64,000 nt of DNA. It comes from Actinopolyspora alba. GTDB taxonomy: Bacteria > Actinomycetota > Actinomycetes > Mycobacteriales > Pseudonocardiaceae. This document shows, in pieces, positions 1-64,000 of this stretch; the stretch's first letter is position 1, and every line of letters starts with the position of its first letter. Position numbers and translations under genes: made by a program. The notes beneath the pieces are model-generated. The model was not told where the DNA came from, made no database searches, and was given only the letters and a program-made list of their open reading frames with translations. The stretch lies in NCBI RefSeq assembly GCF_900112765.1, contig NZ_FOMZ01000013.1, positions 1 to 64,000 on the forward strand. The letters are read 5' to 3'.

Positions 1-478
1 CGTTAGTGAGTTTTTCGATGTGGGTGTTGTTGGCGGTGAGGGTGGTGCCGTCCGGGCGTTGTAGGTGCAGTGTCGGTACCGGTGTGCCGGTGTCGTCGTC
101 GAGCAGTACCGAGTGAGGCTCGCCGGTGTTGAAAGCGTGTGACTCGCCCCATTGCCGTAGGGCCACCATGGCGGTGAACAGTTGTTCACCGGAGTGGGTG
201 AGGACGTATTCCTGCCGTTTGCCCGATGCGGCGGTCTGTCGGTCGAGGATGCCGTGGGCGACGAGCCGGCGGAGTCGGTCGCTCAGGATGTTCTTGGCGA
301 CACCGAGGTTGCGCTGGAAGTCGCTGAACGCCCGGGTCCCGTCTAAGGCGTCGCGGAGGATCAGCAGGCTCCACCTGTCCCCGACGAGGTCCACGGCGCG
401 CGCGAGAGCGCAGGGAGGGTCGGACCACCCGTCGGAGGGCGCGGCTGGGTGTCCTGACCCGGCGGGTGGTGTGGTCAC
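1..478 (-). CDS. HxlR-family transcriptional regulator (3' end beyond window)
   Basis: A winged-helix regulator of the HxlR family, a group that usually represses a neighbouring gene and responds to small electrophiles or drugs. Translating the minus strand from a GTG at 478 gives an opening cysteine region, then the core 'ALDLVGDRWSLLILRD'-type helix, 'FQRNLGVAKNILSDRLRRL' as recognition region and 'RQEYVLTHSGEQL' as the wing. About 159 residues are visible and the frame is still open at base 1, so the C-terminus lies outside the window. The gene is divergent from the MFS exporter at 566, with 87 bp between the starts, the classic layout for a local repressor and its efflux target. The start is inferred: it is the in-frame GTG just upstream of the conserved core. 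Family assignment is firm; the ligand is unknown. Confidence 0.85.
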   Translation of the reverse strand, partial: MTTPPAGSGHPAAPSDGWSDPPCALARAVDLVGDRWSLLILRDALDGTRAFSDFQRNLGVAKNILSDRLRRLVAHGILDRQTAASGKRQEYVLTHSGEQLFTAMVALRQWGESHAFNTGEPHSVLLDDDTGTPVPTLHLQRPDGTTLTANNTHIEKLTN

Positions 479-498
479 GGCAGACCCCCAAACAGATC

Positions 499-552
499 GG
501 TTGCATATTGCTACCTTTATGACTACATTCCGATTGGTTTCATACTACTACC
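499..552. promoter_or_regulatory. Direct repeats in HxlR/MFS divergent promoter
   Basis: Two related 17-mers, GGTTGCATATTGCTACC at 499-515 and GGTTTCATACTACTACC at 536-552, match at 14 of 17 positions and start 37 bp apart. A shorter exact repeat, CCGATTGG, occurs at 530-537 and 551-558. They fill the AT-richer gap between the divergent starts, where an HxlR dimer would be expected to bind. Operator function is inference. Confidence 0.45.
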
Positions 553-565
553 GATTGGAGGGTGG

Positions 566-1819
566 ATGTCGTCCTCGGCTCCTACCGCGCCCGCCGTGCT
601 CCTTACCCGGCCACGCCTGCTGTTGCTGGCCGTGTTGTGCGGGGTGTCGGTGGCCAACGTCTACTACGCACAGCCCCTGCTCGAACGCATGGGTTCCGAC
701 CTGTCGATCTCGACCGGACAGGTGGGCTGGGTGGTGGCCCTCGGACAGGCCGGTTACCTGGTCGGCCTCGCCGCGCTCGTCCCGCTGGGGGACTGGCTGA
801 ACCGCCGGATGCTCATTCCGGCGCATCTGCTGCTGATCGCGGTGGGCACCACCGTGGCGGCGCTCTCGACGACTGCCGCGGTCCTCTACGTCGGAGTGGC
901 GATCGCCGGTCTCTTCGCCGTGGTCGTTCAAACCGCGGTCGCCTACACCGCGGCGAAGTCCCCTCCCGAACACCGCGGCCGCAACATCGGGATCGTTACC
1001 TCCGGAGTGGTGGTCGGGATCATCCTGGCCCGCACCGTCGCCGGTTTCATCGCCGACGTGGCCGGTTGGCGCGCCGTCTACGCGGCCGCGGCCGTCATGG
1101 CCGTGATCATGGCCGTCCTGATCTGGACGGCTCTGCCCGACGATCAACCAAGTCGGGCACCGCGCTCGTACGGGGCCGCGGTCGCCTCGATCCTCGTTCT
1201 CGGAGCCACCGACCGGGTGTTCCGGACTCGCTCGCTCATCACGTTCTTCCTGTTCGCCTCCTTCGGTGTGCTCTGGAGCGGACTGGCCTTGCCGCTGAGC
1301 AACGCGCCATGGCACCTTTCCCCGGCTCAGATCGGTCTGTTCGGGTTCGCCGGGCTGGCCGGAACCCTCGGTGCGGCACGGGCCGGTCGGTGGGCCGATC
1401 GCGGGCATTCAGGTGTGGTCACAGTGGTGTCGTTGATCGTGCTGATCGCTTCGTGGTGGTTCATCGGGCAGGCCGAATGGTCGTTGTGGCTCGTGGTTCT
1501 GGGCGCGGTGCTGCTCGACTTCGCCGTCCAAGCCGTGCACGTCACCAACCAGAACCTCATCGTCGCCCGGGATCCGGACTCGAGCAGCAGGATCATCGGC
1601 GCCTACATGATCTTTTACTCTCTGGGATCAGCCCTGGGTGCCGTCACAGCGTCGAGCTTCTACGACAGCATGGGGTGGACGGCTGCTTCGGTCGCGGGTG
1701 CCTGCTTCGCCGGTGCCGCGCTGGGGATCTGGCTCATCGACCGAGTCGTGCCCGACCGTTCAACGCGCCCCGGTGTCGAGCGTGCCCCCGTGTCGGCGTC
1801 GGCCGAAGGTAAGCAGTGA
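566..1819 (+). CDS. MFS transporter (DHA1-like, YnfM type)
   Basis: A 417-residue integral membrane transporter of the major facilitator superfamily, probably a proton-driven exporter. The N-terminal '[11 protein letters not shown]' stretch is typical of the YnfM/AraJ-like group. About twelve hydrophobic segments are spread along the protein, with a charged loop 'GDWLNRR' between helices 2 and 3 and 'AGRWADRG' at the matching place in the second half. The ATG at 566 follows a GGAG box at 557-560. The divergent HxlR gene suggests substrate-induced expression and a role in drug or toxin efflux; the substrate cannot be read from sequence. The C-terminus is a short polar tail. It stands alone: the next intact gene downstream is on the other strand. 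Confidence 0.85.
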
Positions 1820-1844
1820 TCGAAGAGTGACCATACGTTGATGA

Positions 1845-2094
1845 ACTCGCCGCCGTAGCTTCGGCGCTGGCGGTTATCGGGTGCCAGCAAGCTGGTGACT
1901 TCGACAAACGCTCGTTCGGAGGGCTTGAAGTAGCGGCGGACGTTCTTCGGCTTCTCGTGCCGGGATTTCGCTATCAGCAACCACAGGCTAGCGCCCTGCT
2001 TATCGAGGCGGGGCAGTGCGGAGTGGCGAAATTCGTGCAGGGTTCCAACCGGTACCAGGACCGCATAGCGCGGTGTGACCGTCGAGCAGGACAC
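1845..2094 (-). pseudogene. Tyrosine recombinase (integrase) C-terminal remnant
   Basis: The minus-strand frame reads '[20 protein letters not shown]', then '[20 protein letters not shown]' and 'EVTSLLAP'. This matches the box II region of phage and plasmid tyrosine recombinases: H-x-x-R in 'HEFRHSA', with a second conserved histidine in 'KSRHEKP'. Only about 80 residues remain. The N-terminal catalytic arginine region is absent, and the frame runs on without its own stop into sequence antisense to the MFS gene. It is a dead fragment, probably from an old integration event at the edge of the lipid gene cluster. No att repeat or tRNA was found beside it. Confidence 0.65.
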
Positions 2095-2328
2095 GGGCCT
2101 GGTTCCAGCACAGCCGGCACTAGTGAACCCGGTAACACCCCCGGATCATGCATGACAGGGGGACAAGTCCGGCCGGACTCACAAGCCGGGAACTCCATCG
2201 CGGGACCACCCAGAAGGTAATGGGTTCACTTCCGTTCTCGGGCCGCGTGGAATTCGTTCTCAGCGCCCGCGCGGTGACCTTCGAACGAAAGTGGCGACTT
2301 CCCGACGTGTCTGCGGCATAGCGTCCGT
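2095..2328. other. Intergenic, no gene seen
   Basis: This spacer lies between the integrase remnant and the end of the lipid operon. No frame resembles a known protein and no clear hairpin terminator was found. Confidence 0.5.
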
Positions 2329-3333
2329 CTAGGACAGTTCCCAGGTCTGCCGGGGCAGTCCGGTGAGGTAGTCGGTCAGGTGGCGCAGGGCGGTTTCACT
2401 CGATTCGACGGTGGGAGCGGGTGGGCCGGAGGGAATCCGGCCCAGGGAGGTGGGGAACGGCTCGGCGTTGTCGTAGGCGGCCATGAGGTTGGCGGCACGC
2501 TCGATGACGCTGGGCGCCGCGGAGCTGGAGGAGCGGGAGAGGACGGCGGTGAGCACCGTGGAGGCCACCGCGGGGTCGATCAGCCGGGTGTGGAAGATCG
2601 TCTGGTCGATGTCGCGCAGTTCTTCGTCGTCCTGGGCGCGGGCGGCAGCGGCGTCGATGGCGATCTCGATGACGCGTTCCATCGGCAGGGCGGCCGGGCC
2701 GGCGGTGAGCCAGTGGTCACCGCGCGCGTCGTGGTCGTGGGCGAGGGCGGCCAGCGCGGCGGCGACGGCGTCCCGGGGAACGAGGTCGACACGGGTGCCG
2801 GGCGTGCAGGGCAGGAAGGGGAGCTGGCCGGACAGCGCGAAGCCGAGCAGGTAGTGGAACGCCTGGAGCCGCGGGACGTCGCCGATCACGGTGGAGATGC
2901 GGGCGATGCAGGCGGGCAGGCCGGATTCGCGGACCAGGGTCTCGCCCGTGGCCTTGGTGGCGGCGTACGCGTCGAAGGGGGTGCCGTCGCCCGCGCGGGC
3001 GACGAACGCCGTGGAGCCGTGCACGAGGCGGGCGCCCGCGTCCGCGACGAACCGCAGCACGTGGCCGGTGCCGACGACGTTGACCCGGTGCAGGTGCTCG
3101 TGCGAGGCCGAGAAGTTCACGGCAGCCGCGCAGTGCACGACCACGTCGACCTTGGCCGCGAGCTCGCGGTACTCGGCCGGGTGGAGGCCGAGCCAGGGGC
3201 GGGTCACGTCGCCGCGCACGGACGTGGTGCCGACCGGTTTGTGGTGGGTGAGCGCGATGACCTCCTCGGTGCCGTCCAGCTCGCGCAGCAGGGCGGAGCC
3301 GACGGCCCCGGAGGCTCCGGTGATCAGAATCAT
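2329..3333 (-). CDS. Thioester-reductase-like SDR (NAD-binding 4 type)
   Basis: A 334-residue NAD(P)H-dependent short-chain dehydrogenase of the extended type. It opens with 'MILITGASGAVGSALL', a Rossmann GxxGxxG loop at residues 7-13, and carries 'YAATKATGETLV' with the Y-x3-K pair. The overall pattern is that of thioester reductase domains and the male-sterility/HglB-like group, which reductively release acyl chains from carrier proteins as aldehydes or alcohols. A 3-beta-HSD-like role is the alternative. The ATG at 3333 overlaps the stop of the dehydratase gene (ATGA), so translation is coupled. It is the last gene of the operon and the natural candidate for chain release. There is no own carrier domain. 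Cofactor and product are inferred from family and context only. Confidence 0.7.
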   Translation of the reverse strand: MILITGASGAVGSALLRELDGTEEVIALTHHKPVGTTSVRGDVTRPWLGLHPAEYRELAAKVDVVVHCAAAVNFSASHEHLHRVNVVGTGHVLRFVADAGARLVHGSTAFVARAGDGTPFDAYAATKATGETLVRESGLPACIARISTVIGDVPRLQAFHYLLGFALSGQLPFLPCTPGTRVDLVPRDAVAAALAALAHDHDARGDHWLTAGPAALPMERVIEIAIDAAAARAQDDEELRDIDQTIFHTRLIDPAVASTVLTAVLSRSSSSAAPSVIERAANLMAAYDNAEPFPTSLGRIPSGPPAPTVESSETALRHLTDYLTGLPRQTWELS

Positions 3334-6300
3334 GGGGTCCTCACGGTGGCGGAGTCCTCGTCCCAGCTGACGTCGTCGAGGGTGGTCACCTCGACCGTGC
3401 TCGGGTGGACATCGACGGTTCGGGCGACGTGGTCCTTGACGGCGATGTGGGCCAGCCACTCCGCGGCGCGGGTGTCCGCGGGCAGGCCGTAGACGGCGTT
3501 GACGGTGCCCGGCACCGTGTCGGCCCGCTCCACGTCGCGCCTGCGCAGCACTCCGTCCGAGCCGGTCAGCAGGAGGCGGGAGTCGGGCGTGGCGTCGCGC
3601 AGGTAGGCGCGTCGTTCCGGGCCGGAAACCGCGGTCAGGGCTCCGATCGGGATGTGCATGACCACGGTCCGGAAGGCGACCAGCACGTGCTCCCCGCGGC
3701 ACATCTGGATGTCGATCGCGACGAGGTCGTCCGGCAGCGTGCCGGCGAAACGGGCCTCGACCTCGATCTCGCCGTGGTCGGGCAGGGGCTCGTACACGGT
3801 GAGGTGGCTGAGCCGGTGCGGGAACGCCAGTCGGTCGGAGCCGATCGCCGGGTCCCACCGGTGCAGCGCGTCGTGCGGGATGGTGTGCAGCGCGGCGTCC
3901 AGCAACCCTTGGTGCAGCGCGCCGCGGGGTACCGACCCGCGTTCGGCGTCGAGGACGCCGCTGGCCCCGGTGGAGCCCATCCGCAGCCTCGTCAGGTACT
4001 GGAAGCTCGGTCCGTGGAAGAGGTTCGCGTTCTCGTACGGGTCCGGCGCGTCCGCGAGGTCCGCCAGCGGGGTGAAGCGAGCCGGCCGGGGTGGGGGTTC
4101 GAAACCGACCGTCGCGGTGGCCACCGGGACGAATCTGGAGAGCGAGCCGGCCTCGTGCCACACCGCGAGCCGCGTCTGCTCGTCGGTGCAGGTGGCACGA
4201 AGCCGGACCGGGTCGGCGACGGGCAGCCAGCGCTGCATGCTCAGGTCGCGCAGCACCCGCACCGGGCGTCCGGCGCGGTCCCCGGCGGACCGGGCGAGGA
4301 GCTCGGCGGTCGACATCAGCGGCACGGCGGGGACCGTCCAGGTGGGGCAGTGGTCCGCCAGCCACGTGTCCGCCCTGGGGTCGAGTACGGTGTCGACCGT
4401 GGAGGGCGAGTCCGGTGCGCCGGGCACCACGTGCACCCGCAGGCAGGGCACGTGGTAGATCTTGCGACCGTCCACCCACAGCCAGCCCTCGGCCGTTGCG
4501 TACCCGCCGTCGGAGCTCAGTTCGACGTCCAGCACGTCCAGTTCGACGGTGACGAGCGCGTCGGAGGGCAGGACCTGGCCGCGGTACTTCCACGAGTCGG
4601 GCACGACGGGCTCGAGGCGGAACCCGTCGTCGACACCACGCTGGATCAGGTAGCAGGACAGGAGCTGGCACATCGCCTCGACACCGAGGGAACCGGGCTG
4701 CACCGGGTCGTTGAAGAAGTGCGCTTTGAAGTACCAGGCCTCGGCCCGCACCTCGCACTCGGCGCGTAGCCGTCCGAGTCCGGCCGGGCCGCCGTCGGGC
4801 CAGTAGCCGGTGAGCCGGTCGAGCACCAGCAGCATCTGACCGGGCAGGCGGGCGGAGCGCCCGAAGAAGCGGGCGGGGCGGGATCGCAGGTCGACAACGG
4901 GGTGTTCGCAGGGCTGGGTGAGGCGGGAGCGGTCGTGGTCGGTCACCGGCAGACCGGTCTGGGCCGTCAACTGCTCCGCCGAGGTCAGGGCGAAGACCGT
5001 GGTGCCCTCCAGGGCGGTGACGCCGTCGGCTTCGCAGTGGACCCGGAACGTTTCGATCGTCGTGCCGTCCCAGTGCTCGATGTCGGTGAGCTCGACCGTG
5101 GTGCGCAACGAGCCGACGTCGGGGGGCACCTCGCGCACCGTCGAGAGTCGACCGTCGAGGTTGCGGATCCGCAGCTGCTCGTCGGCCGTGCCGCCGTTCA
5201 TCAGGGCGGTCAGGAAGCCGCAGGGCTGTAGCGCGATCTCCAGCAGCACGGCGACCGGCACCGTCCCGCTCTGCTCGCGGAACCACACGTGCCGGGGCAC
5301 GTCGTACTCGGCGACCAGGCTGCTGCCGGGGCAGAAGTCCCCGTGGGTGACGGACAACTCGGTGACGCGGGTGAGGAACAGGTACGGCGGTCCGGGCAGC
5401 CGCAACGCGTCGTCGCTGGCGCCGGGGAGGATCTCGGCGCGCGGCCCCCAGGCGGCGGTGAGCATCGTGGCGTGGTCGTAGCGGATTCGGTCCGTGCTCG
5501 CTGCGGCCGGATCATCGTGGCCGCGCAGGCCTGCCAGTGCGCTGAGCGGGACCGGATCGCCGGTGCGCTGGACCGCGGGTGGGCCTAGAAGCTTCCAGTG
5601 CGGCAGGGGGGTGTCGGCGACGAGGTGAACGGCGAGCCCTTCGGCGCACAGCACCACCTGCTCGTCGATCGTGACGACCACGTCCGCGTGCGCGGTCGTG
5701 CCGGTGAGCGAGCGCGGGGTGAGGTGGTACCGGGGTGTTCCGCTCGGAGCGTTGAGCAGGACCCGCAGGCGGGTGGACGCCTCCGGCAGTGGTTCGAAGC
5801 GCCAGCCGTCGCGGTGGATCGTGCTCCCGGTCGCGACGAGGTGGAACGCCATCGCTTGGAGGCCGCCTTCGAGCAGCGTGGCGGGCGAGTGCCACGTGGT
5901 CGGCGAGGTGCGGCCGGTCGCGGTGAGCCCGCGGTCGGGATCGAACGCGGTGACCTCGCGCAGCAGGAGGGTGCGTCGTGAGCCGATTCCGGGGCTTCGG
6001 ACGTGGGCGCGCGTGAGCTCCCACTCGGGGCCGGTGAAGCAGTCGGCCGGGCGGCCCTCGGCGAACGCCGTGACCGCGTCGGTGTCGAACGCGGCACCCG
6101 GGTGCTCCGTCGGCAGGGGCACGTCCAAGCCGTCCGAGAGGCTGCCGCGCAACGACAGGTGGCCGTCGACCCCGCCCCGCAGCACCGCTCCGGTGACGGT
6201 CAGCGAGCTGAGCAGCTGATCACCCGGTGCGGGCAGGGCGTGGTGGAAGGTGAGTTCGCCGTCGAGCGCGCCGTCGCGCTGCGGCCACAGCGCCAGCAGT

Positions 6301-6581
6301 TCGTCCAGTACGGCTCCGCCCGTCATGCGGCCGGCCCGGTCGAGGTACCAGCCGTCGAGCTCGACGGTGGCCCGGGCCGTGCGGGCCGGTTCGGTGGTGG
6401 GCTCGACGGCCGTCCCGGTGGTGGGCGGGTGAAAGCTCGCCTGCGTGGCCAGGAAGCGCTCGTGGAGCTCGGTGGCCTGCCGCAACTGTTCGGAGATCAG
6501 CGCCGCGACGCTCCTCGGGGCCGGTGTCGGCTGGTGGGACCGCGGAGGTCGGGGCATGACCTCGAAGTCCTGGTCATCCAT
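3330..6581 (-). CDS. PfaC-type multi-hot-dog dehydratase protein without KS/CLF
   Basis: A 1083-residue protein of tandem hot-dog (FabA/PS-DH) domains that should dehydrate 3-hydroxyacyl-ACP intermediates. An N-terminal domain has the PfaC-like 'TAFAEGRPADCF' element near residue 172. A second has 'HVWFREQSGTVPVAVLLEI' near residue 430. The third carries the FabA-like active site 'AHFFNDPVQPGSLG', with His621 as likely catalytic residue. A C-terminal PS-DH-like part has 'LFHGPSFQYL' near residue 856. The tail 'EWLAHIAVKD...HPSTVEV' (about 1040-1070) recalls the start of the phosphopantetheinyl-transferase-like tails in related synthases, but the rest is missing. Unlike PfaC it has no ketosynthase or chain-length-factor domains. 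The start overlaps the synthase stop by 8 bp and the stop overlaps the SDR start by 4 bp. Confidence 0.75.
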   Translation of the reverse strand: MDDQDFEVMPRPPRSHQPTPAPRSVAALISEQLRQATELHERFLATQASFHPPTTGTAVEPTTEPARTARATVELDGWYLDRAGRMTGGAVLDELLALWPQRDGALDGELTFHHALPAPGDQLLSSLTVTGAVLRGGVDGHLSLRGSLSDGLDVPLPTEHPGAAFDTDAVTAFAEGRPADCFTGPEWELTRAHVRSPGIGSRRTLLLREVTAFDPDRGLTATGRTSPTTWHSPATLLEGGLQAMAFHLVATGSTIHRDGWRFEPLPEASTRLRVLLNAPSGTPRYHLTPRSLTGTTAHADVVVTIDEQVVLCAEGLAVHLVADTPLPHWKLLGPPAVQRTGDPVPLSALAGLRGHDDPAAASTDRIRYDHATMLTAAWGPRAEILPGASDDALRLPGPPYLFLTRVTELSVTHGDFCPGSSLVAEYDVPRHVWFREQSGTVPVAVLLEIALQPCGFLTALMNGGTADEQLRIRNLDGRLSTVREVPPDVGSLRTTVELTDIEHWDGTTIETFRVHCEADGVTALEGTTVFALTSAEQLTAQTGLPVTDHDRSRLTQPCEHPVVDLRSRPARFFGRSARLPGQMLLVLDRLTGYWPDGGPAGLGRLRAECEVRAEAWYFKAHFFNDPVQPGSLGVEAMCQLLSCYLIQRGVDDGFRLEPVVPDSWKYRGQVLPSDALVTVELDVLDVELSSDGGYATAEGWLWVDGRKIYHVPCLRVHVVPGAPDSPSTVDTVLDPRADTWLADHCPTWTVPAVPLMSTAELLARSAGDRAGRPVRVLRDLSMQRWLPVADPVRLRATCTDEQTRLAVWHEAGSLSRFVPVATATVGFEPPPRPARFTPLADLADAPDPYENANLFHGPSFQYLTRLRMGSTGASGVLDAERGSVPRGALHQGLLDAALHTIPHDALHRWDPAIGSDRLAFPHRLSHLTVYEPLPDHGEIEVEARFAGTLPDDLVAIDIQMCRGEHVLVAFRTVVMHIPIGALTAVSGPERRAYLRDATPDSRLLLTGSDGVLRRRDVERADTVPGTVNAVYGLPADTRAAEWLAHIAVKDHVARTVDVHPSTVEVTTLDDVSWDEDSATVRTP

Positions 6582-9500
6582 TGGTGGCCTCCCCGAGTCG
6601 CGTCAGCGTGCGGCCGGCGGTGAGCAGCACGCGCGGGTCGTCGGCAGGGGCGCTCAGTTCCCGGGCGAAGACGCGCGCTCCGTCTCGCAGGGGGATCAGG
6701 TCGACGCCGCCGAGGCGGAACACCTCGGCCAGTTCGGGGGTGACCATGCCGCCTTCCCACGGTCCCCACAGCAGCGAGCGAACCACCGCGTCCGGCCGAG
6801 CGTTCTGTTCGGTGGCGAGCACGTGGTTGAGGGTTTCGTTGGCCATCGCGTAGTCGCACTGCCCGGCGTTGCCGGTCGCGGCGACGACCGAGGAGAACAC
6901 GCACAGCAGTCGCAGCGGGTCCTCGCGGGTGGCGTCCAGCAGTGCTCGCAGGCCGTCGACCTTGGTGCTGAACACGGCCTCGAACTGGCCCTCGGTCTTG
7001 TCCTCCACCCGCTGGTCGTTCAGCACCCCGGCCGCGTGGACGACGCCGGTGATCGGTCCCCACTGCTGCCGGACGTCGGCGAGCGCCGTCCGTACGGCGT
7101 TTTCGTCCCGGACGTCGACGCGCATGTAGCGGGCCTGGTCCAGCCCGTCCACCTCGCGGTCGGAGCCGCGGCCGAGCAGGACGAAGCGTGCGCGGTGCCG
7201 GGATCCGAGCTCTCGCAGGGCCGCCGCCGTGACGGCCCCGGTACCGCCGGACACGACGATCACCGGGTCGGCTTCCCAATCACCGGCCCATTCACCGGAC
7301 GCGGCCTTTTCCGGGGCCTCGGTGGTGTCGAGCGTCCACCGGGTGCCGTCCGCGGCGAGCGCGACGTCGAGGTCCGGGCCTCCGGTGAGCAGTTCGTCGA
7401 CGAGGGCGGTGGCGGTCTCGGTCGCCGAGCGGTTCGCACGCTGGCAGTCGATGGCCTTGACCGCTGCGAGCGGCCATTCCCAGCGGACGGTGCGGGCGAG
7501 TGCGGCCAGACCGCCGATCCAGGGCCGTTGCGCGTCGCGGTGGCCGAATCCGCCTCCGGTGTCCTGCACGGTGACGAATACACCGCCCACGGCGCGCAGC
7601 CGGGGCGCGATCTCCTGTGCGGCTCGGAAGGCGTCCCGTTGAATGGCCAGGGCCTCGTCCGCGGACGCGGTCTCGGCCAGTCCGCCGAGCAATACCAGGC
7701 CGTCGGCCTCCAGCGTGGTGATGTCGGCCGCGGTGCCGACCCGCGCGTGGACGCCGCGCTCGGTGAGCAGTCGTGCGGTCTCCTCGGCGACTCCGGTTCC
7801 GTCGTCGGTGACCAGGACGGTTCCGAGCCCTTGCATGGCGCTGCCCGGTGCGGGCGCGCGCCGCAGCGTCGGCACGTGCCGGTGGATCGTACGGTCTGGG
7901 GCGGTGGTGCCGGGGTGGGCGGGTGTGTTCAGCAGCTCGCGTAAGCGGTCGGCGATCTCACCGAGGGTGCGCAGCGTCAACAGCGGGGTGAGCCGTTCCC
8001 GCTCCATTCCCTCCAGCTGCGGGAACATCGGGCGCAGGGCCGAGAGAACCTGGGCGCGGGTGATCGAGTCCAGGCCGAGGTCGGCCTCCAGCTCCATGTG
8101 CGGTTCCAGGATCTCCACCGGGTAGCCGGTCTTCTCGGCCACGGCGGCCAGCACCTGGGGTTCCAGTTCCTCGATGCCGCGTGACGGCACGGGTTCCGGG
8201 GCCGTGGCGGGCACCGGGGCGACGGAGACGGCGGGTGATTCGGAGGTCGCAGGGGGTCCGGGGGAAGCGGGTGGCTCGGCCGGTGCGGGTGGTGGGGTGG
8301 TGGTCCGGAAGGTCGGCGAGGGAGCGGAGGGCTGTCCGAGGCCGTGGCCCGAGGCCGGGTCCAGCGAGGTGAGCGCGTCGATCGACTTCTCGGCCATGCT
8401 CAGGTACGCCGCGTGGGCGCGGGCGACCTCCTGCTGGGCTTCGGCGACCGCGCGCAGCGTCCCATCGTCCTGGCTGCCGGATCCGGTCCCGGACAGCGCA
8501 GGGGCCGGTGTGCTCGGAGCGGATTCCGAGGTCGGCGGGTAGGACCCGCCGTGATTGCCTCCGTTGATCATGATGGGCATCGCCGGTCGTGCGGGCTCGG
8601 GCTCCTCCGGGCCGTGCCACAGCCCGGCGAAGTCGAGCGGGACGCCGAGCGCGGTGAGCTGTCCGAGCGCGTCGAGCAGCCCGGTCACCCCGTTGGAGCT
8701 CGCGCGGTCCAGGGAGATCGCATGGCCGTCGGAGAGGTTCTCCTTGACCAGGCTGGTCAACGCGCCTCCCGGGCCCACTTCCAGGAAGATCCGCACCCCG
8801 TCGGCGTGCATCGCGTGCACCATGTCCGCGAACCGGACCGGTGAGGCGACGTGGTCGGCGATCGCCTGTCGGATCTCGGTCGGCCGCACCGGGTGCACGG
8901 CTGCCGCGGCGTTGCCGTACACGTTCAGCAGCGGTGCGCGCACCGTCTCCGCGGACAGGAAGTCCCGCAGCGGTTCGGTCGCGGGGGCGACGAGGGGGCT
9001 GTGGAAGGCAGCCGAGGTGTCGAGCGTCCGTGCGGTCATTCCGGCCGCGGTGGCGTGCTTGCGCACCAGCGCGCCCGCCTCGGCGGTCGCGGCCACCACG
9101 ACCTGGCGCGGGCCGTTGTGGTTGGCGATCCAGGCTTGCTCGAGGTTCTGCTGCTCGAGGAGGCTGGTCACCTCGTCCACGCCCGCGTCCAGGGCGATCA
9201 TGACGCCGGAGCCCTCCCGCATCAGCTCGCCCCGCCGGGCGGCGAGCCGCATCAACGTGTCCTCGTCGAACGCGCGTGCCGCGTGCAGCCCCACCAGCTC
9301 GCCGAAGCTGTGCCCGGCCACGCAGTCCGGCCGCACCCCCGCGGTTTCCAGCACGTTCAGCAGCGCGAGGCTGTGCGCGGCGATGGCGGGTTGCGCGACG
9401 CCGGTGTCGGTGAGCGCGTGCTGCTGCGCCTGCCGCTCGGCGTCGGTGAACACCGGTGGCGGGAAGACCAGCGGGGAGATCTCGTGCCGGTCCCACACCG

Positions 9501-11262
9501 CGTGGGCCTGGGGGAAGTGCATCGCCAGGTCGGCCCCCATGCCGACGTACTGGGCTCCCTGGCCGGGGAAGAGGAACGCTATCCGACCCGGAGTGCGCCC
9601 GACACCGTAGTGCAGACCGGAGGGCGTCGAGAACGGCTTCGTGCCGACCAGTCCCCGGGCCTGCTCCAGCTTCTGCTCGAGGTCCTCCGCGGACGAGGCG
9701 ACCACCGCCAGCCGGTGCTCCCGCGTGTGCTGGAAGGCGTTCTGGGAGCGCCGCGCGACCGCCGTGAGGCTTCCCGACAGGTCGAGTGAGAACAGCTCCC
9801 GCGGCGTCGCGGCGGACAGCACCACCAGTTCTCCCGGCCGTGCTTCGCAGCGCACCGCGGGGCGGGCTCCCGCCGTTTCGTCGGTGTACTCCTCCAGCGT
9901 GACGTGGAAGTTCGAGCCGCCGAAGCCGAAGCTGGACACCGAGGCCCGCCTGGGGTGCTCGGTCGTGTTGATCCACGGCCGTGCCCGCGTGTTGAGGTAG
10001 AGAGGGCTGTTCTCCAGGTTCAGCGCGGGGTTCGGACGGTCGACCTTGATCGTCGGCGGTAGCACCTTGTGCCGCAGCGCCAGGGCGGCCTTGAGCAGGC
10101 CCGCGGCGCCGGCGGCGGCCTTGGTGTGTCCGATCTGGGATTTGACGGACCCGAGCGCGCACCACTGGCGGTCCGTCCGCCCGCTCGCCTCGAACACCGA
10201 GTGCAGGGCGGCTGTTTCGGTGGCGTCGCCGGGGGCGGTGCCGGTGCCGTGCGCCTCGACCAGACCGACCGTGTCCGGTCCGTAGCCTGCGGTCTCGTAC
10301 GCCCGGCGCAGCGCCCGCGCCTGCCCGGTGTCCAGCGGTGCGTACACCGAGGTGCCGCTGCCGTCCGAGGAGGAACCGATGCCGCGGATGACGGCGTGTA
10401 CCCGGTCACCGTCGCGTTCGGCGTCGGCGAGTCGTTTCAGGGCGAACAGACCGAGCCCCTCGCCCAGCATGGTGCCGTCCGCGTGCTCGTCGAACGGGCG
10501 GCAGTCGCCGGTGGGCGACAGGGCCGGGGTCTTGCTGAAGCACTGGAAGGTCATCGCGTCGTTGAGCGTGTCGACCCCGCCGGTGATCACCATGTCGGAG
10601 CGGCCGAGCAGCAGGTCGTCGACCGAGACCGACAGGGCGGCCAGCGAGCTCGCGCAGGCGGAGTCGACGGTGAAGTTGGTGCCGTGCAGGTCGAAGCGGT
10701 TCGCGATCCGCCCGGCGACCACGTTGCTCAGCATGCCGGGGAACGTCGCTTCCTGCCACGGTGGCGAGTACTCGAGGATCCGGTCGCAGACGGCGTCGGC
10801 GTCCGCTTCGGACAGTCCGCTGTCCAGCAGTGTCCGGCGCCACTGCGGGCGTCCGGACCGCATCGCCATCTCGCCGAGCAGCTGCAGGGAGGCGCAGCCG
10901 AGGAACACGCTGACCCGTTCGCCGTCGATCCGGCCGAGCCCGGCGTCGGAGAGCCCGGTCAGCAGGCGTTCCGCGGCGACCAGGGCCAGCAGTTGGGCGG
11001 TGTCGGTGGCGGGCAGGTTGCGGGGCGGCACCCCCAGGGCCATCGGGTCGAACTCGACCTCGGGCAGGAAGGCCCCGCGGCGGGCGTAGGTCTTGTCCTG
11101 CGCGTCCGGGTCGGGGTCGTAGAAGTCCTCGATCAGCCAGCGGTCGGCCGGCACGTCGGTCATGAGGTCGCGTCCTTCGAGGACGTTGCGCCAGAAGGCG
11201 TCCACGTCCGGCGCGCCCGGCATGATCGCGCTGACGCCGACGATCGCGATCCGGTGGTCCAT
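6574..11262 (-). CDS. PUFA-synthase-like megasynthase, KS-AT-ACP-KR
   Basis: A 1562-residue iterative type I synthase in the order ketosynthase, acyltransferase, acyl carrier protein, ketoreductase, the same order as PfaA but with one ACP instead of several. The KS has Cys203 in '[12 protein letters not shown]', His338 in '[11 protein letters not shown]' and His379 in '[11 protein letters not shown]'. The AT has '[12 protein letters not shown]', Ser652 in 'GHSFGE' and 'AAFHSPLV' (His754). The ACP has Ser1066 in '[12 protein letters not shown]', after a Pro/Ala-rich linker at about 975-1028. The KR has 'GGTGAV' at 1339-1344, Ser1458, Tyr1471 and Asn1475. The start is set at the ATG of '[12 protein letters not shown]', the canonical KS beginning, 17 bp after the PfaD stop; earlier in-frame starts overlap PfaD. 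All catalytic residues are present, so the enzyme should be active. Product length is not predictable. Confidence 0.88.
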
Positions 11263-11279
11263 GTTCGTTCTGCCGTTTC

Positions 11280-12803
11280 TCAAACCAGTGGGCGGGGGCG
11301 GAAGTCGAAGGCATCGGAGGGGAGGCGGACCCCGAGGGCGCGCAGCTGGTGCACGCGGGTGAGCACGGCGGCTCCCCGGAGCAGGTTGCGGGCGATCTGC
11401 GTGACCGTGCGTCCACCGGGTTCGGCCAGGAAGCTGCCCGCGGTCCAGGTGTTGAACGCTCCGGCTGCGGGGCCGCACCACAGCTGGTAGTCGCTGCGGC
11501 GGCCGGGCGTGCCGTCGACCGCCCAGGTGACCGAATTACCCAGGTACCAGCGGAAGACCAGCGCCATCCTGTGCCTGGGGTCCGCCTGCGCCCGGGTGAT
11601 CTCGCTCGGGCAGCGCTGCGCCCAGTACTCCTCGGTGCGTTGCCACACCTCGTCCAGGCCGGCCCCGAGGACCTCGCGCTCCAACGAGTCCCTGGCCTCG
11701 GCGGGGAGCGAGTCCAGCGACGGGTGTTCGAGGTAAAGCTGGTACAGCCGGGCCGCCCGGCCGGCGAACATGGTGCCGCGGCGCAGCACCTGGACCTTGG
11801 CTCCGAGCTCGAACATGTCACCCGCCGGCGCCATCGCCACGTCCGCCACCCCGGCCTGCGCGAGCATGGCCTTCGCCTCGTCGCTGACCGCGGCCTCGTG
11901 CGACATCTGGTTCACCGAGCCGGTGAGCACGTAGGCCGCGCCGAGGGCGAACGCCGCGGACACCGCGGCCGGGTCGCCGAGTCCGCCCGCCGCGCCCACC
12001 CGCACTCCCGGGCTCTTCCGACGCGCCAGGGACAGGACCGCGGGCAGGATCGACACCAGCGGTCTTCCGTCGGTGTGCCCACCGCTGTCCGCCTCGACGG
12101 TGATGTCGTCCGCCACCGGTATCCGGCTGACCAGACGGCCCTCCTCCTCGGTGATCTCGCCGGTGTCCACGAGCCGACGAACCAGCCCGGGAGGGGGCGG
12201 CGACATGAACAGCTCGGCCGTCTCCGGGCGTGAGACCTTGGCGAACAGCGCGGTCTTCCGAATGATCCGGCCCGTCGCGTCGGTGCGCAGTCCGGAGGCC
12301 GCGCAGCGCACCACCGCGGGAGTGATGTCCAGGAACGCCGACAGGGAGATCTTCGGCACTCCGGCGCGTAACAGGCGCGCCGCGACCGCGTCCTCCATGG
12401 CCGCGTCGTCGGGGTGGTGGATGAGGTTGACGCCCCAGTTCCGTCGCCCGGCGAGACGGGTCCGCAGTCGTTCCAGTTCCCGGTCGAGCCGTTCGAGGCC
12501 GAGCCCTGCCGCCCCGAAGAAGGCCAGCATCTCCGCCCGCGCCATGGGCTCGACCAGTTCGACGCCGGTGATGCCGTGCGCCATCTCGCCCGCGACGTAG
12601 GGGAACCGCACGTCGTGCGTCTCGGTGAAGCTCTGGTCGCCCAGCCACTCCGGGTACAAGGCCGGCACCGTGCCGACGGCTCCCGGAATCGGCCGCTCCG
12701 AGAGTCCCAGTGCGCCGTCCCGCTCGTGTGCCACCAAGTGCGCCGGCTTCGTCACCCGCTGGGCGAGTTCGACGAGGCCGGCGCCGTCGAACACTCCTGT
12801 CAC
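11280..12803 (-). CDS. pfaD: PfaD-type trans-acting enoyl reductase
   Basis: A 507-residue FMN-dependent TIM-barrel oxidoreductase of the PfaD/2-nitropropane-dioxygenase group, which supplies enoyl-ACP reduction in trans to PUFA synthases and trans-AT PKSs. Recognisable stretches are 'GEMAHGITGVELVEPMA' near the start, 'NWGVNLIHHP', 'DDITVEADSGGHTDGRPL' and 'VGAAGGLGDPAAVSAAFALG' (FMN-phosphate region), followed by 'YVLTGSVNQMS'. The C-terminal extension 'VFRWYLGNSVTWAVDGTP' is characteristic of PfaD and absent from FabK. Start is GTG at 12803, four bases after the EF-hand stop. With KS-AT-ACP-KR and the dehydratase protein it completes the full beta-reduction cycle, and selective use of this reductase would decide where double bonds remain. 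Family call is firm. Confidence 0.88.
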   Translation of the reverse strand: MTGVFDGAGLVELAQRVTKPAHLVAHERDGALGLSERPIPGAVGTVPALYPEWLGDQSFTETHDVRFPYVAGEMAHGITGVELVEPMARAEMLAFFGAAGLGLERLDRELERLRTRLAGRRNWGVNLIHHPDDAAMEDAVAARLLRAGVPKISLSAFLDITPAVVRCAASGLRTDATGRIIRKTALFAKVSRPETAELFMSPPPPGLVRRLVDTGEITEEEGRLVSRIPVADDITVEADSGGHTDGRPLVSILPAVLSLARRKSPGVRVGAAGGLGDPAAVSAAFALGAAYVLTGSVNQMSHEAAVSDEAKAMLAQAGVADVAMAPAGDMFELGAKVQVLRRGTMFAGRAARLYQLYLEHPSLDSLPAEARDSLEREVLGAGLDEVWQRTEEYWAQRCPSEITRAQADPRHRMALVFRWYLGNSVTWAVDGTPGRRSDYQLWCGPAAGAFNTWTAGSFLAEPGGRTVTQIARNLLRGAAVLTRVHQLRALGVRLPSDAFDFRPRPLV

Positions 12804-12807
12804 GGCG

Positions 12808-13539
12808 TCAGATGCGCCCGAGCGCCAGGTTGCCCGGTGCCTGCGGGTCGATGCTGATGATGAAGTCGGTGACCGCCATCAGGATCTCGGGGTAGCCGAG
12901 GTAGCCGTTCTCGTCGGAGTCCATCACCGACCACGCGTGCTCGGCGTGCTCCCGCTTCACGCGCAGCACCTCCGTGACGAGCCGGAGTCCGTCGTCCCGG
13001 GTGACCCGTCCGTCGTTGTCCTCGTCGGCCATCGCGAAAGCCAGGTTCGTGACCACGCCGATGTACTGCAGCGTCTTGTCCGGCGTCTCCGCCACGCTGT
13101 TCGCCATCACCGTGACGAACTGCTCCCTGGCCAGCCGTTCCGGGTCCGGTACCCACGCGGGTTTGACCACCAGCGCGTGCCAGATCCGGTTCACCGTGGC
13201 TTCCAGCTGCTGCGCCCGCGGTGAGTCCTCGGTGTGGCCGGTCAGCCGTGCGAGGCGGTGCGCGAACTGCATCGTGTCGGCGGGCGTCACCGCGCCGTCG
13301 CCGTCGTCGTCCAGCACGTCGAACATCCACAGCTGCTTGCGCCGCAGGTACGAGTCCTGGTTCGCGGCCAGTCGCTCCGCCGCGGCGATGGTGGTCGCCG
13401 CGTCCGGTTTGGACTCGGTGGTTGCCTCGCCCGCCGTGGCCATTCCGGACATGGCCCCGGCCGCCACCTCCGCGGTATCGCGCAGTGCCGACCCGCGCGT
13501 CACCTCTGTCGTTTCGTCGTCCTTCGGTGCTTCAGCCAC
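12808..13539 (-). CDS. Calerythrin-like EF-hand Ca2+-binding protein
   Basis: A 243-residue cytosolic protein (no signal peptide) with three readable EF-hand loops: DDDGDGAVTPAD at 77-88, DEDNDGRVTRDD at 172-183 and DSDENGYLGYPE at 207-218. A degenerate fourth hand is likely around residue 140 ('REQFVTVM'). That three-plus-one arrangement matches calerythrin of Saccharopolyspora. Loops 1 and 2 end in Asp rather than Glu at position 12, which may lower affinity or allow Mg2+. A low-complexity, Ala/Thr/Glu-rich N-terminal extension of about 55 residues precedes the fold. It is the promoter-proximal gene, four bases from pfaD, so it is very probably co-expressed with the synthase. GTG start at 13539; upstream GAAGGG is a weak ribosome site. 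Its job in the pathway is unknown; calcium sensing or scaffolding is inference. Confidence 0.85.
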   Translation of the reverse strand: MAEAPKDDETTEVTRGSALRDTAEVAAGAMSGMATAGEATTESKPDAATTIAAAERLAANQDSYLRRKQLWMFDVLDDDGDGAVTPADTMQFAHRLARLTGHTEDSPRAQQLEATVNRIWHALVVKPAWVPDPERLAREQFVTVMANSVAETPDKTLQYIGVVTNLAFAMADEDNDGRVTRDDGLRLVTEVLRVKREHAEHAWSVMDSDENGYLGYPEILMAVTDFIISIDPQAPGNLALGRI

Positions 13540-13919
13540 CCCGAGCCCTTCGAATTCACGACGTGATCGCTGTCGGAAACGTCGTTCGTGATCTTGCGTC
13601 CGGGACGCTAGCAGCTCTGCGCGCTATTGATCTTGAAAATTCTCGATCCGGCCATGTGAAAATGAAAACTCTTGCGAGGGGTTGATGTGTTTGGTACCGA
13701 GAGGCGTTCGTGGGATACGCGTGCACCGGCGTCGTGTCGAAATCGTCGAACCTCGTCCTTTCGGACTCTGTCGCACATGGATGATCGGCGGGCTGGTGTG
13801 ATCGCGGTCGGTGGGTGCCCGGGTGATGTGGAGGCGGGGCGGAGTGATTCCGAGGGGTGCGCTTCCAGCACGGAGCACGGCGAGGTGAACCCGGCAGGCT
13901 GCGCGCCGACGAGGGCTAC
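13540..13919. other. Upstream region of the lipid operon
   Basis: This is a non-coding stretch before the EF-hand start and should hold the operon promoter on the minus strand. Composition is less GC-rich around 13615-13690. No convincing -10/-35 pair or palindrome could be fixed by eye, and small frames here resemble nothing known. Confidence 0.35.
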
Positions 13920-14085
13920 GGCCACGACGAGTTGCGCAGTGCGCTGTTGACGGGGCAACGGTTGGGGTGCCCCGCGTGGGAGGCATCCGCGATCCGGCTG
14001 ACCGGCATGCTCGAGGTGTCATCCTCGACCCGGTTTACGAGGGAAAATCGGTGGCGGGGCTGATCGACCTCGTCACCTCCGATGG
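13920..14085 (+). pseudogene. ACC deaminase/D-cysteine desulfhydrase C-terminal fragment
   Basis: Two plus-strand frames meet near 14013. The first ends 'EASAIRLTGMLE'; the second continues 'GVILDPVYEGKSVAGLIDLV'. The second stretch is the highly conserved C-terminal segment of PLP enzymes of the ACC deaminase/D-cysteine desulfhydrase family ('LLDPVYxGKAMAGLIDL'). The frame change and the missing N-terminal three quarters mark it as a decayed remnant. Confidence 0.6.
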
Positions 14086-14508
14086 TGTGGAACAGTCTTC
14101 GCGCACCTGCCGCGGACTGCTCCGCAGCCGCCGTGGCCGATGTCGGAGGGCTGCTGCTCGAGGTGCCCTTCAACGCTGGCAAGGCGCTGACTCACATGAC
14201 GGCTACCCGGCCAACTACGCGAAGTGCTGTTATGGATTGTATGGGCGGTCCACTTGAGACCGACTCTTGACGGGGAGCCGGAATCGTGAGCCGTGCCGCC
14301 GGCGCCCCAACGGCGGCGTGATGTCGGAGGAGCACAGCACCTCGTGCCGCGCTGAGAAGCGCGGAGATCGCGTGTCGCGCGGTGCGAGTTCTCGGGTCAA
14401 TCCCCATGAAGGTGGTACCTCGACTGGAGCACCCGTGCGAGCCTGTTGATCATCCGTGCACCCCGGATGGCGGGCAGCGACGGAGACCGGATCGGGGATT
14501 GGAGAAGT
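14086..14508. other. Gap before the acyl-CoA dehydrogenase, no gene seen
   Basis: About 420 bp follow the PLP-enzyme fragment. Short frames occur on both strands but none looks like a protein. It presumably carries the promoter of the dehydrogenase; the ribosome site GGAG lies at 14501-14504. Confidence 0.35.
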
Positions 14509-15726
14509 ATGAGCGTTGCAGTCCAGATGGACGGCCTGTTCACCACTGCGAGCCACGATCGCCTTCGTGACGAGGTGCGTCACTTCGCCGAGACCGAAGT
14601 GCGTCCACAAATTCCTGACATGGAGCAGTCTCGGTCGGTCCAGTACAAGCTCTCCCGTCTGATCGCCGAACAGGGCTGGCTCGGGGTGACGATCGGGCCC
14701 GAGCACGGTGGCATGGGCCTGGGGCATCTGGCGAAGTCCATCATCATCGAAGAGCTCTCGCGGGTCAGCGGAGCGATGGGCGCGATGGTGCAGGCTTCCC
14801 AGTTGGGGGTGGCGAAGATCCTGCACTTCGGGAACGCGGATCAACAGCACCGGTGGCTTCCGGAGATCAGCGCGGGACACTGCTTACCGACCATCGCCGT
14901 CACCGAGCCCGATTCCGGCGGTCATGTACTCGGCATGACGGCGGCCGCACGTCGTGAGGGTGACGAGTACGTGCTCAACGGGCACAAGGTCTTCGTGGGC
15001 AACAGCCACGTGGGCGACGTGCACGGTGTGGTGGCCCGCACCGGGGAGGGATCCCGGGGATTGTCGGCGTTTCTGGTGGAACCGGACCGGCCCGGATTCT
15101 CCCTCGGGGAGCACCAGGCGTCGATGGGGCTGCACGGGTTCAGCTACGGCGAACTCGTCTTCGACGAGTGCCGCATCCCGGCCGAGAACCGGCTCGGCGA
15201 TGAAGGACAGGGCCTGGCGGTGGCCTACAGCTCCAGCATCCTCTACGGGCGGCCCAACCTGACCGCTGTCGCGCTGGGGATCCACCGCGCCTTGGTGGAG
15301 GAAACCGTCGACTTCGCGGGGCGGCAGTATCGCTACGGACAACCGTTGTCCCAGCTGCCGACGGTGCAGCAGAAACTGGGGCAGATGCAGTCCCAGCTGA
15401 TGACGGCCAGGCTGGCTGCTTATCACGCCGCGCACTCGCTGGACAACGCCATGCCGTGTGATGCGGAGCTGATCAACGCCAAACTCGTCAACGTGGAGTA
15501 CGCGCTCGACTCGGCACGAACCGCGATGGAGGTGCACGCCGCGTACGGGCTCGGCACCGACAGCCCGGTGGAACGTTACCTCCGCGACGCGCACCACATC
15601 TTCGCTCCCGCCGGCACCTCCGACATCCAACGGTTGCGGCTGGCCGAAACGGCCCTGGGGAACTCGCGTACCCCGTGGTCGGAGCGACTGGCACCCCAGC
15701 TCGGTGTCTTTCCACGTTCGAGCTGA
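14509..15726 (+). CDS. Acyl-CoA dehydrogenase family protein lacking usual catalytic Glu
   Basis: A 405-residue FAD flavoprotein of the acyl-CoA dehydrogenase fold: helical N-domain ('LRDEVRHFAETEVRPQIPD'), central beta-domain with 'AVTEPDSGGHVLGM' and 'LNGHKVFVGNSHVGD', then C-terminal helices. In medium-chain enzymes the base is the Glu of 'YEGTxEIQ'; here it reads 'APAGTSDIQRL', with Ala368 in that place. The isovaleryl-CoA/long-chain alternative position also aligns to a non-acid (Gly in 'LYGRPN') in my hand alignment. Such changes occur in relatives that act on carrier-bound or unusual substrates. The ATG at 14509 is chosen because GGAG precedes it by four bases; an upstream in-frame ATG at 14446 has none. 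It diverges from the lipid operon, so desaturation of an operon product is possible but unproven. Confidence 0.8.
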   Translation: MSVAVQMDGLFTTASHDRLRDEVRHFAETEVRPQIPDMEQSRSVQYKLSRLIAEQGWLGVTIGPEHGGMGLGHLAKSIIIEELSRVSGAMGAMVQASQLGVAKILHFGNADQQHRWLPEISAGHCLPTIAVTEPDSGGHVLGMTAAARREGDEYVLNGHKVFVGNSHVGDVHGVVARTGEGSRGLSAFLVEPDRPGFSLGEHQASMGLHGFSYGELVFDECRIPAENRLGDEGQGLAVAYSSSILYGRPNLTAVALGIHRALVEETVDFAGRQYRYGQPLSQLPTVQQKLGQMQSQLMTARLAAYHAAHSLDNAMPCDAELINAKLVNVEYALDSARTAMEVHAAYGLGTDSPVERYLRDAHHIFAPAGTSDIQRLRLAETALGNSRTPWSERLAPQLGVFPRSS

Positions 15727-15744
15727 CGCCGCCGCGGCCGGGGC

Positions 15745-15788
15745 GGCCCGTGCCCGCCGGTATGCGCCTACCGCGGCGGACACGGGCC
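15745..15788. terminator. Bidirectional hairpin after the acyl-CoA dehydrogenase
   Basis: An inverted repeat with arms at 15745-15758 and 15775-15788 pairs 13 of 14 bases (arm GGCCCGTGCCCGCC). It lies between the converging dehydrogenase and GAF genes and could end both transcripts. Confidence 0.6.
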
Positions 15789-15873
15789 CGCAACGGGCGA
15801 GGTGTCGGCCGGAGCGTCGCGGAGCGGGACCCTGCACGCCCGCATGAGCGTTACGTTGTGTGCTCCCCGGTCG

Positions 15874-16434
15874 TCACGGGCGTTCGCGGCTGTGCACCAG
15901 CTCCATCACCTCGGTCGCGAAGCCTTTGATCGTCTCCAGTTCGCGGCGGCCCCATGAGTGGGTCTCCGGTGCGACGGTGCAGACCGTGCCCAGTGTGAGG
16001 CCGGTGTGGTCGATGAGCGGGGCTCCCATGTAGGACCGGATCCCGATCTGATCCACCACGGGATTGCTGGTGAACCGTGGGTAGGAGCAGACATCGCCGA
16101 GGACGAGTGGCAGTCCGCGGGCCACCACGTGCGGGCAGAACCCGTGATCTTTCGGCATCTCCCGTCCCGGTGACACGGCCGTTTGTGCCGCTTCCATCGC
16201 GGCACTGGTCTGGGACTCGGCTCGCGTGTACAGCCCGGTGAAGTACTGCCGCTGGCCGCTGATGATGTTCACCATCGCGTAGGGGGCGCCCGCCGCGTCG
16301 GCGAGCCTGCGCGCGAGGGCATCGAACTGCGGGTCGGGTTCTTCCCGGATGCCGAGTTCTCGCAACCGTTCCATCCGGTGCTGCACGTTCGGATCCGGTG
16401 GGGTGCCTACGAGGCGCATATTGCTGGTGGACAT
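15874..16434 (-). CDS. GAF-domain protein, fifth gene of conservon operon
   Basis: A 186-residue soluble protein that is almost entirely one GAF domain. Typical stretches are 'FDALARRLADAAGAPYAMVN', then 'DHGFCPHVV' with conserved Cys and His, and 'YMGAPLIDHTGLTLGTVCTV'. GAF domains bind small ligands or form redox-sensitive sites. It follows cvnD by 16 bp on the same strand, so it is the distal gene of the conservon. Of the two consecutive ATGs, the second (16434) is preferred because GGGAG then sits six bases away. In many conservons the fifth position is a cytochrome P450 or another effector, so this protein may be the local signal input or output. The ligand is unknown. Confidence 0.8.
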   Translation of the reverse strand: MSTSNMRLVGTPPDPNVQHRMERLRELGIREEPDPQFDALARRLADAAGAPYAMVNIISGQRQYFTGLYTRAESQTSAAMEAAQTAVSPGREMPKDHGFCPHVVARGLPLVLGDVCSYPRFTSNPVVDQIGIRSYMGAPLIDHTGLTLGTVCTVAPETHSWGRRELETIKGFATEVMELVHSRERP

Positions 16435-16450
16435 CATGTTCTCCCTGGGG

Positions 16451-17038
16451 TCAGCCGATGGGTTGCGGTGAGGACGTCGTCGATACGTGTTCGAGCAGCG
16501 TGATGAGTGTTCGCGTCGCGGCGTGGGAGTCGCGGGCATCGCACATCACCAGCGGAACGCTCAGGGGCAGCGCGAGAGCGTTCCGCACCTCGTCGGGGGT
16601 GTAGTACATCGCGTTGTCGAATTCGTTGACGGCGACCAGGAAGTAGATCCCTCGTTGCTCGAAGAATTCGATCGCTCCGAAACAGTCCTGAAGTCGACGC
16701 GTGTCGGCCAGCACTATGGCACCGACGGTGCCGCGGGACAGCTCGTCCCACATGAACCAGAAGCGATCCTGGCCCGGAGTGCCGAACAGATACAACGCGA
16801 TGTTGTCGTCGGGGAAGGTGATGCGGCCGAAATCCATGGCCACCGTGGTGGTGGACTTTCCTTCCACACCAGCCAGACTGTCCGTGTCGACACTGGCCGT
16901 GGTGAGGTGCTCCTCGGTGTTCAGCGGCTCGATCTCACTGGACGCGCCGACGAAGGTGGTTTTCCCGGCGCCGAATCCGCCCGCGATGAGAATTTTGAGC
17001 TGCCAGGGGAATGCGTCAGAGTCGGCTTCTAAGCCCAT
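16451..17038 (-). CDS. cvnD: Conservon small GTPase CvnD
   Basis: A 195-residue Ras-like GTP-binding protein of the CvnD/MglA-like group. P-loop 'GGFGAGKT' is at 20-27, the switch II/G3 motif 'LFGTPGQDRF' is at about 83-92 and the G4-like motif 'NEFD' is at 137-140. The usual aspartate of DxxG is replaced by the TPGQ form typical of this family. CvnD is thought to receive signals from the membrane-associated CvnA/B/C complex, in analogy to a eukaryotic-style G-protein switch. Start ATG at 17038 overlaps cvnC by 23 bp. Confidence 0.92.
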   Translation of the reverse strand: MGLEADSDAFPWQLKILIAGGFGAGKTTFVGASSEIEPLNTEEHLTTASVDTDSLAGVEGKSTTTVAMDFGRITFPDDNIALYLFGTPGQDRFWFMWDELSRGTVGAIVLADTRRLQDCFGAIEFFEQRGIYFLVAVNEFDNAMYYTPDEVRNALALPLSVPLVMCDARDSHAATRTLITLLEHVSTTSSPQPIG

Positions 17039-17372
17039 GGAGTACCTTCTCGATCAGGTCCGGGGTGACGTCAGCGGTCGCGGTTGGATCGTGAGTGGTT
17101 ACCGCACCGGTGCCGATGAGATCGGAAAGCAGAATTTTGACGACCACCGCGGGTTGCCGCAAGTGTCCTGCTACCTCGGCGACTGTGGTCGGGGAGCGGC
17201 ACAGCCGCAACGTCTGGGAGTGCTCGGGTCCCAGCACGTCGTGAGACACCTGCCCCGTGCTGCGCACCATGGACAGCAGGTCCAGTGTCGCGCTGGGGTG
17301 GGTGCGCCCGTTGGTGACCAGGTAGGGCCGTATCCCCTGCTCGCGTGGTGGGTGACCGTCGAATGCGCTCAT
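17016..17372 (-). CDS. cvnC: Conservon protein CvnC (DUF742)
   Basis: A 118-residue DUF742 protein. The family signature is visible as 'IRPYLVTNGRTHPSATLDLL' and the C-terminal 'QPAVVVKILLSDLIGTGAV', which resembles a winged-helix fold. In characterised conservons it associates with CvnA, CvnB and CvnD at the membrane. The ATG overlaps the cvnB stop by four bases and the 3' end runs 23 bp into cvnD, so the three genes are tightly coupled. Confidence 0.92.
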   Translation of the reverse strand: MSAFDGHPPREQGIRPYLVTNGRTHPSATLDLLSMVRSTGQVSHDVLGPEHSQTLRLCRSPTTVAEVAGHLRQPAVVVKILLSDLIGTGAVTTHDPTATADVTPDLIEKVLHGLRSRL

Positions 17373-17785
17373 ACCGGCCGACTCTCCTCCGCCGGGGAAC
17401 GTCGTGACGGCGTGGCCAGACTGCTGGGCACTTTCCTGCCGAGCTGCTGCATCTCGTAGCTGAGAACCCCGGCGTTGACCGTGCTGTCGGCCAGGACAGC
17501 GAGGATACTGCCGGCACTGGCGGCCGTGATCGCCAGGATACTGCCGTCACCGAGTTCGGCATTGGCTTGGCGCATCCCGTGTCCACCCCCGAAGCATTTG
17601 CCCACTTCCTGGACCAGCGAGCACAAGGGGCTGGCAAGGGAAGCCAGCCGGTCCGCGTCATCGCGCTCCAGACCGTAGTAGAACCGCGGAATCGCATCGG
17701 TGGACAGTAAGAGGGCGCTTCGGGTGTGGGGAACCTGGTTGACCAGGTTCGCGAGTAGCCAGGTCAGATCCTGTGGCTGGGTCAC
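17369..17785 (-). CDS. cvnB: Conservon roadblock/LC7 protein CvnB
   Basis: A 138-residue roadblock/LC7-fold protein, the usual partner of Ras-like GTPases in bacteria. It starts 'MTQPQDLTWLLANLVNQVPH', then has 'SALLLSTDAI', the central 'GGGHGMRQANAELGDGSILA' and a hydrophobic end of the sheet 'GSILAVLADSTVNAG'. It lies 20 bp after cvnA. A role in regulating the CvnD nucleotide state is known for the family and inferred here. Confidence 0.92.
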   Translation of the reverse strand: MTQPQDLTWLLANLVNQVPHTRSALLLSTDAIPRFYYGLERDDADRLASLASPLCSLVQEVGKCFGGGHGMRQANAELGDGSILAITAASAGSILAVLADSTVNAGVLSYEMQQLGRKVPSSLATPSRRSPAEESRPV

Positions 17786-17805
17786 GGTCGACTCCTTGGG
17801 GCGTT

Positions 17806-19308
17806 TCAGGCGGACGTCGAAGGGTTTCGCCGATCTTCTGACGAAGCTGACTGGTCGGACTCGGACTGGCTGAAGGCGCTCAACAACCCCGTGTTGTGGC
17901 CGGGGATCGGGGTGACGCTCTCCTGCCGTGTCCGCAACTGTTCCGGAAGGTTGTCCGTGCCGGGCCTGCGTTGCGGAAGCTGTGACGCGTCACCTCGACG
18001 GCGCTCCCCGCCCGTGGGTGAGCTCGTCGTCTCCGCCGATGGGGGAGCGGTCCACGCCGGCGGTGACGTCGACGCCGGTTCAGAAGTGGGTGGTGCCGGT
18101 GTGTGTCTTTCGGGCGAAGGTTCGGCAGCGGGCGCTGCTACGTCGCCGGTCCATTGCATCCGACTGGGAGAGTGAGAACGGGAAACCGGCGGTGGTGGCC
18201 CGCCGGAAGGTGGCGGCGGCGTGGGCGTCAGCTCTTGGGCAGCGGGACCGGGCTGCGCGGGTTCCGAGGGTGAGGTGGTGAGCAAGCTGTCCGGCAGCAG
18301 GACGACCGCTTCCATCCCTCCGTAGATGCTGCTCTGCAGGCGGACCCTGATGTTGTAGCGCTGCGCGAGGACTCGGACCACCGACAACCCGATCCGTCCG
18401 TCCGCGAGGAGCTCGTCGAGGTCGACCCGATCGGCGTCCTCGAGCAGGCGGTTGTACCGGTGGATCTCCTCGCTAGTCATACCAAGACCACGGTCCTGGA
18501 TCTCGATGGCCACGCCGGCCGTGACGGTTTCGGTCCGCACCACCACAGGAGTGTTGTTGCTGGAGAATTGGGTGGCGTTTTCCAGCAGCTCCGCCAACAG
18601 GTGAATCACCTCAGCGGTGGCGGGCCCTTTCAGCATTCCCTCCACCGCGGTCATCTTCACTCGGGAGTAGTGCTCGATCTCAGCCACGGCGGAGCGCAAC
18701 ACTGTCTGGAGGCTCACGTCCTCCTGTGTTTGTCGCTGCGGCGCTTTACCACCGAGTATGGCCAGACTTTCCGCCTGTCGGCGAGACAGGTTGACGAGGT
18801 GGTCCACGCGGAACAGGCGCGCGAGAAGATCGGGGTCTTCCACCTGGTGTTCGGCTTCGTCGATTTCGGTGATCGCTCGGTCGGCCATGGCCTCCAGGCC
18901 CCGTGCCAACTTGGCGAACGCGGCTTGGAGCGCGTCGTTGCCGTAGGAGGGGGAGGAGAGCCCGTCGGCTGCGGAGCCCGTGTCAGCAGCGGCGGCAGCG
19001 TCAACTCTGACCGCCTCGTGCTTTCGTCGGAGTTGTCGGAGACCGTTTCTGGTCCGCTTGACCGCGATGAAACCGACCAGCCCGGCTGACGCGATCGCCA
19101 AAGCACAAAGGGCGAGTGCGGCTCCCAGGAACGAACGATCGACGGTCACCAGCATAGCCGTGACAGCCCCCAGCACGAGGAGCGACGGCACCACCGGCAG
19201 CAGGGTAAGCCACAGGATGCGGTTCCGTAGATCCGCGGCAGCTTGATCCGAACAGCCCTCGGGGCCATCGTCCTCAAGACAGCCGGCAGTAGGTAACAGT
19301 GCAGACAT
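17806..19308 (-). CDS. cvnA: Conservon sensor kinase-like protein CvnA (short form)
   Basis: A 500-residue membrane histidine-kinase-like protein. Two transmembrane helices at about 31-54 and 60-83 are joined by only a few residues, so there is almost no extracellular sensor loop. Many CvnA proteins are larger and carry a nitrate/nitrite-type outer domain. A helical dimerisation region with His170 ('FRVDHLVNLSRRQAESL') precedes an HATPase with N-box 'ELLENATQFSS' (Asn244) and G1 box 'DRGLGM' (272-277). From about residue 330 on, the protein is a disordered Pro/Ser/Thr-rich tail. The ATG at 19308 follows GAGGA with five bases between; a TTG one codon earlier is less likely. It heads the cvnABCD-GAF operon. 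Confidence 0.88.
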   Translation of the reverse strand: MSALLPTAGCLEDDGPEGCSDQAAADLRNRILWLTLLPVVPSLLVLGAVTAMLVTVDRSFLGAALALCALAIASAGLVGFIAVKRTRNGLRQLRRKHEAVRVDAAAAADTGSAADGLSSPSYGNDALQAAFAKLARGLEAMADRAITEIDEAEHQVEDPDLLARLFRVDHLVNLSRRQAESLAILGGKAPQRQTQEDVSLQTVLRSAVAEIEHYSRVKMTAVEGMLKGPATAEVIHLLAELLENATQFSSNNTPVVVRTETVTAGVAIEIQDRGLGMTSEEIHRYNRLLEDADRVDLDELLADGRIGLSVVRVLAQRYNIRVRLQSSIYGGMEAVVLLPDSLLTTSPSEPAQPGPAAQELTPTPPPPSGGPPPPVSRSHSPSRMQWTGDVAAPAAEPSPERHTPAPPTSEPASTSPPAWTAPPSAETTSSPTGGERRRGDASQLPQRRPGTDNLPEQLRTRQESVTPIPGHNTGLLSAFSQSESDQSASSEDRRNPSTSA

Positions 19309-19866
19309 CAAGGTCCTCTAAGCAGCGATGTACAACGGACGGGTGGTACGGCCTCATATTTGAATCGATGAACGTGGCATCTCCGGCTCACCCTGTTCCA
19401 CGTATCCGCACACGGTGCCACCGACCATGTCCGCCACTCCTCGCAGCTCCATTGCATGGATTATCCTGTGTGATCTTGCGAAAGCAGATCGTACCTCAGC
19501 CAGGTGTACGTACTCGGATCCTCCGCGAGGAGCAATCACGAACCTGTGACCAGGTAGGACAGGGTGCACATCCGAGGGAAGAGGATTCACCCGGTGTAGT
19601 TACCTAAGGCAGTGTCTCATTTGGTGAGTTTTTCGTAGCGGGTGAGGGCAGCGGCGCGGGCGGCAGAAGCCGGGCGATGTCGTTGCTGTTGTTCCCGGTG
19701 AGGATCCCCTGTCACGGGAGAGCCCGCGCCATTGGTGATCGGGGGTGCTCGTGTCCGTTTTTCCCGATACACCGGCCTTGGCGCTGTCCGGAGCACCACT
19801 TTTTGGTCTGGAATTGTGCGGAATCCGCGAGCGTCCACGACCAGTCGAAGGGCCCGGCCGCGGTTA
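19309..19866. other. Intergenic between conservon and IS element
   Basis: The left part should carry the conservon promoter (minus strand). Around 19610-19660 a minus-strand frame ends 'AAALTRYEKLTK' followed by a stop, which resembles the last residues of some IS transposases. With so few residues it cannot be assigned. No intact gene was seen. Confidence 0.35.
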
Positions 19867-19884
19867 GGGCGTGACTGGTGGATC
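19867..19884 (+). repeat. Left terminal inverted repeat of the IS5 element
   Basis: This 18-bp end pairs with 20738-20755 with one mismatch at the second base. The start codon GTG of the transposase lies inside it. Confidence 0.85.
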
Positions 19885-20739
19885 TTGTGGTCGTTGGTCA
19901 GGTGTGTCGTATGGCGAGTTGTCCGATCGGGAGTGGGAGCGGTTGGAGCCGATGTTGCCGCAGGTCACGCCGCAGCGGGGTGGTCGGTGGCGGGAGCATC
20001 GGCAGGTGGTCGAGGGCATGATCTTCAAAGACCGCACCAGCTGCCCGTGGCGGGACCTGCCGGAGCGGTTCGGTCCGTGGCAGACGGTGCAGTCTCGTTT
20101 CTACCGGTGGGCCGAGGACGGCACCTGGGATCGGATCCTGACCGAGCTGCAGCGGGCCGCCGATGCCGCCAGTGAGGTGGACTGGACGGTCAGTGTGGAT
20201 TCCACCGTGGTGCGCGCCCACCAGCACGCCGCCGGAGCAAAAGGGGGCACCCGCAAGCACTAGGCCGGTCCCGAGGAGGGCTGAGCACCAAGATTCACCT
20301 CGCTGTCGACGGACGAGGCCGTCCGCTGAGTCTGCTGATCACGCCGGGACAAGCCGGTGATGCTCCGCAGTGTCTGCCGTTGTTGGCGGCCATCCGAGTT
20401 CCCCGCCCGGGGCGTGGGCACCCGCGCACCAGACCGGTGCGCATCATTGCCGACAAGGCCTACTCCTCACGAGCAATCCGGGCCCACCTACGGCGTCGCG
20501 GCATCGCCGCCACCATCCCGGAACCAGCCGACCAGGCCGGACACCGCCACAGGCGAGGCTCGGCGGGAGGCCGCCCACCCGCCTTCGAGCCCACTGTCTA
20601 CCGGCAGCGCAACATCGTCGAACGCAGCATCAACCGCCTCAAGCAATGGCGCGGCATCGCCACCCGCTTCCACAAGAAAGCCCACTACTTCCACGCCACC
20701 CTGACCCTAGCCAGCATCCTCCTCTGGCTCCGCACCTGA
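19871..20739 (+). CDS. IS5/IS427 transposase, two frames joined by -1 frameshift
   Basis: A DDE transposase read in two frames. The first, from GTG 19871 to the TAG at 20261-20263, gives 'LSDREWERLEPMLPQ', 'CPWRDLPERFGPWQTV' and the first catalytic Asp in 'VDSTVVRAHQHAAGA'. The second frame supplies 'GRSRGGLSTKIHLAVDGRG', the second Asp in 'IIADKAYSS' and the Glu in 'RNIVERSINRLKQWRG'. The frames overlap at the sequence AAAAGGGGG (20239-20247). Slipping back one base there joins them without loss of conserved residues, which is the programmed -1 frameshift known in this group. All three acidic residues are present, so the fused protein should be functional. Confidence 0.85.
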
Positions 20740-20755
20740 TCCACCAGTCACGCTC
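20738..20755 (-). repeat. Right terminal inverted repeat of the IS5 element
   Basis: This is the inverted copy of 19867-19884. It directly follows the transposase stop and is flanked by TA. Confidence 0.85.
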
Positions 20756-20981
20756 TAGTTCGATCCGTTCCCGCACCGCCTTCAAACCCCGACCTGTGTT
20801 CCTTCGGGGCCTCGGGAACACCGTGCCCACGCGGATCGTTGACATAACGAGGCGTAATCGCGGCTGGTCATGGAAAAAGAGGGCCTGGCGAAGTTTACCC
20901 GAGCCGCAATCAGGGTAAAGCGATGACACGCCTGAGGGCCTTCAGTGGTCCGTGTACCGATTCGGCGAAGGAGAGGCCGAC
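20756..20981. other. Spacer between IS element and antitoxin gene
   Basis: About 225 bp without a recognisable gene. It should contain the promoter of the small antitoxin-like gene; no clear hexamers could be fixed. Confidence 0.35.
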
Positions 20982-21248
20982 ATGAGCATGATGGACAAGC
21001 TGAAGGGGCTCGCCGGCAAGAGCCCGGACAAGGTCAAGCAGGGTATCGACAAGGCGTCGACCTTCGCGGACGAGAAGACCGGCGGCAAGTACCACGACAA
21101 GATCAGTAAGGGCTCTGAGCAGGTCCGGAATTTCGTCGACAAGCAGGGGACGCGGTCCCAGGGCGACCAGGAGGGTCGGCAAAGCCCCGGGCAGCAGGGA
21201 CCCGATCAGGGTGGCGACCAGTCCCAAAGCGGCCCGTCCCGCCAGTAA
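20982..21248 (+). CDS. MT0933/Rv0909-like antitoxin protein
   Basis: An 88-residue hydrophilic, charged protein of the MT0933-like antitoxin family. It starts 'MSMMDKLKGLAGKSPDKVKQ' and has the family core 'ADEKTGGKYHDKISKG', then a disordered Gln/Gly-rich tail. The ATG at 20982 follows AAGGAG with about eight bases; an upstream in-frame GTG at 20952 is unneeded. In mycobacteria the relative pairs with the adjacent Rv0910 toxin. No such toxin is next to it here, only insertion sequences, so it may be an orphan or a stress protein that only shares the fold. Confidence 0.75.
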   Translation: MSMMDKLKGLAGKSPDKVKQGIDKASTFADEKTGGKYHDKISKGSEQVRNFVDKQGTRSQGDQEGRQSPGQQGPDQGGDQSQSGPSRQ

Positions 21249-21332
21249 CGGGTTTCGCGGAAGAACTGGGCGGGGCAAACAACAGTTCCGGTGTCTGTGT
21301 GATTTCGTGTTGATCTGTGTTGAAATGTCCCC

Positions 21333-21901
21333 GTGAGGCTGAAGGAGTGGGTGCAGGAGCAGGGGTTTCGTACCGGACCGCGTTGAACTGGTTCCACGCG
21401 GGTATCCTGCCCGTGCCCGCTCGCCAGTTGCCTACCGGCACGATCCTGGTCGAACCGCCCACCGCCGACACCGGACGGGTGGTGGCGTACTGCCGGGTAT
21501 CTAGTGCCGATCAGCGCGACGATCTCGACCGGCAAGCGGGTCGAGTGGCCCAGGAGTGCGCTCGCCGTGGTCTCACACTGGATGCCACGGTCACCGAGAT
21601 CGTTTCGGGTCTGAACGTAAACCGGTGCAAGCTGGCGAAGCTGCTGGCTGATCCAACCGTGTCCACGATCGTGGTGGAGCATCGTGACCGGTTGGCCCGA
21701 TTCGGGGTGCAACACCTGGAAGCCGCGCTGTCCGCCCAGTCCCGCCGGGTTGTCGTACTCGATGACACCGAGGTCACCGATGACCTGGCGCGCGATGTGA
21801 CCGAGGTGCTGACCTCGATGTGTGCCCGGTTGTACGGGCGCCGGTCGGTGGCCAAGCGCGCCAAAGCAGCCATGAAGGCCGTCGAGGTGCCGCCGCGATG
21901 A
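21333..21901 (+). pseudogene. tnpA: IS607-family serine recombinase TnpA with 5' frameshift
   Basis: The protein has an N-terminal MerR-like helix-turn-helix ('SYRTALNWFHAGILPVPARQ') and a serine resolvase domain 'VVAYCRVSSADQRDDLDRQ' with the nucleophile Ser in 'RVSS'. The conserved segment 'VVEHRDRLARFG' follows. The family's usual start 'RLKEWVQEQG' is encoded from GTG 21333, but one G seems to be missing from the G-run near 21361-21365, so that frame stops early. A GTG at 21317 in the intact frame would bypass the fault with an abnormal N-terminus. Overlap with tnpB (ATGA) is preserved. Probably inactive, though translation from 21317 cannot be excluded. Confidence 0.75.
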
Positions 21902-22062
21902 GCACGGTGTTGCAGGCGTACCAGTTCGCGCTTGACCCGACCGAGCAGCAGCAGGACATGTTGTCGTCGCATTGCGGTGCGTCCCGGTTCGCCTACAACT
22001 GGGCGCTCGCGCAGGTCAAGGCGGTGCTGGACCAGCGGGCAGCGGCCGGTCCGCACCAGTAA
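21898..22062 (+). pseudogene. tnpB: IS607 TnpB, truncated after about 50 residues
   Basis: The frame begins with the well-conserved TnpB start, 'QAYQFALDPTEQQQDMLSSH' followed by 'CGASRFAYNWALAQVKAVLD', then stops at 22062. The remaining roughly 350 residues, with the RuvC-like nuclease and zinc ribbon, are absent. The break falls at about 22038, where the sequence changes into a C39-peptidase-like gene on the other strand, so this is a deletion or recombination joint rather than a simple stop mutation. Confidence 0.8.
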
Positions 22063-22370
22063 CTCGTCTTCCGTGGCTGGTACTCGATGTCGAGGGAATT
22101 CTTGGCCGGTTGGGGCGAAGCGGCTGGTGTGCCGCGTGCCGCGTGCCGCGTGCGGGTCGGTCTCGGAGGCCGACGCGGACGGCGACCGCCCCTCGGGGGC
22201 GAATCGACGCGCGATTCCGGCGGTGGAAAGGCTCGCTTCTCGTGCATCGCGACCGGGGTAAACGCGGAGCCAGACCCCTTAGAGGCCGAGGTATCGGCCA
22301 CCGACAGCACACCGATGCTCAGTGCCGCGGCCAAGCACAGTGAGGCGACCGCAACCAGCAGCCTGGTCAT
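22030..22370 (-). pseudogene. Secreted C39-peptidase-like protein, truncated by IS607 joint
   Basis: The minus strand encodes a signal peptide ('MTRLLVAVASLCLAAALSIG' then 'VLSVADTSA') followed by a mature part reaching 'SLDIEYQPRKTSYWCGPAA'. The 'TSYWCGPAA' motif with its Cys is the active-site start of secreted C39-like cysteine peptidase domains. Right after 'AAAR' the frame runs into antisense tnpB sequence, so the catalytic His/Asp part is lost. It is therefore a remnant. The host gene once extended leftward past 22030. Confidence 0.7.
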
Positions 22371-22781
22371 CCATGGACCTCTCATTCGGGGTGATGTGAT
22401 CACAAACACGCCCATGATTGCGCGAATGGGTGATCAATAACTGCTCTGAATGGATTAACACCTGGGAGTTTTGCGTCACGTTCTCACTGCGAGTGCACAG
22501 CTAATTTCCACGAGTCATCAAGTGGTGTCGGTGTGGCCAGGTGAGAAAACAGCGCTCGAGCGTGCGCGACTTTCCAATCCGAGCATGTCCGTGATCGCGC
22601 CCCTGCGCACGCCGACGAGGTCGATACCGCGGACGTGAGCGTCGTCGAGGCCGGGCACCGAGCTCGGTACTGGACACCCCGGGGCGGTTCATCCGGCAAG
22701 GCGTTTCTGCCCCCATCGTCTTCCGTGCTCATGCCGCGCTCGACTGCCGGGCTCGGGGGAGCCGTGGGGCGGGGGAAGGGT
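22371..22781. other. Gap between C39 remnant and HxlR gene
   Basis: About 410 bp. The AT-rich part near 22390-22480 should be the old promoter of the C39-like gene. Small frames on the minus strand (for example 22484-22732) resemble nothing known. Confidence 0.35.
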
Positions 22782-23165
22782 TCACTCCGGGGATGTGGGC
22801 GGTGTGATTGTGTCCGGGTTTTCGAGGTGCTCGCGGTACTTCTTTCCCCAGTCGTCGAGACGGTGGATGAGTTCCCGCAGGCTGGTGCCGAGCTCGGTCA
22901 GGCAGTACTCGGTACGCGGCGGGACCTCGGCGTGGACGGTGCGTCGTACGAGGCCGTGTTCTTCGAGCTCGCGGAGCTGGCGAGTGAGCATCCGCTGGGT
23001 GATATTGGGCATCGCGCGCTTGAGCTGGCCGAACCGCTGCGTGCCGGCCAGGAGATGCTTGAGGATGAGAAGTTTCCACTTCCCGCCGACGACGACCAGC
23101 GCGACTTCGACGTCGCAGTAGTCGGCCATCTCTTCGACTCGTTCCCGGAGCTGCACGGCGCTCAC
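22782..23165 (-). CDS. HxlR-family transcriptional regulator
   Basis: A complete 127-residue HxlR winged-helix regulator: 'YCDVEVALVVVGGKWKLLIL' with the conserved cysteine, then 'RFGQLKRAMPNITQRMLTRQ' as recognition helix region and 'VPPRTEYCLTELGTSL' as wing. GTG 23165 is used; an internal ATG ('MADYCDVEV') would give a more compact form. It diverges from the MFS gene at 23392 across 226 bp containing two palindromes, so it most probably controls that transporter. It differs clearly in sequence from the HxlR gene at the left end. Confidence 0.88.
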   Translation of the reverse strand: MSAVQLRERVEEMADYCDVEVALVVVGGKWKLLILKHLLAGTQRFGQLKRAMPNITQRMLTRQLRELEEHGLVRRTVHAEVPPRTEYCLTELGTSLRELIHRLDDWGKKYREHLENPDTITPPTSPE

Positions 23166-23205
23166 CTCGCACGGTATACAACGTGACCCTACGGCACATT
23201 CGAGT

Positions 23206-23220
23206 CAGTACTTGTTACTG
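23206..23220. promoter_or_regulatory. Inverted repeat CAGTA-N5-TACTG in HxlR/MFS promoter
   Basis: The arms CAGTA (23206-23210) and TACTG (23216-23220) sit 41 bp upstream of the HxlR start. They resemble the GTAC/AGTAC-type boxes bound by HxlR proteins. Binding is inferred from position. Confidence 0.5.
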
Positions 23221-23238
23221 CGACTCCGCTGTTGGATC

Positions 23239-23262
23239 GTACTTCCGTGTCCACGGAACTAC
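23239..23262. promoter_or_regulatory. 24-bp palindrome in HxlR/MFS promoter
   Basis: A perfect core TTCCGTG-TC-CACGGAA (23243-23258) extends to GTA...TAC with one mismatched pair on each side. It is midway between the divergent starts, so it is a strong operator candidate for the HxlR protein or another regulator. Confidence 0.55.
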
Positions 23263-23391
23263 GTGAAGCTACGACGCCTCGGATTGCGACCACGACGGCT
23301 CGCCGAGCCCTACCCTCAGTGGAACGGTTTCAAGCCGTCCGGCGCTGACCCGCCGATCCAGTTCCGATCAGCTCGCAGCTGAAGAGGTTCG

Positions 23392-24639
23392 ATGTCTACC
23401 GCCGATGTCGGCACCGCGGTCGACCGCGGGGCGTGGTTTCGGGTCGCGGTGCTGACCTTCGCCACGTTCGCCGTGGGAACGTTGGAGTTCGTGCTCGCCG
23501 GTGTACTGCCCGAGTTCAGCCGGTCGTTGGGGGTGTCGGTCGGTGCGGCCGGGCAGACCGTCACGGTGTTCGCGGTGACCTGCGCGGTGCTCGCCCCGCT
23601 GTTGGCCGCCACCACCGCGACGTGGCACCGCCGCGCGGCGTTGCTGCTGGCGATCGGCCTGTACCTCGCCGGAGTCCTGCTCACCGCGCTCGCACCGAGC
23701 TTCGCGGTCGTGCTGCTGGGGATGGCCGTCGCGGCCGCCGGTGCAGGACTGTTCATCCCGACCGCCAGCGTGACCGCCTCCGCGCTGGTACCCCCGTCGT
23801 CGCGGGGACGCGCCATCGCCGCGGTCACCATCGGGCTCACCTCGGCGACCGCGCTCGGCGCACCGATCGGCACCGTGGTGGGGACCCTGTTCGGCTGGCG
23901 CGCCACCATATGGTTCGTCGCCGCCCTGGCCGTGCTCGCCCTAGGCTGTCTCGCGGCCTGGATTCCCGCGCTGGAGGGAATGTCGCCCACCAGCGTGCGG
24001 CAACGACTGGCGCCGCTGACCGACCGCCGGATCCTCACCGTCCTGGGAACGACGCTGGCCACTTTCACCGCCGTCTACATCGTCTACACCTACATCAGCG
24101 TCGTCTTCGAACCCGCCACCGGCGGAAGCGGAACCCGGTTGGCCGTGTTGATGTTCGTCTGGGGAACGGTGGGCACCTTCGGCAACCTCGCGGCCGGGGC
24201 CTGGTCCGACCGGGTCGGTGCCCGGCGGGTCGTGTCCACAGCGGTGGCGGTACTGGCGATCAGCTTCCTGATCCTGCCCTGGACCACCGGCACCTACATC
24301 TCCGCTCTCGTCGTGATCGTCGTTTACGGGCTCGCCGCGTGGGCGGTCACCGCACCGCAGCAGCACCGACTCATCACTCTCACTCCCTCGTCGGCCGCGT
24401 TGGTGGTCTCACTCAACGCGGCGTTCCTGTATCTCGCCATCGCACTGTCCGGTGTGATCGGCGCGGTGGGGATCGAAATCATCGGCAAGAGCCACCTGAG
24501 CTATCTCGCCGCCGGCATCGCCATCCTCGCCCTGTCACTGTCCGAATGGGCGCACCGGCAGGGGAGCCGGGCACCCACGACCTCGTTATCAACCCGAGCC
24601 GGGAGCAACGGCGAGTCACCGCGACGCTGTTCGTCCTGA
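23392..24639 (+). CDS. MFS transporter (DHA1/AraJ-like)
   Basis: A 415-residue twelve-helix transporter. Helix 1 'GTLEFVLAGVLPEFSRSLGV' is the standard opening of AraJ/PbuE-like DHA1 transporters (sugar, nucleoside or drug efflux). The 'GRAIAAVTIGLTSATALGAP' helix and 'WSDRVGARRV' loop follow in the expected places. The ATG at 23392 follows GAAGAGG. Its divergent HxlR neighbour suggests export of a toxic or signal compound. The last 25 residues are a polar tail rich in Ser/Arg, perhaps a shifted end, but the core is complete. Substrate unknown. Confidence 0.85.
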   Translation: MSTADVGTAVDRGAWFRVAVLTFATFAVGTLEFVLAGVLPEFSRSLGVSVGAAGQTVTVFAVTCAVLAPLLAATTATWHRRAALLLAIGLYLAGVLLTALAPSFAVVLLGMAVAAAGAGLFIPTASVTASALVPPSSRGRAIAAVTIGLTSATALGAPIGTVVGTLFGWRATIWFVAALAVLALGCLAAWIPALEGMSPTSVRQRLAPLTDRRILTVLGTTLATFTAVYIVYTYISVVFEPATGGSGTRLAVLMFVWGTVGTFGNLAAGAWSDRVGARRVVSTAVAVLAISFLILPWTTGTYISALVVIVVYGLAAWAVTAPQQHRLITLTPSSAALVVSLNAAFLYLAIALSGVIGAVGIEIIGKSHLSYLAAGIAILALSLSEWAHRQGSRAPTTSLSTRAGSNGESPRRCSS

Positions 24640-25138
24640 TTAGCGGTGTCGTCCGAGTGCGGCCGAGGCGTCGATCTCACCAGGTGGTGGAACGCTTGCG
24701 GATCAGCCGCGTAGACCTGGATGACCTCGGGTTTTCTGCGGTGTGGAGTTCGACGGAGCGGAACCGCCGTCGTTCGCGGTGACCGCCTATCGACCCGCAC
24801 TGATCCACATTTCGCGGCGGAGTCACTGTGCTGGTCTTGATCGGTACTGGATCGCTTTTTCGCGGCAGGGGAGCAGTGCGAATTCGATGCCCCGGCAGGG
24901 TTCTCCGACCGGGGTGGAGGAACGGGCCACGAGAACGGGCAAAGGGGCGCACGTTGATCGGACGGCCGTTGTCGCTGTCGAAGCGCGTTGTTGTCAGGAC
25001 ACTCAGTAATGAAACGTCATAACAGTCGGATCGACCTCGTCTGAGACTGAGAGTTCTCAATATCCCCCTTTTGTCAGGTATTTCGATACTTCGTCGAACT
25101 GGGGTCTTGCTTCGAGGGGTGATCGCTGTCATAGTCCG

Positions 25139-25150
25139 TGAAACGTTTCA
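25139..25150. promoter_or_regulatory. LacI-type operator candidate TGAAACGTTTCA
   Basis: A perfect 12-bp palindrome centred on CG, the form typical of LacI-family operators, about 740 bp upstream of the GH78 gene and just before a possible decayed reading frame at 25166. Confidence 0.55.
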
Positions 25151-25784
25151 TAGATGGAGGGTCCGATGTCAGTACCGGTGGCAGCCGAAGCGGCTCTCGC
25201 GCTACATGGCGTCTCCTGGCGGTTCGGGAGGGGGTGTGGCTCTGCTCGGGCTCGTCGCGCGTCGAGGTCGGCTCGGTGCGGGGCGGCCTTCGGCTCCACC
25301 GTGGAATCGAACGCCGTCGGAATCGTGGTGGTTTGCCAGGAGAGTCCGTCCCGTTCCCCGGGCTGTCGGTTGTCGAGAGCACCTTCACGGGCCGTCGACA
25401 GTGGTGCGGCGCGGCTCGGCGCTTGTCCGGCGATTCGCCGCAGGCCACACGGACGCGGGAAAAGAACCTAAGCAGATCTTTTCAACTGTCCGATGACTTG
25501 ATGTACGGGAAGATATTCGGCCCCGTGGCCGCGTTTGTTCACGCGGCATCAGCACGCTGAGTTTTTCATTCCCGTATTGCGCAGAGGATCATGCGGGTGT
25601 GCGCGTCTGAGCGAGATGTGACTTTCCGTTGAAGCCGCCTTCGGTGCCCAGTGGCAACTCGCTGCGCGGGTGGTTCTTCCGGTTTCTGTTTTCCGCGGAA
25701 CCCCTCGTCAACTGTCCTGTGCGTGATCCTCGTAGTGCCTGTGGTTGTCCGGATCATTCGAGGTGGTGGCGATGCGAGTTGTAT

Positions 25785-25796
25785 TTGAACGTTTCA
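25785..25796. promoter_or_regulatory. LacI-type operator candidate upstream of GH78
   Basis: TTGAACGTTTCA matches the palindrome at 25139 in ten of twelve positions and lies about 90 bp before the rhamnosidase start, a normal operator distance. Confidence 0.5.
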
Positions 25797-25883
25797 CTTC
25801 GGCTGTTCGGGTCGAGATTCGTGATGGTGGCCGGTTTCCGGGGCTATCCGTAAGAAGTGACGAGCGGGAAGGAAACCGTGCTC

Positions 25884-28800
25884 ATGGCTGAGATGTCGTC
25901 CGACTCGGACGGTGTGTCCCGCAGGAAATTTCTCCAGGTCACGGCCGCCGGTGCGGCCGGTCTGGCGGTCAGCGGCACAACGGTCGGTCTCGGGGTCGAA
26001 GTGGCGGAGGCCGCTGCCGCGGGCCGAGGGGCGGTCCGCGGCTTGTCGGTCGCGGGACGGTTCGACCACCCGCTGGGTGTGGACAACCGCACGCCGCTGC
26101 TCGCCTGGCGGCTGGAACGGGGAACCCAGCACGCTTACCGGATTCGCGCCGCGAGCAGCACGGCGAAGCTGCCCGATCCGGATCTGTGGGACACCGGCTG
26201 GGTGCGGTCCGGCACTTCGACCGGAGTCGCCTATGCCGGTAAGCCCCTCGGCGCGCGGCAGCAGGTCGTCTGGCAGGTGCGGATCACCGACGCTCACGGC
26301 ACGGTCTCGGAGTGGAGCGCTCCGTCGGCGTGGGAGCTCGGACTGCTGGACCGGTCCGACTGGTCACCCGCTGTTTGGATCGAGCATCCCGACCGCGAGA
26401 ACATCGATCCACTGCCCGTCTTCGCTCGTGGTTTCACCGTCGACGACGGCAGGACCGTGGATCGGGCACGGCTCTACCTGGCCGGACTCGGTGCCTATGA
26501 CGCCACCCTGAACGGTCGGCGAGTCACCGACGCGGTACACCTGCCCGGCGACTCCAACCCGCAGCGGTCGGTCGAGGCGGGAACCTACGACGTCACCGAG
26601 CTGCTGGAAAGCGGCCCGAACGTCCTCGGCGTTCAACTCGGCAACGGCATCTTCAACGCCGTCGAGGTCACCAATCCGGCCGTGGGCCGAACCGAGGCCT
26701 ACAACAAGTTCACCAGTGAGATCGTGCGGCCGACGACGCTCGCCACGGCGGCCGGAGCCGGTGACACGAGCATCAAGGTGGCCGATGTCGACGGTTTCGA
26801 CGTCGGGGCCACGGTCAACATCGACACCGGCAATGGTGGCACCCTCCTCGAAAGCCGTGTCATCACGAAGGTGGGCACCGCCGGTGCGGACGGCAGCGGC
26901 ATCGGTTTCACCGAGCCCCTCGCCCACGGACACGATGCGGGTGGCACCGTCACCCACTCCGGCACCGCCAACGAGACCCGCACCGCGATCAGCCCGCGCC
27001 TGCTGGCGCGTCTGGAAGTCGGCTACGCGGACGGATCCATCGACACGGTCGTCACCGATCGGCAGTGGCGCACCGCTCTCGGGCCGTCGGTCACCGACAG
27101 CTGGTACGCGGGCACCGACTACGACGCGCGCCGCGAACAGCCCGGTTGGGACCGGCCGGGTGCCGACCTGTCGGCCGCGGCCACGCGCAGGAACGGGGAA
27201 CCGACCGGCTGGATCGCCGCGGGCATCGCCCCGCCGCCCAACCTGGCGACCGATCTCGCCTGGCGGCAGGGCGATCCGGTCGAGATCGTCGACACCGTCG
27301 CTCCGGTGGCCGTCACCGAGCCGAAACCCGGAACCTGGGTGTTCGACTTCGGACAGAACTTCTCCGCACTGTTCGACCTCCGTCTCGACGCTTCGGTACC
27401 GGCGGGAACCGTGATCAAGATGCGGCCCGCCGAGTCGCTGCACGGCGACGGCACCGTCGACGCGTCCAGCATGGGCAGCGACGAGCACATCTACGACACC
27501 TACACCACCGCTGGTGCATCGCAGGGTGAGAGGTGGCGCCCGCAGTTCGTGTACCACGGCTTCCAGTACGTCCAGCTCACCGGACTTCCCTCGGGGCACC
27601 GGGCGACGAGCGGGATGCTGACCGCGCTGCCGATCCGCGCGTCGATGGACGTCGCCGGCGACGTGTCCACATCCAGCGACATGGTCAACCGGATCCACCG
27701 GATGAGCACCTACTCGATCGCCAGCAACACGCAGTCGATCTTCACCGACTGTCCCAACCGCGAGAAACTGGGCTGGCTGGCCGACGTGCTGCATTCGATC
27801 CAGGCCATCGACCGCAACTTCGAGATGTCGGCCTATCTGCCGCACATGCAGCGGGTGATGCGTGAAGCCCAGCTCGCCTCGGGGCCCAGCGCGGGTATGG
27901 TTCCCGCACACGCCCCGGAATTCCCGGTGTTCGGCGGTGGCTACCGCGACGACATCAACTGGGGCAGTTCGGTGATCGTCTTGCCGTGGTGGCTGTGGCA
28001 GCACCACGGTGACACCGCGACGATGGCCGAGTACTACCCGGACATGGTCGGCTACCACGATTTCGTCCGCACGGTGCAGGCCGGTGCTGACGGCGGTACG
28101 AACCTCGTCCGTGGCGGGCTGGGTGACTGGGTGGCCGCGGACGACCGCACTCCCAAGTTGCTGACCGGCACCTACGCCTACTACCGGATGACCGACAAGC
28201 TGGCGCGGATGGCCGCCGCGCTCGGCAAGAATGCCGACGCGCGGCGTTACAGCGACCTCGCCGCGGACATCAAGGCCGAGTTCAACGCCCGCTTCTTCAA
28301 CGACACGCTCCGGGCCTACACCAACGAGGGCAACGGTGGCACGGTCGGCACCCAGGCCGACGACGCGCTGGCGCTGGACGCGGGGCTGGTCCCGGACGGG
28401 CAGGAAAAGCACGTTCTCGACGACCTGGTCCGGCGGATCCACACCTACCACCCTTCCGGTGGGGGACCGCACCTCAGCGGCGGAACGATCTCGCTCGGCC
28501 CCACTTTCCGCGCGCTGACCGACGGCGGGCGCGCCGACGTCGTCTGGGACGTGCTGCACGAGACCACCAGGCCGAGCTACGGGGCTTTCCTGCGGCCCAG
28601 TGAAATGAACCCCCACGGCATGACCACCGTTCCGGAGCACTGGCACGCCCCGGAGAACAGTTCGTCGCTGAACCACATGATCCTGCTGCAGATCGACGAG
28701 TGGTTCAGCACGGGCTTGGCCGGGATCCGGCGCGCACCCGGCTCCGTCGCCTACGGAAAGGTTGTCGTCAAACCTCGGCTCGTCGGCACCGACGAGCACC

Positions 28801-29099
28801 CGCTCACTCACGTCGAGGGGCACTACGACGGCCCGCGTGGCCGGATCAGCAGCTCCTGGCGCCTGAAAGGCCAGGGCAGTCGGGATTTCGAGCTGGACGT
28901 CGTCATCCCGGCCAACTCGGTCGGCGAGATCCACGTTCCGACGATCCGCCCGCAGGCGGTGTGGCTCAACGGCCGTCATGTCCGCGCTTCCAAGGAAGTG
29001 AAGTTCGAGTCCTATACGGACGGCTGTGCCGTCTACTCGGTCGGACCGGGTAGCTACGGCTTCAGCTCACAACCGCACCAGGGTGGAGGTCACCGATGA
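25884..29099 (+). CDS. Tat-exported GH78 alpha-L-rhamnosidase
   Basis: A 1071-residue secreted hydrolase that removes terminal alpha-L-rhamnose from plant polysaccharides or glycosides. The twin-arginine signal 'SRRKFLQVTAAG' is at residues 12-23. Then come a fibronectin-like N-domain, the carbohydrate-binding N-terminal rhamnosidase domain ('ARLYLAGLGAYDATLNGRRV'), the (alpha/alpha)6 catalytic domain with 'FTDCPNREKLGWLAD', whose Glu is the expected general acid region, and a C-terminal beta-domain with 'VPEHWHAPENSSSLNH' before it. An insertion of about 100 residues rich in Gly/Thr/Asp (roughly 270-370) splits the N-terminal domain. ATG 25884 is used, with GGAAGGAAA ten bases upstream; GTG 25878 is possible. 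Its stop overlaps the GH106 start (ATGA). Confidence 0.87.
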   Translation: MAEMSSDSDGVSRRKFLQVTAAGAAGLAVSGTTVGLGVEVAEAAAAGRGAVRGLSVAGRFDHPLGVDNRTPLLAWRLERGTQHAYRIRAASSTAKLPDPDLWDTGWVRSGTSTGVAYAGKPLGARQQVVWQVRITDAHGTVSEWSAPSAWELGLLDRSDWSPAVWIEHPDRENIDPLPVFARGFTVDDGRTVDRARLYLAGLGAYDATLNGRRVTDAVHLPGDSNPQRSVEAGTYDVTELLESGPNVLGVQLGNGIFNAVEVTNPAVGRTEAYNKFTSEIVRPTTLATAAGAGDTSIKVADVDGFDVGATVNIDTGNGGTLLESRVITKVGTAGADGSGIGFTEPLAHGHDAGGTVTHSGTANETRTAISPRLLARLEVGYADGSIDTVVTDRQWRTALGPSVTDSWYAGTDYDARREQPGWDRPGADLSAAATRRNGEPTGWIAAGIAPPPNLATDLAWRQGDPVEIVDTVAPVAVTEPKPGTWVFDFGQNFSALFDLRLDASVPAGTVIKMRPAESLHGDGTVDASSMGSDEHIYDTYTTAGASQGERWRPQFVYHGFQYVQLTGLPSGHRATSGMLTALPIRASMDVAGDVSTSSDMVNRIHRMSTYSIASNTQSIFTDCPNREKLGWLADVLHSIQAIDRNFEMSAYLPHMQRVMREAQLASGPSAGMVPAHAPEFPVFGGGYRDDINWGSSVIVLPWWLWQHHGDTATMAEYYPDMVGYHDFVRTVQAGADGGTNLVRGGLGDWVAADDRTPKLLTGTYAYYRMTDKLARMAAALGKNADARRYSDLAADIKAEFNARFFNDTLRAYTNEGNGGTVGTQADDALALDAGLVPDGQEKHVLDDLVRRIHTYHPSGGGPHLSGGTISLGPTFRALTDGGRADVVWDVLHETTRPSYGAFLRPSEMNPHGMTTVPEHWHAPENSSSLNHMILLQIDEWFSTGLAGIRRAPGSVAYGKVVVKPRLVGTDEHPLTHVEGHYDGPRGRISSSWRLKGQGSRDFELDVVIPANSVGEIHVPTIRPQAVWLNGRHVRASKEVKFESYTDGCAVYSVGPGSYGFSSQPHQGGGHR

Positions 29100-32056
29100 A
29101 CGAGGTATCCAGACGAACCATTCTCGCGGCGACGGCCGGGGCGGGCGTCGCCGCCGCCCTGCCGTGGAGCCTTCCGGGAGGCGGCAAGGCGGCCACGGCG
29201 CAGGGGTCCCACGCGGGTGCCTTCGCCGAGGCGTTCGCAGTCCCTCCTCGTTCGGTGCAGGGCAGGTTCCGCTGGTGGTGGCCACACGGCTTGGTCGATC
29301 CGACGGAGATCGCTCGGGAGATCGACCAGATCGCCGACGCCGGGTTCGGCGGTGTCGAGATCGCGGACGTGCACCACAGTGTCGAGGAGCCGTTGGACCC
29401 TGCCGGGCACGGCTGGGGCACCCGACCGTGGGTCGCGGCGGTGGAGGCGGCGCTGGGCAGGGCGGCCGAGCGCGACGTGACCGTCGACATCACGATCGGG
29501 CCGTCGTGGCCCGCCGCACTGCCCACCGTGACTCCGCAGAGCACGGCAGCCGTGAGCGAGTTGGCGCACGGGCTCGTGAAGGTCGACGGCGGCGGTTACG
29601 ACGGTGAGGTTCCCGGCCCGGCGGTCGCACCCGCCTCCGGTGTCACCGAACGCAGGCTGCACACGGTGCAGGCCGCACGGCTCGCCGACGGCGCCGCCGT
29701 GGAGAAGCCGTACCACCTGGACGGGGCGAGCGTCACCGACCTCACCGCCTCCGTGCGCGACGGGCGCCTCAGGTTCACCGCCCCGGACGACGGCACCTGG
29801 CTGATCATCGCCACCTGGTTGCGCGGCTCGGGACAGCGCCCGGAAGCCGGTCCGCACACCGAGCCGGCGTCCTACGTCGTCGACCACTTCAGCGCGGCGG
29901 GCACCCAAGCCGTGATCGATTTCTGGGAAACGGAGATACTCAATCCGCGGCTCCGGGAACTGATCCGCCGTACCGGCGGATCGATGTTCGAGGACTCCAT
30001 CGAACTGGAAACCGAAGCGACGCTGTGGACACCGGCCATGCTCGACGAGTTCCGGCGGCGCAAGGGATACGACCTGTTGCCGTACCTGCCGGTCGTGCTG
30101 CGGATGCACGAGGACGGTGTGTTCTCCTACGACGGCGTGACCGACCGTCGGGTGTCCGACGATCTCAACGACGTCCGCTCCGAGCTCTACATCGAGCACC
30201 ACCTGCGCCCGCTGCGGGAATGGTTGCACGGAATCGGACTCGAGCTGCGCATCCAGCCGTACGGTCTGGAAACCGACGCGTTGGCGAGCGCCGCCATCAT
30301 GGACACGCCCGAGGGCGAGTCGCTGGGGTTCAACAACCTCGACGACTTCCGCTCGCTGGCGGGTGGCCGCGACATGGGCGGCAACAAGCTGCTCTCCAGC
30401 GAGGCCGCCGCTGTCTACGGCGGCTCCTACAACACGACGTGGGACCACGTCGTGCGCACGGTTTCCCGTGAATACGCCGCGGGCGTCAACCAGGCGGTGC
30501 TGCACGGGTTCTCCTACGCCGACGCACCGGGAGCCCGGTGGCCCGGCTTCGCCGCGTTCACCCCCTACGACGGCGGTGTCGGCTACAGCGAGTCGTGGGG
30601 GCCGCGGCATCCGATCTGGCGCCACGCCCCCGACATCGCGGGGTTCATGGCACGTTCGCAGTTCGTGCTGCAGAGCGGGACGTCGCGAGTCGACGTGGCC
30701 TTCCTCCGCCAGAAGGGCTACGCCGGCACCGGTTTCGGTGCGGCGTGGTTCACCCCCGAGGGGATCCCGCTCGGCTGGACGCACCAGTTCCTCAGCCCGC
30801 GCCTGCTCGAACTTCCGTCGGCGCGAGTGGCAGGCGGCAGGCTGGCACCGGACGGCCCCGGGTACAAGATGCTCGTGTTCGAGGGGGACGCCTTCAACGG
30901 GCGGGTGGAGACGATGCCACTGGCCACGGCGCGGCGGTTGCTCGAGTTCGCCCGTGAGGGCCTGCCGATCCTCGCGGTCGGTGGTTGGGACGCGCCCACG
31001 GTTCCGGGGGCTCCCGAACCCGGCGAGAACGAAAAGCTCACCGAGGTCATGGCGCGGCTGCTCGCGCAGCCGTCGGTGCACCGCGTCGACAGCCGCGCGG
31101 GGATCCCGGACGGCGTGGCCACGCTGGGCCTGCGGCCGGACGTGCGCTACGCCGAGTCCTCCCCACTGCTGCACGCCCGACGCCACGACGATGACGCCGA
31201 GTACTACTACTTCGTCAACGGCTCCGACGACGAAGTGGTGAATCACGACGTCACCTTTGACACCACCGTGTGGCCGGTGATCCCGTATCGTCTCGACCTG
31301 TGGAACGGTAGCGTCGAGCGGGCTTTGGTCCACGAGTCCGAACGCGGCACCGTCCGGTTGCGGGTCCGCCTCGAACCCGGAGCCGCCACCGTGATCGTGC
31401 TGGCCCGACCGAACTGGCTCGGTGACGGTGTCGCGGCGGGACGCCGCGTGCGGTCCACCGATGCGGACTCGGTGAAGGAGATCGACGATCGGGTGGTGGT
31501 GCGCGCCGCGTCGGGCGGGACCTACCGCTCGACGTTGGCGAACGGCCGGACCGTGTCGACCCGGATCGCCTCGGTGCCGGACGAGATCCCCCTCACGGAC
31601 TGGACGTTGACCGTCGAGGACTGGCGTCCCGGCGCTTCGCCTGCCGAGACGGACATCCGTAGACACGAGAGGGCACTCGACTCCCCGGTGCCGTGGACGG
31701 AACTGCCCGGTCTGGCGGATGTTTCCGGGGTGGGGCGTTATTCGGCCACGGTCCATCTCGGACCCGCCTGGACGGGTGGGCACGGCGCGTACCTGCGTCT
31801 CGGGGAGGTCTCCGACACGTTCCGCGTCTCGGTGAACGGAAACGAGCTGCCGCCCGCCGATCAGCAGGCCGGGGTCGTCGATGTGGGCGGTTTTCTCCGC
31901 GAGGGGCGCAACACGATCGAGATCGAGACGGCATCGACGCTGCTCAACCGGATGCGCGTCTTCCGCCCGGACGTGTACGGGACGGTCGACCGTTCCCGTT
32001 ACGGCCTCGCCGGTCCGGTTCGTCTCGTCCCGTACGGCCAGGCCCGCCTGAAGTAG
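29096..32056 (+). CDS. Tat-exported GH106-type alpha-L-rhamnosidase
   Basis: A 986-residue secreted protein with twin-arginine signal 'SRRTILAATAGAG' at residues 5-17. The mature start 'RFRWWWPHGLVDPTEIAREI' and 'AGFGGVEIADVHHS' are hallmarks of GH106 (inverting, calcium-dependent alpha-L-rhamnosidases acting on rhamnogalacturonan). 'GGSMFEDSIELE', 'WDHVVRTVSREYAAGVNQAV' and the C-terminal jelly-roll 'GAYLRLGEVSDTFRVSVNGN' also fit. Translation is coupled to GH78 through the ATGA overlap, so both enzymes are made together; they probably attack different linkages in the same pectic substrate. A hairpin terminator follows at 32103. Confidence 0.83.
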   Translation: MNEVSRRTILAATAGAGVAAALPWSLPGGGKAATAQGSHAGAFAEAFAVPPRSVQGRFRWWWPHGLVDPTEIAREIDQIADAGFGGVEIADVHHSVEEPLDPAGHGWGTRPWVAAVEAALGRAAERDVTVDITIGPSWPAALPTVTPQSTAAVSELAHGLVKVDGGGYDGEVPGPAVAPASGVTERRLHTVQAARLADGAAVEKPYHLDGASVTDLTASVRDGRLRFTAPDDGTWLIIATWLRGSGQRPEAGPHTEPASYVVDHFSAAGTQAVIDFWETEILNPRLRELIRRTGGSMFEDSIELETEATLWTPAMLDEFRRRKGYDLLPYLPVVLRMHEDGVFSYDGVTDRRVSDDLNDVRSELYIEHHLRPLREWLHGIGLELRIQPYGLETDALASAAIMDTPEGESLGFNNLDDFRSLAGGRDMGGNKLLSSEAAAVYGGSYNTTWDHVVRTVSREYAAGVNQAVLHGFSYADAPGARWPGFAAFTPYDGGVGYSESWGPRHPIWRHAPDIAGFMARSQFVLQSGTSRVDVAFLRQKGYAGTGFGAAWFTPEGIPLGWTHQFLSPRLLELPSARVAGGRLAPDGPGYKMLVFEGDAFNGRVETMPLATARRLLEFAREGLPILAVGGWDAPTVPGAPEPGENEKLTEVMARLLAQPSVHRVDSRAGIPDGVATLGLRPDVRYAESSPLLHARRHDDDAEYYYFVNGSDDEVVNHDVTFDTTVWPVIPYRLDLWNGSVERALVHESERGTVRLRVRLEPGAATVIVLARPNWLGDGVAAGRRVRSTDADSVKEIDDRVVVRAASGGTYRSTLANGRTVSTRIASVPDEIPLTDWTLTVEDWRPGASPAETDIRRHERALDSPVPWTELPGLADVSGVGRYSATVHLGPAWTGGHGAYLRLGEVSDTFRVSVNGNELPPADQQAGVVDVGGFLREGRNTIEIETASTLLNRMRVFRPDVYGTVDRSRYGLAGPVRLVPYGQARLK

Positions 32057-32102
32057 CCGACCTGGCCGCGTGCGCGACGACGCCTCGCGTGGTTTCCGGA
32101 AC

Positions 32103-32147
32103 TCACGCCGGTTCCGCCCTTCCACGGATACGGCGGAACCGGCGTGA
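32103..32147 (+). terminator. Hairpin terminator after the rhamnosidase pair
   Basis: A perfect 16-bp inverted repeat (arms TCACGCCGGTTCCGCC at 32103-32118 and its complement at 32132-32147, loop 13 nt) starts 47 bp after the GH106 stop. There is no U-tract, as is usual in actinomycetes. Confidence 0.8.
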
Positions 32148-32369
32148 ACAGGTCCGCTCAGATCTCCTGGCGTGTTCTGTTCGAAGTCTGCTTCGGCAGA
32201 TGAGGCTGGTGATCAGATCGAGGAAGCCGCGGTCGTCCGCGACCAGTGATCTGGCCGTCCGAGTTCAGCTTGGCAGACCGCACCTGATGCGGCCTGTCGA
32301 AGTGCCCCGGTACTCGAGGAGGTCGGCGAACTCGGTTCAGGTCTGTGCGAGTGCTGGTTGATCAGCCTG
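32148..32369. other. Spacer between convergent rhamnosidase and transporter operons
   Basis: About 220 bp with no gene or hairpin seen beyond the terminator to its left. Confidence 0.4.
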
Positions 32370-33116
32370 TCAGTGCGGGGTGTTCTCGCGGAGCAGGGCG
32401 CGTCGTTGCTCGGGAGGGCGGCCGGGGCAGGATGAGCACTTGTCCTCGCCGGGCGCCCGGTAGAGCAGGCAGCACGAGGTTCGCTTGGTGAACAACCGGG
32501 ATGCGTTCTCCCGCGAGTCGATCTCGGTGTAGCGCGGTGCGGGCATCGGGGCGTCCATGGCCGCGACCAGCGGTTCGGCCAGGGCGGTGGCCCGCCCCGG
32601 CGCACCTCGTGCGCGGCCGGCCCAGAGCAGGCACCCGGCGATGGCGTCGGTCGCGATCGCCCAGAGGGGGCGTTGTCGTATCCCGGCGGTGGCGGCCACC
32701 GAGGCGATGCTCCGTTCGAGGGTTCGCCGCAGCGCTTCGGCCAGTGGTTCCAGCCGGTCGCTGCCGGAGAGCACGCTCACCGAGGTGACCCCGGACAGCC
32801 TGCTGTCCGGTTGCCAGTGCAGCCGCAGATCGTCCAGCCGGGGCGACAGCGCCTCACCGGTGACGACGAACGAGGCGACCGATGGCGCGATCAGTCTGCT
32901 CGACGTCGAGAACCACCACAGGGTGGCCAGGACGCGCGCGTCGTCGGTGTGCCAGATCCGGCCGCGCAACCGCAGCTGCTCGGCCATCCAGTCGGGATTC
33001 TCGATGAGAGACGCGGGAACCCGCCCGCAGGTCTCGTCGGGAAGCAGTCGAGCGTGCTCGGTGGGGTTCATCCCGTCCAGCGTGCGGGTGAGCAGTTGGT
33101 CTGCGCGCGTGCTCAT
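32370..33116 (-). CDS. FhuF-like [2Fe-2S] ferric-reductase family protein
   Basis: A 248-residue protein of the FhuF/siderophore-iron reductase type. The C-terminus has the family's cluster-binding pattern Cys-Cys-x10-Cys-x2-Cys ('CCLLYRAPGEDKCSSC'), and 'LATLWWFSTSSRLIAPSVAS' is the usual N-terminal helix region. FhuF relatives reduce ferric siderophores in the cytoplasm. It is the last gene of the operon, 51 bp after the ATP-binding gene, and the ATG at 33116 follows AAGGAG. Because the operon starts with a cobalamin riboswitch, its substrate here could be an imported corrinoid rather than a siderophore. That is inference; the family call rests on the cysteine pattern. Confidence 0.8.
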   Translation of the reverse strand: MSTRADQLLTRTLDGMNPTEHARLLPDETCGRVPASLIENPDWMAEQLRLRGRIWHTDDARVLATLWWFSTSSRLIAPSVASFVVTGEALSPRLDDLRLHWQPDSRLSGVTSVSVLSGSDRLEPLAEALRRTLERSIASVAATAGIRQRPLWAIATDAIAGCLLWAGRARGAPGRATALAEPLVAAMDAPMPAPRYTEIDSRENASRLFTKRTSCCLLYRAPGEDKCSSCPGRPPEQRRALLRENTPH

Positions 33117-33167
33117 CTGTCTCCTTGGCGACAACGGCGGATCGCGGTCCGCGCGGTAACAGGCTGG

Positions 33168-33953
33168 TCAGTCTCCGAAGAGGACCGTCGGAGCACCCGT
33201 ACGGGGATGAGTGCCGACCTCGATGTGCACGCCGTACACCTCGGACAACAGCGATTCGGTGAGCACCTCGACGGGGGTGCCGATCGCCACCGCTTCGCCC
33301 GCCGCCAGCACGCACAACCGGTCGCAGAAGCGGGCGGCCAGGTTCAGGTCGTGCAGCGCTGCGAGGGTCGTCACGTTCAGTCGGCGCACGAGTGCCAGCA
33401 CATCGAACTGATGCCGCATGTCCAGGTGGTTGGTGGGCTCGTCGAGCACCAGCATCCCCGGTTCCTGTACCAGTGCCCGCGCGATGAGCACCCGCTGCTT
33501 CTCCCCGCCGGAGAGCTGGGCGAACTGACGGTGGGCCAGTTCGGCCATCTCGACCATCTCCAGCGACACGGTCACGATCCGCTCGTCGCCGAGGCGATCC
33601 CCGCCGATCCTCCGTCGGTGCGGCGCGCGTCCCATCGCGGCCACGTCGTGGGCGGTCAACTCGAACTCGGCGGGAGTCTCCTGCGGCAGGGCGGCCAGCC
33701 GACGTGCCAACGATCGGCGTGGCATCCGGAACACGTCTGCTCCGTCGAGCAGTACCCGCCCCTCGGTGGGCCGCAGTTGCCGGTATGCCGTGCGCAGCAG
33801 CGTCGACTTTCCGGCACCGTTGGGGCCGACCACACCGACCACTTCACCCGGTTCCGCCGTCAGCGACACCCCCGAGACGACTTCCCGGCCCCCTGCATTG
33901 CAGGAAACGTCCCGGATGTCCAACTCGGCCGGTCGCACTTCGTGGTGACTCAT
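33168..33953 (-). CDS. btuD: ABC transporter ATP-binding protein (BtuD/FecE type)
   Basis: A 261-residue ATPase: Walker A 'GPNGAGKST', signature 'LSGGEKQR', Walker B 'MLVLDEPTNHLD', switch His in 'AALHDLNLA'. It belongs to the cobalamin/ferric-siderophore uptake family. The ATG at 33953 overlaps the permease stop by four bases. The symbol rests on the riboswitch controlling the operon; by sequence alone an iron-siderophore system would be equally possible. Confidence 0.88.
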   Translation of the reverse strand: MSHHEVRPAELDIRDVSCNAGGREVVSGVSLTAEPGEVVGVVGPNGAGKSTLLRTAYRQLRPTEGRVLLDGADVFRMPRRSLARRLAALPQETPAEFELTAHDVAAMGRAPHRRRIGGDRLGDERIVTVSLEMVEMAELAHRQFAQLSGGEKQRVLIARALVQEPGMLVLDEPTNHLDMRHQFDVLALVRRLNVTTLAALHDLNLAARFCDRLCVLAAGEAVAIGTPVEVLTESLLSEVYGVHIEVGTHPRTGAPTVLFGD

Positions 33954-35113
33954 CGGTCCGTCTTTTCCCGGCGCGTCTGGCGACGCAGCAGCCACACGAA
34001 GAACGGGCCACCGCACAGCGCCGTGAGTACCCCGAGCTGGATCTCCTGCGGCGCGGCCACGGTTCGGGCGGCGAGGTCGGCGAGGATCAGAAACGTCGCC
34101 CCCAGCAGTGTCGCGGTCGGCAGTACGCGCCGGTGGTCCGCCCCGACCAGCATGCGCACCGCGTGCGGCACCATCAGGCCGACGAACCCGATGGCACCGC
34201 TGACCGCCACCATCACACCGGTCATCAGCGACACCAGCACGAACATTCCGGTGCGGAACCGGTGCACGTCCAGCCCCAGGGTTCCTGCCGACTCCTCGCC
34301 CGCGAGCAGCAGGTTCAGCGACCCGGACTGCCACAGCAGCACAGCCAGACCGACCAGCACCACGATCGCCGGTATCGGCAGCGTCCGCCACTCCGTTCCG
34401 GCGACGCTGCCCAACCTCCAGAACCGGATCGAGGCCATCAGGTGCGGATCGGAGGCGGTGCTCAGCAACAGATCGGTCAGCGCGGAGAGCACGTAGGACA
34501 ACGCCACACCGGCGAGGACGAGGCGGGTGGTGGTCATCCGTCCACCCGAGCTCGCGAGGGCGTAGACCGCCGCCAGGGTGACCATCGAACCGGCGAACGC
34601 GGCCACCATCGGAGTGGCGAGCGTCCCGAGAACCGTGGCGCCGGTGACCAGTAACGTCACTGCGCCCAGGGATGCTCCCGACGAGATCCCGAGCAGGAAG
34701 GGATCGGCGAGCGGGTTGCGAACCAGTGCCTGCAGTGCGGTCCCCACGGCCGAGAGTCCGGCACCGACGATCCCGGCCAGCAGCACTCTGGGAAGCCGCA
34801 CGTCCAGCAGGATCGTGTCGTAGGTGGCCGGCCACCCGGGATCGATCCATCCCGGGAACACCTGCTGACCGAGGATGGCGACCACGTCCGTCAAAGGTAG
34901 CGAGACCGACCCGACGGCGAGGCCGACGACGACGGCCACCATCAGTGCGGCGCCGAGCAGGACCAGCACCACCGGGTAGGAAACCCTGCGTTCGCGGGGC
35001 GAAACGCGCTCCGGGGCGGGGCGCGCCGAGTCCGCTGCCGGGTTCGATTCGACTGCCTGGTTCGTGTCCTCCGAGAAGGCGTCGACGGAGCTCCGCACGT
35101 TGCCACCGCTCAA
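33950..35113 (-). CDS. btuC: FecCD/BtuC-type ABC transporter permease
   Basis: A 387-residue membrane permease of the FecCD family with about ten hydrophobic helices. 'DVRLPRVLLAGIVGAGLSAV' followed by 'QALVRNPLADPFLLGISSGA' and 'FVGLMVPHAVRMLVGADHR' are its signature stretches. A polar extension of about 45 residues precedes the first helix. ATGA overlaps join it to both neighbours. It forms the translocation channel of the vitamin B12-type uptake system. Confidence 0.88.
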   Translation of the reverse strand: MSGGNVRSSVDAFSEDTNQAVESNPAADSARPAPERVSPRERRVSYPVVLVLLGAALMVAVVVGLAVGSVSLPLTDVVAILGQQVFPGWIDPGWPATYDTILLDVRLPRVLLAGIVGAGLSAVGTALQALVRNPLADPFLLGISSGASLGAVTLLVTGATVLGTLATPMVAAFAGSMVTLAAVYALASSGGRMTTTRLVLAGVALSYVLSALTDLLLSTASDPHLMASIRFWRLGSVAGTEWRTLPIPAIVVLVGLAVLLWQSGSLNLLLAGEESAGTLGLDVHRFRTGMFVLVSLMTGVMVAVSGAIGFVGLMVPHAVRMLVGADHRRVLPTATLLGATFLILADLAARTVAAPQEIQLGVLTALCGGPFFVWLLRRQTRREKTDR

Positions 35114-36147
35114 CGGAACCGTCCCGGATGTAGTTGTTCACTCAGGTCCGCTACGGCGCGGGGGACACGCACTCCGGCCACCGCGCTGGATAGCGGCAGC
35201 ACCGCGAACCTTCGGTGCTCGATGGCGGGAACGCTCGCCAGCGCCGGCTTGTGCAGCAGCAGGCGTTTCTTCTGCTCGACCGTGGTCGATCCGTAGTCCA
35301 GGATCACGATCCGTTCGGGTCGCCGCTTGATCACCTGCTCCCAGGAGACGTCGACGAAGCCCTCGTGCTGATCGGCGAAGATGTTGCGACCGCCGGACAT
35401 CCGGACGATGGCGTCGGCGATCCCGTCACCGCCCGCGGTGTAGGCCGACTTCGTGCCGCTGTCGTAGACGAACACGCTCACCGGTTTCACGTCGCCCAGC
35501 TCGCGCCGAGCTTCCGACCGCGTCGCGTTCATACGGTCGATGAGATCCCGCGCCCGTTCCGGTACGTCGAAGATCCTCGCGATCGTGCGGATCTCCTCGT
35601 GAATCTCGGAGGTACCCACCGGGCCGTCGGTGCAATTGGCGATGTTGAGGTGAGTCCTGATTCCCGCCTCGCGCAGTCGTTTACGCGAGCGCCCGTCCTG
35701 CTGGCCGAAGGCGGAGGAGTAACCGCCGTAGACGAAGTCGGGTGCCTGCCGCAGCAACGCCTCGTAGGAGGGGTACCGCTCTGCCAGCACCGGGATCCGC
35801 CGGTACTCCTCGCGATACTCCGCGAGGATGCGATCGTCCAGATAGGCGGTACCGACCATGCGGTCGGCCAGACCGAGCGCGAGCATGATCTCGGTGGTGT
35901 GCTGGTTCAGCGTCACCGCGCGTCTCGGTGGCCGTTGGTAGGTCGTGGTCTCTCCGCAGTTGGTGACCGTGACGGGGAACCCGGACGGGGAATCTTCCTG
36001 CGCACCGGCGTTCGTTCGCGCGCCGGTGGTGCCACATCCGGAGATCAGCGCGGTCAGTGTCAGTGCGGCCAGCACCGTGGCGGCGCGTCGTGGTCGGTCG
36101 CGTCCGGCGTGGGGCCGGGCGAAGATACATCTCGCCGGGTGGCGCAT
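35110..36147 (-). CDS. btuF: Lipoprotein substrate-binding protein (BtuF type)
   Basis: A 345-residue surface lipoprotein of the FepB/BtuF fold. A basic N-terminus leads into a hydrophobic helix and the lipobox 'LISGC' with Cys38. The mature part has 'VTLNQHTTEIMLALGLADRM', 'YGGYSSAF' and 'GGRNIFADQHEGFVDVSWEQ'. It captures the ligand for the downstream permease and ATPase. GAGGA just before ATG 36147 is the ribosome site, only some 36 nt after the cobalamin riboswitch, so translation can be masked when cobalamin is bound. Specificity for cobalamin or cobinamide is therefore strongly suggested. Confidence 0.85.
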   Translation of the reverse strand: MRHPARCIFARPHAGRDRPRRAATVLAALTLTALISGCGTTGARTNAGAQEDSPSGFPVTVTNCGETTTYQRPPRRAVTLNQHTTEIMLALGLADRMVGTAYLDDRILAEYREEYRRIPVLAERYPSYEALLRQAPDFVYGGYSSAFGQQDGRSRKRLREAGIRTHLNIANCTDGPVGTSEIHEEIRTIARIFDVPERARDLIDRMNATRSEARRELGDVKPVSVFVYDSGTKSAYTAGGDGIADAIVRMSGGRNIFADQHEGFVDVSWEQVIKRRPERIVILDYGSTTVEQKKRLLLHKPALASVPAIEHRRFAVLPLSSAVAGVRVPRAVADLSEQLHPGRFR

Positions 36148-36182
36148 CGGTCCTCAATCCATCGTCGAGCGATACCTGCGCC

Positions 36183-36345
36183 GCAGCCGGTCTCCTGGCT
36201 TCCGGATCGTCACGTCCGCGCTGCCTTCCCGGCGTTTCGGCCAGTGGCGTCGTGGTGCGGGACGCTCCCCGGTCACAGTGGCGAGGACCACGCCGGACTC
36301 TCACCGGCTTCCCGTGCACTGCGGCGAAAGCCGAAGCTACACGTT
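36183..36345 (-). promoter_or_regulatory. Cobalamin (AdoCbl) riboswitch
   Basis: The minus strand carries the conserved core in order: GGGAAGCCGGTGAGAGTCC (complement of 36295-36313), then GCCACTGTG (near 36274-36282), and the B12 box AGCCAGGAGACCGGC (complement of 36186-36200). All match the known cobalamin element closely, with stem sequences between. It lies in the leader of the substrate-binding gene and should switch the five-gene operon off when cobalamin is plentiful. Confidence 0.95.
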
Positions 36346-36477
36346 CGAAGCGCGATATTGGACCTTCGCATGACGAACCCCACTCGCGCTCATCGTCGGT
36401 CGCCGCGTCGGAGCTCACCTCGATGACAACGAGCGACGATCATCGCCACACCTCGTCGACCGGGGTCACGCTGGTCA
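36346..36477. other. Promoter region of the riboswitch operon
   Basis: 132 bp between the riboswitch and the end of the next gene should contain the operon's promoter on the minus strand; no hexamers could be fixed with confidence. Confidence 0.3.
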
Positions 36478-38451
36478 CTACTTCTCGGTTGCCCGTTCGA
36501 GCGGTTCGACGATGATGTGTAGTTCCTCCAGGCCGATGGTGGCAGGGTGTCCGGAGTTCAATGCGACACTGAGCACTTCCATGGCCCCGCTCGGGGGTGG
36601 ACTCGCGAGCAGCATCTCCAGAACCGCTTCCGGGCCGCTCGTCTCGAGGGCCTGGATCAGCTGTTCGGCCAGGCTCAGCGCCTGTTCCTGTTCGGTCAGG
36701 TCATTTTGATCGAGCGCGCCGTTGTTCACCAGGTTCTGGACCGCGAGCGGCCCGAGCACGTGATCCGAACGCAGCCGCCGCAGCAGAGTCGTGCCCTCGT
36801 TTGAGTTCGTGGCCAGCACTTCGAGCATGGCGGCGCCCCTGCTACGGAACGAACACCGCCGGACCGCGTCGATCAACCGCTCCGGGCCGTCGCTGTCGTG
36901 GACCGAGAGCCAGCGATCGATTTCCTCGCGGGCCGCCTCGGGTGGATGCCGTTCGGCGATCGTTCCGAGCAACTGCGCCGGTGTTGCCTCGGTCAGCTCG
37001 CCCACCAGAGGGGCGTATCGACCTTCGTCGAGCAACCAGATGCGCACACGCGCGGTCGCGGGCGGGGTCAGTCGGACGAGATCGACCGGACCGGCCCCGG
37101 AGTCCGGAGTAGTGCTGAGGTTTCCTCGCTCCGCTGCCTGCAGGGCGCCGATGCCGTCGTCGACGGCTGGATCCTCGGCAAGGTCGGCGAGGAAGGTCGG
37201 CTCAGCGATGCCGGTGGTCAGCTCCACGGCGCCGAGGAGGTCCAGTGCCCGGAGAATGCGCCACACCTCGTTGTCGGTCAGTCTCCGCACCAGTCCTCGC
37301 CGCGACTCGTCGAGATCGTCGAAGCCACAGGACAGCCATACGTTTTCCTGCAGGCGAACGACGGGAAAGGCTTCCGGCATGCCGAAAAGACTGCGCAGGA
37401 TGTCCGGGACGATCTCGCGAAAGAACATGTCGGGCATCGCCGGGCCGTATCGAGGTGGTTCGAGGATCTCGTCGCCCAGTTCGACGATCGCGTCGAACGC
37501 CTTGTTCCACAGCCCCCTGCTGTCGCGCAGCAGTGGCCTCGCCTTCGCGATCGGCACCAGCCGATTCTTGACCACACGCACTACACGGGTCTTTTTGGCC
37601 CAGGCGACGATCAGTCCGAGTTCGGTTAGCTCGGCGCTGCTTTGGGTACGATACGTCCGGTCGCCGATGACGGGGTCGATCGTGTCGCCGGTGTTCAGTC
37701 GTGTCACCAGTTCCCGCGCGTCGGCGAGCTTGAGCCGGCCGGTATCGGTCAGTGCGCGACCGTCGCGGCCCAGCCATTCGACGAGCTCACGCAGACGCCA
37801 TACGAGCGGGCTGTTCTCGGTGGTCTCGGCGAGCTCGTCCTCCGGTGGCAGTGACACCGGAGGCACCATCGGTGCCTGCCCGGGACTCACGTGGTCACCG
37901 TCGATGTGCCGAGCCGTGACGCGCTGGAGAGCGGCGCTGTCGTACTCGACCGTGTCCTCGTGGACCCGCTCGACGAAACGGTCCATCGCGGCGTGGTCGG
38001 TGGGATCCACACCCGAGTCGATCGCCGTCATCGCCCAGAACTTCGCGAGACCGAAGTTGCCGTTGTCCGACATGGCTTGGGGGAACTCGGTGGCCGCGTC
38101 GGTGATCGCGGCTTCGATGTCGGTCAGGTGGTCGCTTCCTGCCTCGATCAACTCGGTGTGGTGCAGGTAGCGGATCAACGTGCGCAGCGAGTTTGGTGCT
38201 GAGGAGACTTCCTCCGCGCGTGCCGAGATCGTGCGAGGCATCCAGATCAGCAGGAACTTTCCGGCGAGTTCCTTGGTCCAGAACGCCAGGCGTCCGTCGA
38301 TACCTGTGTGTCGGAAATCCAGTGCGGCGGCGAGTACGAACGGGTCGGCGGTCAATTGTTGCCGGTCGGCCCACTCGGCGCACCTGCGCACCAGTAGATT
38401 CTTGGCGACCTCGAACTCGTCGTTCTCGGTGGGATCGTAATGTGTGCGCAT
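36478..38451 (-). CDS. Unrecognised 657-aa cytosolic protein
   Basis: I do not recognise this protein. It is 657 residues, hydrophilic, without signal peptide or membrane helices and rich in Leu/Glu/Arg helical stretches. A possible winged-helix element ('RLTDNEVWRILRALDLLGAV') near residue 395 and an acidic linker around 205-220 ('PPEDELAETTENSP') are visible. Codon use and GC skew match its neighbours and the frame is open over 2 kb, so it is a real gene. ATG at 38451. It is monocistronic, with the riboswitch operon downstream on the same strand and an IS110 fragment just upstream. Proteins of similar look are common 'hypothetical' entries in Pseudonocardiales. Confidence 0.7.
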   Translation of the reverse strand: MRTHYDPTENDEFEVAKNLLVRRCAEWADRQQLTADPFVLAAALDFRHTGIDGRLAFWTKELAGKFLLIWMPRTISARAEEVSSAPNSLRTLIRYLHHTELIEAGSDHLTDIEAAITDAATEFPQAMSDNGNFGLAKFWAMTAIDSGVDPTDHAAMDRFVERVHEDTVEYDSAALQRVTARHIDGDHVSPGQAPMVPPVSLPPEDELAETTENSPLVWRLRELVEWLGRDGRALTDTGRLKLADARELVTRLNTGDTIDPVIGDRTYRTQSSAELTELGLIVAWAKKTRVVRVVKNRLVPIAKARPLLRDSRGLWNKAFDAIVELGDEILEPPRYGPAMPDMFFREIVPDILRSLFGMPEAFPVVRLQENVWLSCGFDDLDESRRGLVRRLTDNEVWRILRALDLLGAVELTTGIAEPTFLADLAEDPAVDDGIGALQAAERGNLSTTPDSGAGPVDLVRLTPPATARVRIWLLDEGRYAPLVGELTEATPAQLLGTIAERHPPEAAREEIDRWLSVHDSDGPERLIDAVRRCSFRSRGAAMLEVLATNSNEGTTLLRRLRSDHVLGPLAVQNLVNNGALDQNDLTEQEQALSLAEQLIQALETSGPEAVLEMLLASPPPSGAMEVLSVALNSGHPATIGLEELHIIVEPLERATEK

Positions 38452-38569
38452 TCAGCCGGAGGCTCTTTTCGTGGTCTGGTTCATGCCTCGTAACGAGGCT
38501 AGCGCTGTGGTCGTGTCCCGTGGTTCGCGGCCGCGTTACGTCCGTGACCACATCGCGAACGGAACCGCC

Positions 38570-38734
38570 CGCGCCGTTGGCCCGCCCGCGCCGTTGGTGG
38601 AGTACCGCTGAAGTGACGGTGGGGGCGTGGTGTTCGCTCTTGCCGACATCGAGCCACACGAAGGCGCCGATCTCGGCCGGCCCGGTCACGATGCTCCTGT
38701 GCGTTGCGGGGATTCCCGGCCTGACAGGTGGCAT
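38570..38734 (-). pseudogene. IS110-family transposase N-terminal fragment
   Basis: The minus frame reads 'GAFVWLDVGKSEHHAPTV'. 'WxDVGKSEHHA' with its first catalytic Asp is the start of IS110-type DEDD transposases. About 50 residues remain before the homology fades, so only a relic is left. Confidence 0.65.
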
Positions 38735-39002
38735 CGTTCAAGCTGGCGCCCCCATCGCGAGACAGCGTTCGTCGGATAGCGATGCTCACGGGGCGCGGCT
38801 CACCGGGCAGCGACGCGCCTTCCGATACAGCCGGAGAGGACGTGTCCACCCGTCGTGTTCACGAGGTGTCGGCGGGGCGAACGACGGCTCGCGCTCATCC
38901 GTTCGTGGCGCGGGGTTCGGTCGTGCGTTACCGCCACGCCAATCGTGGTGACCAGGCTGGCAGCGACCACGACCAGCCAGGAGATCCCGTTGGGAGAACA
39001 CT
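38735..39002. other. Upstream region of the metallophosphoesterase gene
   Basis: About 270 bp without a gene. GGGAG near 38992 is the ribosome site for the next gene. Confidence 0.35.
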
Positions 39003-40886
39003 GTGGAGTCCGATTCCGAACGCCGTGACGTCACCCGTCGCGGGCTGTTCCGCGCCGCCGCGGGCACATCAGTAGCGATAGCCGCGTCGTCGGCCACCGC
39101 GACCGTTGCCTCGGCCGACTCGCGGAACTCGTGGCACGGCCATTCCCACACCGACTCTTGTTTCACCCTGGCGGTGATGCCCGACACGCAGTACCTGATC
39201 GACGAGGGAGGTTCGGATCCCGAGCCGGTGCGCGAGGGTCTGCGGTGGGTGGCGGAAAATCGTCGAAAGCAGGACATCGCCTTTCTCGCCCATCTCGGCG
39301 ATGTCAGCGAACACGGTACCGAGCGGGAGATGCGGATCGCCGATCGGGCGTTCCGCGGCATCGGACACCGGATGCCCTACAGCGTGCTGGGCGGCAATCA
39401 CGACGTGTCGGGCGACGACCAGCGCGGCGACACGCCCTATCTGCGGACGTTCGGACCTGACCGATTCGCCCGGATGGACACCTACGGCGGCTCCTCGCCG
39501 GACGGTTACAACAGCTACCACGTCTTCGAGGGCGGTGGCAGGCGCTGGTTGCTGCTCGCGCTGGACTGGCGGGTCTCCGAACGCGGCGTGCGGTGGGCGC
39601 AGGGTGTCCTGGACGAGCATCCCGAGCTGCCGACGATCCTGACCACCCACGACCTGGTGTGGGCCGACGGCGACGGGCTCGCTCACCTCTCCGACCACGG
39701 GCAACGGCTGTGGAACGGGCTCATCCGCGGCAACGACCAAGTCTTCCTGGCGATCGGCGGCCACTACTGGCCGTGCGGCCGCACCACGCTGACCAACGAC
39801 GCGGGCAACGCCGTGCACCTGCACCTCGCCAACTACCAGGACTACTACTACGGCGGTGCCGGGATGATCCGGCTGTACTCGTTCGATCCGGTGCGCGGCA
39901 TGATCGACGTGGCGACGTTCTCGCCGTGGCTACGTGAGCAGCACACCGCACGGCGCTCGCCGCTGGAAGCCGAGAACGTGGAACTCACCACGAACGCGGA
40001 CCGGTTCGGCGTCGAGATCGACTTCGAACAGCGGTTCGCGGGATTCGCCCCACCGATCTCGTCGCCGCAGCGCCCCGCCTCGGAAGTGGTGCACCGCGAC
40101 ACCGTCGCTTACTGGCGGTTCGACCGCTCGGGGTTCGTCGCCGGTAACGACGGTTCCCCTGTGGCGGCGGGAGCGATGGCGCGGGATCTCAGCGGCAACG
40201 GCAACGACCTGATCGTGGAACGCCTGCACGGCGGGCCGCCGGAGGTGCTGACCTTCTCCGGCGAACACCACGACGCCGCACCCGCCCACGCGAGTCTGCG
40301 GTTCGACGGCGGCCAGGATCCGAACAGGGGAGCGGTGCTGCGGGCGAAGCGGGACTCGCCGATCAACAGTGCGGGGTTCACCGGGGGATACACGATCGAG
40401 ACGTTCCTCAAACTGCCCGAGCCGTTCCGGGGTTCGCACGCCTGGATGGGCATCCTCGGATGGGAGGGCCGCGCGGGGGACGCGGGCAAGGACGGCGGTT
40501 ACTCGACCGACGACGCGCCGTGCGGCCTCGCGCTGTCCGGCGAGCGGTTCCTGCAGTACGTGGTCTATCCGCACAACCGCGACGACGACCCCACGTGCTG
40601 GAGCCACGCCCTGCCCGTCGGGCAGTGGGTGCACGTGGCCGTGGTCAACGACGGTCGACACACCACCGTGTACGTGGACCGGTCGAAGATCGCGCGCAAT
40701 GCCGCCGCCCGGTCGAAGGGGATCACCACGCTCGGTGAGCCGTTCGCGCTCGGGGGCAAGCAGAGCGCTGGGCGCTACGGCCAGGGCTTCTACGGCTGGT
40801 TGGGTGATACCCGGATCACCGCTCGCGCGCTGCGGCCCGAGGAGTTCCTCAGTGCGGTGGGCTCGGACCACGGGCGGGGGCGTTGA
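39003..40886 (+). CDS. Tat-exported metallophosphoesterase with C-terminal LamG domain
   Basis: A 627-residue secreted phosphoesterase. The twin-arginine signal 'TRRGLFRAAAG' is at residues 11-21. The calcineurin-like domain (about 50-320) shows 'VMPDTQYL' (Asp, with Gln in place of the usual His), 'HLGDVSEHG', 'GGNHDVSGDD', 'LTTHDL' and 'AIGGHYWPCG'. These supply the two-metal ligand set in the variant form of this secreted subfamily. From about residue 370 a laminin-G/concanavalin-like domain follows ('YTIETFLKLPEPF', 'VHVAVVNDGRHTTVYVDRSK'), likely for carbohydrate binding. GTG 39003 has GGGAG upstream. The substrate may be an extracellular phosphodiester or phytate-like compound; this is not determinable here. 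Confidence 0.82.
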   Translation: MESDSERRDVTRRGLFRAAAGTSVAIAASSATATVASADSRNSWHGHSHTDSCFTLAVMPDTQYLIDEGGSDPEPVREGLRWVAENRRKQDIAFLAHLGDVSEHGTEREMRIADRAFRGIGHRMPYSVLGGNHDVSGDDQRGDTPYLRTFGPDRFARMDTYGGSSPDGYNSYHVFEGGGRRWLLLALDWRVSERGVRWAQGVLDEHPELPTILTTHDLVWADGDGLAHLSDHGQRLWNGLIRGNDQVFLAIGGHYWPCGRTTLTNDAGNAVHLHLANYQDYYYGGAGMIRLYSFDPVRGMIDVATFSPWLREQHTARRSPLEAENVELTTNADRFGVEIDFEQRFAGFAPPISSPQRPASEVVHRDTVAYWRFDRSGFVAGNDGSPVAAGAMARDLSGNGNDLIVERLHGGPPEVLTFSGEHHDAAPAHASLRFDGGQDPNRGAVLRAKRDSPINSAGFTGGYTIETFLKLPEPFRGSHAWMGILGWEGRAGDAGKDGGYSTDDAPCGLALSGERFLQYVVYPHNRDDDPTCWSHALPVGQWVHVAVVNDGRHTTVYVDRSKIARNAAARSKGITTLGEPFALGGKQSAGRYGQGFYGWLGDTRITARALRPEEFLSAVGSDHGRGR

Positions 40887-40950
40887 TCGGTACGAGGACC
40901 GAGGCGCGGACGGGCCACGATCGCGGCTGAGTCGGAGGCCGCAGCGGTCT

Positions 40951-41583
40951 TCACCAGGGACGCACGCCGCCGTAGAAGGTGTTCTCGCCGAGCTCGTGCG
41001 TCTTGCGCATTACCCTGTCGGGGTGGTCACCGGTGTTGCCCTCGATCAGGGTGACCTGCTCGCCCTGGAGCTTCTCGACCACCCCGATGTGGTGGCTGGA
41101 GTCGGGGGTCGCCGGGCCGGTGCCGAACAGCAGTACGTCGCCCGGTCTGGCTCGCTCCAGCTGCGCGCTGCCGTAGGCCGTGCCCTCGGTCTGTCCGGCC
41201 GTGTAGACGTCGCCGGTGAAGGCGAATTCCTCGTTCTCGACGTCCACCCCCGCCCTTTCCCAGGTCGACATGGCGAACAGCGCGCACCATGGCACGCACT
41301 GCTCGGAGTACTCGTGGCAGTTCTTGCCGGTCTCTTCGGTGCCGAGCTCGGCCTGTGCCGCCGTGACGATCTCCTCCCGCTCGGTGCCCGGGTCGGCCGT
41401 GACCACCGGCGCTGCCGTGTCTCCGCTCGGGGGTTCGGGCGGTCCTTCGGGGGTGGAAGGCATGAGCACGGCAGCCGTGATCGCGGCCGCCGCCGACAGG
41501 CTCGTCACGACTCCCAGCACCGCCACGCTCCTGCGAGGCCGGCGTGCGGCCGGTTCTCCGTTGCGGTCATCTCGGTGAGTCAC
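40951..41583 (-). CDS. CHAP/NlpC-like amidase-domain exported protein
   Basis: A 210-residue protein with one N-terminal membrane anchor or signal helix (about 19-41, 'VAVLGVVTSLSAAAAITAAV'), a Pro-rich linker and a CHAP-type cysteine amidase domain. Cys100 in 'CVPWCALFAMSTW', His164/165 in 'PDSSHHIGVVEKL' and Asn183 in 'IEGNTG' form the expected catalytic set. Such enzymes cut peptidoglycan cross-bridges. The GTG at 41583 is chosen because GGGAGG precedes it by seven bases; the longer frame from 41649 lacks one. It converges with the metallophosphoesterase gene. An inverted repeat upstream may control it. Confidence 0.78.
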   Translation of the reverse strand: MTHRDDRNGEPAARRPRRSVAVLGVVTSLSAAAAITAAVLMPSTPEGPPEPPSGDTAAPVVTADPGTEREEIVTAAQAELGTEETGKNCHEYSEQCVPWCALFAMSTWERAGVDVENEEFAFTGDVYTAGQTEGTAYGSAQLERARPGDVLLFGTGPATPDSSHHIGVVEKLQGEQVTLIEGNTGDHPDRVMRKTHELGENTFYGGVRPW

Positions 41584-41634
41584 GCCCAGCACCTCCCGCT
41601 CGGCGTTGACGAGTTCACCACCCGATATACCGTT

Positions 41635-41659
41635 CAGGAAACGTGTCAAAACGTTCCTG
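41635..41659. promoter_or_regulatory. Inverted repeat with AAACG/CGTT arms upstream of CHAP gene
   Basis: The arms CAGGAAACG (41635-41643) and CGTTCCTG (41652-41659) are inverted copies with one extra A, and the spacer contains AAAACGTT. The site lies about 50-75 bp before the CHAP start. It resembles the CG-centred operator candidates elsewhere in the window but is less regular. Confidence 0.4.
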
Positions 41660-41859
41660 AGTCCCCCATTTTACCGTTCCGTTCCGGCAAGCTACCCCGG
41701 CGGAGCCCACCTCCGGGCGCGTCACCCGGGATGGGAGCCCCCGGACCGTCCCGCGGCACCCTTCCGGTGAGCGGCTAAATCGCGATGCGGTTCCACAGGA
41801 CGGTCCCAGGGTGCGTTCGTCCTCCCGTTCGCCGAAGCTGTGCTCGACGAAACCGGGTG

Positions 41860-42666
41860 TCATTCGAAGTCGATGTCCCACGGGGCGTAGCGGCAATTCT
41901 TACTGGGGCCACTGCCGATCCGCTCGGGTTCGGCCCCGGTTTCGTTGCCTTCGTACGAGACGCAGATGTCCATCTCGGAGTCACCGACGACCGTGATGTC
42001 GGACAATGCGACGCTGTCGCCGTAATTGACATTGACTCCGGTCAGTTTCCCACCGGGTGCGGTGGCCGTGACGTCGTTGATGATCGCGTGGCGCTCGTAC
42101 TGCGCGGTGCAGTTGCCGCAGGACAGGTAGAGCGTGCCGAAGTCCTCGACCCGGAAATCGTTGATCAGCATGGTTCCCGGGCCGTTGTGCTGGAAAACCT
42201 TGTCCTCGGCTGCCCGCGCACCACCACCGTCGATCACCATCAGGTCCGAGGGGGAACCGGCCGCCAGTGTCGCGGCGTCCTCGCCGACGTCCTCCCACCA
42301 CACGTTCCGCAGGGTGCAGGAGCCGAGGCAGTGGATACCGTCGGAAGCCGGTGCGCCGATGATCACGTTTCGCAGCGTCGCACCGTCCTCGAGCTCGAAG
42401 ACCGGGGGCTGATCCTCGGCTTGGCCTCCTCCGCCGAGGTCGCCCTTCCCGTAGTAGCGGGTGAGCTCACCGTCCATCGTTCCCTCGACCGTGATCGTGG
42501 AGTCGACGGCCTGCTCACCCCGTGCCTCGGGAATGGGGACGGCCCCGGTGGCGGGGTTTTCGGCGTGGCCGACAGGAGCGGCCACGGCCATGCCCAGCAC
42601 GGTCAGCGCGCTCAGCGCCGCCGAGTACAGGCCTTTTCTGGCACGGGAGGAAATGCGGGGTAACAA
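41860..42666 (-). CDS. Secreted pectate lyase, PL3 family
   Basis: A 268-residue exported polysaccharide lyase that cleaves polygalacturonate by beta-elimination. A TTG start at 42666 is chosen: AAGGAG sits five bases upstream, and it gives a clean signal peptide 'LPRISSRARKGLYSAALSAL' ending near 'GHA-EN'. The ATG at 42720 would place a perfect operator palindrome inside the coding region. The PL3 parallel beta-helix is marked by 'GDGIHCLGSC'-like 'GIHCLGSCTLRNVWWEDVGE' and by 'VFQHNGPGTMLINDFRVEDF'. Conserved Asp, Lys and Arg residues are in place. Together with the rhamnosidases it points to growth on pectin. Regulation is probably through the palindrome at 42687. Confidence 0.85.
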   Translation of the reverse strand: MLPRISSRARKGLYSAALSALTVLGMAVAAPVGHAENPATGAVPIPEARGEQAVDSTITVEGTMDGELTRYYGKGDLGGGGQAEDQPPVFELEDGATLRNVIIGAPASDGIHCLGSCTLRNVWWEDVGEDAATLAAGSPSDLMVIDGGGARAAEDKVFQHNGPGTMLINDFRVEDFGTLYLSCGNCTAQYERHAIINDVTATAPGGKLTGVNVNYGDSVALSDITVVGDSEMDICVSYEGNETGAEPERIGSGPSKNCRYAPWDIDFE

Positions 42667-42686
42667 CGGTTCTCCTTTTCCGGCGG

Positions 42687-42700
42687 GGAAAACGTTTTCC
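42687..42700. promoter_or_regulatory. LacI-type operator GGAAAACGTTTTCC before pectate lyase
   Basis: A perfect 14-bp CG-centred palindrome ends 21 bp upstream of the TTG start. It overlaps the leader just ahead of the ribosome site, a position where a repressor would block transcription. Confidence 0.65.
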
Positions 42701-43184
42701 TCGAAGTTACGGTGCGTCATCAGTAGAACCAAGCGGCTGTTCTTCCCCGTTGACTGGGCGAGCCGGTCCAGTGGGGTCGTGCCCGAACGGCGCATCTCTC
42801 CCGGTTGGTGAGACGTCGCGATGCCGTGGGTCTTTTCGCGCAGCGCGTCGGTGCTTTCGCTTCGTCGCGTCTCGCACAGCACCGTCAACGGCGTCCGCCG
42901 CGACTCCCACTGAGTGGCCCACGGGTAGAGGCGGGAAGAGCCAGCGGGGGCGGGCCTTCGGCACCAGCGAACCAGGCGTGATCGGCTGTGTGCGAGTGGG
43001 GTTCCGGGGCGACTCGGAGTGTTCCGGCGGTTCCGCTGTGACTGTCGTGACCGGCTGTGATGGGATGTAGCCGACCTCGCGGCGGGATGTCCGTGGCGGT
43101 CGCGCGAGCTCCTATAATCCGGGTCGTACCCGTGTCGCCGTTCGAAGCGACGCGCGGGAACCGTGATTTCGGGAAAGGGGATCA
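42701..43184. other. Divergent promoter region of pectate lyase and htpG
   Basis: About 480 bp without a gene. It should hold the pectate lyase promoter (left) and htpG promoter (right). No CIRCE or HAIR-type heat-shock element was found by eye. Confidence 0.4.
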
Positions 43185-45086
43185 GTGAGTACACAGGCGG
43201 AAACGTTCGAATTCCAGGCGGAATCCCGCAAATTGTTGCAGTTGATGGTTCACGCCATATATTCGAACAAGGACACGTTCCTGCGCGAGCTCGTTTCCAA
43301 CGCCTCGGACGCGCTCGACAAGGTGCGGCTGGAGTCCTTCCGCGACAAGGACCTGGAGGTGGACACCTCCGACCCGCACATCCTGATCGAGGCCGACAAG
43401 GAGCACCGCACGCTGACGGTGCGCGACAACGGTATCGGCATGTCGCGGGACGAGGTCCAGGACCTCATCGGCACGATCGCGAAGTCGGGCACGGCGGAGC
43501 TGCTGCAGCAGCTGAAGGAGACGCAGGACGGCGCTGCCGCGCAGGAGCTGATCGGCCAGTTCGGGCTCGGGTTCTACGCCAGCTTCATGGTCGCCGACCG
43601 GGTGACGCTGCTGACCCGTCGGGCGGGCGAGAGCACCGGCACCCGCTGGGACTCGACCGGTGAGGGCACCTACACCATCGAGACGGTCGAGGAGGCTCCG
43701 CAGGGGACGGCGGTGACGCTGCACCTGAAGGCCGAGGACCAGGAAGACAGCCTGCTCGACTACACCGACAGCACGACGATCACCGGCATAATCAAGCGTT
43801 ATTCCGACTTCATCTCGTGGCCCATCCGCATGGAGGTCGAGCACACCGACTCCGAGGGCGAGACCACGCGGCAGATCGAGACGATCAACTCGATGAAGGC
43901 GCTCTGGGCGCGTCCCAAGGAGGAGGTCGCCGAGGAGGAGTACCGCGAGTTCTACAAGCACGTCAGCCACGACTGGAACGACCCGCTCGAGACGATCCAC
44001 CTGCGGGCCGAGGGCACGATCGAGTACCAGGCGCTGCTGTTCATCCCCTCGGTCGCGCCTTTCGACCTGTTCACCCGGGACCACAAGCGCGGCGTCCAGC
44101 TCTACGTCAAGCGCGTGTTCATCATGGACGACTGCGAGGAGCTCCTGCCGGAGTACCTGCGCTTCGTCAAGGGCGTGGTGGACGCGCAGGACCTCTCCCT
44201 CAACGTGTCGCGGGAGATCCTGCAGCAGGATCGCCAGATCCAGATGATGCGCAAGCGACTGGTCAAGAAGGTCCTGTCCACGGTCAAGGACATGATGAGC
44301 CAGGACCCGGAGCGCTACGCGAAGTTCTGGGACCAGTTCGGCCAGGCCGTCAAGGAGGGGCTGCTCAACGACGTCGACAACCGCGAGCAGATCCTCGAGA
44401 TCGCCTCCTTCGAGTCCACGCACGATGCGGAGAACAAGACGACGCTGCGTGAGTACATCGAGCGGATGAAGGAGGGTCAGGACAGCATCTACTACATCAC
44501 CGGCGGTTCGCGGTCCAAGGTCGAGAACTCCCCGCACATCGAGGCCTTCCGGGACAAGGGCATGGAGGTGCTGCTGCTGACCGACCCGGTCGACGAGATG
44601 TGGGTGGAGTCGGTCCCGGAGTTCGACGGCAAGCGGTTCCAGTCGATCGCCAAGGGCCAGGTCGATCTCGACGAGCAGGACGAGGACGGCAAGGACAACG
44701 AGCGGCAGCAGGAGTTCGCCGACGTGCTGTCCTGGATGTCGACCAAGCTCGCCGAGGACGTGAAGGAAGTGCGGCTGTCCTCGCGCCTGAGCACCTCACC
44801 GGCCTGCGTGGTCGGTGACAACAACGACATGGGGCCGACCCTGGAGAAGATGTACCGGGCCATGGGACACGAGGTGCCGCCGGTTAAGCGCATCCTCGAG
44901 GTCAACCCCGACCACCCCCTCGTGAGCGGGATGCGCGACTCCTACGACAAGAACGGCGAGAGCCAGGAGTTGAAGGAGACGGCCGAACTCGTCCACGGCA
45001 TGGCGCTGCTGGCCGAGGGCGGTGAGCTCCGCGAACCCGCGCAGTTCACCAGCCTGCTGGCCAACAGGCTCGCCCAAACGTTGTGA
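43185..45086 (+). CDS. htpG: HSP90-family chaperone HtpG
   Basis: A 633-residue dimeric ATP-dependent chaperone. The N-terminal GHKL ATPase shows 'FLRELVSNASDALDKVR', 'DNGIGM', 'IGTIAKSGT' and 'GQFGLGFYASFMV'. The middle domain has 'LFIPSVAPFDLF' and 'VKRVFIMDDCEELLPEYLRF', with the catalytic Arg in 'SLNVSREILQQD'. The C-terminal dimerisation region is complete. Its length is normal for bacterial HtpG. GTG start at 43185 is the only one at the conserved N-terminus. It is monocistronic, with a strong hairpin just after the stop. The neighbours have no evident functional link. Confidence 0.96.
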   Translation: MSTQAETFEFQAESRKLLQLMVHAIYSNKDTFLRELVSNASDALDKVRLESFRDKDLEVDTSDPHILIEADKEHRTLTVRDNGIGMSRDEVQDLIGTIAKSGTAELLQQLKETQDGAAAQELIGQFGLGFYASFMVADRVTLLTRRAGESTGTRWDSTGEGTYTIETVEEAPQGTAVTLHLKAEDQEDSLLDYTDSTTITGIIKRYSDFISWPIRMEVEHTDSEGETTRQIETINSMKALWARPKEEVAEEEYREFYKHVSHDWNDPLETIHLRAEGTIEYQALLFIPSVAPFDLFTRDHKRGVQLYVKRVFIMDDCEELLPEYLRFVKGVVDAQDLSLNVSREILQQDRQIQMMRKRLVKKVLSTVKDMMSQDPERYAKFWDQFGQAVKEGLLNDVDNREQILEIASFESTHDAENKTTLREYIERMKEGQDSIYYITGGSRSKVENSPHIEAFRDKGMEVLLLTDPVDEMWVESVPEFDGKRFQSIAKGQVDLDEQDEDGKDNERQQEFADVLSWMSTKLAEDVKEVRLSSRLSTSPACVVGDNNDMGPTLEKMYRAMGHEVPPVKRILEVNPDHPLVSGMRDSYDKNGESQELKETAELVHGMALLAEGGELREPAQFTSLLANRLAQTL

Positions 45087-45099
45087 CCATGGACCTCTC

Positions 45100-45129
45100 G
45101 GGGCCGGGAGCCGACTGCTCTCCGGCCCC
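45100..45129 (+). terminator. Hairpin terminator of htpG
   Basis: The arms GGGGCCGG (45100-45107) and CCGGCCCC (45122-45129) enclose a short, partly paired loop, starting 14 bp after the htpG stop. Confidence 0.75.
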
Positions 45130-45233
45130 GTCAGGGGCGCGTGGTGGGCCGAGTTCGAGGATCGGTGGTTGGTCCTCGCCCCGGTTGCTTCCGCCAGGCC
45201 GTCTTCTCCGCGGTCGACCGGGAGCGAGCAGCG

Positions 45234-45268
45234 CACGAGGCCTCTACCCCCAGTGAAGAGGCCTCGTG
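45234..45268. terminator. Perfect 12-bp hairpin, probable bidirectional terminator
   Basis: The arms CACGAGGCCTCT (45234-45245) and AGAGGCCTCGTG (45257-45268) flank an 11-nt loop. It stands in non-coding DNA downstream of htpG. It may be a second terminator or a relic; no gene ends beside it. Confidence 0.55.
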
Positions 45269-45611
45269 GGCTCGTACTCGGATGACGAGTGCCCCGTGGC
45301 TTCGCCGGAACGGCTCCGGTGGGGACGATTCCGCGAGGGCGAGTGGGGGGGGCTGGACAGCCGGGCGTGCTCTGTTCACCTCGGCGGACCCGCGTGGAGT
45401 CCTGCCGGTGGGCCGGTTCGAACGAGCGCTCCCGCGACCGGTTGCGCTTGGCCGCACGCCTTGGTCTGGGCGATCGGTCAAGGATCTCGTTCAGCGCGCC
45501 CTCGGTACCAAGCCCGTCATCTTCCTCGTCGCACTCGAAGTGGGTTTTGGGCAGCTCATCGTGTCAGATATTCTTGACTTACTTGGGAACGTACGGCTGG
45601 AGGCAGCAGTT
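45269..45611. other. Intergenic before the XRE gene, no gene seen
   Basis: About 340 bp with no protein-like frame. Its right end should contain the promoter of the XRE operon. Confidence 0.4.
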
Positions 45612-45649
45612 GTCAAATATCAGCGACAGTGACGTTGTAGATGTTTGAC
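45612..45649. promoter_or_regulatory. Inverted repeat upstream of XRE regulator
   Basis: The arms GTCAAATATC (45612-45621) and GATGTTTGAC (45640-45649) match at 9 of 10 positions with an 18-bp spacer, ending 36 bp before the XRE start. This is a candidate self-operator. Confidence 0.5.
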
Positions 45650-45684
45650 CCCACTGCGGCTGGGTGACCGATTGGAGGCTCGGC

Positions 45685-46062
45685 GTGACAGACGAGGGGC
45701 GCGAGGCGTTCGCCGGCCGGCTGTACGAACTGATGGCCGAGCAGGTCCGGGACGACGGGCGTCCGTGGTCGATTCCGGCACTGGCACGTGCGCTGACGGA
45801 GCGTGGTCACCCCATCTCCCGGCAGCACCTGCACGGCGTGGCCAACCAGAAGCACGCACCCACCTGGGACCTGGTGCGCGCGCTCGCCGAGCTGTTCGGC
45901 ACGACTACGGACTCGTTCACGGGGCGTCGAGCCGATGCGGACGACGAACTGCCCGTCCTGCTGAACAGGGCGGGGGAGCTGGACGAGAACGGGCGTGCCG
46001 AAGTCGCGGACTTCATCCGGTTCCTGCACCAGAAGCGCGGGCGGGCCGGTCCGGGTGAGTGA
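45685..46062 (+). CDS. XRE-type helix-turn-helix regulator
   Basis: A 125-residue DNA-binding protein with a Cro/C1-type HTH: 'WSIPALARALTERGHPISRQ', then 'HLHGVANQKHAPTWDLVRAL' and 'ELFGTTTDSF'. A short C-terminal helix 'GRAEVADFIRFLHQKR' probably dimerises. GTG 45685 is preceded by GGAGG with six bases. It is followed after 69 bp by an ImmA/IrrE peptidase gene, the usual pairing in which the peptidase inactivates the repressor. Confidence 0.83.
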   Translation: MTDEGREAFAGRLYELMAEQVRDDGRPWSIPALARALTERGHPISRQHLHGVANQKHAPTWDLVRALAELFGTTTDSFTGRRADADDELPVLLNRAGELDENGRAEVADFIRFLHQKRGRAGPGE

Positions 46063-46131
46063 GATCCCCGTGATTGGTGGGACCGCGGCCTGCCGCGCCG
46101 GCAGTGTGGCTCGGGTGATCGAGGGAGGACT

Positions 46132-46671
46132 GTGTCGTTACGGCAGCTCTGGAGACGGAACCGGGAGGAGGCCCGGCTGCGGCGGCAGCTGCGTTCGACA
46201 CTGCGCCGGGCTGGCATCGCGGAGCCCACCGACATGCTCGAAGTGTGCGAGCGCCTCAGCGCGATCTGGCCGGTGCCGATCGTGGCAGCACCGTTCGATC
46301 TCCCCGCGCACGGGCCGTTCGGGCTGACCATCCGGTACGCACCGGAACCGCGGGACGAGGCGATCTACATCCTGTACCAGCGGGTGGCGACCCCGTTGCA
46401 CCAGCAGCACGTCGTGGCGCACGAACTGGGGCACGTTCTCGGCGGTCACCCCCTCGATCCGGTCAACGATCTGTCCGAGATCGACCCGAACGGCAGCACG
46501 GGAACGCTCCGCCGTACCTCGTACAACTCCCGCGTCGAGCGGGAGGCCGAGACGATCGCGACCGTGCTGCTCGGCCGTGCCGCCGCGCGGGACGGTGTCA
46601 CCCTGCCGTCGAACGATGCCCGTGACCACCGGTTGCGGCGTGCTCTTGGAGACAAGGTCGAATGGCTGTGA
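46132..46671 (+). CDS. ImmA/IrrE-family metallopeptidase
   Basis: A 179-residue zinc peptidase of the ImmA/IrrE type with the HExxH motif in 'VVAHELGHVLGGH' (His97, Glu98, His101) and the third-ligand region 'REAETIATVLLG'. Such enzymes cleave or inactivate an XRE repressor on a signal; the one just upstream is the evident partner. GTG 46132 follows GGGAGGA. Its stop overlaps the next gene's start by 10 bp, linking it to the membrane protein. Confidence 0.82.
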   Translation: MSLRQLWRRNREEARLRRQLRSTLRRAGIAEPTDMLEVCERLSAIWPVPIVAAPFDLPAHGPFGLTIRYAPEPRDEAIYILYQRVATPLHQQHVVAHELGHVLGGHPLDPVNDLSEIDPNGSTGTLRRTSYNSRVEREAETIATVLLGRAAARDGVTLPSNDARDHRLRRALGDKVEWL

Positions 46672-47843
46672 CACCGACCGAGCTGCTCGAACTGGTGATG
46701 ACAGGGTGGTTCGGTTATCGCCTCGCCCGCAGTCCCCGTGATCGTGGGTTGTGGGTCATCGTGGTGGCGCTGGTGCTGTTGCTGCTCGGTGAAGCGTTCG
46801 TGATCGCCGCGCTGCGGGCGTTGAGTGACGGCTTGATCACCGCGGGCATGGGCAAGCTCATCCAGAACTGCGCGCTGGTGCTGGGGTTCTACGCGGTGAT
46901 GCTGTTCTTCCTGCTGTCGGCATCCGGGACGCGGTACGCCTCCGGTCGCGCGGAGGAACGGCCGCGAGTGCCGCTGCGGGGGTGGTGGGACGGTGCCACG
47001 GCCGTGGTGGTGTGCGTGGTGCTGGCCTCGTCGATGGCGGCCACTCCGCCGTGGCTCCAGGCCGCTTCCTACCCGGCCAGCGGCCGGTTGCGGGATGCCG
47101 CCCTCGACCGCCCCGAAGTCGTGGCTTTCTACGCGGTGGCCCTCGTCTACTTCACGTATTCCTGCGGCGCTGCCGCGGTCTGGGCGATGCGCTACGGGCG
47201 CGAGTCCAACTCCCGCGTGCGGTTCGGGCTGCGCTTGGCAGCGGCGGGCATGGTGCTGTTCGGCATCGCCTCGGCCGGGCGCGGGATGTACGTCGCTCTC
47301 GCCGGAACCGGCCTGGTGGCCCCGGACGCGCTGGCCACCGGCGCCACCTCGCTCATCCAGGTCGGCGCGGTGCTGTGGATCAGCGGACTGCTCGCGGTCG
47401 GGATCGCCGCCCGATGGGCCACGTTGCGGGTCTGGCTGCACCACCGGCGCCAGTACCGGGCCCTGCGACCCCTGTGGGAGCGAATGCACCAAGCCTTCCC
47501 CGAGGACGCACTCGACCACACCCGCCGGGAGCCGGGACAGCTCTGGCGGGACCGGTTCTCCGCCGCACAGGTGCACCGCGCGTTCTGGCGCCGGGCGATC
47601 GAATGCCGCGACGGCCTCTCCAAGCTCAGCCCCTGGATGCGGGACGTCGGCTGCGACCCAGAGGCGGATCCGGCCGAGCAGGCCGACGCCGTGCGCCGCG
47701 CGCTCGAGCTGCGCGCGGCCGGACACACCCCCTCCTCGTCGGTGCCCCTGCTGGTGGCGGCTCCGGCCACGACCGCGGCCACTGTGGACACCGAGGTGAG
47801 CCAGTTGGTCCGGCTCGCCCAAGCCCTCGACCCTCACGACTGA
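46662..47843 (+). CDS. MAB_1171c-type multi-pass membrane protein
   Basis: A 393-residue membrane protein with about seven hydrophobic helices in the first 250 residues ('LWVIVVALVLLLLGEAFVIA', 'ALVLGFYAVMLFFLL', 'AVVVCVVLASSMAAT' and others) and a cytosolic C-terminal domain with 'QYRALRPLWERMHQAFPE' and 'RAFWRRAIECRDGL'. This pattern is that of the MAB_1171c family of putative transporters, often coded next to XRE and ImmA/IrrE genes in actinomycetes. The three genes overlap or nearly touch. Function is not established; a membrane signal input to the peptidase is an attractive inference. Confidence 0.72.
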   Translation: MAVTPTELLELVMTGWFGYRLARSPRDRGLWVIVVALVLLLLGEAFVIAALRALSDGLITAGMGKLIQNCALVLGFYAVMLFFLLSASGTRYASGRAEERPRVPLRGWWDGATAVVVCVVLASSMAATPPWLQAASYPASGRLRDAALDRPEVVAFYAVALVYFTYSCGAAAVWAMRYGRESNSRVRFGLRLAAAGMVLFGIASAGRGMYVALAGTGLVAPDALATGATSLIQVGAVLWISGLLAVGIAARWATLRVWLHHRRQYRALRPLWERMHQAFPEDALDHTRREPGQLWRDRFSAAQVHRAFWRRAIECRDGLSKLSPWMRDVGCDPEADPAEQADAVRRALELRAAGHTPSSSVPLLVAAPATTAATVDTEVSQLVRLAQALDPHD

Positions 47844-47854
47844 AAGCGGACCCC

Positions 47855-49060
47855 ATGCAACAACTCATCACCGCCGACCAGGTAGTGCCCGGGCCGGCCG
47901 GACAGCGGATCCCCGACGGCGCGGTGCTCGTCGACGGGGACACGATCACCGCCGTAGGACCCCGCGCCGAAGTCGAACCGCACGCCGACAACGCGCGACG
48001 ACACACCGCGGTGGGCGGCACCGTGCTGCCCGGGCTCGTCAACGCCCACGTCCACCTGACGTGGGACGCCGGATTCGGCATGCTCGAGCGCTACCAGGCG
48101 GCCGACGACGCGGAACTGCTGCTCGGCATCGCCGGCCGTGCGCAGCAGGCGTTGCGGGCGGGGGTGACGACGCTACGAGACCTCGGTGACCGCGACGGGC
48201 TGGTGCTGCGGGTACGCGACGCGATCGACCGTGGTGACCTCGTGGGCCCGCGCCTGCTCGGCTCCGGGCCGCCGTTGACTCCGCTGAAGGGGCACTGCTG
48301 GTTCTTCGGCGGCGAGGTCTCCGATACGGCGGAGATCCGTGATCGCATCCGGGGCAACGTCGCTCTCGGTGCCGACGTCATCAAGGTGATGGCCTCGGGC
48401 GGGGAGATGACTCCCGAGTCGCCGGCCACCTGGCAGAGCCAGTTCTCCGCCGAGGAGCTGGCCCTCGTGGTGCGGGAAGCCCACGCGGCCGGACTCCCCG
48501 TGGCCGCGCACGCGCACGGCACCGAGGCGATCGCGGCCGCGGCAGAGGCCGGGGTGGACACCATCGAGCACTGCTCGTGGCAGGGCTCGGACGACTCCGG
48601 TCCGGACCTGCGGGACGAGGTCGCCCGCGAGATCGCCGTGCGGGGGATCGTCGTGTGCCACGCCTACCCGCCGGACTGGAGGACCTTCCAGCGGGTCGTG
48701 GTCGGTGAGCAGCGTTCGCAGGCCGCCCTCGACCGGCTCCACTGGATGGACAAGCACGGGGTTCGGTTCGTGCCCGGCACCGACAGCGGCCTGCCCACAT
48801 CGGTGTTCGACAACTACGTCGGCGCGTTGAGTTACTACGCCGACGCGGTCGGCTGGTCCCCCGCACACGTGATCGACATGGCCACGAGCGGGGCGGCCAG
48901 CGCGCTCGGCCTGGACCGGGTCGGCCTGCTCGCGCCCGGAAACACGGCCGACCTGCTCGCGGTGGACGGGGATCCGCTCGCCGACCTGACCGCGCTGCAC
49001 CGGCAGCGGCTCGTGCTCGCCCGGGGACGTGCGGTCATCCCCGACGTCGCTGTCGGGTAG
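47855..49060 (+). CDS. Metal-dependent amidohydrolase (imidazolonepropionase-like)
   Basis: A 401-residue TIM-barrel hydrolase of the amidohydrolase superfamily. Metal ligands: 'NAHVHLTW' (HxH), 'VIKVMASGG' (Lys, possibly carbamylated), 'VAAHAHGT', 'TIEHCSW' and the final Asp in 'PGTDSG'. The group includes Xaa-Pro dipeptidases and N-acyl-amino-acid amidases, so a peptide-like or cyclic-amide substrate is likely. ATG 47855 is 11 bp after the membrane-protein stop, so it is the fourth gene of the XRE-ImmA set; the same order recurs in other actinomycetes as far as I recall. Substrate unknown. Confidence 0.8.
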   Translation: MQQLITADQVVPGPAGQRIPDGAVLVDGDTITAVGPRAEVEPHADNARRHTAVGGTVLPGLVNAHVHLTWDAGFGMLERYQAADDAELLLGIAGRAQQALRAGVTTLRDLGDRDGLVLRVRDAIDRGDLVGPRLLGSGPPLTPLKGHCWFFGGEVSDTAEIRDRIRGNVALGADVIKVMASGGEMTPESPATWQSQFSAEELALVVREAHAAGLPVAAHAHGTEAIAAAAEAGVDTIEHCSWQGSDDSGPDLRDEVAREIAVRGIVVCHAYPPDWRTFQRVVVGEQRSQAALDRLHWMDKHGVRFVPGTDSGLPTSVFDNYVGALSYYADAVGWSPAHVIDMATSGAASALGLDRVGLLAPGNTADLLAVDGDPLADLTALHRQRLVLARGRAVIPDVAVG

Positions 49061-49197
49061 AGCGGGGCCGGGCGACGTCGGGGACCGGGTGAGCGCGTTC
49101 CTCGTTGTTCGAGCACGCGCGAGTTCGGGTAGGCTGCGGGCGCACGAGCTCGTCGAAGAACCACGATTCGAACCCGACACGGGAGTCCGGAGCGGAC

Positions 49198-49818
49198 ATG
49201 ACGTATCCGCCACAACCCTGGTGGCTGTGCGGTGAGATGTCCGTTTCGCTGTGGCGACTGCCGAAACGGCTGCTCCCCGCTGTCCCGGAGGGACTGTCAC
49301 CGGTGCTGCTGGGGGACACGGGCATCGTCGGTACTGCCTGGGTGCTCTACCGGTCCGGGAGCGTGCTGGAGTACAACGAGCTGCTCGCCGCCGTGCTCGT
49401 GCGGCGTGGCGCCCGCCTCCGTGCGTGTATCACCCACATCTGGGTGGACAGTGCGGCCTCCCTGCGAGGCGGTCGTGAGTTGTGGGGCATCCCCAAGGAG
49501 CGGGCCACGTTCGGGGTCGATTCCGTGGAGCCGTTGCGGATCGAGGCGCACGGGATCGCCTCGGCGTCGCTGCGCGACCGGGTGTCACTGCCGGGGAAGT
49601 GGTCGTTGGGCTACCGGATCGCACAGTCGATGGCGGGCGGAATCGCGGAGAACCGGGTGCGGGCGCGCGGTCGCGTTGCCGTGCGCACCTCGTCGTGGCA
49701 CCCGGATCCGCACGGGCCGCTGGGGTGGTTGCGGGGTCGTGAGCCTTTCCGCAGCCTCGCGTTGCACGACTTCGAGATGCGATTCGGGGCGGAAGCGGAT
49801 TCGTCCGTCCAGGGGTGA
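49198..49818 (+). CDS. Acetoacetate-decarboxylase-family protein
   Basis: A 206-residue protein of the ADC-like fold. 'PAVPEGLSPVLLGDTG' and 'EYNELLAAVLVRRGARL' are typical, as is 'GGRELWGIPKERATF', where ADC enzymes carry the Schiff-base Lys. Here the pattern is P-K-E, so only one Lys of the usual pair is kept, and true decarboxylase activity is doubtful; the larger family includes aldolase-dehydratases and hydratases. ATG 49198 follows GGAG. It is probably a single gene ended by the hairpin at 49890. Confidence 0.75.
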   Translation: MTYPPQPWWLCGEMSVSLWRLPKRLLPAVPEGLSPVLLGDTGIVGTAWVLYRSGSVLEYNELLAAVLVRRGARLRACITHIWVDSAASLRGGRELWGIPKERATFGVDSVEPLRIEAHGIASASLRDRVSLPGKWSLGYRIAQSMAGGIAENRVRARGRVAVRTSSWHPDPHGPLGWLRGREPFRSLALHDFEMRFGAEADSSVQG

Positions 49819-49889
49819 TGCGTCCCGGTCGCGGAGACCGCGTGTCCCCGCTACCGGCCACAAGAGTCACACCCGCTCGACCGACAGCA

Positions 49890-49928
49890 CTCGGTGGGCG
49901 GGAGCGGTGTCCGCTCCCGCCCACCGAG
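49890..49928. terminator. Strong bidirectional terminator
   Basis: A perfect 18-bp inverted repeat (arms CTCGGTGGGCGGGAGCGG at 49890-49907 and its complement at 49911-49928) with a 3-nt loop lies between the convergent ADC-like and rhamnose isomerase genes. Confidence 0.9.
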
Positions 49929-49983
49929 GAGTGGCTCCCACCTGATCGGTGTCCCGCGGGGGCGCGCTCGGCCGGTGTGGCCG

Positions 49984-51156
49984 TCAGCCCCAGCCCGCCT
50001 GCGCACCCCCGACGCGTTGCTCGGCCAGGTACCGCTGGTGGCCGGACTCGGCGTAGGCGCGCATCGGCTCCTCGGGCAGCCCGCGCGAGGCGCGCCACCG
50101 CGCCAGTGCGGGTCGGACGTCGGTCTGGAAGGCGTCCATCAGCACCTCGTTCGCACCGAGCACGTCGTGCTCGGCCTGGGCTCTGTCGAGGGCCGCTCGG
50201 TCGACCAGGAGCGCGCGTGCGGTCATTTCCTGCACGTTGAGCACCGAGCGGATCTGACCGGGGATCTTCTCCTCGATGTTGTGGCACTGGTCGAGCATGA
50301 AGCGCACCGGGGAGTCCTCGCCGAGCCCACCGTTCGCGATGACCTCGTACAGGATGCGGAACAGCTGGAACGGGTCGGCCGCGCCGACGATCAGATCGTC
50401 GTCGGCGTAGAAACGCGAGTTGAAGTCGAACGAGCCGAGCTTGCCCAGCCGCATCAGCTGCATGACGATGAACTCGATGTTGGTGCCCGGCGCGTGGTGT
50501 CCGGTGTCCAGGCAGGTCAACGCCCGGTCGCCGAGCGCGCTGACCTGCGCGTACGAGGTCCCCCAGTCGGGGACGTCGGTGTGGTAGAAGGCCGGTTCGA
50601 AGAACTTGTACTCCAGCACGAGCCGCTGGTGCGCGTCGAGCCGCTCGTAGATCTCGGCCAGCGACGCGGCCAGCCGGTCCTGGCGCGCCCGCAGCGAGTC
50701 CTGACCGGGGTAGTTCGTCCCGTCGGCCAGCCAGATCTTGAGATCGGTCGATCCGGTGGCGTGCATGATGTCGATGCACCGGAAGTGGTGATCGATGGCC
50801 TTGCGCCGTATCGCGGGGTCGGAGTGGGTGAGGCTGCCGAACTTGTAGTCCTCGTCCTGGAACGTGTTGGCGTTGATCGTGCCCAGCTCGACCCCGAGAT
50901 TCTCGGCGTGGGCCTTGAGCTCGGTGAAGTCCTCGACGTCGTCCCACGGGATGTGCAGCGCCACGGTCGGCGCGAGCCCGGTCATCTCGTGAACCTTGGC
51001 GGCGTCGGCGATCTTCTCGTGCGTGTCGCGCGGGGTTCCGGGGGTGCCGAACACCTTGAAGCGGGTGCCGGAGTTGCCGAACGCCCAGCTGGGCAGTTCG
51101 ATGGACTGGCGGGCGAGCGTTTCGGTGATCTCGTCGAAGCGATGCGGTACGGTCAT
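49984..51156 (-). CDS. rhaI: L-rhamnose isomerase (RhaI type)
   Basis: A 390-residue xylose-isomerase-like TIM barrel that converts L-rhamnose to L-rhamnulose. The start 'ITETLARQSIELPSWAFGNS' and 'GTRFKVFGTPGTPR' are characteristic of the RhaI form found in actinobacteria and Pseudomonas. Metal-binding regions 'LVLEYKFFEPAFYHTDVPDW', 'CLDTGHHAPGTN' and 'SFDFNSRFYADDDLIVG' follow. ATG 51156 overlaps the mutarotase stop by four bases. It is the last gene of a three-gene uptake operon and should use the rhamnose released by the GH78/GH106 enzymes. No rhamnulokinase or aldolase is in the window. Confidence 0.93.
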   Translation of the reverse strand: MTVPHRFDEITETLARQSIELPSWAFGNSGTRFKVFGTPGTPRDTHEKIADAAKVHEMTGLAPTVALHIPWDDVEDFTELKAHAENLGVELGTINANTFQDEDYKFGSLTHSDPAIRRKAIDHHFRCIDIMHATGSTDLKIWLADGTNYPGQDSLRARQDRLAASLAEIYERLDAHQRLVLEYKFFEPAFYHTDVPDWGTSYAQVSALGDRALTCLDTGHHAPGTNIEFIVMQLMRLGKLGSFDFNSRFYADDDLIVGAADPFQLFRILYEVIANGGLGEDSPVRFMLDQCHNIEEKIPGQIRSVLNVQEMTARALLVDRAALDRAQAEHDVLGANEVLMDAFQTDVRPALARWRASRGLPEEPMRAYAESGHQRYLAEQRVGGAQAGWG

Positions 51157-51557
51157 CGTTCTCCTTCGTTCGGATCGGCGTTGTCGAGTACCGGTGTAGT
51201 GCTCGCGTGCTGGTGGTGCTCGTCGAGATCGGCGAGCTGGTCCTCGAGATGGAAGACTTCTTCGAGAGTGATCGCGGTCTGGTCGGCGCGTCCGCTCCGG
51301 CCGACGAAGAGATCGGCCATGTACTCCTCCCAGATCGCGGCCACCCGCGATTCCGCGAGGTGGGTGTCCGAAGCGGTCACGGAGTCCGTCTCGTAGTAGC
51401 CGATCAGCAGTCCGTCCGGACGCAGGAACAGCGAGTAGTTGCGCCGTCCCGAGGCCTCCAGTTCGCGCAGCATCTCGGGCCACACGGCCGCGTGGCGGCG
51501 TCGGTACTCGTCGAGGCGGTTCGGATCGATCCACAGCTGGAAGCACACGCGGGTCAC
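51153..51557 (-). CDS. rhaM: L-rhamnose mutarotase
   Basis: A 134-residue RhaM/DUF718 protein that interconverts rhamnose anomers for the isomerase. Visible signatures: 'CFQLWIDPNRLDEYRRRHAA' (with the catalytic His), 'VWPEMLRELEASGRRNYSLF' and 'LLIGYYETDS'. The C-terminal 25 residues are an acidic/His-rich tail. GTG 51557 overlaps the MFS stop (GTGA) and its own stop overlaps rhaI, so the three proteins are translationally coupled. Confidence 0.92.
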   Translation of the reverse strand: MTRVCFQLWIDPNRLDEYRRRHAAVWPEMLRELEASGRRNYSLFLRPDGLLIGYYETDSVTASDTHLAESRVAAIWEEYMADLFVGRSGRADQTAITLEEVFHLEDQLADLDEHHQHASTTPVLDNADPNEGER

Positions 51558-52855
51558 GAGGTCATCACCGGATCCTCCGCTGTCGCGGTTCCGTAGCGCT
51601 CCCGTTCGATCTGCTTCAGGTCCTTGCCCTGGGTGTTGGGTGTCCACAGTGTTCCGATGAGCAGGGCGGCGGCCAGCAGGCCGAGGATGAGCAGGCCGAG
51701 TCCCTGCAGCCCGATCTGCGCCAGCAGCATCGGGAACCAGACGCTGAGCACGCCGACGAGCACTCGGGCGGCCAGGAACAGCACGCCCTGTGCGCTGGCG
51801 CGGTACTGCGTCGCGAACAACTCGCTGGTCCACAGGCCGTAGAAGGCCTGCGCGCCTACGCCCATGGACACGCCCCAACCGATCGCGAAGAAGAGCAGGG
51901 TGAACATTCCCGGTGGGACGTAGATCAGCGCGGCCCAGGCGAGAACGCCGAGCAGGGCGCTGGAGCAGTACAGCCACCGGCGGCTCATCCGGTCGGCGAG
52001 CCGCATGAACCCGAGGTAGGTCGCCGCGCTGGTGCAGCCCCACATGAGCACCTGCAGCAGGTACTGCTCGGTCACGGACGTAACGCCGGCCGCCTCGTAC
52101 ACGCGCGGCTGGAAGATCCCCGACTGCCCGGCCACGGTGTTCCACAGGGCGTAGACGCCGAACAGGAACAGCATCGCGGTGAGGTTGGCCTTCTTGGTGA
52201 ACAGGCCGCGCAGGCTGCCCAGGAAGGAGGGGCCCTCGTTCTGGGAGTTTTTCTTGTCTCGCCAGAGCCCGGATTCCGGCAGGCCGCGTCGCACCCACCA
52301 GGTGATGGCGGCGACGACGAACAGGTGCGCGAAGATCAGTCGACTGCCGAGCAGGTCGAGCGGTGCCACGACGACGGCCAGCAGGTAGCCGATCATCGGC
52401 CCGATCGACCAGGCCAGCTGGGCGGTACCCACGTGAGCTGCACGTTCGTGCGCCGGTGCTTCCTCGGCGATGTAGGTCCACGAGGCGGTCACCCCGGCGC
52501 CGACGGCGATACCGGTCAGTATGAAGGCGGTCAGCAGCATCCCGTAGGACGTGGCGAACACGGCCAGCAGCACGCCCAGCATGTACAGCAGCAGGTCGTA
52601 GGTGTAGATGAACTTCCTGCCGTACCGGTCGCACAGCGGGCCGCCGATGGCCGCGCCCGCCGCGGCGCCGAACGCGTTGGCGCTGAGTGAGGCGAGCAGG
52701 CCTACAGCCAGGTTGTCCAGGCCGAATTGTTCCTGCCACAGGCTGAGGCTCGTGGCGATCGCGATGATCGATCCGGCCTCGATGTAGTTCGACATGGCCA
52801 CGGCGATCGTCGCGCGCCACCCCGTCGTGCGGTTGTTTCTGGAACGGACCTCCAT
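51554..52855 (-). CDS. MFS sugar transporter, probable L-rhamnose importer
   Basis: A 433-residue twelve-helix MFS protein of the sugar/metabolite-proton symporter type: 'GGPLCDRYGRKFIYTYDLLL' is the loop 2-3 motif, 'PESGLWRDKK' the sugar-porter motif after helix 6 and 'ADRMSRRWLY' the second-half loop. Operon position ahead of rhaM and rhaI points to L-rhamnose uptake. ATG 52855 follows GGGAGG. An operator-like site TAAATCGTTTCA lies about 60 bp upstream. Confidence 0.85.
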   Translation of the reverse strand: MEVRSRNNRTTGWRATIAVAMSNYIEAGSIIAIATSLSLWQEQFGLDNLAVGLLASLSANAFGAAAGAAIGGPLCDRYGRKFIYTYDLLLYMLGVLLAVFATSYGMLLTAFILTGIAVGAGVTASWTYIAEEAPAHERAAHVGTAQLAWSIGPMIGYLLAVVVAPLDLLGSRLIFAHLFVVAAITWWVRRGLPESGLWRDKKNSQNEGPSFLGSLRGLFTKKANLTAMLFLFGVYALWNTVAGQSGIFQPRVYEAAGVTSVTEQYLLQVLMWGCTSAATYLGFMRLADRMSRRWLYCSSALLGVLAWAALIYVPPGMFTLLFFAIGWGVSMGVGAQAFYGLWTSELFATQYRASAQGVLFLAARVLVGVLSVWFPMLLAQIGLQGLGLLILGLLAAALLIGTLWTPNTQGKDLKQIERERYGTATAEDPVMTS

Positions 52856-52913
52856 TGGCCCTCCCATCCGTTGCCCCTGGTTTCTCACGCTCCGACTGCG
52901 GAAGCAGTAGAGG

Positions 52914-52925
52914 TAAATCGTTTCA
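52914..52925. promoter_or_regulatory. LacI-type operator candidate before the rhamnose operon
   Basis: TAAATCGTTTCA (reverse TGAAACGATTTA) shares the TGAAACG half with the palindrome near the rhamnosidases and sits 59 bp from the MFS start. Confidence 0.5.
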
Positions 52926-53508
52926 AAGTGATGCGAACCATAGCGGCCTTCGGGGCTGTGAACAAGACCGTGCGCGAGATTCGTGCGGACGGGTCGGCTC
53001 ACTGTTACGCACCGGATGCGCGTGTGCGGAGCGGGTGTCGAGTGCGGGCGGTATCGCCCGGGATGCGGTAGCGGTTACGCTCTTTCGCGTGTCGCCGGGG
53101 GTGGAGCTGTTTTGGATCGGTGGGGTGGTTGTGCCTGCTCGCTCGTTGTGCGCCGAGACGCGGCAGATGGGCGTGTTCCGGCACGGCCGAGTCGGGCGTG
53201 GATGACCGAGGCGACCAAAGAAGCTTAAAACGTTTTATTTTAATCTGGTGTGTCGGGAACGCTCACTCAGGTGAGCGGGGTGCGTGCGTGAATCGGTTCC
53301 GTCGGTATTCGCTCCCGTGGCCGGGACGGGGCAGGCGGGAGCGGCACTGTTCCGGCGAAGGAGACGCGCGGTGGGAGCGGGCTCGCGGTGCGGTGAGGTC
53401 GTCGACCACCGAGTACGGGTAGGTGCCTCGTGCGGGCACCGGCAGCCTCGGTCTGTTCGACCTGGTCGCCGTGCCCGCTGTCCCTTGGCGCGGGTGCGCC
53501 CGGATCGG
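52926..53508. other. Intergenic upstream of the rhamnose operon
   Basis: About 580 bp with no protein-like frame. It contains the palindrome at 53226 and a small hairpin CGCTCAC/GTGAGCG at 53260-53277 that could end the glycosyltransferase transcript entering from the right. Confidence 0.4.
53226..53237. promoter_or_regulatory. Palindrome TAAAACGTTTTA
   Basis: A perfect 12-bp CG-centred palindrome in AT-rich non-coding DNA, about 370 bp upstream of the rhamnose operon. It may be an auxiliary operator allowing looping, or it may serve nothing now. Confidence 0.4.
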
Positions 53509-54795
53509 TTAGTGCTTCGCGGCCGGTTCGTACGCGCGGGAGCGGTTCGCCTGCCAACACGTCACCAGCAACGCCACCGCAGCGAGGACGACGTAGGCAT
53601 TGCCGACGAGCTGCTGCGGCACATACAGCAGCGGGGAGACGTCGGCCGCGAGCGCGTGGAACGCTACCTTCCTGCCCGCGACGAGGATCGCCACGGCGAG
53701 CAGGAACCGGCTGATGCTACGGGTCCGCACCGCGGAGCCGAGCAGGATCAGCAGACCGGGAATGACCCAGACCCAGTGACTCGACCAGGTCGTCGGTGAC
53801 ACCAGCAGCGCGAACACCCCCGTCAACGTCATCGCCACCGGCGGTTCGACCCGGCCGAGCGTGCGTACGAGCACGACGGTCAGCGCGAGGCACAGTACCG
53901 CCCAGATTCCGTACTCCACCACCGGTTGCGATACCAGTCGGGCGAGCACACCCATGATCGACTGGTTGGTGTCGGCCGCATGTCCCATAACGGAGGAGGC
54001 CGGACCATAGCGGAACCAGTAGTCCACCGATGCCTCGAAATCGATCGCGAAGCCGAGCAGCGTGCACACCACGGCGGTGATCGTGCAGGTCACCGCTGCT
54101 CGGAAATCCCTGCGGAACAGGAAGAACAGCAGGAAAGCCGCGGGCACGAGCTTGATCGCGGCGGCGATGCCCACCAGCAGGCCACGCGGCCATCGTGGAT
54201 TCCGCACGAGGCAGTCCGCGGCGACCAGTCCCATCAGCAGGAGATTGACCTGTCCCTGGGCGAAGCACGCGTAGACGGGCTCCAACCACAGGGGAAACGG
54301 GAGCACTAGGGCCGCGACGGCGAACGCGCCGCGAGGTCCCACACCGGGCCACTGGTGCCGCACGATCAGGTAGAGCGTCATGCCGATGGCAGCCAGGTCC
54401 GCGGCCCACATCAGGAACGCTCCCACCGTGACCGGCGGCAGGGCGAACACGCTCAGCGGCAACAGCGCGAACGGGGGATACACCCAGGGCAGCAGATTGC
54501 CGCCCCGGAGTGGGGCCCAGTCCTCGACGATGTCGCCGCCGGACAACCAGGTGTGTACGGCCCAGCGGTAGACCTCGAAATCACCCCGGAGGTAGAGTTC
54601 CCCACCTTCCCCGCGGAAGAGAGCGGGCAGCAGCACGAACCACACCGAGACGGCCAACAGCGGTATCGAAGCGGCAACGAGGAAACGCGGGTAACGCGTC
54701 ACCAGGGCGCTCAACCGTTCCCGCGAACCGTTCCTCGAAGCCGGGGTTTCGGGGCCGATCGCTGGTTCCGTGGATGTGTGTTTCGAAACTGCCAC
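53509..54795 (-). CDS. GT87-type polyprenol-phosphate-dependent mannosyltransferase-like protein
   Basis: A 428-residue membrane glycosyltransferase of the DUF2029/GT87 kind, with about ten helices. 'YLRGDFEVYRWAVHTW' with the catalytic-type Asp after helix 1, 'NLLPWVYPPFALLPLSVFAL', 'QGQVNLLLMGLVAADCLV' and 'IAAAIKLVPAAFLLFFLFRR' are hallmark stretches. Relatives add mannose or arabinose to lipoglycans using polyprenyl-phosphate sugars outside the membrane. The start is taken as GTG 54795 ('MAVSKHTSTEP'); a TTG at 54813 is an alternative. It is a single gene, with no lipoglycan genes nearby. Confidence 0.8.
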   Translation of the reverse strand: MAVSKHTSTEPAIGPETPASRNGSRERLSALVTRYPRFLVAASIPLLAVSVWFVLLPALFRGEGGELYLRGDFEVYRWAVHTWLSGGDIVEDWAPLRGGNLLPWVYPPFALLPLSVFALPPVTVGAFLMWAADLAAIGMTLYLIVRHQWPGVGPRGAFAVAALVLPFPLWLEPVYACFAQGQVNLLLMGLVAADCLVRNPRWPRGLLVGIAAAIKLVPAAFLLFFLFRRDFRAAVTCTITAVVCTLLGFAIDFEASVDYWFRYGPASSVMGHAADTNQSIMGVLARLVSQPVVEYGIWAVLCLALTVVLVRTLGRVEPPVAMTLTGVFALLVSPTTWSSHWVWVIPGLLILLGSAVRTRSISRFLLAVAILVAGRKVAFHALAADVSPLLYVPQQLVGNAYVVLAAVALLVTCWQANRSRAYEPAAKH

Positions 54796-55111
54796 TCCGA
54801 CATCCGAACACAATGCCGCGCGCGGCGATCGAGGGGCGGTCCGGATCCGGTCACGGTGCTACTCGATCGAGTGGGATCGCCACGAGCAATGCCCGAATTC
54901 CCCGGACTTCGGTCGGCGGATGCGACGGGACGTATTCAACGGGACTGCGCGCCGGGGAGGTGTTGTACGGGCGAGCACGTCATCGCTGGGTTGCCAACGG
55001 GATTTTCCTCGGCCGGTTCACCTCGGTGAGACGGCCTCAAGATCCGCTACCTTCCGAGACCGACCGGGCGTGTAGCACCACCCGCCCGACCGCTGCTGGA
55101 AAGGGAAAGGC
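54796..55111. other. Divergent promoter region, no gene seen
   Basis: About 315 bp between the glycosyltransferase and YCII genes. No clear palindrome or gene. Confidence 0.4.
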
Positions 55112-55492
55112 ATGAAGTTCCTGTTGCTCATGCACATGAATCCGCGGATCTGGGAGGCCCTCACCGAGGAAGAACGCAACGAGGTGGTGGAAGGTCAGTC
55201 CGAGTTCATGGCCACCGTCCGGGAATCCGGTGAGTTGCTCGCCGCGAACGCGCTGGCCGATCCCCCCGAAAGCGTCGTCGTTCGTGTCCGGGATGGGGTG
55301 CCCGTGGTGAGCGACGGACCGTACGTCGAGGCGAAGGAGTACCTCGGCGGCTACTATCTCGTCGAATGCGCGAACCGCGACCGTGCTCTCGAACTGGCCG
55401 CGTTGATCCCGGACGCCAAGGTGGCAGGACTGGGTGTGGAGGTGCGCCCCGTGGTTTTCGCGGCCGGCCCCGAAGCGGCTTCGGGGTCGTGA
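55112..55492 (+). CDS. YCII/DGPF-domain protein
   Basis: A 126-residue ferredoxin-like-fold protein of the YCII family: 'MKFLLLMHMNP' at the start, then 'VVSDGPYVEAKEYLGGYYLV' with the DGP motif and conserved acidic residues. These are the usual partner genes of ECF41/ECF42 sigma factors, and a broken ECF42 gene follows directly, in keeping with that pairing. The ribosome site GGAAAGGG precedes the ATG. The biochemical role of the family is unclear. Confidence 0.85.
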   Translation: MKFLLLMHMNPRIWEALTEEERNEVVEGQSEFMATVRESGELLAANALADPPESVVVRVRDGVPVVSDGPYVEAKEYLGGYYLVECANRDRALELAALIPDAKVAGLGVEVRPVVFAAGPEAASGS

Positions 55493-55541
55493 GCGGCTCG
55501 GCGAGGACGGAGCTCCTGGCGACACGGACGAGGAGCGATCG

Positions 55542-56378
55542 GTGAAACCGCCCACTACTGAGATCGCCAACGCCTTCCTGGTGCCCGAGGCCACGATGGG
55601 AGCACGGATCAGTCGTGCCAAACAGCGGATCCGGGCAGCGGGAACGACGTCGAGCATCCCCGAGGGCACGGAGTACGTCGAGCGGTTGGGAGCCGTCCTG
55701 CACGTGCTCTACCTGAGCTTCAACGAGGGCTACATCGCTACGTCCGGACCTGACCTGCAGCGCCCCGACCTGGCCGACGAGGCCATTCGGCTCCCCCGCG
55801 ACATCCACCGCTCGCTGCACGAGGACGGCGAGGTCGCCGGCTTGCTCGCGCTGATGTTGCTGACCCATGCGCGCCGCACGGCCCGCACCGCTCCCGAGGG
55901 TGAACTGGTCCCGCTGGCCGAGCAGGACAGGAGCCTGTGGGACGGCGACATGGTCGAGGAGGGCACTCGGCTGATCACCGATGCGATGCTGAGCTCGCCG
56001 CTCGGTGCGTACCAGCTGCAAGCGGCGATCGCCTCGCTGCACGTGCGGGCATCCCACGTGAACGAGACCGACTGGCGGCAGATCGGGTTCCTCTACCGGG
56101 TGCTGCGCCGGATCGCGCCGAACCCCGTGGCCACGCTCAACCACGCGATCGCGGTGGCCATGACCGACGGTCCGGAAGCAGGTCTGGCCATGGTGTCGGA
56201 ACTGGAGGGCGATGAGCGGATGGCTCGTCACCACCGACTCACTGCCGTGCGCGCTCATCTGCTGGAACTCGTCGGAGACACGGCGGCTGTGCGAGAGAAC
56301 TACTTGCTCGCCTCCAGCCGTGCCCCCGGCCCGCCCGAGCAGCGCTTCCTTCGTAGGCGGACCGACCGGCTCGCATAG
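55542..56378 (+). pseudogene. ECF42-type RNA polymerase sigma factor lacking sigma-2
   Basis: The frame begins in the C-terminal helix of region sigma-4 ('TTEIANAFLVPEATMGARIS') and continues through the long ECF42 extension ('LGAVLHVLYLSFNEGYIATS', 'LTHARRTARTAPEGELVPL', 'RVLRRIAPNPVATLNHAIAV'). The roughly 150-residue sigma-2 and early sigma-4 regions are missing. A few residues upstream ('RERLGEDGAPGDTDEE') may be leftover from the deletion. GTG 55542 has a good AGGAG site, so the truncated 278-residue product may still be made, but it could not bind -10 DNA. Its partner YCII gene upstream is intact. Confidence 0.75.
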
Positions 56379-56572
56379 GTTCGTCCGATCCGTCGACGAC
56401 CACTGTCTCCGCTCGGTACGCCTTCTCGCGAAGTGCCGGTCATCGACAGCGCTCTCGTTTCGTTCCGCGCCGGATGTCAAGAATCGCTCGGCGATTTCGA
56501 GCTTCCCACGACAGCCGGATCGTCCCGTTCGCGGGCGACCCGGAAATCTGCGAAGGCATGGAAGGACCTGTA
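56379..56572. other. Short spacer, no gene seen
   Basis: Nearly 200 bp before the broken MFS gene; GGAAGGACC near 56561 is its ribosome site. Confidence 0.35.
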
Positions 56573-57091
56573 ATGAACGACACGATCCCGCTGAGGGCCG
56601 GGTGGCGGGAATGGATCGCGCTCGCGGTACCGCCCTGCCGACACTGCTGGTCTCCATCGACGTCTACGTTCTCCTCCTCGCCCTTCCCAGGCTGACCGAA
56701 GACCTGGGCGCGAGCAGGGTCGGGAAGCTGTGGATCACCGACATCTACGGGTTCCTGCTCGCCGGCTTCCTGATCACCATGGGAACGCTCGGCGACCGGA
56801 CCGGTCGGAAGAAACTGCTGCTGATCGGCGCCGCTGCGTTCGGCGCCGCTTCCGTGGTCGCCGCGTACTCAACCAGCCCGGCGATGCTGATCGCAGCCCG
56901 CGCCGTACTCGGTGTGGCCGGTGCGATCCTGACTCCTTCCACCATCTCGCTGATCCGCACCCTGTTCCGGGATCCCAAGCAGATGGGGCTGGCGATCGGG
57001 CTCTGGGGAACGTGTTTCTCGGCGGGCGCCGTGATCGGCCCGGTGATCGGCGGCGCGATGCTGACGCGGTTCTGGTGGGGATCGGTCTTCT
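56573..57091 (+). pseudogene. 14-TM MFS drug exporter, frameshifted and truncated
   Basis: The start 'MNDTIPLRAGWREWIALAV' (frame 2) continues after a frame change near 56630 as 'LPTLLVSIDVYVLLLALPRL' (frame 1), then 'GDRTGRKKLLLIG' and 'GLWGTCFSAGAVIGPVIGGA', ending at 'RFWWGSVF'. This is the first third (about five helices) of an EmrB/SmvA-like drug exporter. After 57091 the same frame runs into an unrelated reductase gene. Two lesions make it non-functional. Confidence 0.8.
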
Positions 57092-57156
57092 GCCGTTCGG
57101 CCGCGGCAGCCCGGCTCGCGCCGGAACATCGACCCACCGGGAGTGTCACGAGGATC

Positions 57157-57723
57157 GTGGTCGTCAACCACGTCACGTTGGACGGCGTCGTGCAGGGACC
57201 CGGCAGGGCCGAGGAGGACACCCGCGATGGGTTCGCCCACGGCGGGTGGGCCGAAGCGAACACGGACGATGTCCTGCTGCGGGTGTGGGGTGAAGCGATG
57301 AGCGGCAGTGGCGGGTTCCTGCTGGGGCGCCGTACGTACGAGGACGTCCTCGGTTTCTGGAACGCCCGGGAGAGTCCGTTCCGCGAGGCGCTCAACAGCG
57401 TTCGCAAGTACATCGCCTCCACCACGTTGACCGACCCCCTGCCGTGGCCCAATTCGACGCTGCTCGGTGACGACGTCCCTGTCGTGATCGCCGGGCTCAG
57501 GGAGCAGCCGGGAGGCGACCTCGTCATCATGGGCAGCGGCGAGCTGGTCCGGACGCTCGAGGCGAGCGATCTCGTCGACAGGTACGTGCTCTCGAGCCAT
57601 CCACTTGTCCTGGGCTCCGGACGGCGGTTGTTCCCCGACGGTTTCGCCGTGACCGCGTTCGAACTCGCCGACACGACCACCACCGGTGTCGTCATCGCGA
57701 GCTATGCCCGTGGGGCGAGATGA
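57157..57723 (+). CDS. RibD C-terminal/dihydrofolate-reductase-like protein
   Basis: A protein of about 188 residues with the DHFR-like RibD-C fold: 'VVVNHVTLDGVVQGPGR', 'GGFLLGRRTYEDVLGFW' and 'LVIMGSGELVRTLEASDLVD' with 'HPLVLGSGRRLF' are all in place. It probably binds NADPH and reduces a small substrate. Start set at GTG 57157 because the conserved N-terminus begins there and GAGG lies just upstream, but the reading frame is open further back into the MFS relic, so a hybrid protein is possible. Confidence 0.75.
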   Translation: MVVNHVTLDGVVQGPGRAEEDTRDGFAHGGWAEANTDDVLLRVWGEAMSGSGGFLLGRRTYEDVLGFWNARESPFREALNSVRKYIASTTLTDPLPWPNSTLLGDDVPVVIAGLREQPGGDLVIMGSGELVRTLEASDLVDRYVLSSHPLVLGSGRRLFPDGFAVTAFELADTTTTGVVIASYARGAR

Positions 57724-57937
57724 AGTCCACGTGACAGGTGGTCACCCACCGATGGCCGCGCTCCACCTCGCGTGTTCCCCGAAAGTGGCATTTTCCCGCG
57801 AATCGGTCCTCCGAAAGCGGATCACGCCGGGTGTTTCGCTCATGGTCGGTGTAGCTTCCGGGACGGTCACATCGTCGGGAGTGCGATATGGACGAAGTTC
57901 TTGATACGACCGCGTACCAGACTCGGGGGATGACGGA
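57724..57937. other. Spacer before the F420-type gene
   Basis: About 210 bp with no gene recognised. Confidence 0.35.
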
Positions 57938-58936
57938 ATGATGGGTATCGGGTACACCCTCATGACCGAGCAGTCCGGACCACGTTCTCTTGTCGAGCAC
58001 GCGGCGGCGGCCGAACGTACCGGATTCGATTTCGCGGTGATGAGCGATCACTACTTTCCCTGGTTGCATCCGCAAGGTCACGCGCCGTACGCGTGGAGCG
58101 TACTGGGCGCGGTGACCCAGGTGACCAGCGACATCGAGCTGATGACCTATGTGACGGCTCCGATCATGCGTTATCACCCGGCTGTGGTGGCACAGAAGGC
58201 GGCGACGCTCGGTCTGCTGTCCCGGGACCGCTTCCTGCTCGGCATCGGCGCGGGCGAGAATCTCAACGAGCACGTCATCGGCCACGGCTGGCCCCCTGTG
58301 AACGTCCGGCACGAGATGCTCTCCGAGGCCATCGAGATCATTTCCGCGCTGTTCGAGGGCGGTAACGTCGATTACGTAGGGAGGCACTACCGGGTGGACT
58401 CAGCGAAGCTCTGGGACCGTCCCGACAGGAGAGTGCCCGTCGGGACGGCTGCTTCGGGGCCGCAATCTGTCCGACGATTCGCCTCGGCCTCCGATGCCAT
58501 GATCGCCGTCACGCCTGAGTCGGGACTGTGCGAGGACTGGGATCGTGCCTCGAACACCACCGGCGACCGCAAGATCGGGCAGCTGCCGATCTGCTGGGAC
58601 CCGGACCGTGACGCGGCGATGGAGCGCGCGCACGAGCAGTTTAGCTGGTTCGCCGGTGGCTGGAAGGTCAACGCCGAGCTGCCCGTGCCGGACGCTTTCG
58701 CCGCGGCGACCAAGTACGTCCGTCCCGAGGACGTGGCCTCGGCGATCCCGTGCGGTCCGGAAGTGGGCCCGATCGTGGATGCGGTCTCGTCCTTTTGGCA
58801 GGCGGGATTCACCGATGTGGCGCTGGTGCAGATCGGGGTGGACAACGATCCGACGGGCTTTTTCGAGTTCGCCGGAACAGAGCTGCTGCCCGCGCTGCGA
58901 TCCGCGGAAACCGGTCAGGTTTCGCTGGCGACCTGA
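57938..58936 (+). CDS. F420-dependent LLM-class oxidoreductase (G6PDH-like)
   Basis: A 332-residue luciferase-like TIM-barrel protein. 'GFDFAVMSDHYFPWLHPQGH' and 'RDRFLLGIGAGENLNEHVIG' are typical of the F420-dependent glucose-6-phosphate dehydrogenase subfamily (the 'LNEHV' loop binds F420). The C-terminal 'AGFTDVALVQIGVDNDPTGF' also fits. It probably transfers hydride between F420 and a sugar or secondary substrate; true G6PDH activity cannot be told from sequence. Two ATGs start the frame (57938 and 57941). Single gene. Confidence 0.83.
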   Translation: MMGIGYTLMTEQSGPRSLVEHAAAAERTGFDFAVMSDHYFPWLHPQGHAPYAWSVLGAVTQVTSDIELMTYVTAPIMRYHPAVVAQKAATLGLLSRDRFLLGIGAGENLNEHVIGHGWPPVNVRHEMLSEAIEIISALFEGGNVDYVGRHYRVDSAKLWDRPDRRVPVGTAASGPQSVRRFASASDAMIAVTPESGLCEDWDRASNTTGDRKIGQLPICWDPDRDAAMERAHEQFSWFAGGWKVNAELPVPDAFAAATKYVRPEDVASAIPCGPEVGPIVDAVSSFWQAGFTDVALVQIGVDNDPTGFFEFAGTELLPALRSAETGQVSLAT

Positions 58937-59160
58937 CCGGGAAGGTGCCGCTGGACGGGAGCACTTCCACGGCGCGTCCTCATGAGAGCGTCGGAGCTCT
59001 CCGAACGGGAGCCTCCCAACCTGCTACGAGAGGGTGCTGGTCTCCCCACTCTTCCACGGTCCGTGCGATTTCTCGCCTCGGCCACGAGCGGATTCACGTG
59101 ACCGGATGACTCGTGATTCATCGCCGGAGGTGTGGCTTCCCGGTCACGGAGTCCGACGGG
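58937..59160. other. Convergent intergenic spacer
   Basis: About 220 bp between converging genes; no strong hairpin was identified. Confidence 0.35.
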
Positions 59161-62091
59161 TCATCGCAGTGGTTTTCGTTCGGGATCGAGCACCTCGGCC
59201 AGATGGCGGGCGCGGTGCCTGCTGCCGTGCGCTATCTGCGTGCGGCAGCTGAAACCGTCGGCCAGCACGAGCCCTTCGGGATCGGTGTTCCGCAGCGCGG
59301 GCAGCAGGGCGTGCTCGGCACACGCCATCGACACGTCGTAGTGACCGCGTTCGAAACCGAAGTTGCCCGCCAGTCCGCAGCATCCCGAATCCAGCACCTC
59401 GGGGTGTAGCCCCGCTCGCCGCATGATCGTCCGGTCGGCGGAGAACCCCAGCACGGCGTGCTGGTGGCAGTGTGTCTGCACGAGCGCCTCGGTATCCGGA
59501 ACGCTCCGACTCAGCTCGTTCGGTGCGTGGTCGGTGAGGGCTTCCGCCAGCGTGAGGAAGTGGGCACGGACCCGCGCGGCCTCCTCGTCGTGCGGGAAGA
59601 GATCACGGGTGTCGGAACGGAACACGGCGGTGCACGACGGCTCGATACCGACCACGGGAGTGCCAGCTTCGATCCAGGGGCGCAGTACCCGGAGCGTACG
59701 CCGCAACACCCTTCCGGCTATGCCGAGTTGGCCGGTGGAGATCCAGGTCAGCCCACAGCAGACCGGCTCGGTCGGTACCGCCACCCGAAATCCGGCTGCC
59801 TCCAGCACACGTACGGCCGCCCGTGCGATGTGCGGTTCGAAGTGGTTGGTGAAGGTGTCCGGCCACAGCACTACCGCGTCGTCATCCCCGGGGGAGGGCT
59901 CTGCCGAGCCACGCCGTAGCCATTGGTCCTGGAAGCCGTGGCGAGCGAATTCGGGAGCTTCCCGGTGCGGTGTCACTCCGGCGAGCCTCTTGCCGACACC
60001 GGCGATCCCGGGAGCGTGCAGCACGGTGTTGACCAGGTGGGGGGCGAACCGGGCCACCTGTGCCAACACGGGCATCCAGCCGAGCGAGTAGTGCGAGGCC
60101 GGGCGCAACCGGTGGCGGTAGTGCTGGGCGAGGAACTCGGCCTTGTAGGTCGCCATGTCCACGCCCGTGGGGCAGTCCGATTTGCAGCCCTTGCACGAAA
60201 GGCACAGGTCAAGCGATTCCATGACGGCTTCGGAACGCCAGCCGTTGGTGATGGGGGAGTCCTCGTTGCCTCGCATCATCTCGAACAGCAGCCGGGCGCG
60301 TCCCCGCGTGGAGTGTTTCTCCTCTCCGGTGGCCCGGTAGGAAGGACACATGACGCCGCCGGTGGAGCTGCGGCAGTTGCCGATACCAACGCAACGCATC
60401 ACGCCCTGGTGAAAATCGGCGTGATCGTCCGGATATCCCAGGAAGGTCTCCGGGTGCCACGGTCGGTAGTCGGAGCCCAGCCGCAGGTTCTCGTCCGCCC
60501 GGTAGGGTGCGACGACCTTTCCGGGGTTCATGCGATTGTCCGGATCGAAGATCCCCTTGAGCTCGCCGAAGGCACGCACCGTCTCCGTCCCGAACATGCG
60601 TACCAACAACTCGCCGCGTGCCTGTCCGTCGCCGTGCTCGCCGGAGAGCGATCCTCCGTGGGAAGCGACGAGGTCGGCGGCGTGTTCGACGAAACCACGG
60701 TATGTCGCCACACCCGGCCCGCTCTTCAGGCGGAACGGAATCCGAACGTGCAAGCAGCCGTGCCCGAAGTGGCCGTACAACGCGGGGCGTTCGTAGCCGA
60801 ACTCGTCGAACAGAGCGAGCAGATCGCGCAGGTAATCACCCAGCCGGTCGGGAGGCACCGCCGAGTCCTCCCAACCGGGCCAGCTCTCCGGCATGTCGGG
60901 AGGATCGGCGGTCGCCGCGAGCCCGGCCTCGCGTGCTTTGAGCATCCGCTCCTCACGGTCCGGGTCGTCGGAGACCGCCACGTCGTGCTCCTCCCGCGAC
61001 TTGCCGAGTCCCGACAACAGCCGGTCGACACCTTCGTCGGCCTGTTCGACGCTCTCCCCGCCCGTCTGGACGAACAGCCACCCGGAGCCCTCCGGCAGGA
61101 GTTCGAGCGAATCCTCGAAAAGCCCTTCCTCGCGGATGAAGTGCACGAGCTCGGGCCCGACCGCTTCGAGGATCAGGGGGTTGAGCTCAGCCAGTACGTC
61201 CGGCACGGCGTCAGCGGCCGTCACGATGTCGTCGTAGCCGAGCACCACCAGGGCCTTGTACGGCACCGTCGGAACCAGTTCGAGCTCGGCCCGCAGCACC
61301 GTCGCCAGGGTGCCCTCGCTTCCGACGAGCAATCCCGCCGCGTCGAGGCCGTCGGGACGCAGCAGCGAGTCGAGGTTGTAGCCGGACACCCGGCGCGGTA
61401 TGTCCGGATAGCTCGCTTGGATCTCAGCACGATACCGGTCGCGCAGGTCGCGCAATTCCTGGTGGATCCGCCCGACTTCGCCGCCCTCGGCGATGGTCGA
61501 CTCCAGTTCGCTCTCGGTGAGCGGACCGAGCCAGCAGCGCAGCCCACCGTAGGTGAGCACTTCCAGACGTCTGATGTTGTCCACCGTCTTGCCGTACCGC
61601 TGCGCGCTGGCCCCGCAGGAGTTGTTCCCGATCATTCCACCGATCGAACAGTGGCTGTGGGTGGAGGGCTGGGGACCGAACCGCAGGCCGTGCCTGCCCA
61701 ACGCCCGGTTGAGGTCATCCAGCACGAGCCCCGGCTCGACCACGCAGGTGCGTTCGTGCGGGTCGACGGAGAGCAGGGAGTCGCAGTACTTCGTCCAGTC
61801 GATCACCACGGCCACGTTCGCGCACTGGCCGCCCAGGCTCGTCCCGCCACCGCGCGAAAGTACGGGTGCGTCGTGTTCGCGGCACGTTCGTATCGCCGTG
61901 GCCCCGTCCTCCGGAGTGCGGGGAACGACCACGGCGATCGGTACCTGGCGGTAGTTCGACGAATCCGTGGCGTAGGCCCCGCGGGAGCCCTCGTCGAACC
62001 GGACCTCACCGCTCACGGCCGATCTCAGTTCCCGTTCCAGCGCTGTCGTGTCCACCCGGGGAATGCCGGGAAGACCGGTCTCCGCAGCCAT
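59161..62091 (-). CDS. FAD-linked oxidase fused to Fe-S/CCG domain (D-lactate/D-2-hydroxyacid dehydrogenase, YdiJ-like)
   Basis: A 976-residue two-part enzyme. The N-terminal half is a PCMH-type FAD domain ('VLSRGGGTSLGGQCANVAVV', 'GGMIGNNSCGASAQRYGKT') and an FAD-oxidase C-domain ending in 'GIFDPDNRMNPGKVV'. The C-terminal half carries iron-sulfur cysteines ('CVGIGNCRSSTGGVMCPSY' and 'CLSCKGCKSDCPTG') and two CCG motifs ('VCCGLTWIS', 'SGCCGLAGNFGFE'). This is the plan of YdiJ-type D-2-hydroxyacid dehydrogenases that pass electrons to the respiratory chain. ATG 62091 is 36 bp after the enolase-superfamily stop on the same strand, so they are probably one operon. Substrate may be a D-hydroxyacid formed by the upstream enzymes. 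Confidence 0.86.
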   Translation of the reverse strand: MAAETGLPGIPRVDTTALERELRSAVSGEVRFDEGSRGAYATDSSNYRQVPIAVVVPRTPEDGATAIRTCREHDAPVLSRGGGTSLGGQCANVAVVIDWTKYCDSLLSVDPHERTCVVEPGLVLDDLNRALGRHGLRFGPQPSTHSHCSIGGMIGNNSCGASAQRYGKTVDNIRRLEVLTYGGLRCWLGPLTESELESTIAEGGEVGRIHQELRDLRDRYRAEIQASYPDIPRRVSGYNLDSLLRPDGLDAAGLLVGSEGTLATVLRAELELVPTVPYKALVVLGYDDIVTAADAVPDVLAELNPLILEAVGPELVHFIREEGLFEDSLELLPEGSGWLFVQTGGESVEQADEGVDRLLSGLGKSREEHDVAVSDDPDREERMLKAREAGLAATADPPDMPESWPGWEDSAVPPDRLGDYLRDLLALFDEFGYERPALYGHFGHGCLHVRIPFRLKSGPGVATYRGFVEHAADLVASHGGSLSGEHGDGQARGELLVRMFGTETVRAFGELKGIFDPDNRMNPGKVVAPYRADENLRLGSDYRPWHPETFLGYPDDHADFHQGVMRCVGIGNCRSSTGGVMCPSYRATGEEKHSTRGRARLLFEMMRGNEDSPITNGWRSEAVMESLDLCLSCKGCKSDCPTGVDMATYKAEFLAQHYRHRLRPASHYSLGWMPVLAQVARFAPHLVNTVLHAPGIAGVGKRLAGVTPHREAPEFARHGFQDQWLRRGSAEPSPGDDDAVVLWPDTFTNHFEPHIARAAVRVLEAAGFRVAVPTEPVCCGLTWISTGQLGIAGRVLRRTLRVLRPWIEAGTPVVGIEPSCTAVFRSDTRDLFPHDEEAARVRAHFLTLAEALTDHAPNELSRSVPDTEALVQTHCHQHAVLGFSADRTIMRRAGLHPEVLDSGCCGLAGNFGFERGHYDVSMACAEHALLPALRNTDPEGLVLADGFSCRTQIAHGSRHRARHLAEVLDPERKPLR

Positions 62092-62127
62092 TCCGATCCC
62101 TTCGTCCGCCTTGGGTAAGTGTCGTGC

Positions 62128-63237
62128 TCATCGCACGCGGTAAGGCTCCGAATCGGGTTCCTTGAGCGCCATGCCGTGCCCCGGCACCGACATGTCCGGC
62201 CGCACCGCGCCCCCGTGTGGACGCAGCGTTCCGTCGAAGAGCGTTTCCTCGACACGCTCGTGGTCGCGGAACCATTCGAGGTGTCTGACGTTGGGCGTGC
62301 ACACGGCGACGTGCGCTGTCAGGTTCTGCGCGCAGTGCCCGGAGACGTCGAGATTACGGGCCGCGGCCAGCGCCGCGATCCGCTGCCACTCGCCGATGCC
62401 GCCGCAGCGGGTGAGGTCGATCTGCGGGCAGTCCACGGCCTCGGCGTCCAGCATTCCCGCGAAGTAGGAGGGGTGGTAGCCGTACTCGCCTGCCGCGACA
62501 TCGGCTCCGACGGCTTCGCGCACCCTGCGGAGACCGGTTCGGTCGTCGCTGGAGACGGGTTCCTCATACCACCGCACGTCGAGCTGGTCCAGCAGTTCAC
62601 CCATCCGTACCGCCTGACCGATCGAGTACGCGCCGTTGGCGTCCACGAACAGCGCGGTGTTCGTTCCGGTGAGTTCCTGTGCGAACCTCACTCGCCTGAG
62701 GTCGCGTTCCGTGCTGGTTCCCCAGGACTCGCCGATCTTGATCTTCACCGCGGACATGCCGTGCTCGCCCGCGTAGCGGTGCAGTTGGGTACGCAGCTGG
62801 TCGTCGTCGTAAGTGGTGAATCCACCGCTGCCGTACACCGGTACCGATTCGTGTGCTCGTCCGAGCAGCCGGCTCAGTGGCAACTCGTGCAGCCGAGCCG
62901 CCGCGTCCCACTGCGCGACCTCAACTGCCGACATCGCGCACGAGATCAACCCCGGTCTCCCGTGGTTCCGGATCGCTCGCTGCATGGCCTCCCGCGCGGC
63001 GGGGACATCGGTGACACCGATGCCCAGCACGGCGGATCGCAGAACCGATTTCACGAGATCCACGATCGCGTGATGAGCGTAGGTCCACCCCAGGCCGGTG
63101 TGCCCGGCCGTGTGCACGAACACGACGACGACAGTGGTATCCGACCAGCTGAGCGTTCCGTCGGCCTCCGGAGTTTCCGTGGGAACCCGGTAGGCTCGTG
63201 CGCCCACGTCGGTTACCTCCGCGCCGTTCCCGGTCAT
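62128..63237 (-). CDS. Enolase-superfamily (mandelate racemase/MLE) enzyme
   Basis: A 369-residue (beta/alpha)7-barrel enzyme. 'KIKIGES' gives Lys165 and Lys167. Metal ligands are Asp199 ('FVDANGAY'), Glu225 ('WYEEPV') and Glu251 ('AAGEYGY'), and an Asp274-His301 dyad follows ('IDLTRCGG', 'SGHCAQNL'). This is the mandelate-racemase catalytic set, so the enzyme abstracts a proton next to a carboxylate, as racemase or acid-sugar dehydratase. ATG 63237 overlaps the TPP-enzyme stop (ATGA). A sugar-acid dehydratase feeding the downstream dehydrogenase is one reading; the substrate is unknown. Confidence 0.85.
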   Translation of the reverse strand: MTGNGAEVTDVGARAYRVPTETPEADGTLSWSDTTVVVVFVHTAGHTGLGWTYAHHAIVDLVKSVLRSAVLGIGVTDVPAAREAMQRAIRNHGRPGLISCAMSAVEVAQWDAAARLHELPLSRLLGRAHESVPVYGSGGFTTYDDDQLRTQLHRYAGEHGMSAVKIKIGESWGTSTERDLRRVRFAQELTGTNTALFVDANGAYSIGQAVRMGELLDQLDVRWYEEPVSSDDRTGLRRVREAVGADVAAGEYGYHPSYFAGMLDAEAVDCPQIDLTRCGGIGEWQRIAALAAARNLDVSGHCAQNLTAHVAVCTPNVRHLEWFRDHERVEETLFDGTLRPHGGAVRPDMSVPGHGMALKEPDSEPYRVR

Positions 63238-64000
63238 TTTCGGCCGGAGCGGTGGGGGACGAACTCCTGGGCCTTGGCCTTCACGCCTTCCTTGACCACC
63301 GACCACGCGTCGGGGTCCCCACGCAGCATCGCTTCGGCGACGTTTTCCATCTGGTCCCAGTTGGCCTCCGGCGGGATCGGTGGCACCGCGGGGTCGGTGA
63401 CGAACTCGACCAGACAGGGGCGGTCGGCCATGACGGCCTGTTGCCACGCGCCGCGGACGTCGCCCGGTTGCTCGACCCTCATCCCGCGTAGTCCGAGCAG
63501 CTCGGCGAAGCGCGCGTAGCCGAACTCCGGCAGTTCCTGGGAGGGCGAGAACTGCGGTGAGCCGATCAGGGCGCGCAGTTCCCAGGTCACCTGGTTGAGA
63601 TCGGAGTTGTTGAGGACACCGATCACCACTCGTGGATCCTGCCACTCGGGCCAGTAGTGCGCCATGGTGATCAACTCGTTGATGCCGTTCATCTGCATGG
63701 CGCCGTCCCCGACCAGCGCGAAGACGGGGCGGTCGGGGTGCGCGAACTTGGCCCCAGTGGCGTACGGCATTCCCGGCCCCATCGTGGCCAGGGTTCCGGA
63801 GAGCGAGCCGCGGATGTTCCCCCTGATGCGCAGGTGCCTTCCGTACCAGTTCGCGGCGGAACCGGCGTCGGTGGTGACGATCGAGTCGTCGGGCAACTCG
63901 TCGGAGAGTTCGTGGAACACGAACTCGGGATTGACAGGGTCGGCCTCCACTCGGGCACGACGCTCCATGGTCTCCCACCAGCGGGTGACTGTTCGCTCGA
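63234..64000 (-). CDS. TPP-dependent enzyme C-terminal part (pyruvate oxidase/acetolactate-synthase type), runs off window
   Basis: About 255 residues of the C-terminal thiamine-pyrophosphate domain. The GDG...NN cofactor motif is seen as 'FALVGDGAMQMNGINELITM' and 'VLNNSDLNQVTWE', preceded by 'TTDAGSAANWYGRHLRIRGN'. The frame is open to base 64000 and reads 'RTVTRWWETMERRARVEADP', normal for the end of the middle domain, so the ATG at 63968 is internal and the gene starts outside the window. Similar to PoxB-like 'thiamine pyrophosphate-requiring proteins'. Coupled to the enolase-superfamily gene by a 4-bp overlap. Confidence 0.85.
   Translation of the reverse strand, partial: ERTVTRWWETMERRARVEADPVNPEFVFHELSDELPDDSIVTTDAGSAANWYGRHLRIRGNIRGSLSGTLATMGPGMPYATGAKFAHPDRPVFALVGDGAMQMNGINELITMAHYWPEWQDPRVVIGVLNNSDLNQVTWELRALIGSPQFSPSQELPEFGYARFAELLGLRGMRVEQPGDVRGAWQQAVMADRPCLVEFVTDPAVPPIPPEANWDQMENVAEAMLRGDPDAWSVVKEGVKAKAQEFVPHRSGRK

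Follow-up and report, generated by a model that had tools for sequence, protein, structure and literature searches.

Classical PUFA synthases are large systems that hold two KS, two AT and two types of DH, whose tasks are still being sorted out. The locus analysed here, five genes over about 11 kb in a 64,000-nucleotide window (i.e. the whole stretch of DNA studied) from Actinopolyspora alba, resembles them by a PfaA-like protein and PfaD, whereas their KS-CLF, PfaB-type AT and tandem ACPs were not encountered.

In the Type L secondary lipid synthase, e.g. that of S. coelicolor, a fused pfaBC gene encodes KS-CLF-DH2-AT, according to the available part of the source (Shulse & Allen 2011; PMC3098273). 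Set against the published description of Type L, our locus also has PfaD ahead of a PfaA-like KS-AT-ACP-KR protein, PfaD being at the 5' end in Type L and here preceded by an EF-hand gene; PfaD, KS and DH sequences related to those of the operon were found in loci of Type L layout. It differs by having neither KS-CLF nor the AT of pfaBC, and by the thioester reductase (TR) that follows and the EF-hand gene that leads.

The zeamine and fabclavine clusters (Zmn10-14, FclC-G) likewise combine a Pfa-like synthase and PfaD with a stand-alone thioester reductase, and zeamine also has a single-ACP PfaA and no PfaB. Unlike the operon, they keep KS-CLF, contain an aminotransferase as well as an extra KR, and form part of PKS-NRPS hybrids. 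The heterocyst glycolipid system (hgl, Type F) is similar in its Pfa-related synthase, its lipid products of alcohol type and the presence of a thioester reductase in the cluster, but this cluster is cyanobacterial and holds CLF, PPTase, glycosyltransferase and ABC exporter genes. Given these two examples, the pairing of a Pfa-like synthase with a thioester reductase is not in itself new. Kibdelosporangium-type loci (L041, L044, L048) share a DH-FabA-DH protein and, in the sequence examined, the lack of KS-CLF after PfaA, whereas they retain a PfaB-type AT fused to the DH protein and have no EF-hand gene; no TR was found in the sequence examined or near the locus. No characterised cluster with the same five genes was recognised in the literature searched.

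Layout and domain content of the operon

The five genes are tightly packed and co-directional on the minus strand (2329-13539), carry catalytic motifs and are ordered, from 5' to 3', EF-hand protein, PfaD, KS-AT-ACP-KR synthase, dehydratase protein and SDR. All the domains named in the first-pass annotation were recovered by Pfam, NCBIfam and motif scans. Its description of the genes as mostly overlapping holds for two of the four junctions (SDR/DH, 4 nt; DH/KS, 8 nt), but the other two are gaps of 4 and 17 nt. The starts of the synthase (11262, a likely ATG) and of the SDR (3333) were chosen by us, the mechanical ORFs beginning at 11481 and 5286, respectively. The window begins at base 1 of its contig; in A. 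righensis, a convergent MFS gene, the same as in the window, lies about 0.5 kb downstream of the SDR, so that an operon gene cut off at the contig edge is unlikely.

The PfaD-type enoyl reductase (11280..12803, minus strand, 507 aa) matched TIGR02814 at 577 bits (cut-off 449) and the PfaA-like synthase (6574..11262, minus strand, 1562 aa) matched TIGR02813 at 1082 bits (cut-off 1010; both NCBIfam), which agrees with the earlier view of a compact, PUFA-synthase-like operon. According to Pfam and motif scans, the synthase holds, all on the minus strand, the operon's only KS (9883..11262, aa 1-460; motifs DSACASS, EAHGTGT and KSxxGH), an AT (8713..9600; GHSFG) whose place in the protein suggests malonyl specificity, a single ACP (7933..8172; attachment motif LGLDSI) and a KR (6643..7272; GGTG and S..Y). 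As had been annotated, the operon showed neither a second KS nor a CLF nor a PfaB-type AT (Pfam recovered one AT); the Pfam scan detected no aminotransferase among its genes.

The dehydratase protein (3330..6581, minus strand, 1083 aa; Pfam FabA and PS-DH/PKS_DH_N) is the counterpart of the DH region of PfaC/PfaBC and has neither KS-CLF nor AT; its parts share 40-68 % identity with the DH region of the L041 AT-DH protein. It comprises a FabA-type dehydratase/isomerase domain (4416..4886, minus strand, aa 566-722; Pfam FabA, 142 bits; HFFNDPVQPG) and a PKS-type dehydratase domain with the C-terminal part (3333..4415, minus strand, aa 723-1083; DHCP and LLDAA). The latter is kept in all seven compact loci studied, and the FabA-type domain gave no match in the S. 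rimosus and Saccharothrix versions (L035/L036). A caveat for the FabA-type domain is that a Glu is aligned with the Asp that we take to be the second active-site residue of FabA.

The leading gene encodes a calerythrin-like EF-hand protein (12808..13539, minus strand, 243 aa; Pfam EF-hand_7, phmmer and loop scan), in which an N-terminal tail of about 65 residues precedes three EF-type loops (DDDGDGAVTPAD, DEDNDGRVTRDD and DSDENGYLGYPE); phmmer related it to calerythrin 1nya (E 5.9e-12). Such a gene was found in all six compact loci having upstream sequence and in none of the 64 other loci whose sequence extends 1.7 kb or more ahead of PfaD. We know of no other lipid synthase operon that begins with a gene for a calcium-binding protein, and no pairing of a lipid synthase with an EF-hand protein was found in the literature searched.

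Distribution and the missing KS-CLF and PfaB-type AT

The DH gene of the operon was detected in 7 of the 10 Actinopolyspora genomes examined (loci L030, L031 and L032, i.e. genomes G005, G008 and G007, being part of these seven). The full five-gene set also occurs in a Saccharopolyspora (G320 and L033 were counted as one genome) and in Streptomyces noursei, whereas S. rimosus and a Saccharothrix carry shorter forms. Gene order, whose comparison with relatives had been proposed in the first-pass annotation, is the same across three genera and is thus retained rather than lost in all relatives; no flanking gene common to compact loci outside the genus was found. The compact loci group as a single clade in a PfaD+KS tree of 80 rows, which was built with the PfaA KS only and excludes L025 and L026, as well as L065 and L098, whose domains were short or missing. 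A plasmid search with the DH protein returned 39 records, all below 60 % identity and with no single place covering 80 % of the query; at the sensitivity of this search, there is no plasmid copy of the compact operon.

None of the seven compact loci gave a match to KS-CLF, nor to PfaB-type AT above 100 bits after the KR. The AT query (ATb) was the N-terminal 460 residues of the L041 protein, and KS2 and CLF queries were from L040. The CLF limit was set at 80 bits; a CLF-like stretch of L087 (34 % identity) falls under it, and this locus was counted as without KS-CLF and is full in the tree. A downstream TR was present in 7 of the 59 relatives with enough sequence, all seven being without KS-CLF and PfaB-type AT, and in none of the 49 loci with PfaB-type AT. 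These 49 loci end inside or soon after the AT gene; their genomes were searched for a TR further on, and none was found within 25 kb when each of the 10 matches was taken in the worst case, i.e. as if on the locus contig. At sequence level, downstream TR and PfaB-type AT were not found together. This exclusion is confined to one clade and therefore counts as one evolutionary event. As PfaB was recently reported to be a terminal acyltransferase, a swap of release enzyme would be its best reading. Loss of KS-CLF is also suggested in seven other loci, in the sequence examined, and has been reported for Ottowia thiooxydans in the available part of PMC13291983.

In 27 of the 49 loci with PfaB-type AT, the gene directly upstream of PfaD encodes a distinct reductase, which belongs to the same broad family and scores about 60-85 bits on the TR profile, hence a reductase and PfaB-type AT can coexist. 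Altogether, this gene was found in 32 of 80 loci, many of them from Streptomyces (tblastn with the L040 protein as query; the Pfam and NCBIfam scan covered the L040 example only). We rejected its equivalence with the SDR of the operon: it is encoded on the opposite side of PfaD, exceeds the SDR in length (489 aa in L040) and is accompanied by PfaB-type AT in 27 of its 32 loci.

The candidate release enzyme

The last gene encodes a stand-alone, thioester-reductase-like SDR (2329..3333, minus strand, 334 aa), a candidate chain-release enzyme. It matched NAD_binding_4 (Pfam) at 97 bits and TIGR01746 at 87 bits, under the cut-off of 213, as were its relatives in L034, L035 and L024 (97-104 bits); the RmlD and OleD models matched it too, more weakly. 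In an alignment of nine sequences, S107, Y123 and K127 are invariant, and the NAD-binding glycine motif is present. In a profile search of PDB sequences, the nine best matches, MxaA first, came from PKS, NRPS or CAR enzymes that end in a reductase domain (for some of the nine, the name of this domain is our assumption). When the predicted model was compared using VIA-align, extended-SDR sugar enzymes came within about 3 Z units of R domains; the structural ranks of the model lean to R domains, without being clear-cut. Judged by its sequence, the SDR fits a reductive release enzyme of the thioester reductase (R domain) family and may keep the candidate role first given to it.

A TR search among 394 members of the class yielded seven genomes at E <= 1e-45, including that of the window. 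In the other six, the TR was 33-39 % alike and the 20 kb fetched around it held no PfaD or KS match; the compact operon was therefore found in one of these 394 class members. The TR gene of G032 (L024), beside PfaD and KS-AT, adjoins a gene for a class III aminotransferase, and such an aminotransferase is next door in five of eight further TR relatives viewed in context (L144, L145, L146, L149 and L150). This frequent neighbourhood makes an amine end possible.

Proposed function and rival explanations

We consider that the operon probably encodes a self-contained, minimal one-KS PUFA-type synthase with reductive release of its product as an aldehyde or alcohol. The AT would load malonate onto the single ACP, itself presumably activated in trans by a PptT/Npt-like PPTase; the one KS would carry out iterative condensation and the KR reduction. 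Dehydration would be ensured by the FabA-type and PKS-type dehydratases, of which the former may in addition form a cis double bond by isomerisation, and selected enoyl intermediates would be reduced by PfaD. The stand-alone TR would then take the chain off the ACP as an aldehyde, a second reduction giving the alcohol. A polyene had been listed among the likely products, but nothing specific supports it: with PfaD and DH domains of both types in the operon, a mixed chain that is reduced in part is equally likely.

An actinobacterial PfaD-PfaA-PfaBC cluster is the probable origin of the operon, which lacks KS-CLF and the terminal acyltransferase of PfaB type and has a TR and an EF-hand protein; its chain is probably shorter than classical PUFAs. 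In a narrower version, which we regard as speculative and fairly unlikely in all its details, loss of KS-CLF would limit elongation and the TR would capture a chain of medium length (about C8-C12), giving an aldehyde or alcohol with partial cis unsaturation; the EF-hand protein would be a calcium-responsive part of the complex, and the S. rimosus/Saccharothrix form, without FabA-type DH, would make a saturated or trans counterpart. Having a single KS, AT and ACP and a release enzyme of another kind, the operon amounts to a natural experiment that is small enough (five genes, about 11 kb) for reconstitution and could test what KS-CLF and PfaB contribute; it might also give access to unusual fatty aldehydes or alcohols by a compact route.

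It is rather unlikely that the operon is not self-sufficient and receives KS-CLF, and perhaps a releasing transferase, in trans from other genomic clusters. The genome of the window does encode two more multidomain proteins, L016 and L017, in which a KS-like stretch comes after a KS, and G007 has a second Pfa cluster, with KS-CLF. However, L016 and L017 carry their own AT and KR, an L016-type protein occurs in 2 of the 10 genus genomes (E <= 1e-150) versus seven for the DH gene, and a Pfa-type KS-CLF query of 860 residues was matched past residue 527, well into CLF, only in G007 among the ten. Conversion of the released aldehyde into a lipid amine, by an aminotransferase whose gene lies outside the operon, is unlikely: the gene neighbourhoods of G032 and of the five further TR relatives speak for it, as does the amination proposed for zeamine (PMC3547906, available part), but the operon has no aminotransferase and the compact loci outside the genus no common flanking gene.

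A tailoring role for the SDR, as ketoreductase or epimerase, with the chain leaving as an acid or passing to another acceptor, appears quite unlikely. The TIGR01746 score of the SDR under the cut-off, the weaker RmlD and OleD matches and fold ranks overlapping those of sugar epimerases would accommodate this role, whereas its nine best profile matches come from enzymes with terminal reductase domains, the synthase already contains a KR and the SDR occurs where PfaB-type AT is missing. Compared with these, self-contained synthesis with reductive release remains our preferred reading. Finally, the absence of parts that classical PUFA synthases have could point to a functionless, decaying remnant of a larger PUFA cluster, which we hold to be highly improbable given the intact open frames and motifs, the presence of the DH gene in most congeners examined and the gene order common to three genera. 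Moreover, dN/dS was below 0.5 in 21 of 24 comparisons; values above it, which count against our preferred reading, were obtained for the DH gene against L030 (0.67) and for the EF-hand gene against L031 (0.68) and L030 (1.36, with very few changes and a dS of 0.016).

Operon organisation and conservation

The window spans bases 1 to 64,000 of contig 35 in a genome of 5.24 Mb. Its operon (2329-13539, minus strand) is, as the first-pass annotation had proposed, PUFA-synthase-like: PfaA and PfaD exceeded the curated NCBIfam cut-offs, Pfam domains agreed, and a motif scan recovered the EF loops together with motifs, catalytic ones included, of KS, AT, ACP, KR and the two dehydratases. In the FabA-type site of the dehydratase protein, alignment placed a Glu where FabA has Asp. 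The genes run, on the minus strand, in the order EF-hand (a protein resembling calerythrin), PfaD, KS-AT-ACP-KR synthase, dehydratase protein and thioester-reductase-like SDR (TR). They had been described as mostly overlapping, which holds for two of the four junctions (4 and 8 nt), the other two being gapped (4 and 17 nt).

The dehydratase gene was found in 7 of 10 Actinopolyspora genomes (90-100 % identity), and loci in the six other positive genomes showed the same order of all five genes; PfaD was 95-97 % identical in the named relatives Actinopolyspora righensis, A. xinjiangensis and A. mortivallis. Comparison of gene order across relatives, a check put forward with the initial annotation, showed it to be kept in the genus. 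The order of all five genes is kept outside it as well, with identities of 79-86 % for Saccharopolyspora sp. HNM0986 and 71-82 % for Streptomyces noursei. The Streptomyces rimosus version has the five genes at 33-68 %, its dehydratase being shorter; in Saccharothrix sp. ST-888, whose contig begins at PfaD, the four genes from PfaD onwards were present (48-63 %). In both, the dehydratase protein kept the PKS-type part alone. Of 24 dN/dS comparisons of operon genes, 21 gave values under 0.5, the exceptions being EF-hand versus the Actinopolyspora loci L030 (1.36, with very few changes) and L031 (0.68), and dehydratase versus L030 (0.67). We conclude that the operon is real and conserved, and probably functional.

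Flanking genes in Saccharopolyspora sp. HNM0986 (where the flanking sequence is short), S. noursei and S. rimosus were compared with the first 30 kb of the window (BLASTP on called ORFs); beside the operon none was found in common, except an EF-hand paralogue in Saccharopolyspora. On this comparison outside the genus, the five genes seem to travel as one unit. That paralogue is a second EF-hand gene (L033:707-1456, about 48 % identical), situated immediately upstream and encoded on the other strand. The leader of the operon's EF-hand gene (13540-13640) contains a stretch, about 45-62 nt ahead of the gene, that was similar even in S. noursei (GAGATCACAAACGA in that species) and is a possible promoter or operator. 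GAF, ATP-binding and histidine-kinase-like ATPase genes stand in series at 15874-19311, and three of the six congener loci retain parts of the series on the upstream side of the operon; we take this set to have the make-up of an actinobacterial conservon.

Architecture and phylogeny of related loci

A search of named genomes gave 234 PfaD relatives, of which the best 80 made up the sample, i.e. nearest kin rather than a random set. Architecture was counted in the 59 loci with a KR followed by 3.2 kb or more of sequence, with a limit of 80 bits for KS-CLF. KS-CLF and a PfaB-type AT occurred together in 42 loci, KS-CLF alone in two, and a PfaB-type AT without KS-CLF over 80 bits, in the available sequence, in seven. 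Seven others had neither, with a downstream TR (compact loci), and one from Frankia (L082) had none of the three. The lack of KS-CLF and PfaB-type AT, initially noted for the operon, was thus common to all seven compact loci. For 70 loci, 1.7 kb or more of sequence preceded PfaD. The EF-hand gene was present in six of them, exactly the compact loci for which such sequence exists, and two scans agreed on this; our guess is that its product serves the complex structurally or as a calcium sensor.

As the sequences of the 49 loci with PfaB-type AT end inside or shortly past the AT gene, a TR profile was run against those genomes, S. noursei serving as control (630 bits at its operon). Ten of the 49 genomes gave matches of at least 100 bits, none of them placed by its coordinates within 25 kb of PfaD. 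Saccharopolyspora elongata and Streptomyces sp. CT34 gave the two strongest matches, each a TR-aminotransferase pair with no PfaD nearby. A compact-type TR and a PfaB-type AT were therefore not found in one cluster, either among the 59 loci or in the 49 genomes searched. The PfaD+KS tree (80 rows: the window, the TR-bearing comparison locus L024 and 78 of the 80 loci) was inferred by a quick method with midpoint rooting and SH-aLRT support without bootstrap; the eight compact rows fell on one side of a branch (SH-aLRT 99). Since the compact loci form one clade, this mutual exclusion counts as one evolutionary event. In the same tree, the loci of Rhodococcus rhodnii NRRL B-16535 (L069) and Kibdelosporangium aridum (L048) were nearly identical (end branches of about 0.006), suggestive of either a recent transfer or an assembly that is mixed or mislabelled; the record behind L069 gives a genome of 12.4 Mb.

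Release chemistry and comparison with known systems

PfaB is reported as the terminal acyltransferase determining the PUFA product, off-loading being termed a potential role (PMC12895367). Taken with the absence of a PfaB-type AT and the presence of a TR, this makes a change of release chemistry the best reading. The nine best solved relatives of the TR profile came from enzymes bearing terminal reductase domains, namely PKS, NRPS or carboxylic acid reductases; when the TR model was ranked by structure, the top places went to a plant fatty acyl reductase and to several R domains, with sugar epimerases and dehydratases next, within about 3 Z units. The TR would release the chain reductively in place of the PfaB-type AT, and activation of the ACP would come in trans from a PptT/Npt-like PPTase, the only PF01648 match found in the genome, below two NCBIfam 'exception' cut-offs. 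In a scheme that a review calls speculated, the PfaA KS elongates C2, C4, C6, C10, C16 and C18 substrates and KS-CLF C10 and C20; PKS-type DH leads to saturation by ER, and cis double bonds arise through FabA-type DH (PMC9702510). Without KS-CLF, the predicted chain is thus shorter or controlled differently.

A homologue of the NAD_binding_4 reductase of L040, a Pfa locus, stood directly upstream of PfaD in 31 of the 70 loci with enough upstream sequence (32 of 80 overall), mainly in Streptomyces, and in none of the seven compact loci; the L040 protein scored 145 bits to TIGR01746, below cut-off. It was accompanied by a PfaB-type AT in 27 of the 32 loci, so a reductase of the broad family does not alone exclude PfaB. 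Pfa-like systems of actinobacteria may commonly handle their product reductively, via two different reductases.

A released aldehyde could alternatively be aminated by an aminotransferase encoded elsewhere, yielding a lipid amine. At L024 (genome G032), a TR 40 % identical adjoins a class III aminotransferase, with PfaD and KS-AT alongside, reminiscent of zeamine, whose Pfa-like enzymes work together with a thioester reductase and an aminotransferase domain (PMC3547906); fabclavine is cited beside it as comparable (PMC9113149). The operon is unlike zeamine in gene content. We regard amination as improbable. Reductive release is the likely function of the operon, and a one-KS PUFA-type synthase that releases its chain in this way is, as a whole, the explanation we favour with reasonable confidence, slightly lowered because 27 loci pair the upstream reductase with a PfaB-type AT. 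TR relatives outside compact loci (L144, L145, L146, L149 and L150; 34-39 % identity) also adjoin class III aminotransferases, with no PfaD nearby, and are possible aldehyde-to-amine pairs.

The cluster differs from a classical Pfa synthase in having no KS-CLF, PfaB or tandem ACP, and from Type L, as defined in PMC3098273, in missing the fused pfaBC. For Hgl clusters, a thioester reductase is listed alongside CLF (PMC11804610), which the operon lacks. A Pfa-like cluster without KS-CLF was noted earlier in Ottowia (PMC13291983). No treatment of this five-gene set was recognised among the matches listed in open-licence literature.

Further genes of the genome and window

The genome of the window encodes further multidomain synthases at L016 (G000:C32:184001-200000) and L017 (G000:C22:148001-164000), 39 % identical to each other, with a KS, a second KS-like stretch and a KR, and a separate adjoining AT gene; a third occurs in genome G003, and the type is present in 2 of 10 genus genomes. 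The window also contains two adjacent alpha-L-rhamnosidase genes of different families (25857-32056; Pfam Bac_rhamnosid and Glyco_hydro_106) and an HSP90 family gene (43185-45086).
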